From positions 1 through 22,990 of IMG/VR virus record IMGVR_UViG_3300020471_001086: a stretch of 22,990 nt of DNA. One strand, written 5' to 3'. How positions within the stretch are numbered: the first letter of the stretch is position 1; every line of letters begins with the position of its first letter. Under the pieces are notes generated by a model. That model was not told where the DNA came from. It searched no databases and saw nothing but the letters and a program-made list of their open reading frames with translations. Below are positions 1 to 22,990 of the stretch, piece by piece. The DNA is from a virus. The position numbers and the translations under genes are program-made.

Positions 1-376
1 GCCATCGATCAAATATTCTATTCATCACTTCTTCCTGACGATAGTGGGGGAAGTCAATATCGACATCAGGTAGGTCATCTCTGTTTGGATTTAAGAATCG
101 TGCCACGGGTATTCCCCACTGCACAGGATCTACGTCTGTTATGCCAAGTAGATAGCAGACAAGTGATGAGCCAGCACTACCGCGAGTCATATGAGGTATG
201 TCTCTGGTTATTGCTAGTATATCACATATTTGAATGAAGTAGTCTACGAAACGTAGTCTAAGGATGATTTGAGTTTCTTCGGCGAGCCTTTGCGTGTATT
301 CTTCTGTGCCTGGACATTGCCTAATAAATCTATCGTACAGCCTAGTTATGTCGTTTAGTTCTTTATCTTTTTTCAT
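1..376 (-). CDS. C-family (DnaE-like) DNA polymerase, N-terminal part, cut by window edge
   Basis: The first 125 codons of a gene that continues past position 1. Residues about 25-109 align by eye with the start of the bacterial DNA polymerase III alpha palm: a helical stretch, then RGSAGSSLVCYLLGITDVDP (from residue 65), then RFLNP and PDVDIDF (103-109). The GSxxGS loop contacts the incoming nucleotide in DnaE, and the two aspartates of PDxD are the first two of the three catalytic metal ligands. The protein begins directly before the palm, so the PHP domain of cellular DnaE is absent here. The ATG at 376 is preceded in frame by a TAG. It lies downstream of helicase gp41 and is separated from it by a 72-base gap holding a late-type promoter and a triple repeat. 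The family call is firm. Whether the full gene is a complete polymerase cannot be seen. Confidence 0.85.
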   Translation of the reverse strand, partial: MKKDKELNDITRLYDRFIRQCPGTEEYTQRLAEETQIILRLRFVDYFIQICDILAITRDIPHMTRGSAGSSLVCYLLGITDVDPVQWGIPVARFLNPNRDDLPDVDIDFPHYRQEEVMNRIFDRW

Positions 377-401
377 TGCCTATGTTTGCCTGTTATTGCC
401 T
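376..401 (-). repeat. Three AGGCAA direct repeats, 10-base period, at the polymerase start codon
   Basis: Read on the minus strand, AGGCAA occurs at 401-396, 391-386 and 381-376, exactly ten bases apart, and the last copy runs into the start codon (AGGCAATG). The copies lie wholly within the transcribed leader predicted from the promoter at 412-419. Their position suggests an mRNA operator or repeated weak ribosome-binding sites. The repeats are seen directly; the role is inferred. Confidence 0.6.
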
Positions 402-411
402 TGAGCAAACA

Positions 412-419
412 TATTTATC
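412..419 (-). promoter_or_regulatory. T4-type late promoter (GATAAATA)
   Basis: On the minus strand the sequence GATAAATA matches the late -10 consensus of T4-like phages (TATAAATA in T4, usually given as NATAAATA in marine relatives). It lies in the intergenic gap, 36 bases upstream of the polymerase start codon. A scan by eye found only one other minus-strand match in the window, also intergenic, which makes chance less likely. Confidence 0.5.
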
Positions 420-448
420 TGCGTATATTATTTTGTAATATTTTTTGG

Positions 449-1885
449 TTATTGATCTTCGTCTGAATGCAACTCATTTAGTAGTTGTCTAAGTTTACCA
501 CCCTCTACTGTGCCTTTAATTTTGCCCACAGTATCTCCTTTGGTTGGATCCGGAACCCCCGGTCTTGCATCTTTAGGTGTGTCGGGGACTACTTTAGACT
601 TCTGTTTCAATGAATCGTATATAGTACTTCTCTGTTTGTCAAACTGTTTATATTCAGGATCGTCTGCTAAATCTCTTATTCTTAAACTATCAACATCAAA
701 CTCTAGGTCTACTTTTTGTCCAACACCGCTTGAACTTCTAGTTTTCATAAATTGTATCTGATATCGACCACGTTCTTTCATTGCTCTACTTGTAAAAATA
801 CCAATTACGTTGTCCGCTGTTTGTATCTTAGATAAACCTCCTGCTATGTGAGAATGATCAAATTCTATTTCTTCTACACTTGCTCTATTCAATTGTGATG
901 CAGTTGCCAACAACATTTGTGATTCTACTGCAAAGTTTCTTATTTCTTCTGATACATATTTGTCTTTTATAAACAAGTCTGCTGGACTGATACGTTTGCT
1001 TTTTGGCATCATCAAATCCAAATAATCAATCAATATACAATCAATTTTCTTTTTAGTTTTTAGTTCTAATTCTTTTATATAAGTTTTAATATCCAAAATT
1101 GTGCTACCACTTGGCATATACTTGATGTGCATCTGCCCGGATTTTTTAGCCATCATCTTAACTTTCATCTCAACATTATCTATTTCGGGAAATACTTTTT
1201 TAGTTGGAATGTTAGTCATCATGGCATCAAGTCTCATCGCAGTAAGTTCTTCACTTAACTCAAAACTTATGTAAACGGTATTCAAGCCAGTGGTTGCCCA
1301 ATTCACTGCAAGATTCTGTAAAAATAAACTTTTACCTGCGCCTGATCCACCTGCAAAAATGTTTAGTTCACCTCGGTTAAATCCACCGAACAGTTTCTTG
1401 TCAATGTTTGGCCAACCTGTGCTGACTTGTCCATTGGAGTTTTTAAGTCTCTCCAATCTACCTTTCGGGTCTTCAAAGTAGTCTGTACCAAGATCTTTCG
1501 TCAGTCCAACACTTACCGCGGCCTTAACCATATCCTCAACAGGAGCATAATCTCCTTTTTCTAGTAAGTCTGCTGACTGTAATATTGCACGTTCTAGTGC
1601 TTTGTGTCTTGAAAACGTTTCAAATTCGTCCAACAGCCAATTGAAGTGACTTGGATCTAAATCTTTTGCTGATTTTAATTTTATTTCATGCTTGGCATTA
1701 ACCTGTTCTACATCAGGCATTACCTTATATTCTTCCATATAGTCTTTAATAAATTTTGCAATTGGTTGCAATTTACGATCAAAAGATTCAGGCTTGAATA
1801 TATTTTGTGCCCTAGCAAATGATTCAGCATCTGCCAACATCATTTCAATATATAATTTTTGTACGTCGAATGTATATTCAGCCAT
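449..1885 (-). CDS. 41: Replicative DNA helicase, T4 gp41 / DnaB family
   Basis: A hexameric 5'-3' helicase that unwinds the fork and, with primase gp61, forms the T4-type primosome. The N-terminal ~130 residues are helical, as in DnaB-type proteins. The RecA-like motor follows: Walker A GGSGAGKS at 179-186, the conserved glutamate in FELSEE near 210, Walker B ILIDYLD at 284-290, and a TASQLNR sensor motif at 328-334. The length of 478 aa matches T4 gp41 (475 aa). The C-terminal ~60 residues are charged and proline-rich, as expected of a flexible tail. The start codon overlaps the stop of the upstream coiled-coil gene by one base (TAATG), so the two are probably translationally coupled. Confidence 0.93.
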   Translation of the reverse strand: MAEYTFDVQKLYIEMMLADAESFARAQNIFKPESFDRKLQPIAKFIKDYMEEYKVMPDVEQVNAKHEIKLKSAKDLDPSHFNWLLDEFETFSRHKALERAILQSADLLEKGDYAPVEDMVKAAVSVGLTKDLGTDYFEDPKGRLERLKNSNGQVSTGWPNIDKKLFGGFNRGELNIFAGGSGAGKSLFLQNLAVNWATTGLNTVYISFELSEELTAMRLDAMMTNIPTKKVFPEIDNVEMKVKMMAKKSGQMHIKYMPSGSTILDIKTYIKELELKTKKKIDCILIDYLDLMMPKSKRISPADLFIKDKYVSEEIRNFAVESQMLLATASQLNRASVEEIEFDHSHIAGGLSKIQTADNVIGIFTSRAMKERGRYQIQFMKTRSSSGVGQKVDLEFDVDSLRIRDLADDPEYKQFDKQRSTIYDSLKQKSKVVPDTPKDARPGVPDPTKGDTVGKIKGTVEGGKLRQLLNELHSDEDQ

Positions 1886-2043
1886 TATTTAAAAAACCTC
1901 TTAAATTTATCTATAGATTTTTGCAAAGGAGTATAAACTTCTTCAATAAAAACTATATGTTTTGATAATTTTTTATCTAAATCAGATATAACTTTTTTCA
2001 AGTCTGATATTTCTTTTCTTAATTTTTTAACTTCTTCTTCCAT
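1885..2043 (-). CDS. Small coiled-coil protein upstream of gp41
   Basis: A 52-residue ORF beginning MEEEVKKLRKEISDLKKV. Residues 1-30 show a heptad-like pattern with hydrophobic residues at V5, L8, I12, L15, I19, L22 and L26, so a short coiled coil is likely. The C-terminus is basic and aromatic (KFKRFFK). Its stop overlaps the gp41 start (TAATG), and its ATG lies one base from the methyltransferase stop, which supports a real gene in the operon. The family is not recognised. A role as a small gp41 partner would be an inference from position only. Confidence 0.7.
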   Translation of the reverse strand: MEEEVKKLRKEISDLKKVISDLDKKLSKHIVFIEEVYTPLQKSIDKFKRFFK

Positions 2044-2044
2044 A

Positions 2045-2539
2045 TTAATCCGTAAACTTCAATATTATTTTATCACCTTGTATCTGTTCTCTCCACCATT
2101 CAGGTGGTTTCACGCAAACGTGAGAATTAACTTCTTCGTTAGAGTTTGGTACTTTTAATTTTTGTTTAGCAAGTCTAGGACAAACACTTATATACAACCA
2201 ACCTTGTGTAAGGTCTTTCAGTTGTTGTACGATTCTAGGTATGTCCTCTTCCGGTATATGCTCCAACACATCAGTACAAATTACTAAATCAAATTTACCT
2301 GTTGGTTCGTTGCTGTATTCTGGTACCGCTGGATCGTATAGTGTAGCATTCCAATCTTTTTGATGATAATGTGCTTTACCGCAACCATAATCTAATATTG
2401 TCTTGATACCTTGTTGCTTTATCAAGTCATTGATTGCGTCTATATGATGATCACGTAAATTTGTGCCACGCCATGTATTAGGATCTTGGTGTGTTTGTTT
2501 TGCCATTTCTAAATACAGTTCGTATCTATTCTTATCCAT
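2045..2539 (-). CDS. Class I SAM-dependent methyltransferase
   Basis: A 164-residue Rossmann-fold methyltransferase. Motif I is ILDYGCG at 48-54, an acidic residue at the end of strand 2 is D69 (LYDP), and the later motif FDLVICTDVLEHI begins at 83. This last form is typical of the Methyltransf_11/UbiE-like group and not of DNA methylases, since no NPPY or DPPY motif is seen. The substrate is unknown; small molecule, glycan and protein are all possible. It overlaps the downstream end of the primase gene by 8 bases and sits between primase and helicase, but nothing in the protein links it to replication. Confidence 0.8.
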   Translation of the reverse strand: MDKNRYELYLEMAKQTHQDPNTWRGTNLRDHHIDAINDLIKQQGIKTILDYGCGKAHYHQKDWNATLYDPAVPEYSNEPTGKFDLVICTDVLEHIPEEDIPRIVQQLKDLTQGWLYISVCPRLAKQKLKVPNSNEEVNSHVCVKPPEWWREQIQGDKIILKFTD

Positions 2540-3545
2540 ACATTTTTCTCTTTAAATCTATTTTTAACTTATTAGATTCTGTTGAATTCAATATAGTTTG
2601 TATTGTAAACAATCTTCCATATTTTAACACAGCATCAGCCACGTCGTCAACACCTTCATCCCATTCCGGAAAAGCAACATTCCAACCAAATTCTACTGCT
2701 TGGTTAATTAACTTTTCTCCCGGAGCATCTCTATCTGGAACAACAATTACTTGGCGGTTTAAGCCGTCTATAAGGTCTCGCTGTACGTCATTTACCTCTG
2801 AACCCAGTATGCTTACTCCAGAAACGGATATAGCATCAAATGGTCCTTCAGTAACAATAACAAATTTTCTAGACCAGTCTTGTGCATCCATATTGAAAAC
2901 ATATCCCGGTTGCACATCGGTATAATATTTCACTTTGTCAGACTCCACAAATATTCTGCCTGTGTAGCCGACAACATCACCTTTCCAATAAAATGGAATT
3001 AACAAACGTTTGTCCATATCCCAAGTAGACACAGGAGAGTATAGGAAGTCATACCAATCAGCACCTATGCCTCGTTGTTTTAAATAATTTAAAAGTGAAT
3101 CAATTTTTTTCCATTGTGGTTCAGTCAAATCTTTGGCCACATATTTCTCTAACCACGTTTCTAGTTTATGTGCATTTTTAGGAAGTTCTTTCTTTTTAAA
3201 TGCAACAAATTTCTTTTTTTCTATTTTAGTATCTGCTTCCTCATGACGCATGGCTTCTATTGCTAATTTTTTAATTGTATCATCTGCAATTCCAATCCAA
3301 CTCATGAACTGCCTCATTTTAAAATTTAATTTTCTTCCAATTATATAGGATGCCTTATAGCCACAGTTGAAACAATGATAAGATAATGTTCCGTCAGCAC
3401 TTGTCATTATGCCTCCACGTTTTTTCTTATCTTGTGTTTCTCCGTTGTGTACACAACAAGGAGCATTGAATGATATCCACCCAGAAGGAGTTTTCTTCCG
3501 GCCGCCCGGCAGAGATGTCAGGATAGTAGACTGGATCAGGTTCAT
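2532..3545 (-). CDS. 61: DNA primase, T4 gp61 / DnaG family
   Basis: Makes RNA primers for lagging-strand synthesis and works with gp41. The N-terminus has a zinc-ribbon with C30/C31 and H33 followed by C58-x2-C61 (HCFNCGYK). A central linker leads to a TOPRIM domain with the catalytic glutamate E233 in VTEGPFDAIS and the metal-binding pair D271/D273 in VVPDRDAPG. DVAD at 301-304 follows. The length of 337 aa equals that usually seen for gp61 (about 340). The start at 3545 leaves a 10-base gap to the upstream virion gene, while the 3' end overlaps the methyltransferase gene by 8 bases. Confidence 0.9.
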   Translation of the reverse strand: MNLIQSTILTSLPGGRKKTPSGWISFNAPCCVHNGETQDKKKRGGIMTSADGTLSYHCFNCGYKASYIIGRKLNFKMRQFMSWIGIADDTIKKLAIEAMRHEEADTKIEKKKFVAFKKKELPKNAHKLETWLEKYVAKDLTEPQWKKIDSLLNYLKQRGIGADWYDFLYSPVSTWDMDKRLLIPFYWKGDVVGYTGRIFVESDKVKYYTDVQPGYVFNMDAQDWSRKFVIVTEGPFDAISVSGVSILGSEVNDVQRDLIDGLNRQVIVVPDRDAPGEKLINQAVEFGWNVAFPEWDEGVDDVADAVLKYGRLFTIQTILNSTESNKLKIDLKRKMYG

Positions 3546-3555
3546 ACCCTATATT

Positions 3556-4362
3556 TTACTGTCTATAAAGTATTTTGTCAATGATTCCAGTATTACCAGA
3601 GTCATTACTCCAACTAAATCTTACAAAGTGGTAAACACCTGTAAAGTTGAAATAACTTACTCCAGTCGAACTGGAAAAAGTATTTGTAGGACTACCAGCA
3701 CCATCAGTGGTAATATCAAACCAATCGGTTGATCCTGGTGAAGCAGACATTGAACCTTGTATTCTCAATGCACCCGAAAATCCTGCGTGTGTATAAACCG
3801 CGATTGTATGTAATGCTTTATTGTTATTTTGTCCTGGTTTAGCATTTATATTTCCTGATGTTTTTGCCAATGGTCCGCCTGATTGTGTGAAATTTGTTAT
3901 AGATGTACTATCAATAACACTTGGATAAGCACCGTCAATGATTTCTATTGTACCAGATGCATTGTATCCTGTATCGGCATATGTTACGATTGAACTGCCA
4001 TCGTCCTTATTTTCTCGAACAGAATAATTGTAAAATTTAGCATCCAAACTCAACAAATCTCCATCTGATATTTCTACTGATGCCTGTCCTTTAGTAGATG
4101 TTGTTGAGCCGTCGTCTTTTATTGTAAGAGTTTTAGTCAATACACTCTTTTTAGATTGTGTATCTATTACGTTAAATTCATAGGTTTTGCCCACTATGTT
4201 TTGTGGTTTTTGGTCCTCATTTTTGAAAGTAAATGTAATAGGGTTAAAAACACCTCTATACACTGTTAAACGTCTATCGTACACTTTGTCGTTCCTTCCA
4301 TGATAACCATTTATGTAGGCGATTACCAAATTGTTTATTAAATACCTTTGTATTGTTTGCAT
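3556..4362 (-). CDS. Virion structural (baseplate/tail-type) protein
   Basis: A 268-residue beta-rich protein. The N-terminal half (about 30-140) has alternating strands with the pattern YRGVFNPITFTFKN, then IVGKTYEFNVID and TLTIKDDGSTTS. This resembles the N-terminal domain of BppU-like baseplate proteins and structural proteins of marine T4-like phages. The C-terminal half (about 150-268) is rich in Ser, Thr and Gly and ends in a likely jelly-roll or fibre-type domain (SYFNFTGVYHFVRFSWSN). No signal peptide or catalytic motif is seen. It is the only structural-type gene in a replication region and has its own late-type promoter 17 bases upstream, which fits expression with the virion genes. 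Attachment or host recognition is an inference. Confidence 0.65.
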   Translation of the reverse strand: MQTIQRYLINNLVIAYINGYHGRNDKVYDRRLTVYRGVFNPITFTFKNEDQKPQNIVGKTYEFNVIDTQSKKSVLTKTLTIKDDGSTTSTKGQASVEISDGDLLSLDAKFYNYSVRENKDDGSSIVTYADTGYNASGTIEIIDGAYPSVIDSTSITNFTQSGGPLAKTSGNINAKPGQNNNKALHTIAVYTHAGFSGALRIQGSMSASPGSTDWFDITTDGAGSPTNTFSSSTGVSYFNFTGVYHFVRFSWSNDSGNTGIIDKILYRQ

Positions 4363-4378
4363 AGTACATATTTAACAA

Positions 4379-4386
4379 TATTTATG
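4379..4386 (-). promoter_or_regulatory. T4-type late promoter (CATAAATA)
   Basis: On the minus strand CATAAATA matches the NATAAATA late consensus. It lies in the 32-base gap between the structural gene (starting at 4362) and the divergent plus-strand gene (starting at 4395). Late timing is what a virion protein needs, so site and gene support each other. Confidence 0.6.
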
Positions 4387-4394
4387 GACATAGG

Positions 4395-4769
4395 ATGAAT
4401 GAAATTTTTAACACACTAAAGGACAAATTTCCTTTTCTAACACTCATAAGAAAGGGTGATTTGGAGTTTGTTGGTATTATACAAAACCAAGATAACAACG
4501 TGATCAGTTTTTATGATTATGGCAGAATCATGCAACCGCAAGATAAGATGAGGTTTTTAAAGTGTGGAGAAATTTGGTGGAACGAATCCAATAGAAAAAT
4601 CCCAATAAACATATTCTTAAAAGGTGAATTCAGATATTTTAGAACAACACTTGTTTCGTTGGCATCTAAAGACGTTGAAATAGTGCATGGACCAACTGTA
4701 AGACTGTCTGAAATTTCAAAGAAACGGGTAAAAAGAAGAACTATTCAATTAGTAAGAAGACCTATTTAA
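4395..4769 (+). CDS. Conserved marine T4-like phage protein, function unknown
   Basis: A 124-residue protein of mixed alpha/beta character. It has a central segment GEIWWNESNRKIPINIFLKG (about 66-85) and a strongly basic C-terminal segment (KKRVKRRTIQLVRRP) that could bind nucleic acid. The pattern recalls hypothetical proteins in cyanophages and related marine myoviruses; this is from memory and unverified. It is transcribed against its neighbours, and its last 8 bases overlap the end of the convergent basic mini-protein gene. The start at 4395 follows a weak purine stretch (TAGG). Confidence 0.7.
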   Translation: MNEIFNTLKDKFPFLTLIRKGDLEFVGIIQNQDNNVISFYDYGRIMQPQDKMRFLKCGEIWWNESNRKIPINIFLKGEFRYFRTTLVSLASKDVEIVHGPTVRLSEISKKRVKRRTIQLVRRPI

Positions 4770-4929
4770 TTTTAGTACGTTGTGTACTGTTAATCCCACA
4801 TACTCTTTCAACATATTCGGTTAATGGATTATCTTTTTGATATCCATAATATTCGCTACGTGAATAGTTACGGGAGGCTTTTTTACTAGTTTTTTTGGAT
4901 TTTCTTTTCTTAGTTTTTTGATGTTGCAT
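4762..4929 (-). CDS. Small lysine-rich protein of unknown function
   Basis: A 55-residue protein starting at the ATG at 4929. It could be extended to a GTG at 4947, but the ATG is preferred. The first ~25 residues are almost all Lys, Arg, Ser and Thr (KTKKRKSKKTSKK), followed by an aromatic stretch (SEYYGYQKDN). It overlaps the 3' end of the polymerase fragment by 20 bases in another frame and meets a plus-strand gene tail to tail. The basic N-terminus suggests nucleic-acid binding, but no family is recognised. Because it is short and overlapping, some doubt remains that it is expressed. Confidence 0.5.
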   Translation of the reverse strand: MQHQKTKKRKSKKTSKKASRNYSRSEYYGYQKDNPLTEYVERVCGINSTQRTKIK

Positions 4930-5500
4930 CAAAACTATATTTAGCACGAGACATCAAATTCATCTGCACAACGATTGCTTGAGCATAAGCAACAGCATGG
5001 GATTTTTTGAAAAAGTATGATCCGTCTGTGGGACGTACCCAAACTTCTTTCAGTATATCTATCCAATCCTTGTGCATCAAGTGCCTTTTAGCAGGACGTA
5101 TTATTGCTAACACAGCCGCAAGTTGTTCGATGTTTTTAGGTTCTAGTTTTGATACTATATTAAAATGTCCATTTAAATGGAAAAGTTTATCAACAATAGT
5201 TGCATCTTTGAGCATTTCCCAATCAGGCTCTTTTATCATTAATTCTACAAGTTCTTGCTCTGACTTGATATCTTTATAGATACTAACGTTCAAGCAATCA
5301 ATTTTGAAATATCCTCTATCTTCTGCTTTTTTATAATCCAAACTTGAATGCCCTGTAATTGGGTGTTCAGGAACTGCATGAAAGTACACACCTGTTTTAT
5401 GTTTTTCAACTTTGTCATCTTTAATAATAGAAGCAGGAGTGTGTTTGAATAATTTCAATACTCCATCTCTATCAAAAAAGTCTATATCAACATCAGGCAT
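4910..5500 (-). CDS. Reduced C-family (DnaE-like) polymerase palm/fingers fragment
   Basis: A 196-residue protein that begins exactly at the catalytic motif: MPDVDIDF (1-8). Further blocks align in order with DnaE. KHKTGV (33-38) matches the KHAGGV segment. GYFKIDCLNVS (63-73) matches LVKFDFLGL and supplies the third catalytic aspartate, D68. LFHLNGHFNIVSKLEP (106-121) matches VFQLESRGMKDLIKRLQP. AAVLAIIRP (128-136) matches ALVALFRP. FFKKSHAVAYAQA (163-175) matches GFNKSHSAAYAL. Relative to DnaE it lacks the PHP domain, the GSxxGS loop, most of the ~150 residues between the catalytic aspartates, part of the fingers and everything after them. The ATG overlaps the stop of the 74-aa gene upstream (TAATG). 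It could be half of a split enzyme, an accessory subunit or a decayed paralogue. The family call rests on ordered motifs; activity is unknown. Confidence 0.75.
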   Translation of the reverse strand: MPDVDIDFFDRDGVLKLFKHTPASIIKDDKVEKHKTGVYFHAVPEHPITGHSSLDYKKAEDRGYFKIDCLNVSIYKDIKSEQELVELMIKEPDWEMLKDATIVDKLFHLNGHFNIVSKLEPKNIEQLAAVLAIIRPAKRHLMHKDWIDILKEVWVRPTDGSYFFKKSHAVAYAQAIVVQMNLMSRAKYSFDATSKN

Positions 5501-5724
5501 TAATGCATTTTCCTTTTATTATAATTTTCAAAATCTTTTCTTGCACCCGGTTGCAATAAATCTAAAACATCAAGTAGTTTCTTATAGGCCAACGAATTAG
5601 TCATATTTGCAGTCATTTCCGGCATAACAACCTTACCAACACTTCCGTCTTTTTTAATTACGACAATACAGTCGCCCGGCTCAATTTGCATTCCGTCTGC
5701 TATTTCACTTTCAATCCTACTCAA
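5500..5724 (-). CDS. Conserved small protein of unknown function (TTG start)
   Basis: A 74-residue protein beginning M(TTG)SRIESEIADGMQIEPGD. A beta-rich first half (DCIVVIKKDGSVGKVVMPEM) is followed by a helical second half ending LLDVLDLLQPGARKDFENYN. It recalls small hypothetical proteins of marine T4-like phages; this is not checked. The TTG at 5724 is chosen because a strong Shine-Dalgarno sequence lies six bases before it. An in-frame TTG ten codons earlier has no such site. The stop overlaps the polymerase-fragment start by one base, which suggests coupled expression with it. Confidence 0.75.
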   Translation of the reverse strand: MSRIESEIADGMQIEPGDCIVVIKKDGSVGKVVMPEMTANMTNSLAYKKLLDVLDLLQPGARKDFENYNKRKMH

Positions 5725-6403
5725 TTTTTGCCTCCTTGGCTGTTTCCTGTACAAACAAATAATCTGCTGGATAACTTTTAAATTTACTTGCCCAAAACTC
5801 CGGAATTATAAATTTTTGTGCCATTTGTAATTGTTCATCACTAAATGATTGTAGCATTTTTTTTCCTGCAGAGCAACCAAGTATTAACCATGGAGACATT
5901 TTTCCCTGCTGTATGTGTGCCACAACACGTGTCGTATTTGCAAGTCTAAAGTAATCGCTCCATTGTGCGTGTTGTTCTTCTGCCCAATCCATCATTGTTG
6001 CTATGGATCTTCTCAATGCGGCTTCGACCGGTTCTCTTTTAAGTGTGTCTATGAGATAAGTTTCGTACATTGTATCATTTGCCCAATGGTCAAGTTTCAC
6101 TTGCGACAATATAACAAAGTCTATATATTTTTCAGGATATAATGGGTTGATGTGCATTATGTATCTGCCAAATTTTACAAATGCATTGTAGTACGGTGAA
6201 TCACAAAACTGTTCATAGGTTTTTGGTTTATGATTTTTTTGATGTATTTCATAAAACCTTTGGAACACCATGAAAGCATTTTGCACCCATTTCTCATTTT
6301 TTTGTAGGTATCTTCTTTTTGGTTCACACATATGAACTTGTAATGTTCTTTCTCTAGTAAACTCTTTGCCACAGTATGGACACTTAAATTTAATTGATTC
6401 CAT
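5717..6403 (-). CDS. Zinc-finger protein, conserved in marine T4-like phages, function unknown
   Basis: A 228-residue protein with an N-terminal C2HC finger: C8, C11, H24 and C26 in CPYCGKEFTRERTLQVHMC. The rest is mostly helical and aromatic, with a segment SPYYNAFVKFGRYIMHINPL near 69-88 and no enzymatic motif that I recognise. The finger suggests DNA, RNA or protein binding. The gene overlaps the gp62-like gene upstream by 14 bases and carries the ribosome-binding site of the next gene in its last codons. Its place among replication genes suggests a role in replication or transcription, but this is inference. Confidence 0.75.
   Translation of the reverse strand: MESIKFKCPYCGKEFTRERTLQVHMCEPKRRYLQKNEKWVQNAFMVFQRFYEIHQKNHKPKTYEQFCDSPYYNAFVKFGRYIMHINPLYPEKYIDFVILSQVKLDHWANDTMYETYLIDTLKREPVEAALRRSIATMMDWAEEQHAQWSDYFRLANTTRVVAHIQQGKMSPWLILGCSAGKKMLQSFSDEQLQMAQKFIIPEFWASKFKSYPADYLFVQETAKEAKIE
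5731..5737 (-). promoter_or_regulatory. Shine-Dalgarno AAGGAGG setting a TTG start
   Basis: AAGGAGG on the minus strand, six bases upstream of TTG 5724 and lying inside the end of the zinc-finger gene. It is much stronger than the ribosome-binding sites of most neighbours, which suggests it compensates for the weak TTG start codon. Confidence 0.75.
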
Positions 6404-6833
6404 GTGACTCCATTAACTCCTCTAGTTCCCCATCCGTAATAATTTTATCCAGTACTTCTAAATCTGACTCCTTCATGTTTGGATATAGTTGCATCAATTG
6501 TTTCATAGACTTGTTAGCAACCTTTTTCATTGGCTTTATCCATGGATGAAATTGTCTTGTCTCTGTGCCACACATCGCAGTAAGTATCCAACAAAGTTTT
6601 TTGTGTTTGCTTGATAACGTGAACAAATGTTTATTAACGCATTCGTTAACCATTTCTATGTAATGTTCAACAAAAAATGGATCTTTGTTCGCTATGCTTG
6701 AAGCATATCTCATCAACATAAATGGAGAATATAATGATTTTTCATGATCATCTATTCTGTCATAATAATCTTTGTTACGATAGTCTACTGCTTGTAGTCC
6801 ACTTTTAAGTTCGAAAAATTTTCGCTTCGTCAT
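6390..6833 (-). CDS. 62: Probable clamp-loader small subunit, gp62-like
   Basis: A 147-residue helical protein. The pattern SLYSPFMLMRYASSI (33-47), then a helix with VNECVNKHLFTL, then HKKLCWILTAMCG and HPWIKPMKK matches the layout of marine T4-like gp62: PFxxxRxLS, xNxxxxHLxxLxxK, and a conserved Trp-Lys near the end of the core. In T4, gp62 with the ATPase gp44 loads the gp45 sliding clamp. Neither gp44 nor gp45 is in the window, so the usual 62-44-45 neighbourhood is not there to confirm it. The gene overlaps both neighbours (29 and 14 bases). The call rests on pattern similarity from memory and could be wrong. Confidence 0.55.
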   Translation of the reverse strand: MTKRKFFELKSGLQAVDYRNKDYYDRIDDHEKSLYSPFMLMRYASSIANKDPFFVEHYIEMVNECVNKHLFTLSSKHKKLCWILTAMCGTETRQFHPWIKPMKKVANKSMKQLMQLYPNMKESDLEVLDKIITDGELEELMESHGIN

Positions 6834-7050
6834 ACTTTAATCCAAATAATGTTGCACTCTTGGCATCAACAAAATGTAATTTTAACTTATTATTCATTTG
6901 TGTCATACCGGAAAGTTTTTTATTAAACTTTTCTTTTACCAACCAATCAAAAAATTTAACTGGCCAATCTTTGTCCATCCAAACATAAGCACCCTCTATT
7001 TTCATTATTGGTGCTTTCAACCTAACAGTTTTTTTACCAGCAAGAGCCAT
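6805..7050 (-). CDS. Small conserved protein of unknown function
   Basis: An 81-residue basic protein (MALAGKKTVRLKAPIMKIEG). It has a Trp-rich middle (AYVWMDKDWPVKFFDWLV) and a segment KLSGMTQMNNKLKLHFVD that would fit a small alpha/beta fold. It overlaps the upstream 167-aa gene by 17 bases and the gp62-like gene by 29 bases, so it is part of the same translationally coupled run. It is not the RegA repressor, to which I see no resemblance. No function can be given. Confidence 0.7.
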   Translation of the reverse strand: MALAGKKTVRLKAPIMKIEGAYVWMDKDWPVKFFDWLVKEKFNKKLSGMTQMNNKLKLHFVDAKSATLFGLKYDEAKIFRT

Positions 7051-7537
7051 AATCTACTTGTTCACATTGTCTTGAAATATCTTTAACAAAATAAGCACAC
7101 GTTGGTTTAGGTCCATCGCTTAAAGGCACAGCAAGTAGTTGACCCGATTTAATTTTAGGAAAATACCATTTCACTTCTGTGTATATGTCAACAATATCAA
7201 TTGGAAAAAATTCAGGTTTATGGCTCGATAAAGGATTAAATGTAAATGCATCGAAGCCTCTATCGTTTAAACTTGTTATTGGTAGTACGTGCATTTCTTG
7301 TTGTCCCCATTCACCTATAAGCATCTTCCAATCCAATGGCATTTTTATTTTATGTTCTCCTATTGTAAGAACTGCCGCAGGTGCATTAAAACTTTCAAGA
7401 AATATTAATGGTATGTAAAAGAAGTCCGGCTCTTCAGGATTTGAGTTATCTAACACGGCAAACCGTAATTTTTCATCCACGTATTCTGGAATCTTTTCTA
7501 ATGTATAAGATGCGTTATCTAGTGTAAGGATTTTCAT
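7034..7537 (-). CDS. Conserved T4-like phage protein of unknown function, next to uvsW
   Basis: A 167-residue protein with beta-strand-rich sequence and the conserved-looking blocks YIPLIFLESFNAPAAVLTIG (41-60), HKIKMPLDW, LPITSLNDRGFDAFTFNPL and CAYFVKDISRQCE near the C-terminus. It resembles a protein I have seen beside replication genes in marine T4-like phages, with no assigned role. It overlaps the uvsW 3' end by 23 bases. No catalytic motif, membrane segment or signal peptide is visible. Confidence 0.75.
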   Translation of the reverse strand: MKILTLDNASYTLEKIPEYVDEKLRFAVLDNSNPEEPDFFYIPLIFLESFNAPAAVLTIGEHKIKMPLDWKMLIGEWGQQEMHVLPITSLNDRGFDAFTFNPLSSHKPEFFPIDIVDIYTEVKWYFPKIKSGQLLAVPLSDGPKPTCAYFVKDISRQCEQVDYGSCW

Positions 7538-8981
7538 AATCTATTTTCTCTATATTATAAGGATAATTTGCCTCTTTGTAAAACTTTTTTCTTTGTGTAA
7601 GGTGTCTTTTTGCAAACTTACAACTGCTAGTTATATCCCAAATTTGCACGTGATCTTTGTCCTGTGCTTTACGTATTCCTCTACCTATACTTTGAATTAC
7701 ACGGACAAAACTTTTGCCAGGCTCAAGTAAAACCAAATTAAAAATACGAGGAATGTTAATACCAACACTAGCCACTCCGTATGTTGCAATAATAATTTTA
7801 CTTTTTGCAGTAGATACTTCATCGTAATGTTCCTTCCTGTCCTCTGTTTTTGTTGCTCCGGATATAAACACTGAATCTTTTATTTTCTTTTCTAATAACT
7901 GTCCTGCAGATATTCTGTCAACAAGTATCAAAGTATTCCCTGAACTTGCTATGGTATCTATTGTTTTAGCAATCCAAGTCATTCTTGTATTGTCTGTTGT
8001 AAGCCATTTTAATTCTTCTTGATAAGTTTTAAATTCTGGATGGTCTTGTGTTTGCAGAACATTAACATGACAATTTGCAAGTACACCTTTGTCTTGCAAT
8101 TCTTTTGCAGGAATCCTATTTGTTACTTCTCCTATAGATACCTTTATTCCCATAAATTCGTAATCTGCTTTTGGCACAGTTCCGGTAAGTCCCCAACGTA
8201 TGCCACAATGTGCAAAAGGACCTGTAAGTAATCTTTTCAACACATCCGCTTTGGCCATATGCACCTCGTCAATAATCACAGTATTAATTCCTTGAATAAA
8301 TTCTTTAAACTCTGTTGTGTGTTCGTCTTTTGCTTTTTTGTCAAGCACGTTTAGTGATTGCCAAGTTGCAATAGTATTGTATCGACCAATTTCTTTTCTA
8401 TCTCCATAGTACACTCCCGTATCTAAATTACAAGCAAGAAAGTCTTCTTCGGTTTGCGTAACAAGACTTTTGTTTGGAACTATTGTGATTGTACGTCCAT
8501 ATGGTTCGACCAATTGGCACAATGCCGCTGTAATAATAGTTTTACCTGCACCTGTGGCAATCTCTTGAATAGATTGTGGTGCTTCGATAAACTTATTAAT
8601 TGTTTCAACTTGATAATCACGTAACTCGATAGGTTGTCCTGCACATGGATGATTTTCCGGCCAATTTATATTTGAAAGAAAGTTTTTATTGATTGCTTTA
8701 AATTCAAAGTCGTGTTTAGTTCTTCTATCTTCTAGTTCTACATAAACACCGCCATCTTCCAGTATGGGTAATATTTGTTCGACTAAACTTAGATATGTTG
8801 TGCCGCCAAGACCAAAAAAAGCAATCTTGCCATCCCATCTACCCAACTTGACCGCAGGTAAGTGAAACGCATATGGTACTTGATATTTGAATTTGTTGTG
8901 TAAACGTTGCCTCCATTTGAGATCTAAATTCTCAAATTTCACATTGACTTCGTCTTTGATTACCAATTTACATGAACTCAT
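7515..8981 (-). CDS. uvsW: UvsW-type superfamily 2 DNA helicase
   Basis: UvsW unwinds branched DNA, regresses stalled forks and switches T4 from origin- to recombination-dependent replication. The 488-residue protein has a UvsW-like N-terminal domain (1-115), then DYQVETI (122-128), Walker A ATGAGKT (142-148), the DEVH box (238-241), TGT (266-268) and helicase motif VI QSIGRGIR (430-437). The length is close to T4 UvsW (503 aa). Its ATG overlaps the stop of the upstream HARP-like gene by four bases (ATGA), so the two proteins are probably made together from the promoter at 10346-10373. Confidence 0.93.
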   Translation of the reverse strand: MSSCKLVIKDEVNVKFENLDLKWRQRLHNKFKYQVPYAFHLPAVKLGRWDGKIAFFGLGGTTYLSLVEQILPILEDGGVYVELEDRRTKHDFEFKAINKNFLSNINWPENHPCAGQPIELRDYQVETINKFIEAPQSIQEIATGAGKTIITAALCQLVEPYGRTITIVPNKSLVTQTEEDFLACNLDTGVYYGDRKEIGRYNTIATWQSLNVLDKKAKDEHTTEFKEFIQGINTVIIDEVHMAKADVLKRLLTGPFAHCGIRWGLTGTVPKADYEFMGIKVSIGEVTNRIPAKELQDKGVLANCHVNVLQTQDHPEFKTYQEELKWLTTDNTRMTWIAKTIDTIASSGNTLILVDRISAGQLLEKKIKDSVFISGATKTEDRKEHYDEVSTAKSKIIIATYGVASVGINIPRIFNLVLLEPGKSFVRVIQSIGRGIRKAQDKDHVQIWDITSSCKFAKRHLTQRKKFYKEANYPYNIEKIDYENPYTR

Positions 8982-10315
8982 ACTTTAATAATTGCCTTTG
9001 TATTATCAAACCTCATGGGTCTATTACTAGTATAATACAACTTCTTAGGCAAATTATCAAGAAAGATTTTCAAATTACCGCCACCGCTTGACCAATAACC
9101 ACCACCTATATCCATGATTGCTGTTTTAGGTTCAAACTTTGATCTTATTTGTGTCCTTGTAATTTTGTTTCTCATAAAATAAACTTTGGTATTCTGGTCA
9201 ATATACTTAAACTGTTTTGACATCTGTATGATCTCATGAATCTTGTCTTTAAGGTCTCTGTCCGCTCTCATATCATTTACCCATTCTCCTAAATTGCCTT
9301 CACGTCTATCAGCATCAAAACCCCATGATATCTGTTTGTAAATATCTACACCGTTGGCTTCAAACGTTTTAATCCAGTTCCAAATTTCTTCAACAGTATC
9401 TCGAGAATCCAACTCACCACTCACAGGCATAATTATAGGCCAACTATCTAAATCGTCTAACATCCTTACTATGCTATCACGACTATAAACGTTGCTATCA
9501 ATCCACATATATGTACTATGACTGGTTGCTACTTTGTAAGTTAAAGGACACATTCCTTCGTTCCAACCTTTTGCTGGTATCTTAGGCACTGCCAATCCAA
9601 CAGATTTTAACTTATCTACCGATCTAATTAGATCTTTTTCTACACCATTCCAATACTCTTGCAATGATTCTGGAGCATTTTGTATAGCAATACTATTGTC
9701 AGCAAATACCGCCACTGGTTTTTTGAAACTGTTTTTTTCTTTTCTTATTTCATAAAATAGATCAATTAAAGTTTGATCGCTAAATTTAAAATCATATCTA
9801 ACAGCAATCAAAGTACAATAGTAACAAGTAACATCGGTGGCCTTTATTGTCCATTTTTTTGATTCTCCATCATATCTACAAGTGCCTGAAGGCAGTCCTT
9901 TTTTGTCTTTTAAAACTCTTATTAATGAAATTATTTTTTTGTTGTAAGGAAATTTAAGTTCTATCCATTCACCATTATCGTCCTCATATTTTTCAATTGA
10001 TTTATCCCAATCAATTTTTCTGAAAGGATGATCAAAAACAGGTGTATCCAGCAAAGGACGGATATCAATGCTGTGCCTCTCAAAGCCACAGGCATATCTT
10101 TTCAATAAAATTACTGCAAGTTTGGCCTGTTTTTCAGTCCATGGATATTGTGCATCAGCAAGACTGTGTACTGTTTGTCTGTCCTTAGGATGTGTGTAAA
10201 CTTTGGGTCTAGATTTATATGCACCTATATTATCCCAAAAAAATTCATTATATGCTAGTATTTTGAGTGCTTCGTTTACTGTTTTTGGCATTTTAGACTC
10301 TGTTATTTCTGGCAT
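8978..10315 (-). CDS. Large protein with a HARP-like segment, coupled to uvsW
   Basis: A 445-residue protein, not recognised as a whole. Residues ~118-180 (KFPYNKKIISLIRVLK, then RYDGESKKWTI, then LIAVRYDFKFSD) follow the pattern of the HARP domain, the fork-DNA-binding module of the SMARCAL1 annealing helicase: a strand, a helix with LIxxLK, YDxxxKxW and a final hydrophobic strand. The N-terminus (1-80) is helical with the motif WTEKQAKLAVILLKRY. The C-terminal half contains an aspartate/tryptophan-rich region and ends in a GGGYWSSGGG loop. No Walker motif is seen, so it lacks its own recognisable ATPase. It is the first gene behind a sigma70-type promoter and overlaps uvsW by four bases, which suggests a fork-remodelling partner for UvsW. 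The HARP assignment is by eye only. Confidence 0.6.
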   Translation of the reverse strand: MPEITESKMPKTVNEALKILAYNEFFWDNIGAYKSRPKVYTHPKDRQTVHSLADAQYPWTEKQAKLAVILLKRYACGFERHSIDIRPLLDTPVFDHPFRKIDWDKSIEKYEDDNGEWIELKFPYNKKIISLIRVLKDKKGLPSGTCRYDGESKKWTIKATDVTCYYCTLIAVRYDFKFSDQTLIDLFYEIRKEKNSFKKPVAVFADNSIAIQNAPESLQEYWNGVEKDLIRSVDKLKSVGLAVPKIPAKGWNEGMCPLTYKVATSHSTYMWIDSNVYSRDSIVRMLDDLDSWPIIMPVSGELDSRDTVEEIWNWIKTFEANGVDIYKQISWGFDADRREGNLGEWVNDMRADRDLKDKIHEIIQMSKQFKYIDQNTKVYFMRNKITRTQIRSKFEPKTAIMDIGGGYWSSGGGNLKIFLDNLPKKLYYTSNRPMRFDNTKAIIKV

Positions 10316-10345
10316 AAATTTAGATAATTAATAGTATATAATTCA

Positions 10346-10373
10346 ATTATAACAGAAATGGTAAAAAGGTCAA
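10346..10373 (-). promoter_or_regulatory. Sigma70-type early promoter for the HARP-like/uvsW operon
   Basis: On the minus strand TTGACC (10373-10368), a 16-base spacer and TATAAT (10351-10346) preceded by TGT, that is an extended -10 (TGnTATAAT). The expected transcript start near 10339 leaves a leader of about 25 bases before the ATG at 10315. The -35 box overlaps the region just upstream of the divergent SprT-like gene. A plus-strand TATAAT at 10337-10342 could serve that gene, although no good -35 is seen for it. Confidence 0.75.
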
Positions 10374-10376
10374 CCT

Positions 10377-10844
10377 ATGAAAAAGAAGTCACATAACCAG
10401 CGAAAATCACTTAAGAAGCAGTTCGCTAGATCACTTGCTCTTAAGGAAAATGTTGTATGGTATAAACCTACTCCTTATGTTGCTAATATTTGGTTCAGTA
10501 GACTTAACAAACTGTTATTTGGTAATAGACTGCATGGAGTAGAAATTAGAATCAAAAAATTACATCATGATTGGGGAAGATGTGTGGCCGATTGGGATAA
10601 TAGAAAATGCAGAAAAGGAACGTTCAACCAAAGAATTATACCATTCCAAAAAACCGAAGTATATCATTACATTGAATTGCATTGTAAGTTTCCTACATGG
10701 AAAGATTTCATAGAGACATTGGCACACGAAATGGTGCACCTATATCAGATGTCTGTGATGAAAGATCCTTACTCAAATCACAATGAAAATTTCTACGCCT
10801 TTAGAGAAAAATTTTCTAAGGTCGGCCTAAGATTATATCGTTAA
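10377..10844 (+). CDS. SprT-like zinc metalloprotease-fold protein
   Basis: A 155-residue protein with the zinc-binding helix LAHEMVHLYQ: H117, E118 and H121 form HExxH, and H135 in SNHNENFY is the likely third ligand, as in SprT/Spartan proteins. The N-terminus is highly basic (KKKSHNQRKSLKKQFAR), which would suit DNA binding. Cellular SPRTN digests proteins crosslinked to DNA; a similar repair or processing role in phage is inferred. It is divergent from the HARP-like/uvsW operon, and its last 29 bases overlap the convergent MptE-like gene. Confidence 0.85.
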   Translation: MKKKSHNQRKSLKKQFARSLALKENVVWYKPTPYVANIWFSRLNKLLFGNRLHGVEIRIKKLHHDWGRCVADWDNRKCRKGTFNQRIIPFQKTEVYHYIELHCKFPTWKDFIETLAHEMVHLYQMSVMKDPYSNHNENFYAFREKFSKVGLRLYR

Positions 10845-11565
10845 ACCTTTTATAAGTCATTAACCTACTGTTACCTAGGTCGGTTCCTGTCTGCATATGA
10901 TTTAGATAATCAGGTGGATCGTCATGCACTACTGTGAAGTTTATGTAAGGACGCATTTTTAAATGATCCCTAAACTGTTTGTACCAACCCTCAAATATTT
11001 TATCATCATTACGTTTTCCATAACACTCGGTGTCTTGGTATATGTTGTTAAGTTGATTCTTTCCGTACTCTCTAAAATCAAATCCTAACAAATACATATC
11101 TTTGTGGCCGTGAACTCCTGCTGTCCAAAAGGCCGCATTTCCTGATATCCAATGCGGATTGTTTGGAATCAAATGCAATTTACCTTTGCCGTGTGCTCTG
11201 TTTACTTCTAAACTAGGAGCATAGTGAATACATTTTTCGTAGACCTTATCCTCAAGCATTTTTACAGTCATTTTAGTATCAACACTAAAAATATAGTCAG
11301 GAATAAAATCTCTATACAATGCATTACAGCCATAAGTCTGTCCGGTCTCTTTCAAAGTTGTAAGATCAAACCCTTTCCTAGAAGGTCCGTTTCCGATGAT
11401 GTACGCATTACCTCTTGGTTTTGCTTTTACTCTATCTTCCATGTATGCAGTATTCTTAACTTTTTTGCCTTGCTTTATTGTGATATTAGTAACAATAGTT
11501 TCGCCTGTGTAAGGCTCCCATGGAATTTCTTGTATTTCTGGTTTGCCTAAATTTATTGTTTTCAT
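10816..11565 (-). CDS. MptE/DUF115-like Rossmann protein, possible glycan enzyme
   Basis: A 249-residue protein. The block AYIIGNGPSRKGFDLTTLK (54-72) with the GxGPS loop, then YGCNALYRDFIPDYIFSVD (78-96), matches the pattern of the DUF115/6-hydroxymethylpterin pyrophosphokinase MptE-like family. Many members sit in flagellin- or surface-glycosylation clusters and are related to sialyltransferase-like folds. HWISGNAAFWTAGVHGHKD and YLLGFDFREYG follow in the centre. It is the last gene of the glycan block, and its start overlaps the 64-aa gene by four bases. Activity is not predictable from sequence. Confidence 0.65.
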   Translation of the reverse strand: MKTINLGKPEIQEIPWEPYTGETIVTNITIKQGKKVKNTAYMEDRVKAKPRGNAYIIGNGPSRKGFDLTTLKETGQTYGCNALYRDFIPDYIFSVDTKMTVKMLEDKVYEKCIHYAPSLEVNRAHGKGKLHLIPNNPHWISGNAAFWTAGVHGHKDMYLLGFDFREYGKNQLNNIYQDTECYGKRNDDKIFEGWYKQFRDHLKMRPYINFTVVHDDPPDYLNHMQTGTDLGNSRLMTYKRFNDIILGRP

Positions 11566-11756
11566 GACGTGTATGGCTCCATTAATTTGTCAAAATATTT
11601 TTTTGTTATTTGTTTTAATTCCACAGCATCGGCACCGTCTTTATAAAATTGTTTTACATCTTTCATGATCATTTTGTAAGGCATATAACCAAAGTGATAA
11701 GTTTCTGTTTTATTTTTTGTAGTAACTTTTGCTTCATAAAAACAATCTCGTTTCAT
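11562..11756 (-). CDS. Small protein of unknown function in the glycan block
   Basis: A 64-residue protein (MKRDCFYEAKVTTKNKTETY) with a short strand-rich start and a helical, lysine-rich end. No motif or membrane segment is seen. It is held in place by a one-base overlap (TAATG) with the upstream glycosyltransferase stop and a four-base overlap with the MptE-like start, so it is probably translated. The family is not recognised. Confidence 0.65.
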   Translation of the reverse strand: MKRDCFYEAKVTTKNKTETYHFGYMPYKMIMKDVKQFYKDGADAVELKQITKKYFDKLMEPYTS

Positions 11757-12625
11757 TATAGATACCTATCTTTTAACCTTGCTTTTATCCTTTCCCATGG
11801 GATACCCTGTTGTATTTCTTTTTCCCACCATTCTGTATAGGCTAGTTTGTTTGCCCAATTTTTCCTATTTGGCATGGCAGGTGTGTTTATATCAGCAAGA
11901 CTTTCGTTACCAACTTCATAACACAAACTAGATGCTGATACAAAAACAGGAACACCTTCGAGAACAGATTCAATGGCAGGGTTTGATGAATGATTTACAA
12001 CTGCCCATGTTTGTCCTAAAGTTGCTTTAAAGTCTGTATCGTCATACGTTGACCAATCTCGTTTGGGCATTCTAATAAAAACATCTTTAAATTTTTCTGT
12101 GTCAAAACTTATTTGATTTCTCGGATGAGGTCGTACCAATATTGGTCTAGTGGTGTATTTTCTAATTTCAGTAATTTGTTTTTTAATCCATTTACCCATT
12201 TTAGGAAGTCCTATCCATTGTTGACTTGTATCGTGTTGTCCACATAATACAATCATGTCACCACTACTGTTCCACGGTTTCATTTCCTTTTGGAATAAAG
12301 GCCACCTTTTATCATCAAATTCTTGATTGGCAAAATCTGCGTCTCTGTTTATTCCATTGATTCCTATTTTAAAAGTTTCGTTTCTTTTCAATCCACCTAC
12401 TTCTAACACAATTACAGGTCTATTAGTTTTCCTATAGTCTTCCCAAATCTTTCTGTTACCTTCCATTCGTCCACGCCACAACACTGACCAAATTACAGCG
12501 ACATCGGCATTTTTGTTTTCATTGATGTAAACATCATGCCCGTCTTTCTTTAAACTTTCGATGAATGCTTTGAAAATAGGTTTGGAGTTCAAACTTCCGA
12601 ATTCTGGATAACAAGCAATTTGCAT
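11756..12625 (-). CDS. GT-B-like capsule/surface glycosyltransferase, paralogue 1
   Basis: A 289-residue protein resembling capsule-polysaccharide export/biosynthesis (KpsS/CDP-glycerol transferase-like) GT-B proteins. RPHPRN at 165-170 and the C-terminal nucleotide-sugar region NHSSNPAIESVLEGVPVFVS (211-230) are the key blocks. SLADINTPAMPNRKNWANKL (242-261) follows. The same closing arrangement (serine-rich loop, acidic residue, GxPVF, then IETP-like and LAY-like elements) recurs in three other genes of this block. The donor and acceptor sugars are unknown. Both ends overlap neighbours by one base. Confidence 0.7.
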   Translation of the reverse strand: MQIACYPEFGSLNSKPIFKAFIESLKKDGHDVYINENKNADVAVIWSVLWRGRMEGNRKIWEDYRKTNRPVIVLEVGGLKRNETFKIGINGINRDADFANQEFDDKRWPLFQKEMKPWNSSGDMIVLCGQHDTSQQWIGLPKMGKWIKKQITEIRKYTTRPILVRPHPRNQISFDTEKFKDVFIRMPKRDWSTYDDTDFKATLGQTWAVVNHSSNPAIESVLEGVPVFVSASSLCYEVGNESLADINTPAMPNRKNWANKLAYTEWWEKEIQQGIPWERIKARLKDRYL

Positions 12626-13542
12626 TAGTTCCCCTTGTTGCCTTTTGCAACTTTGTTTACAATATCTTCTTTTTGTTTAGGATCAAACTTTACTCCACTA
12701 AATGGATCATAGGATTCTACATTTTTCCAATAGTCTTCTTGACGTTTGACTCTTAAATCACTTGCAGAACTTTTACCTTTAACTTTTCTTTTGCCTTTCA
12801 TGTGGTCTATATATTCGCCTAGTACACTATTAATAAACACATGATGTCCTCTTGCACCAGCACCCTTGCCAATATCTACACCTTCGTTTGGTGCAATTCT
12901 TTTTACAACTTGCCAAAACAAATAACTGTCGTGCCATTCTAATTCCTCAAAAATAGTATCTTTGATATACATATCAGTCCAATAACTCATAAATTCTTTT
13001 ATCTTTGGATGTGTTTTGTTGTAACAGACCCAGCCACATTCGGGATATTTTTCTCCTCTGCCTAAAAAGTTAACAAGTTTATCGCTAGGCAATAATCCTG
13101 TTACAAACTCTGTTGTAATTTTTCTAAAAGTAAATGTATCAGCATCTAACCATAACATATATTCTTCGGGCCATGTTCTAATTGCATGATCAACTGCAAA
13201 CGTTTTGTGTGCAAATCTAACTGCGTCCCATAGGTATGATCCTTTGCCTTTATCTTTATCACCAGCGGCAGGACTACGTTTTACTCCACCGGGTATCTCT
13301 TGTAGTTCACCATTTGCAACAGGATCGTTTTTATGTTTCTCTTTAAACTTAACTAGTTCCGGATTGGCTTCATGTATGTCAACAAATACTACTTTTTCGT
13401 TCTGTAAGTTAGGTTTGTCCCCTTCGTAGTAAGCATATAATTTTACATCGTCCGGCCAAAATTCTATATGGCTTTCGATCATTCTTTGTGCATAAACATT
13501 CCATCTATTAGGAGGAAATGTTGTAACTACGCCTAATTTCAT
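12625..13542 (-). CDS. GT-A-like glycosyltransferase
   Basis: A 305-residue protein starting MKLGVVTTFPPNRWNVYAQR at the ATG at 13542. An ORF extension to 13608 is rejected because it runs into the upstream gene, whose stop overlaps this ATG by one base (TAATG). The DxD motif of GT-A enzymes is D133-A-D135 in YMLWLDADTFTF, which binds the metal and nucleotide-sugar. A tryptophan-rich region with WHDSYLFWQVV and a basic C-terminal segment follow. The likely role is sugar transfer in the glycan block; the sugar is unknown. Confidence 0.7.
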   Translation of the reverse strand: MKLGVVTTFPPNRWNVYAQRMIESHIEFWPDDVKLYAYYEGDKPNLQNEKVVFVDIHEANPELVKFKEKHKNDPVANGELQEIPGGVKRSPAAGDKDKGKGSYLWDAVRFAHKTFAVDHAIRTWPEEYMLWLDADTFTFRKITTEFVTGLLPSDKLVNFLGRGEKYPECGWVCYNKTHPKIKEFMSYWTDMYIKDTIFEELEWHDSYLFWQVVKRIAPNEGVDIGKGAGARGHHVFINSVLGEYIDHMKGKRKVKGKSSASDLRVKRQEDYWKNVESYDPFSGVKFDPKQKEDIVNKVAKGNKGN

Positions 13543-14525
13543 TATAGTCCTAACCTTTCTTTGAATCTTTTGTAAACAGTTCCGTCTCTGATTTCTTGTA
13601 TGCTCCACATCTTATATCCAAGATCATTTAACCATTGAGTACGATCTGGATATTCTGGTGTTTCTATTTTAGTTAAATCTGTGTTTGCTACAGGCCAACA
13701 AATTGCAAGATCTGACGTAACAAAGGTAGGGATACCACGAACGCAGGAATCGACACTGGCAGTAGAATTGTGAGTAACAACAGCATGACAATTAGTTATT
13801 ACATCTTGAAAGTTGAATCTGTAGTACTTTTTCTCGTCACCTGCAAAATGTTTTTGTGTAAATTGCATCTCTATATCTTCGGGAAATTCTTTTCTTCTAT
13901 CATCCATAACTGCTACATGATTTGGATGTGGACGAACAATAAATTTTCTTTTAGTTAATGGTCTTAATTTTTCATAGACACCATTGAACCACTCTACAGG
14001 ATCAAGTTCGTTCATGCTCCAATTATCTTTAGGCTGAAGTACAAATAGTATTGGATCTTCTGGTTTAGATTTTCTCCATTCTTCGTGTTTTACTTTAAAT
14101 TTTTTCTTCATCATTTCCCATCTATCCGATGGACTGTTGTCTGCTAGAAAGTTTCCATCGTTCATGGGTGTGTAAAGTGCTACTCTAAAATGATGATCAG
14201 GACTTGTAGATGTGTTTCCAAAACTTGATAGCACTCCACCGTCAAATGTTATTAACGGAATCTTTTGTGCTCTACATTTATCTGCTAGTTCTCTTCTACG
14301 TCCTTTTGTATGATGCATTTGATTAGATCCACCGTAGCCAAACATAGCACAGATTGGTGCAGTTGGTTCCATCTCGCCTTCGACAGTTGGTCCTGCTCTG
14401 TCTTCGTTTACAATTATAGGTTCGTCGCCTGCCGCCTTGACTCCTTCGGCCAAGTGATAAAGCAACTCCCAACTATTACCACGTTTTCTGTCTTTTACAG
14501 TTCTTCTAAAAATTTCACATTTCAT
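13542..14525 (-). CDS. GT-B-like capsule/surface glycosyltransferase, paralogue 2
   Basis: A 327-residue protein with IVRPHPNHVAV (RPHP 198-201), a histidine/serine block THNSTASVDSCVRGIPTFV (251-269) and a closing segment LTKIETPEYPDRTQWLNDLG (284-303). These match paralogue 1 in order and spacing. The N-terminus includes MFGYGGSNQMHHTKGRRREL, a glycine-rich turn near the expected first Rossmann unit. It overlaps paralogue 3 by 11 bases upstream and the GT-A gene by one base downstream. Confidence 0.7.
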   Translation of the reverse strand: MKCEIFRRTVKDRKRGNSWELLYHLAEGVKAAGDEPIIVNEDRAGPTVEGEMEPTAPICAMFGYGGSNQMHHTKGRRRELADKCRAQKIPLITFDGGVLSSFGNTSTSPDHHFRVALYTPMNDGNFLADNSPSDRWEMMKKKFKVKHEEWRKSKPEDPILFVLQPKDNWSMNELDPVEWFNGVYEKLRPLTKRKFIVRPHPNHVAVMDDRRKEFPEDIEMQFTQKHFAGDEKKYYRFNFQDVITNCHAVVTHNSTASVDSCVRGIPTFVTSDLAICWPVANTDLTKIETPEYPDRTQWLNDLGYKMWSIQEIRDGTVYKRFKERLGL

Positions 14526-15333
14526 TAAGCATTCTCCAGGCAGTTCCGTTTGCCATTTCTTCCATTGTCCAATTATTATATGCTAAATTTGAGAACAAAG
14601 CAACTCTATCTTCGTACTTGGGTGTTTCAATTTTAGAAAAGTCTGTTTCTGCTATTGGTTTGGCCGCACAATTATTACCATCACAAAAAACTGGTACGCC
14701 ATTTGTAAAACTTTCCACCATTGTGTTGCTATTGTAAGTTACACAGGCAAAATATTGACTCCAATCTATTTTTCCTTGATGTGTTGTTGGTTTATCAATT
14801 TTAACTGTTGCTCCAACATGATCTTTTGCAATCGTTGGATTATATGGTTTTTCTCTTATATCAATCTGCCTGTCTGTATTCTTTTTTAGAATTTCTAGTG
14901 TTTTTGATAACCAAAGTTCTTCGTTAAAAAAATTTGCTATTGCATTAGTTGGAGGTAGGACTAAAATTTTCTTGCCATTTTTTTGCCATGGCATAATATT
15001 TCTTGCAAAAAATTTTTCATATCTATCACTTTTAGTATTAGTAAATTTGTTTTGGCAATGAGCATTTTTTGTAATTCTTAACCAATGAGGACTGTCATGT
15101 GCATTAGTAAAGTATCCGTGATCTATAAAATAAAAATCACGTTTTTGTTGTTCACACCATCTATACATTTCTCCGGAGCCGGCAAGTATTCCATACATTG
15201 TTAAATTTTCATTTGGAAGTTCTTTCAAATCTCGAAATTGATATATCTTATTTGGACCAGGTGTGCCTTGCACAAAAGCATCCACATATCTTTGTGTTCT
15301 TGGTTTTGTAGTGTGTATACCTGCTATATTCAT
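14515..15333 (-). CDS. GT-B-like capsule/surface glycosyltransferase, paralogue 3
   Basis: A 272-residue protein closest to paralogue 4 on the plus strand. Both share a HWLRITKN/HYWRICKN block, an SDR-Y/F-(E/D)KF block, a GK-ILV-P block, a TDRxIxxREKP block (153-163 here) and a C-terminal ACVTYNSNTMVESFTNGVPV (196-215 here) ending in FSKIETPKYEDR. The family contains capsule-type transferases. The start overlaps the upstream oxygenase stop by four bases (ATGA). Confidence 0.7.
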   Translation of the reverse strand: MNIAGIHTTKPRTQRYVDAFVQGTPGPNKIYQFRDLKELPNENLTMYGILAGSGEMYRWCEQQKRDFYFIDHGYFTNAHDSPHWLRITKNAHCQNKFTNTKSDRYEKFFARNIMPWQKNGKKILVLPPTNAIANFFNEELWLSKTLEILKKNTDRQIDIREKPYNPTIAKDHVGATVKIDKPTTHQGKIDWSQYFACVTYNSNTMVESFTNGVPVFCDGNNCAAKPIAETDFSKIETPKYEDRVALFSNLAYNNWTMEEMANGTAWRMLNEM

Positions 15334-16073
15334 TTAACTTCCGTAACCGAGTACATTGTCTTTCTACTTTGTCTGCTGTATTCAGCAATTATGTTTACAC
15401 TTCTCCTATACATTGTTGCACCCTGTCTCGGAGTAACACCGTGTATTGCATTTGGTGTTGAGTTACAAAACATAACAAAAGTATTTGCTTTATATGGAAC
15501 AGTAGTAACCACAGGTCCAAGATCGTTCTCAAATATTTGTCTTCCTTTTGTTTTGTCTACTTTGTTAACATTGTTTTTTGATTCATGTATTTGGAAATCG
15601 CCGCCTGTACTTTTATCTTCATTGTAACGCATATAAAGAAGTCCTGCATACATTTCCATTGGATTGTCTATATGTGCAGTTCTACTTGTTGTTGTGATTG
15701 GTCTATGCATTACAGTTTGGCAGTCTGTCCACACCGTAGCATCTTTGTCTGCCCAACCTCTCGCACCAAGTTTACCTTCTAGTTTATCTATGTAAGGTGA
15801 AAATATTTCTCGCACTTCATTAAAAAAAGTTTCTGATGTGTGATACTCACAGAACTCTTTCCAACTTTCTGATACTATATTAGGTTTAAGCATTTCGTCT
15901 GCTTTAAGTCTGTAACATATTCCGTTGTCATAAGGTTGTGTGTCTAACAGTTGTTTCTCTGGCCACTCTTTATCTAGTTGATTATAAAGATCCTCGGGTA
16001 GAGCATTTTCTATTACAAAATGCGGATAAGGATCTGTAATAACTGTGCTAAAATTTTTTAAAATTGATATCAT
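15330..16073 (-). CDS. 2-oxoglutarate/Fe(II)-dependent oxygenase
   Basis: A 247-residue jelly-roll dioxygenase. The iron ligands are H134 and D136 (TAHIDNP) and H211 (NAIHGV). R223/R224 (MYRRSVNI), 12-13 residues later, is placed to bind 2-oxoglutarate. GGDFQI (157-162) is a typical core strand. Prolyl-4-hydroxylase-like enzymes of this kind hydroxylate proteins, sugars or nucleobases. It lies between two glycosyltransferase genes with four-base overlaps on both sides, so a hydroxylated glycan or glycoprotein acceptor is plausible but not shown. Confidence 0.85.
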   Translation of the reverse strand: MISILKNFSTVITDPYPHFVIENALPEDLYNQLDKEWPEKQLLDTQPYDNGICYRLKADEMLKPNIVSESWKEFCEYHTSETFFNEVREIFSPYIDKLEGKLGARGWADKDATVWTDCQTVMHRPITTTSRTAHIDNPMEMYAGLLYMRYNEDKSTGGDFQIHESKNNVNKVDKTKGRQIFENDLGPVVTTVPYKANTFVMFCNSTPNAIHGVTPRQGATMYRRSVNIIAEYSRQSRKTMYSVTEVK

Positions 16074-17155
16074 AGATTATACTTTGAAATAAGTTCGTTA
16101 ATATTTAAACGAAAATTGACCATGTCTTTCATTTTTTTATTTTTCGGTTTTGGACCTTCTACTTTTTCTGTTTCAGCAACAAACACCTCATGATCTAGTC
16201 TTAAATGGTGAGATAGTATAGGATAGACTTTTTTTTCTAGAAATGCCCTATGTTGTATTTCGATTACTTTTGTTTTTGGTTGGCACCATAATAAGTTAAT
16301 TAATCCTGCACCGTGTGGTGATAATATGTGTGAAGCATTAGAAAAGCACTCTACTTGTTGTTTTATATCCATACTTTCTAAACTTACAGTTTCCCAACCT
16401 TTCAGTGCCAATATCAATTGTTCTTGATTCGTAATACTTCTATTTCCGCTTTGCCTTGTAACTATAATTTTTTTATTAGGTATTGATACTTTTCTCACAC
16501 TCCTGTTGGCAAGTCGCTGTATCCATTCAGGCAAACGTGGTGTAATTATTCCGTCTTTGTGATTGCTCATTGAAGGAACTATTAAATGCTTGAACTTCCA
16601 AGTTGTATTTTTTGGCATAGTCAAATATCTTATTTTTGGGAAAAATACTTTTGCAATTTTATCGAAGTAAGAACTTGGATTTGCTAATACAAAAACAAAA
16701 TGTTCTATTAAAAAATTTGGAAAATATTTTTCAATTAATCTTATTTTTGAAACAACATCTATCCAAATATGCCATGGATTCTCTGCACTATATTCGTCTA
16801 TAGGTAACCATACATATTTTCCATTCTCATTAAATTGTTCAGAAATTTCTGGAATGCTTACACTCATAGCATCTTGCCACTCTGTAAAAACAGTGTGTAC
16901 TTTTTCTGGTTTATTTTTGTATTTGTGTATTAAAGGCCACACGTGTTCTGTTATTAAATGATTTTGTTCAGTGATCAAAAGAGGTAAACTGTTTACCCTA
17001 CAATTAGTAGATGAAAACATAAATGTTGGTAAACTTGTCCACTCATTTTGTTTAATATCCTGATGCCAAGACACTTTATAGTCATACTCGGGATCAATTA
17101 TTTCACCTCTGTCGATGAAATATTTTAAGTCAGTAATATTTTTAACAGCCTCCAT
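16070..17155 (-). CDS. GT61-family (DUF563) glycosyltransferase
   Basis: A 361-residue protein. The C-terminal half has VTRQSGNRSITNQEQL (232-247), then GWETVSLESMDIKQQVECFSNA and the signature ILSPHGAGLINLLWC (277-291), as in GT61 enzymes. The N-terminal half (1-180) is less conserved and probably binds the acceptor. This is the first gene of the minus-strand part of the glycan block, diverging from the SGNH-like gene with only 21 bases between start codons. No clear promoter for this gene was found: the TTGACA at 17183-17178 lacks a well-spaced -10. Confidence 0.82.
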   Translation of the reverse strand: MEAVKNITDLKYFIDRGEIIDPEYDYKVSWHQDIKQNEWTSLPTFMFSSTNCRVNSLPLLITEQNHLITEHVWPLIHKYKNKPEKVHTVFTEWQDAMSVSIPEISEQFNENGKYVWLPIDEYSAENPWHIWIDVVSKIRLIEKYFPNFLIEHFVFVLANPSSYFDKIAKVFFPKIRYLTMPKNTTWKFKHLIVPSMSNHKDGIITPRLPEWIQRLANRSVRKVSIPNKKIIVTRQSGNRSITNQEQLILALKGWETVSLESMDIKQQVECFSNASHILSPHGAGLINLLWCQPKTKVIEIQHRAFLEKKVYPILSHHLRLDHEVFVAETEKVEGPKPKNKKMKDMVNFRLNINELISKYNL

Positions 17156-17171
17156 TTGTAATAATTATACT
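17142..17171 (+). promoter_or_regulatory. Possible sigma70-type promoter for the SGNH-like gene
   Basis: TTAACA (17142-17147), an 18-base spacer and TATACT (17166-17171). A start of transcription near 17178 would fall on the first ATG (17177) and only about eight bases before a second in-frame ATG (17186), implying a leaderless or nearly leaderless mRNA. It lies partly inside the divergent GT61 gene. Confidence 0.35.
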
Positions 17172-17176
17172 ATATT

Positions 17177-17845
17177 ATGTCAACGATGTTTTCAAATGGT
17201 TGTAGTTTTCTTACCCCTCGTCCAAAAGACGGTGTTGATACTTTTGTTAGTAAGGAGTTAGCACAAAATTATAACAGTGAACTAGTAAATTTAGCCATGG
17301 GAGGCCGGGGCAACAAAAGAATAAGTTTTACAACAAAGTGGTGGTTTGAGTTAGAAAAACCAAAAGATGTTTTTGCTGTTATAGGATGGTCTAGTCAAAT
17401 ACGAAATGATTATATTACCAACGATGGGTGGAAAGCAGGACGTATTGACAGGACTGATTTAACTTGGCGAACATGGAAAACTTCAAACGAATTAAGATGG
17501 CTTACAGGTTTTAAAGGGTGGGACGTTGAAAAAAATCTTATTGCTGATTTTTTAGATAATGTTTTTAATTTACAGAATTATTTCAAAATTAAAAAAATTC
17601 CATACGTAATGTATAATGCTCTTCCCAATAGTGTTGATGATACAATATTAGATTTTGATGTTTTTAAAGAAGCAATAGATATGAAAAGATTTTTTGCTCC
17701 ATCAACAAGTCATTTTGAATTTATACAACAAAACAATTATATAGTCAGTCCAGATGATCCACATCCGTCCAAAGAAGGACATGAAAAATGGGCAAACTCT
17801 CTAAAGGAATTTATAGATGCTAACAATTTACGCACCATCGAGTAA
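17177..17845 (+). CDS. SGNH/GDSL hydrolase-like protein
   Basis: A 222-residue protein. FSNGCSF at 5-11 matches block I of SGNH hydrolases with S10 as the likely nucleophile. NLAMGGRGN (38-46) fits block II with its glycine, GWSSQIRND fits the region of block III, and SPDDPHPSKEGH (191-202) fits block V with D193 and H196 completing the triad. SGNH enzymes often remove or transfer acyl groups on polysaccharides. Together with the adjacent transferases this suggests glycan acyl modification, which is an inference. Translation may begin at 17186 instead. Its 3' end overlaps the next gene by 29 bases. Confidence 0.7.
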   Translation: MSTMFSNGCSFLTPRPKDGVDTFVSKELAQNYNSELVNLAMGGRGNKRISFTTKWWFELEKPKDVFAVIGWSSQIRNDYITNDGWKAGRIDRTDLTWRTWKTSNELRWLTGFKGWDVEKNLIADFLDNVFNLQNYFKIKKIPYVMYNALPNSVDDTILDFDVFKEAIDMKRFFAPSTSHFEFIQQNNYIVSPDDPHPSKEGHEKWANSLKEFIDANNLRTIE

Positions 17846-18629
17846 TCCTAAAAGTAAGGCCTGGGAAGTTTTTAATGGAGTCAAAAACTCGTGGCCCGGA
17901 CAAGTTGTTATCAATGATAATAGTACAGCAACCGAACCTTTATCTAATTCAATGTTTTGGGGTTTTGTAAATAATAATTTAGAATTAATTAAAAAATTAG
18001 AAGCACGACAACAACAATATTGGTTCACAGATACTCCATATTTTGGAAGATTTGACAATAATAATTTAAAACCCGATAATCATTACTGGCGAATTTGTAA
18101 AAATAAAATACACGCAAGTTTTTTTGAAGACTGTAAATCAGATAGATTTGATAAGTTTAATATTAAAATAAAAGCACCAACATTGAACGGAAAACATATT
18201 TTGGTTTGTCCTAGTTCGCCAGGCATTCATGCTTACCTTGGCACACCGGATTGGACAAGCGACACAGTAGAACAACTCAAACGATATACTGACAGGCCTA
18301 TAAAAGTTAGAGAAAAACCTAGAGGGAGAGGAACGTCAGGACCGAGTGAAGCAAAAGTACCTTTAAGCGAGGATTTAAAAGACGCATGGGCCTGTGTAAC
18401 AAGTTGTAGTATTAGTGCCATTGAAGCAGTATGTATGGGCAAACCTGTGTACTGTCATGAGAAAAGTTTTGCTTCAGACATTGGCAATCTTCATTTAGCA
18501 GATATAGAAACACCTGTCTATGCAGATCCAGAACCATGGTTGTATAGTTTAGCCTATCAACAGTTTACGCCTGAAGAATTTTCTAATGGAACTACCATGG
18601 AAACATTGTTGACTTTAGGTCTTCTTTAA
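17817..18629 (+). CDS. GT-B-like capsule/surface glycosyltransferase, paralogue 4 (plus strand)
   Basis: A 270-residue protein related to paralogue 3 along most of its length: HYWRICKNKIH (89-99), SDRFDKF, GKHILVCPSS (125-134), TDRPIKVREKP (158-168), ACVTSCSISAIEAVCMGKPV (192-211), LADIETPVY (227-235) and LYSLAYQQFTPEEFSNGTT (242-260). An AAGGA about ten bases before the ATG could serve as ribosome-binding site. It forms a two-gene plus-strand island with the SGNH-like gene, and its end overlaps the convergent 144-aa gene by 38 bases. Confidence 0.7.
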   Translation: MLTIYAPSSNPKSKAWEVFNGVKNSWPGQVVINDNSTATEPLSNSMFWGFVNNNLELIKKLEARQQQYWFTDTPYFGRFDNNNLKPDNHYWRICKNKIHASFFEDCKSDRFDKFNIKIKAPTLNGKHILVCPSSPGIHAYLGTPDWTSDTVEQLKRYTDRPIKVREKPRGRGTSGPSEAKVPLSEDLKDAWACVTSCSISAIEAVCMGKPVYCHEKSFASDIGNLHLADIETPVYADPEPWLYSLAYQQFTPEEFSNGTTMETLLTLGLL

Positions 18630-19026
18630 GATATATTTGTAAAAAAGGACGTCTAGGATAGTGAACAGATCTTTCTTTTATTTTTAATTTGTATTTAGAA
18701 TTGTCAAAACCCAAAATATAGTTAGGCAGATAACTTACTTCAATTGCACCATTAAGAACTATTTCATTTTTTCCGCCGTTGTCCGTTCTTTCTTTGAAAA
18801 ACCACATTAATATATAAGAGTCAGTGTGATCAACGTCATTTAAATCGTTTTTGAATTCGCAATTTAATTTGTACTGTTCAATAAAATCTTGCCAATATTT
18901 GTGCTGTAAATTATTTTGCAGTTCGTATAGTCTATCGTATATTGGAACATCTACGGGTGTAGGTGCAAAGAGATAATCAACTTCGCCCTTATTAAAATGA
19001 TTTCTTCTTATGTTTGGGAAATTCAT
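18592..19026 (-). CDS. Unrecognised protein in the glycan block
   Basis: A 144-residue protein rich in aromatic, Asn and Asp residues, starting MNFPNIRRNHFNKGEVDYLF. The C-terminal half reads as beta strands (YILMWFFKERTD, EIVLNGAIEVSYLPNYILGF). No catalytic motif, signal peptide or membrane segment is evident and I do not recognise the family. Its ATG overlaps the upstream GT8-like stop (TAATG), so it belongs to that transcript. Its 3' end lies over the convergent transferase gene. Confidence 0.65.
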   Translation of the reverse strand: MNFPNIRRNHFNKGEVDYLFAPTPVDVPIYDRLYELQNNLQHKYWQDFIEQYKLNCEFKNDLNDVDHTDSYILMWFFKERTDNGGKNEIVLNGAIEVSYLPNYILGFDNSKYKLKIKERSVHYPRRPFLQIYLKEDLKSTMFPW

Positions 19027-19700
19027 TATGAACTAAACAAATTGATAAGTTCTTTTTTCCAATCGTCGCCATATTCACAATCACGGTATCCGTCAAACCA
19101 TGGACCACCTTCTGTGTAATGTAGTATTTTAGGAGTACCGTCTTTTGGTTCTTCGTACCAACCGACCAACCAATTGTACTCTAAAGGAAGAGAACCAATC
19201 TCATTATCCTCAAGCCAACTAAATCTATGTAAAAATTTTGGAGATTCTTCGTTTAATAATTCTGGAGTCAAAATTTTATTTTTTGGATGTTCACAATTCC
19301 AAAGCACCATGCTGGACCAATTTTTTCTTGGGTAAACAGTTTGTACTTGTCCGTCCATTTTTGTAGTTTCTTTTGGTGTGTAATCGTGTTGCACACAAAC
19401 AACTGCTTTGGAGTTGTCACAATATTTTATAAGTTCATGCGAAGGTATTTTCCATAAAAAATCACAATCACAAAATACTGCCCAACCTTTGAAGTCGTTT
19501 AGATACGGAACAAAAAATCTTGTAAAAGTAAATTCTGTTGAAGCAAGTTTATCTACAGGTCTGGTGTAAAGACCTTGATCTCTCATTTGTTTTTGCTTTA
19601 ATGGAATAACTTCTGCAGAAGGATCTCTACGTTTGATACTGTGTTCGCATACTTGATATGCAATATCTTCTCTGCTGTCATGTCCTACGTATATTTTCAT
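19026..19700 (-). CDS. GT8-like GT-A glycosyltransferase
   Basis: A 224-residue protein starting MKIYVGHDSREDIAYQVCEH at the ATG at 19700. An upstream extension to 19730 is not used because this ATG overlaps the HAD gene stop by four bases (ATGA). The metal-binding DxD is D78-C-D80 in AVFCDCDFLWK. LHYTEGGPWFDGY near the C-terminus gives the late histidine expected in GT8-like enzymes. The MKIYVGxDSRE opening is common in bacterial and phage members. The sugar is unknown. Confidence 0.75.
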   Translation of the reverse strand: MKIYVGHDSREDIAYQVCEHSIKRRDPSAEVIPLKQKQMRDQGLYTRPVDKLASTEFTFTRFFVPYLNDFKGWAVFCDCDFLWKIPSHELIKYCDNSKAVVCVQHDYTPKETTKMDGQVQTVYPRKNWSSMVLWNCEHPKNKILTPELLNEESPKFLHRFSWLEDNEIGSLPLEYNWLVGWYEEPKDGTPKILHYTEGGPWFDGYRDCEYGDDWKKELINLFSS

Positions 19701-20335
19701 CTTGCAATAATTTGGTGTATCTCTTTCCAATTATTTACTCTTCGTATGTCTGGATGTTTAAAATCACGATTGTATGCATGATCAATAAGAAGAGGTTTAA
19801 GTCCATAATTCAAGCCTACAAGTGCATTTTTAGGTTTGTCTTCCACCCAATATAAACCTGTATTGTGAAACTCTGCTAACACGTTGTCTTTATCCATGCC
19901 TGTGTCTAATATGTGATAATTTTTAAATATGTGTTCGCCAAATAATTCACCTAATCTTTTTTTACGTAATATTTGTGCTGGTATGTCCGAAGTTTGTGAT
20001 GTGATTGGAATAAAAGTCCAACCTTCTGCGGCAAGTAATTTTACCCAATTTTGTGAGTCCGGCATTGGAGGTTGGGTGCCCATCCAGGCACTTTTATTAA
20101 ATTCTCTAATTTCTTTTCTTACTTCTGTTTTAGTTAAACCAAAACGTTCTGACATCTCGTAGGTGTCTTGCTTATTGTCCAATAGTGTGTAGGGATATAT
20201 TCTTTTTCCAACATATCCTTCGCCAACTTCTTTTTCATAGTAAGAACGTTGCAACATCCATTGAGTGAAATGGTTTTCCCATTCCAATAGTACTCCGTCT
20301 ACGTCTGTAAGAATTATTCTATTTGATCGTTGCAT
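19697..20335 (-). CDS. HAD-superfamily hydrolase, nucleotidase/phosphatase-like
   Basis: A 212-residue protein with HAD motif I LTDVDGVLL (nucleophile D11, acid/base D13), motif II ITSQTS (T112/S113) and motif IV VEDKPKNA (165-172), plus a helical cap between about residues 20 and 90. The arrangement resembles small phosphatases and 5'-nucleotidases. Because it is the first gene coupled to a GT8-like transferase it could dephosphorylate a sugar phosphate, but a nucleotide-pool role alongside the replication genes is equally possible. It overlaps the 152-aa gene upstream by 17 bases. Confidence 0.78.
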   Translation of the reverse strand: MQRSNRIILTDVDGVLLEWENHFTQWMLQRSYYEKEVGEGYVGKRIYPYTLLDNKQDTYEMSERFGLTKTEVRKEIREFNKSAWMGTQPPMPDSQNWVKLLAAEGWTFIPITSQTSDIPAQILRKKRLGELFGEHIFKNYHILDTGMDKDNVLAEFHNTGLYWVEDKPKNALVGLNYGLKPLLIDHAYNRDFKHPDIRRVNNWKEIHQIIAR

Positions 20336-20777
20336 CTTCCATTCCCGCTACTCTCAGTTTAACAATGTTAGTTATTTGCCATTGTTTCTGATCGAGTCCT
20401 TTGGTGATGCCTAACCATTGATTCCGAAGCAGGGCAAAATCATTTATAATTTTTGCCATATCGACAACGTCTTGTTCGCCGTCTACATATTTGTCTGCGT
20501 CTCTGCTTGATAATGCTTTGTTGTAATTTTCTAAAAATGTTCTGAAAGTCTTTGCTCTCAACCTTCTATATTCAATATTTAGATATTCTAGTATTGCTTC
20601 TATTTGTTGTAATTGATTAAATCTGTGTTCTACAACACCCGGCATACTTGCAGATGCCTTTTCTAGGTTTCCAAAAATACGACACTCTTTTTTTGCTTCG
20701 TCATATTCTTGCTCAAAGTATTTTATACAGTCGGGTATTTTGTTTATGTTTCTACTTACTTCGTTGTACCAGTTCAT
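20319..20777 (-). CDS. Conserved helical protein of marine T4-like phages, function unknown
   Basis: A 152-residue, almost entirely helical protein. Blocks such as MPGVVEHRFNQLQQIEAILE (45-64), LSSRDADKYVDGEQDVVDM and NQWLGITKGLDQKQWQITNI fit a conserved protein I associate with the uvsX neighbourhood of marine T4-like phages. Its position invites comparison with UvsY, but the residues do not fit. It starts within the stop of the acidic 81-aa gene (ATGA). Confidence 0.75.
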   Translation of the reverse strand: MNWYNEVSRNINKIPDCIKYFEQEYDEAKKECRIFGNLEKASASMPGVVEHRFNQLQQIEAILEYLNIEYRRLRAKTFRTFLENYNKALSSRDADKYVDGEQDVVDMAKIINDFALLRNQWLGITKGLDQKQWQITNIVKLRVAGMEDATIK

Positions 20778-21019
20778 TCTTCATCGCCATATATGTTATA
20801 GGAGTCTTCATCCTCTTCGTCATCGTCAAAAACTATACCTATTGCTTCTTCAAGTTTAGGGTCATAATCTGCAGATGCTTTAATTTCATCTATGTCTACT
20901 CCTATGTTTTCTAAACTTTTAATAAAGTCAACTGCCGCGTCGAGTTTTTGCCTATCTGAAAAGTAATGTACTACCGAATTCCATATACGTTCGATGTCTT
21001 CGTGGGTCATATCTATCAT
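20774..21019 (-). CDS. Small acidic protein downstream of uvsX
   Basis: An 81-residue protein. A helical N-terminal part (HEDIERIWNSVVHYFSDRQK, then LDAAVDFIKSLENIGVDIDE) is followed by a very acidic tail (DDDEEDEDSYNIYGDEE). Acidic tails of this kind in phage replication proteins often mimic DNA or dock to ssDNA-binding proteins; that is an inference. It lies three bases after the uvsX stop, which is a tandem TAA-TGA, and overlaps the next gene by four bases. A second ATG four codons in could be the start. Confidence 0.75.
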   Translation of the reverse strand: MIDMTHEDIERIWNSVVHYFSDRQKLDAAVDFIKSLENIGVDIDEIKASADYDPKLEEAIGIVFDDDEEDEDSYNIYGDEE

Positions 21020-21022
21020 TCA

Positions 21023-22084
21023 TTAGTCCTTGGATTCAGCATCAGCATCTTCGTCTGATGTTTGTGATAATTTATCAAAATCATTCATGATCATTGTTAA
21101 TTTATCACCTGTCCAGGCTTTTCTAAAATCTAAATGTTCTTTCCCTTTCGAATCAACGTATTTTAACCTATTTCCTTGTTGTACTAATAGGCCTTTCTTT
21201 TCAAACAAGTCTACTAAACCACTGTATGGATCCATGCCTGTATCGTACGGAATTTTTACTTGCACAGACTCAAATGGTTTTGCATATCTCGTTTTCATTA
21301 CTTTGCAGGCCGCTCTTATACCTCTAACGTCAGTAATTTTGTTTCCTTTTGCGTCTTCCTTTAACTTTAATTTCTTCATTGCAACAACAATACTTGACGC
21401 ATAGATAAATCCTTGTCCTCCTGATATTTTGTCATCGGGATCAAACATATCTTGTGATGCGTATGTGTGATTGGTTGCTACAAGTCCTACATTCCAACTA
21501 CCGAACATATTAACACAGTTTCTTACAAGTGCTGTTAAGGCCTTGGGTTTTCTACCCAGGTCACCTTTCATCTCACCTTTTTCAAACTGATCAACATCTG
21601 TTGGTGTAAGCAACATACCTAAACTATCTATTACAAATAATACTTTAGGTGCGTCTTCCTTGTTGTCTGCGTGTTGTTCTTTGTAACCTTTCATAAACTC
21701 TGACACAGTTTTTGCTACATCATCTACCATTGATAGACTTAATTTTAAAAGTTTTCCTTCTGATGTATCTACTTTCAATGCTTGTAACCACTGTTCGTCA
21801 AGTGCGTTCTCAGAATCGATTAGTATAACGAATATACCTTGGTCCTGTGCGTTTTTAATAATGTTACCTGATGCGATGTAAGATTTACCCGCACCAGATT
21901 CGCCAGCAAGGACTGTAACCTTGCCGAGTGGAATTCCTTTGTTGAAATCTCCGGACACTAGATAGTTTAAAGCATAATTTCCTGTGCTTATCCAATCTGT
22001 AGGATCACTGAATCCTATTCCGAGACCTTGGATTGATTTTGTAATGTTTTTTCTAAATTTTGTTGCGTCGAATACTTTTGTCAT
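21023..22084 (-). CDS. uvsX: UvsX RecA-like recombinase
   Basis: Forms filaments on ssDNA and carries out strand exchange for recombination-dependent replication and repair. Walker A is GESGAGKS at 61-68, the catalytic-type region ILIDSENALDEQW starts near 87, Walker B is VLFVIDSLGMLL, and loop residues follow in LVATNHTYASQD and ISGGQGFIYASS. The start is placed at the ATG at 22084 (353 aa). The open frame continues only to a TTG at 22114, inside a hairpin. The protein ends with an acidic tail (DEDADAESKD), as UvsX proteins do. It lies directly after gp32, its usual partner. Confidence 0.93.
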   Translation of the reverse strand: MTKVFDATKFRKNITKSIQGLGIGFSDPTDWISTGNYALNYLVSGDFNKGIPLGKVTVLAGESGAGKSYIASGNIIKNAQDQGIFVILIDSENALDEQWLQALKVDTSEGKLLKLSLSMVDDVAKTVSEFMKGYKEQHADNKEDAPKVLFVIDSLGMLLTPTDVDQFEKGEMKGDLGRKPKALTALVRNCVNMFGSWNVGLVATNHTYASQDMFDPDDKISGGQGFIYASSIVVAMKKLKLKEDAKGNKITDVRGIRAACKVMKTRYAKPFESVQVKIPYDTGMDPYSGLVDLFEKKGLLVQQGNRLKYVDSKGKEHLDFRKAWTGDKLTMIMNDFDKLSQTSDEDADAESKD

Positions 22085-22101
22085 AATATCTATTTTATTA
22101 C

Positions 22102-22137
22102 ACCATGGCCTCAACAGTCAACCATTAAGGCCATGGT
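22102..22137 (-). terminator. Inverted repeat (10-bp stem) between gp32 and uvsX
   Basis: ACCATGGCCT (22102-22111) and AGGCCATGGT (22128-22137) are perfect inverted repeats around a 16-base loop. In mRNA from gp32 they would form a stable hairpin soon after the gp32 stop. No T-run follows on the minus strand, so it is not a classical terminator and may act in attenuation or mRNA processing. On the minus strand a TTGACT (22121-22116) in the loop and a TAAAAT (22097-22092) 18 bases on could form a weak promoter, but its start would fall at the uvsX ATG. Confidence 0.55.
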
Positions 22138-22148
22138 AATTAAGGGGT

Positions 22149-22990
22149 TTATTTTGCTTGTCTTGATCTAATCAATTTCAAAATATCCTCTGCTCTTTTG
22201 GCACTGTCCGTACTTGGTTGTGCCGCTGGAGTAGTTTCTGCAACTGGTTCCGCTGTTTTTACTTCAGCATTTACCGGATTAGCAGTTTTTTCCACTGGAG
22301 CAGGTCTATCTGCTTTTGGAACTGATACCTTTGAATTAGCACTTACGCCTGCTGGCCTAAAGTACTGTCCATACTTGTCAAGATCATAAGCCTCACCTTC
22401 AACAGATTTTTCAAATAATTCTTTAATTATTTTTACTTCTGCTTCAGTTGGCTCCTTAGGTCTAAAGTCTGATAAGTTATGTAAACCATTCTTATCAATT
22501 GCCGCTCTTTCTTGTTCATCAAGTGGTCTTTCTCTTCTTGACCATTTTGATGTTGAGTAGTCAGCATATCCGCCTTTAGTTGTTTTGTTAATCCTAAAGT
22601 CAACACCTTTTACATAATCAGTTGGCAGTTCTTCCATCTCTGGATCGAGTAATGCCGATCTAATAATGTTAAAGATCTGAGGACCAATTATAAATCTTCT
22701 AACTGGATTCTCAGGTGTTGTTTCCTCGTTTAATGGATTCTGTACAACAAACCCTTGGAAAATATAACTTTTCTTTTTCCAATATTTTCTGCCCATATCT
22801 TCCATGCTTTTATCTTTGAACCATGGTCTAACTTCTGTTAGTACTGGACAAGTTTTGCCATACATTTCCATACAAGGTACTTGTACAGTAACTGGTCTTG
22901 AATCTGTCTGACCTTTAATACCTGCAAAAGGTAGTTTGATCATATTTCTTTCAGTCCAGAAAAATGTATTAGTTTCATCCTTATCTGGTA
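22149..22990 (-). CDS. 32: Single-stranded DNA-binding protein gp32, N-terminus cut by window edge
   Basis: The frame stays open to the right edge, so the ATG at 22943 is internal: the preceding codons read PDKDETNTFFWTERN. The match to marine T4-like gp32 includes KLPFAGIKGQTD, VQVPCMEMYGKTCP, GRKYWKKKSYIFQGFVVQNP, PENPVRRFIIGPQIFNII, DYVKGVDFRINKTTKGGYAD and SKWSRRE, which form the OB-fold core. A Pro/Ala-rich linker ends in a short helix (AEDILKLIRSRQAK). T4 gp32 coats ssDNA and recruits UvsX, UvsY, gp41/59 and polymerase. The tail end here is basic, unlike the acidic tail of T4 gp32. Confidence 0.85.
   Translation of the reverse strand, partial: PDKDETNTFFWTERNMIKLPFAGIKGQTDSRPVTVQVPCMEMYGKTCPVLTEVRPWFKDKSMEDMGRKYWKKKSYIFQGFVVQNPLNEETTPENPVRRFIIGPQIFNIIRSALLDPEMEELPTDYVKGVDFRINKTTKGGYADYSTSKWSRRERPLDEQERAAIDKNGLHNLSDFRPKEPTEAEVKIIKELFEKSVEGEAYDLDKYGQYFRPAGVSANSKVSVPKADRPAPVEKTANPVNAEVKTAEPVAETTPAAQPSTDSAKRAEDILKLIRSRQAK

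Follow-up and report, generated by a model that had tools for sequence, protein, structure and literature searches.

Parts of two probably separate C-family DNA polymerases at the replication locus of a marine jumbo phage

Polymerases of the C family are the replicases of bacteria. Among phages, genes of this family are few and were possibly acquired from bacteria, according to a survey of C-family enzymes (PMC3919608). As reported by Iyer et al. 2021 (PMC7824862), the minimal Pol III alpha of group 2.2 jumbo phages consists of an N and a C protein encoded by distant genes, and occurs beside a family B polymerase; the N half was proposed to form the incoming-nucleotide side of the enzyme. Another way of dividing a phage DnaE is perhaps seen in Gordonia phage LilyPad, where two adjacent genes (L646, positions 1921-5307), encoding 319 and 809 aa, are both annotated as DnaE-like DNA polymerase III alpha.

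The window, that is, the whole stretch of DNA analysed here, is a linear virus contig of 22,990 bp that ends at position 1 and belongs to a marine jumbo phage related to PA5oct, Atu_ph07 and RaK2; the marine-type gene content of its close relatives was judged from sequence similarity only. Two minus-strand ORFs of the window share the motif PDVDIDF, as the initial annotation had pointed out: a left gene that runs off the contig end (PF07733, 111.8 bits) and a small gene (PHROG 11778, “DNA polymerase”, E 9e-66). Its remark that the shared motif differs at silent positions also holds, with three of the seven codons (those for V, I and F) spelled differently. In all likelihood, the window encodes parts of two separate C-family polymerases, one being a complete 564-aa DnaE that lacks a PHP domain (hereafter mini-DnaE) and the other the C half of a split Pol III alpha. 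The features concerned are as follows.

2..376, minus strand: the first 125 codons of a DnaE-type polymerase without PHP domain, assigned by its PF07733 match, its motifs and a full-length copy in a near-identical contig
449..1885, minus strand: DnaB-type replicative helicase, whose synteny with the C half is kept in relatives
2532..3545, minus strand: DNA primase, a conserved neighbour between the C half and the helicase
4395..4769, plus strand: small gene conserved in this phage group, immediately downstream of the C half
4910..5500, minus strand: C half of a split minimal DNA polymerase III alpha (PHROG 11778), with DxDID at codons 3-7, K66 and D68 corresponding to E. coli K553 and D555, and the FKKSHAVAYA region at codons 164-173
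5717..6403, minus strand: conserved neighbour containing a C2H2 zinc finger (PHROG 11058), which keeps its syntenic place upstream of the C half

The small gene and its distant N half

The small gene encodes 196 aa and opens with MPDVDIDF from position 5500, just ahead of the PDxDID position. It bears the Mg-binding aspartates and the template-binding part of the polymerase, including its own third aspartate and KKSHAVAYA, and the RGS motif is absent. Its ATG follows an AAGGA-type ribosome-binding site, and in-frame stops lie directly upstream, so the gene does not represent the 3′ end of a longer frame. Relatives were found in 63 reference jumbo-phage records, including Atu_ph07, Phosso, PA5oct/Paride, XacN1, RaK2, GAP32 and SCTP-2. 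The fold of the product was predicted with a pLDDT of 87.6, using an alignment from which two rows were left out, and its first 11 matches in the PDB are all DNA polymerases, nearly all of them Pol III alpha, at weak E-values (best match E 0.0057, probability 0.99); phage C-family polymerases were also matched in a viral structure library. The small gene is thus a member of an already published kind, the C half of split Pol III alpha.

The shortness of the gene and its weak Pfam match could conceivably mean that it is a remnant in decay, or a paralogue of a complete DnaE without catalytic function. Against this, the catalytic residues are conserved in hundreds of contigs as well as in many reference phages, and the gene keeps a fixed place before the primase and helicase. 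In contigs that also carry the mini-DnaE, the median pN/pS of the C half is low, at 0.157, a rough sign of purifying selection given that synonymous sites are near saturation, and D68, K66, H168 and Y172 are intact. The genes counted were picked by MPDVDIDF, which makes the invariance of DxDID partly an artefact of selection and leaves the other four residues unaffected. Decay or loss of catalysis is therefore very improbable. Where the initial annotation had supposed that the small gene would be an accessory paralogue if the left gene proved complete, the paralogous piece is confirmed and the merely accessory status is not, since the gene encodes the conserved C half of a different C-family polymerase, one that is divided between two genes.

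The counterpart of the C half is a protein of ~175 aa that ends just short of PDxDID. In all 11 reference phages checked, the sole PF07733 match is a short ORF elsewhere in the genome, 11 to over 200 kb from the C half, with a GRGSS-type motif (GRGSC in Atu_ph07) and a stop before the PDxDID position. A profile of these N halves aligns to residues 208-393 of E. coli DnaE and the C half begins at a position equivalent to ~P400, so the two halves are complementary. A family B polymerase was found in each of the 11 phages. Two marine cousins of the window, both near-complete (G041, 358 kb; G042, 268 kb), likewise possess an N half, a C half (sharing 54% and 52% identity, respectively, with that of the window) and a family B polymerase, and the 564-aa DnaE was not found in either of them.

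In such an enzyme, the C half would hold the template-binding part and the metal-binding strand as well as all three catalytic aspartates; to rebuild an active palm, it would need the N half with its GRGSS nucleotide-binding motif. We infer that the two halves assemble, and that the phage of the window likewise encodes an N half together with a family B replicase. The idea of a “split polymerase”, raised in the initial annotation, consequently stands for the small gene as a C half and falls for its partner, which is the distant N-half gene and not the left gene.

A complete DnaE at the contig end

The window covers no more than the N-terminal 125 aa of the left gene, with RGSAGSS at 184-164 and PDVDIDF (E. 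coli D401/D403) at 70-50 on the minus strand. As PDVDIDF occurs in both genes, the pair could be taken for one split polymerase with a duplicated motif, and it had been predicted that the first gene would lack its own third aspartate and KSHAxxYA region. Near-identical contigs, in which the remainder of the gene was read, speak against it. In one of these (L109, IMGVR_UViG_3300020473_000135), the gene is complete at 10001-11695, encoding 564 aa with 100% identity over the 125 visible residues, and both regions are there: the third aspartate lies within EHLKVDVLA, and the KSHAxxYA region reads RAHAVNL. An RGS-motif palm and three catalytic aspartates hence reside in a single chain, as read from the related contigs. 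A full-length left gene with a third aspartate of its own refutes the idea that these two genes are halves of one enzyme. The natural complement of the small gene is in any case a separate N-half gene, and the tree described below does not group the two lineages as sisters, so a single divided enzyme is almost certainly not what the window encodes. The other proposal made at the outset, which combined a full polymerase without PHP with a paralogous fragment, is the one borne out.

The full-length chain matches the palm (PF07733, 141.6 bits) and finger (PF17657, 53.9 bits) domains of Pfam. It begins ~65 aa ahead of RGS, and no Pfam match to a PHP domain was obtained. Equivalents of E. coli D401, D403, D555 and K553 all align, while two other conserved positions are altered, K758 being replaced by R and the tyrosine of KSHAxxYA by L. 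Across 72 copies, chosen by their RGSA motif, the motifs RGSAGSS, PDVDIDF, KHCGG, EHLKVDVLA and CRAHAVNL are invariant or nearly so, and the median pN/pS of 0.107 is a rough indicator of purifying selection, synonymous sites being close to saturation. Judging from its sequence, the left gene is a PHP-less variant and not a standard DnaE, and it probably possesses a C-terminal OB-like domain besides palm, thumb and fingers; a predicted structure, made from a shallow alignment, reached a pLDDT of only 37.5.

The two polymerases have separate ancestries. In a tree of the shared palm and finger columns, the split halves form one clade and the mini-DnaE another, together with a short DnaE from LR756508, an uncultured huge phage; each clade has 100% support and the two are not sisters, in a sample that is small and with deep branches that are weak. 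Neither the profile scores nor the tree support a recent duplication by which one polymerase arose from the other. In a full-length search, the left gene is only ~23-36% identical to phage DnaE genes, and a genome scan for a possible host origin, made with six short peptide patterns, yielded no relative.

Patchy occurrence beside the helicase

The gene order SSB, UvsX, UvsW, C half, opposite-strand gene, primase, DnaB is the same in the window as in many reference phages, with XacN1 and RAS14 deviating, and in mini-DnaE contigs that reach far enough upstream, the C half precedes DnaB. Between UvsW and UvsX, at 10816-18629, the window holds a block of probable sugar-related genes whose order varies among relatives, comprising a glycosyltransferase-61 gene (16070-17155), an oxygenase-like gene (15330-16073) and several related genes of ~290 aa. 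A clade-conserved gene of the SprT-like metalloprotease type (PF10263) lies on the opposite strand at 10377-10844.

Downstream of DnaB, where the left gene starts after 72 bp in the window, the clade is divided. The mini-DnaE follows the helicase in 65 loci and is absent from that place in 15, among distinct loci in which 5 kb or more beyond DnaB could be read; these numbers are biased, as some loci were fetched with DnaE as the query. Helicases of the clade are 83-93% identical (83-89% for the sister contigs without DnaE), and the mini-DnaE is thus patchy among close relatives. A gene of the HhH-GPD (endonuclease III-like) family stands ahead of the mini-DnaE in 46 of the 65 loci, compared with 2 of the 15 lacking it, in counts that ignore relatedness; it overlaps the DnaB stop by ~10 bp (for example, 61602-62285 of G001:C1). 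The window itself has no HhH-GPD gene between DnaB and DnaE. This association points weakly to repair synthesis as a role for the mini-DnaE. A phage-encoded porin is unusual, and a gene for a porin-like (PF00267) outer-membrane protein was seen in one of the sisters without DnaE (G006:C1, 12192-13130), with the same family in four others (G007, G010, G012 and G013); it was not seen in the corresponding stretch of long contigs with the mini-DnaE.

Neither an N half nor a family B polymerase was found in contigs of the window's clade, those with the mini-DnaE reaching up to 117 kb; PF07733 and the N-half profile matched only the 564-aa DnaE itself. When mapped on G041, the mini-DnaE contigs cover ~30-127 kb, and the family B and N-half genes of that genome lie at ~219 kb and ~244 kb. 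The absence of both genes can be explained by contigs that end well short of the syntenic positions. Long contigs bearing an N half had in turn no 564-aa DnaE, and a comparison of flanking genes linking them to the window's clade gave no overlap, only one or two gene families recurring. One carrier of the mini-DnaE (G068) is nearer to the cousins G041 and G042, with UvsX 78-87% identical.

It is conceivable that phages with the mini-DnaE have lost their N half, in which case the C half would need another role, such as that of an accessory subunit that binds to the 564-aa DnaE, to the helicase or to the clamp. The mutually exclusive appearance of N half and mini-DnaE in the contigs would fit such a loss, but the syntenic place of the N half falls outside every mini-DnaE contig, and the C half retains there the catalytic residues and the selection that a non-catalytic role would not need; we consider the loss quite unlikely. 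Similarly, the place of the mini-DnaE immediately beyond DnaB in the window, and the lack of a family B polymerase in the same contigs, could suggest that it has replaced family B as the main replicase of the clade. That, too, is unlikely: the mini-DnaE is missing at this place in sisters with 83-89% identical helicases, in the 484-kb genome of LR756508 the orthologous gene occurs together with family B-like ORFs, and the contigs do not cover the syntenic place of family B. There is also a small chance that the C half of mini-DnaE phages works without an N half, in trans with the mini-DnaE, or that their genome holds three polymerase systems together (family B, split Pol III alpha and mini-DnaE), with two C-family enzymes active in the same infection and perhaps having subunits in common.

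Returning to the preferred reading of two separate enzymes, the mini-DnaE would polymerise alone beside the replicative helicase and, lacking PHP, presumably without built-in proofreading. It would then be an accessory polymerase, for gap-filling and repair or as a backup, and not the main replicase.

Comparison with described systems

The split Pol III alpha of Iyer et al. 2021 (PMC7824862) is the closest described counterpart of the small gene, sharing the same C half, the same catalytic residues and the same neighbourhood (UvsX/UvsW, then C half, primase and DnaB); in relatives of the window, an N-half gene and a family B polymerase are present as well. The difference is that part of the window's clade adds a complete PHP-less DnaE beside the helicase, with no N half seen in the contigs of those members.

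The left gene resembles DnaE of E. coli and of other bacteria and phages in its palm, fingers and catalytic positions. It differs in its length of 564 aa, in having neither PHP nor a recognised C-terminal domain, and in the two substitutions noted above. Its nearest relative is the short DnaE of LR756508 (ORF 47358-49085), a full-length orthologue with 36% identity over 99% and its sister in the tree; the neighbourhood there is another one, the motif is kept as KGHALAYG, and no separate N or C half was detected in that genome.

The two small chains and the 564-aa chain without PHP represent natural minimal forms of a C-family polymerase. Moreover, as the clade has members with and without the mini-DnaE and a C half that is constant, the role of the split enzyme and the assembly of its halves become directly testable by comparison. 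The small gene's kind was already known; what is new, as far as the searches show, is a clade of marine jumbo phages in which a complete PHP-less DnaE occupies a place close to the replicative helicase in only part of the members, alongside a C half under purifying selection.

Follow-up and report, generated by a model that had tools for sequence, protein, structure and literature searches.

A 196-residue viral protein: probable C-terminal half of a minimal C-family DNA polymerase split between two genes

The DNA analyzed here (the window) is the 22,990-nucleotide stretch at positions 1 to 22,990 of the IMG/VR virus record IMGVR_UViG_3300020471_001086. It contains a gene of 196 codons, which we call gene B, whose ATG sits at the catalytic motif of C-family DNA polymerases. 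A first-pass annotation of the sequence had described a mini C-family polymerase that could be part of a two-piece enzyme, a regulator or a fixed relic.

A short gene with C-family polymerase motifs

Gene B is an open reading frame on the minus strand (5500..4910) that starts with ATG and has no internal stop codons according to the ORF list and its translation. The catalytic motif PDVDIDF occupies residues 2-8, which confirmed that the 196-codon gene starts at this motif. The ATG shares one base with the stop codon of the upstream reading frame 5754..5500 (TAATG), and AAAGGAAA lies a few bases 5' of the ATG. The 84-residue product of the upstream frame gave no match in a PHROGs profile search.

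We compared the motifs of gene B with those of E. coli DnaE. PDVDIDF at residue 2 corresponds to PDFDVDF at 400, KIDCLN at 66 to KFDFLG at 553, LFHLNG at 106 to VFQLES at 608, RP at 135 (IRP from 134) to RP at 639, and FKKSHAVAY at 164 to FNKSHSAAY at 756. Because the motifs match in order, D3, D5 and D68 of gene B are equivalent to E. coli D401, D403 and D555, which we take to be the catalytic residues. The earlier claim of three DnaE palm aspartates and fingers blocks in the right order thus holds against E. coli DnaE 400-756, and gene B has the C-family trait of three palm metal-binding aspartates (D3, D5 and D68). The intervals between motifs are shortened. The second and the late aspartate are 63 residues apart in gene B versus 152 in E. 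coli DnaE, and a further motif interval is 96 residues versus 201. The GS nucleotide loop is absent from the 196-residue sequence and present in a second gene of relatives, gene A. The PHP, thumb and C-terminal clamp-binding domains are likewise missing, the 183 aligned residues spanning E. coli 400-781. This segment of E. coli DnaE presumably falls after the N-terminal PHP domain and before the C-terminal domains.

Profile searches, proposed earlier as a check for a DnaE match, assigned gene B clearly to a phage family and weakly to DnaE itself. Gene B matched phrog_11778, annotated "DNA polymerase", with E=9.4e-66 over positions 8-195 of 197, and belongs to this already described family. The Pfam finger domain scored E=0.014, below the cut-off, and the best NCBIfam model E=0.92. 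An hhalign comparison with the single E. coli DnaE sequence was weak (probability 4%, E=0.0097). Searching PDB sequences with phmmer returned no polymerase for gene B, only MutH at E=0.39.

An AlphaFold2 model of the gene B protein alone (62 sequences) had a mean pLDDT of 90.7. In a VIA-align search, the best 16 rows were chains of DNA polymerases, listed as Pol III alpha, PolC or "DNA polymerase", with Z of 6.1-9.6; the next, unrelated row scored 3.4. Model residues 1-189 superposed on E. coli DnaE 400-781 (2hnh) with Z 8.9 and an rmsd of 4.0 over 183 aligned residues. The best 14 Foldseek rows were also polymerase chains, the top one at E=1.7e-3 and none below 0.001. Gene B is therefore predicted to have a C-family palm/fingers fold, and sequence and model together bear out its description as a reduced palm/fingers unit that lacks the GS loop and thumb. 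Like bacterial DnaE and PolC (E. coli 2hnh, Taq 2hpi/3e0d, Geobacillus PolC 3f2b), gene B combines a predicted palm fold with three aspartates, RP and KSH..Y in the same order. Unlike them, it has no PHP domain or thumb, strongly shortened fingers, a GS loop that is off the chain, and a length of 196 residues versus 1,160 in E. coli.

Relatives of gene B were found by tblastn in 63 of 50,697 phage records, all at 80% query coverage or more and all below 60% identity. The phages include Agrobacterium Atu_ph07, Sinorhizobium Phosso, Pseudomonas PA5oct, Klebsiella RaK2, Cronobacter GAP32, Escherichia 121Q, Xanthomonas XacN1, Salicola SCTP-2, a Vibrio phage and two Alishewanella phages. Gene B is also common in environmental viral contigs and occurs in hundreds of those in IMG/VR. 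A pattern scan of IMG/VR based on the window protein yielded 476 matched stretches, 440 of which were gene B relatives. Scans based on more distant members gave at least 550 confirmed relatives among 600 stretches and, in the second, 304 among 448. These scans overlap one another, and 80 loci were kept from each.

An alignment of the window protein with its counterparts from ten named phages, 11 diverse members in all, has 24 invariant columns, including D3, D5, D7, H34, K66, D68, R135, P136, K138, H168 and Y172. We extended the comparison to 253 loci, which represent 202 distinct ORF sequences and in some cases come from the same contig. D3, D5, D7, H34, K66, D68, H168 and Y172 were each kept in 252 of the 253, the single exception at each position being a gap. 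R135, P136 and K138 were kept in all 253. The aspartates, whose conservation in homologues had been proposed as a check, are thus retained. The IMG/VR loci had been fetched by patterns containing the catalytic motifs (gene B) or the GRGSS loop (gene A), so the conservation of these motifs among them is partly by construction. RP, H168/Y172 and the end point of gene A lay outside the patterns. The ten named phages offer a cleaner test of DxDxD conservation because they came from an unfiltered tblastn search, whereas the contig loci were fetched partly by DxDxD.

Among 21 close sequences, 42 of 210 pairs were usable for estimating dN/dS, counting only pairs with dS between 0.1 and 1.5. The median was 0.056 and the maximum 0.127. 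The boundaries of the gene are similar in distant phages. Gene B is a real gene under strong purifying selection, and since both conservation and dN/dS point in this direction, it reads as a working gene.

The complementary gene A in named phages and viral contigs

A gene of 169-183 residues, gene A, is present elsewhere in the genome of all ten named phages examined, out of the 63 records with gene B. Searching the ten genomes with the DnaE palm model PF07733 gave one place above the cut-off in each, within profile positions 13-98 of 260 and located in gene A in all ten; GAP32 had a second match below the cut-off. The same search gave no match in three further contigs of 45-87 kb. Gene A carries a GRGS loop in all ten phages, as GRGSS in nine and as GRGSC in Atu_ph07. 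In each of them, it ends a few residues past the stretch aligned to DnaE RFLN, ahead of the catalytic DxD. Two members that were tested, from Slickus01 and from one contig, matched phrog_11127 (171 positions). The gene A profile aligned to E. coli DnaE 208-393 with E=3.8e-9. Active-site residues are thus retained in gene A as well as in gene B.

Contig sequences gave the same picture. A gene A scan of IMG/VR returned at least 579 confirmed relatives among 600 stretches, and 80 loci were kept. All 80 have GRGSS and a stop codon no more than 6 residues beyond the end of the model. Together with the ten named phages, 90 of 90 gene A sequences share a constant split point. A DxDxD-like string occurs in the last 60 residues of two of the 80; the tails YDLDIDEFLK and YDLDIDEFLR fit this pattern and by alignment lie upstream of the catalytic motif. 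No fusion of gene A to gene B was found with both models among ORFs of at least 100 residues in 333 loci. Eight loci were matched by both half-models, and these contain gene B plus, separately, a compact DnaE.

We modeled gene A from one contig locus (L158) with AlphaFold2, obtaining a mean pLDDT of 91.0 (72 sequences). The best 15 VIA-align rows were polymerase chains with Z of 7.7-12.0, and the next, unrelated row scored 2.5. Residues 82-179 of the model superposed on E. coli DnaE 280-395 (2hnh) with Z 10.0 and an rmsd of 2.6 over 98 aligned residues. Foldseek again placed polymerase chains in its best 16 rows, at a modest top E=1.4e-2. With structural matches of 280-395 and 400-781, the predicted folds of gene A and gene B abut on a single DnaE chain, separated by residues 396-399. 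The DnaE match leaves out roughly the first 76 residues of gene A, most of which are predicted with good confidence (for example, L158:9770-10306).

Gene A has a neighborhood of its own. Of the 64 loci in which 2.5 kb or more of downstream flank was available, 59 have a clamp-loader gene downstream of gene A, at a median distance of 1.7 kb; the clamp-loader query, taken from PA5oct, corresponds to phrog_168 (E=1.8e-75). A GroES-like gene is near gene A in 74 of 80 loci, and the PA5oct query for it matches phrog_3188 and Cpn10. Among gene A contigs of at least 88 kb, gene B is present in 8 of 16 and absent from the other 8. It is present in all seven gene A contigs of at least 228 kb.

Replication genes and a compact DnaE in the window lineage

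Gene B is located in a replication module (Table 1). We searched flanks of 6-12 kb in the ten named phages with the window proteins using phmmer; neighbor genes that were missed may reflect this reach. Relatives of the primase are near gene B in seven of the ten phages, of the gp41 helicase in eight and of a virion protein in five. XacN1 and RAS14 matched at the opposite-strand gene only. Slickus01 matched phrog_11758, phrog_11058 (weakly, E=5e-3) and gp41 only. The window also holds UvsX-, UvsY- and single-strand-binding-like genes. A family B polymerase is encoded in all ten named genomes, and none of the ten gave a family A polymerase at E<=0.1.

The convergent phrog_11637 gene directly adjoins gene B in seven of the nine phages that have it, a stable arrangement. 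One gene separates the two in XacN1 and RAS14.

Table 1. Position and assignment of window features
Feature	Coordinates	Strand	Basis
Compact DnaE, N-terminal 125 codons, cut by window edge	2..376	-	PF07733, PF17657; full ORF L012:11504-13198
DnaB/gp41-type replicative helicase	449..1885	-	PF03796 E=4.6e-21
Primase-like	2532..3545	-	Toprim_2 below cut-off; matches annotated primases of Phosso, PA5oct, RaK2
124-aa protein, phrog_11637	4395..4769	+	Opposite strand after gene B in 9/10 named phages
Gene B, probable C-terminal half of split minimal C-family DNA polymerase, 196 aa	4910..5500	-	phrog_11778 match, predicted fold, conserved residues
84-aa ORF 5' of gene B, stop overlapping its ATG (TAATG)	5500..5754	-	ORF list, sequence
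C2H2 zinc-finger protein, 228 aa, phrog_11058	5717..6403	-	Relative upstream of gene B in 8/10 named phages
147-aa protein, phrog_11758	6390..6833	-	Relative upstream of gene B in 8/10 named phages
167-aa protein, phrog_11279	7034..7537	-	Relative upstream of gene B in 7/10 named phages
UvsW-type helicase	7515..8981	-	PF04851, PF00271; RaK2 annotation; synteny in 6/10

The gene at positions 1-376 had been suggested as a partner of gene B. It is the start of an intact compact DnaE. The complete gene is found in contig L012 (11504-13198, plus strand), where gene B is 99% identical to that of the window, and it encodes 564 residues with its own GS loop, PDVDIDF and KVDVL. We rejected it as the partner because it is a complete compact DnaE; the partner in relatives is the separate gene of 169-183 residues near a clamp-loader gene. 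The best PHROG match of the compact DnaE is phrog_405. Its Pfam matches at E<=0.01 are PF07733 and PF17657 only, and a PHP domain was not detected among them. Compact phage DnaE of this type resembles gene B in combining a C-family palm and fingers with no detected PHP domain; unlike gene B, it is a single chain of 564 residues with its own GS loop and aspartates. In the window, as in its nearest relative, the compact DnaE gene immediately follows that of the gp41 helicase.

A further check proposed earlier was whether gene B and the gene at 1-376 are kept together. Of 38 window-type loci that extend 4.7 kb or more beyond gene B, at least 12 have the compact DnaE close to it, a lower bound because the reach of the loci varies. 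It is also present in four of six longer window-type contigs (53-91 kb), at 83-90% identity to the L012 protein. It was not found in 26 of the 38 loci within their varying reach.

Neither a set of 18 window-type contigs (22-87 kb) nor a set of six (53-91 kb) yielded gene A; one contig is common to both sets. In each set four contigs gave a match, confined in every case to the compact DnaE. The search also covered nine gene B contigs that are more distantly related and 148-608 kb long. Five of these have gene A, and it was absent from four (280, 290, 246 and 148 kb). The clamp-loader gene was found in none of 20 contigs without gene A or outside the gene A search (the six of 53-91 kb, the four more distant ones that lack gene A, eight more of the 18, and two window-type contigs outside the gene A search). 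The query was shown to find the gene beside gene A in a separate search, with a different program and a smaller database. Because the searched contigs without gene A also lack its companion clamp-loader gene, window-type contigs without gene A are suggested to miss that region of the genome. The phage from which the window derives is inferred to have both gene A and a family B polymerase.

The best tblastn match to the compact DnaE in phage records was in LR756508.1 (L375, 47370-49064), a 484-kb uncultured phage record, with 36% identity over 99% of the protein.

Interpretation and published split polymerases

We consider it probable, from the sequences and models, that gene B specifies the C-terminal chain of a minimal C-family polymerase made of two chains and lacking a thumb, with gene A as its partner, and that this enzyme has an accessory function beside a family B replicase. 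The gene B chain would contribute the three aspartates that bind metal, together with a reduced fingers/template-binding part. The gene A chain (phrog_11127, encoded near the GroES-like and clamp-loader genes) would provide the palm front, including the GRGS loop that holds the nucleotide triphosphate. The two chains would join to make a single active site from both, and once joined would extend DNA in an accessory capacity, in repair, gap filling or the synthesis of one strand. The analysis established both genes, their complementarity, conservation and predicted folds, and the co-occurrence with a family B polymerase in the ten named phages; physical assembly, catalysis and biological role we infer. 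An accessory role is likely because all ten named phages also carry a family B polymerase, and on the same ground a reading of gene B as the main phage replicase is disfavored. Among the options raised by the first-pass annotation, a two-piece enzyme fits best, gene A with its GRGS loop being present in 10 of 10 named genomes. We rejected a stand-alone mini-polymerase as the main reading because the nucleotide loop sits in this complementary gene rather than in gene B. By comparison with its relatives, gene B is half of a putative split enzyme rather than a self-sufficient mini-polymerase.

Several observations count against the split polymerase. A thumbless enzyme would grip DNA poorly, gene A was not found in the window-type contigs searched and is missing from some larger gene B contigs, and 8 of the 16 gene A contigs of at least 88 kb lack gene B. 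In addition, gene B matches E. coli DnaE weakly by profile, and the Foldseek E-values are modest for both halves. Gene B might instead act without gene A in the window lineage, as a partner or regulator of the compact 564-residue DnaE next to gp41. This agrees with the proximity of the two genes in at least 12 of 38 loci and 4 of 6 longer contigs, and with gene A not being found in the contigs that have the compact DnaE. We regard it as improbable. The compact DnaE is complete alone, with GS loop, PDVDIDF and KVDVL, and 26 of the 38 loci keep gene B where it was not found, although their reach varies. The contigs searched that lack gene A also lack its companion clamp-loader gene. Finally, a full-length compact DnaE relative occurs in LR756508, where no free-standing copy of either gene A or gene B was found at E<=0.001.

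The pair could also have kept a C-family fold for another purpose, as a nucleotidyltransferase that is not a polymerase or as a structural or regulatory part of the replisome, without template-directed synthesis. The missing thumb and strongly shortened fingers (motif intervals of 63 and 96 residues, versus 152 and 201 in E. coli) would suit such a function, as would the family B replicase already present in the named relatives. We think there is little chance of this, since retention extends beyond the metal ligands to the GRGS loop in gene A and, in gene B, to RP and H168/Y172 of the fingers. The small size and missing domains of gene B could point to a decaying relic of a former DnaE, an option left over from the earlier annotation. 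A dN/dS of 0.056, catalytic residues in 252 of 253 loci and similar boundaries in distant phages make this very improbable.

If gene A and gene B do form an enzyme, its nucleotide loop and metal-binding aspartates are on different proteins, and to our knowledge it would be the smallest C-family polymerase. Such an enzyme would show which DnaE domains the chemistry can spare and could bear on the origin of C-family polymerases. A more far-reaching version, which we hold to be doubtful, is that the two-chain polymerase has stayed unfused across very distant large phages as a thumbless C-family state that predates fusion, and that in the window lineage it works alongside a second, intact compact C-family polymerase and probably a family B replicase.

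The first-pass annotation was aware of no phage polymerase with such a size and layout. This does not hold, as a split minimal Pol III alpha had been described in group 2.2 jumbo phages, from genome comparison and sequence alone, by Iyer et al. 2021 (PMC7824862); according to that paper, phages with the split version hold no other Pol III domains. We link the two units of this split Pol III alpha to phrog_11127 and phrog_11778, so that both halves are PHROGs families; this link is drawn in the present analysis. Gene B agrees with the C-terminal unit as described there, being a stand-alone protein of ~200 residues that starts at the DxD strand and contains the aspartates and fingers motifs. Because the split enzyme had already been described, the window gene B adds to a known kind. 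As in the accessible description, the C-terminal unit stands alone with Mg2+-binding aspartates and a template-binding part, and in the named relatives the N-terminal NTP-binding unit is far off and a family B polymerase is present. Unlike the phages of that description, the window lineage also has an intact compact DnaE beside gp41 (564 residues; window 2-376, L012 11504-13198), which is a further Pol III protein, and the N-terminal unit was not found in the contigs of this lineage that were searched. Relative to the same accessible text, the constant split point in 90 of 90 sequences, the abutting predicted folds, the clamp-loader linkage and a lineage with an additional compact DnaE are new.

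Other reports touch on the same genes, as far as their accessible text goes. The truncated 172-residue Pol III alpha in the paper on phage CBB (PMC5259590) fits gene A, and CBB is also matched by the gene A query. The Atu_ph07 paper (PMC6102473) lists a Pol III alpha subunit, and a paper on a Sinorhizobium jumbo phage (PMC11242549) mentions two Pol III subunits like those of Atu_ph07. In a survey of marine jumbo phages (PMC9123017), PF07733 occurs in 51.9% of one cluster. Judged by title and the start of the abstract, none of the matches listed in our literature search is experimental work on the gene A/gene B pair; many subscription journals are outside its coverage. Two further "split" polymerases were not counted as gene A/gene B systems, on the basis of the text available for each. 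The one reported for phage MIJ3 belongs to family B and contains an intein, and for those of an OM43 phage the text does not name a family.

Elsewhere in the window, four ORFs appear paralogue-like by eye: 11756-12625, 13542-14525, 14515-15333 (-) and 17817-18629 (+). Each has a similar stretch (SNPAIESVLEGVPVF, STASVDSCVRGIPTF, NSNTMVESFTNGVPVF and SISAIEAVCMGKPVY, respectively), after which I-x-TP and another segment common to all four come near the C-terminus.
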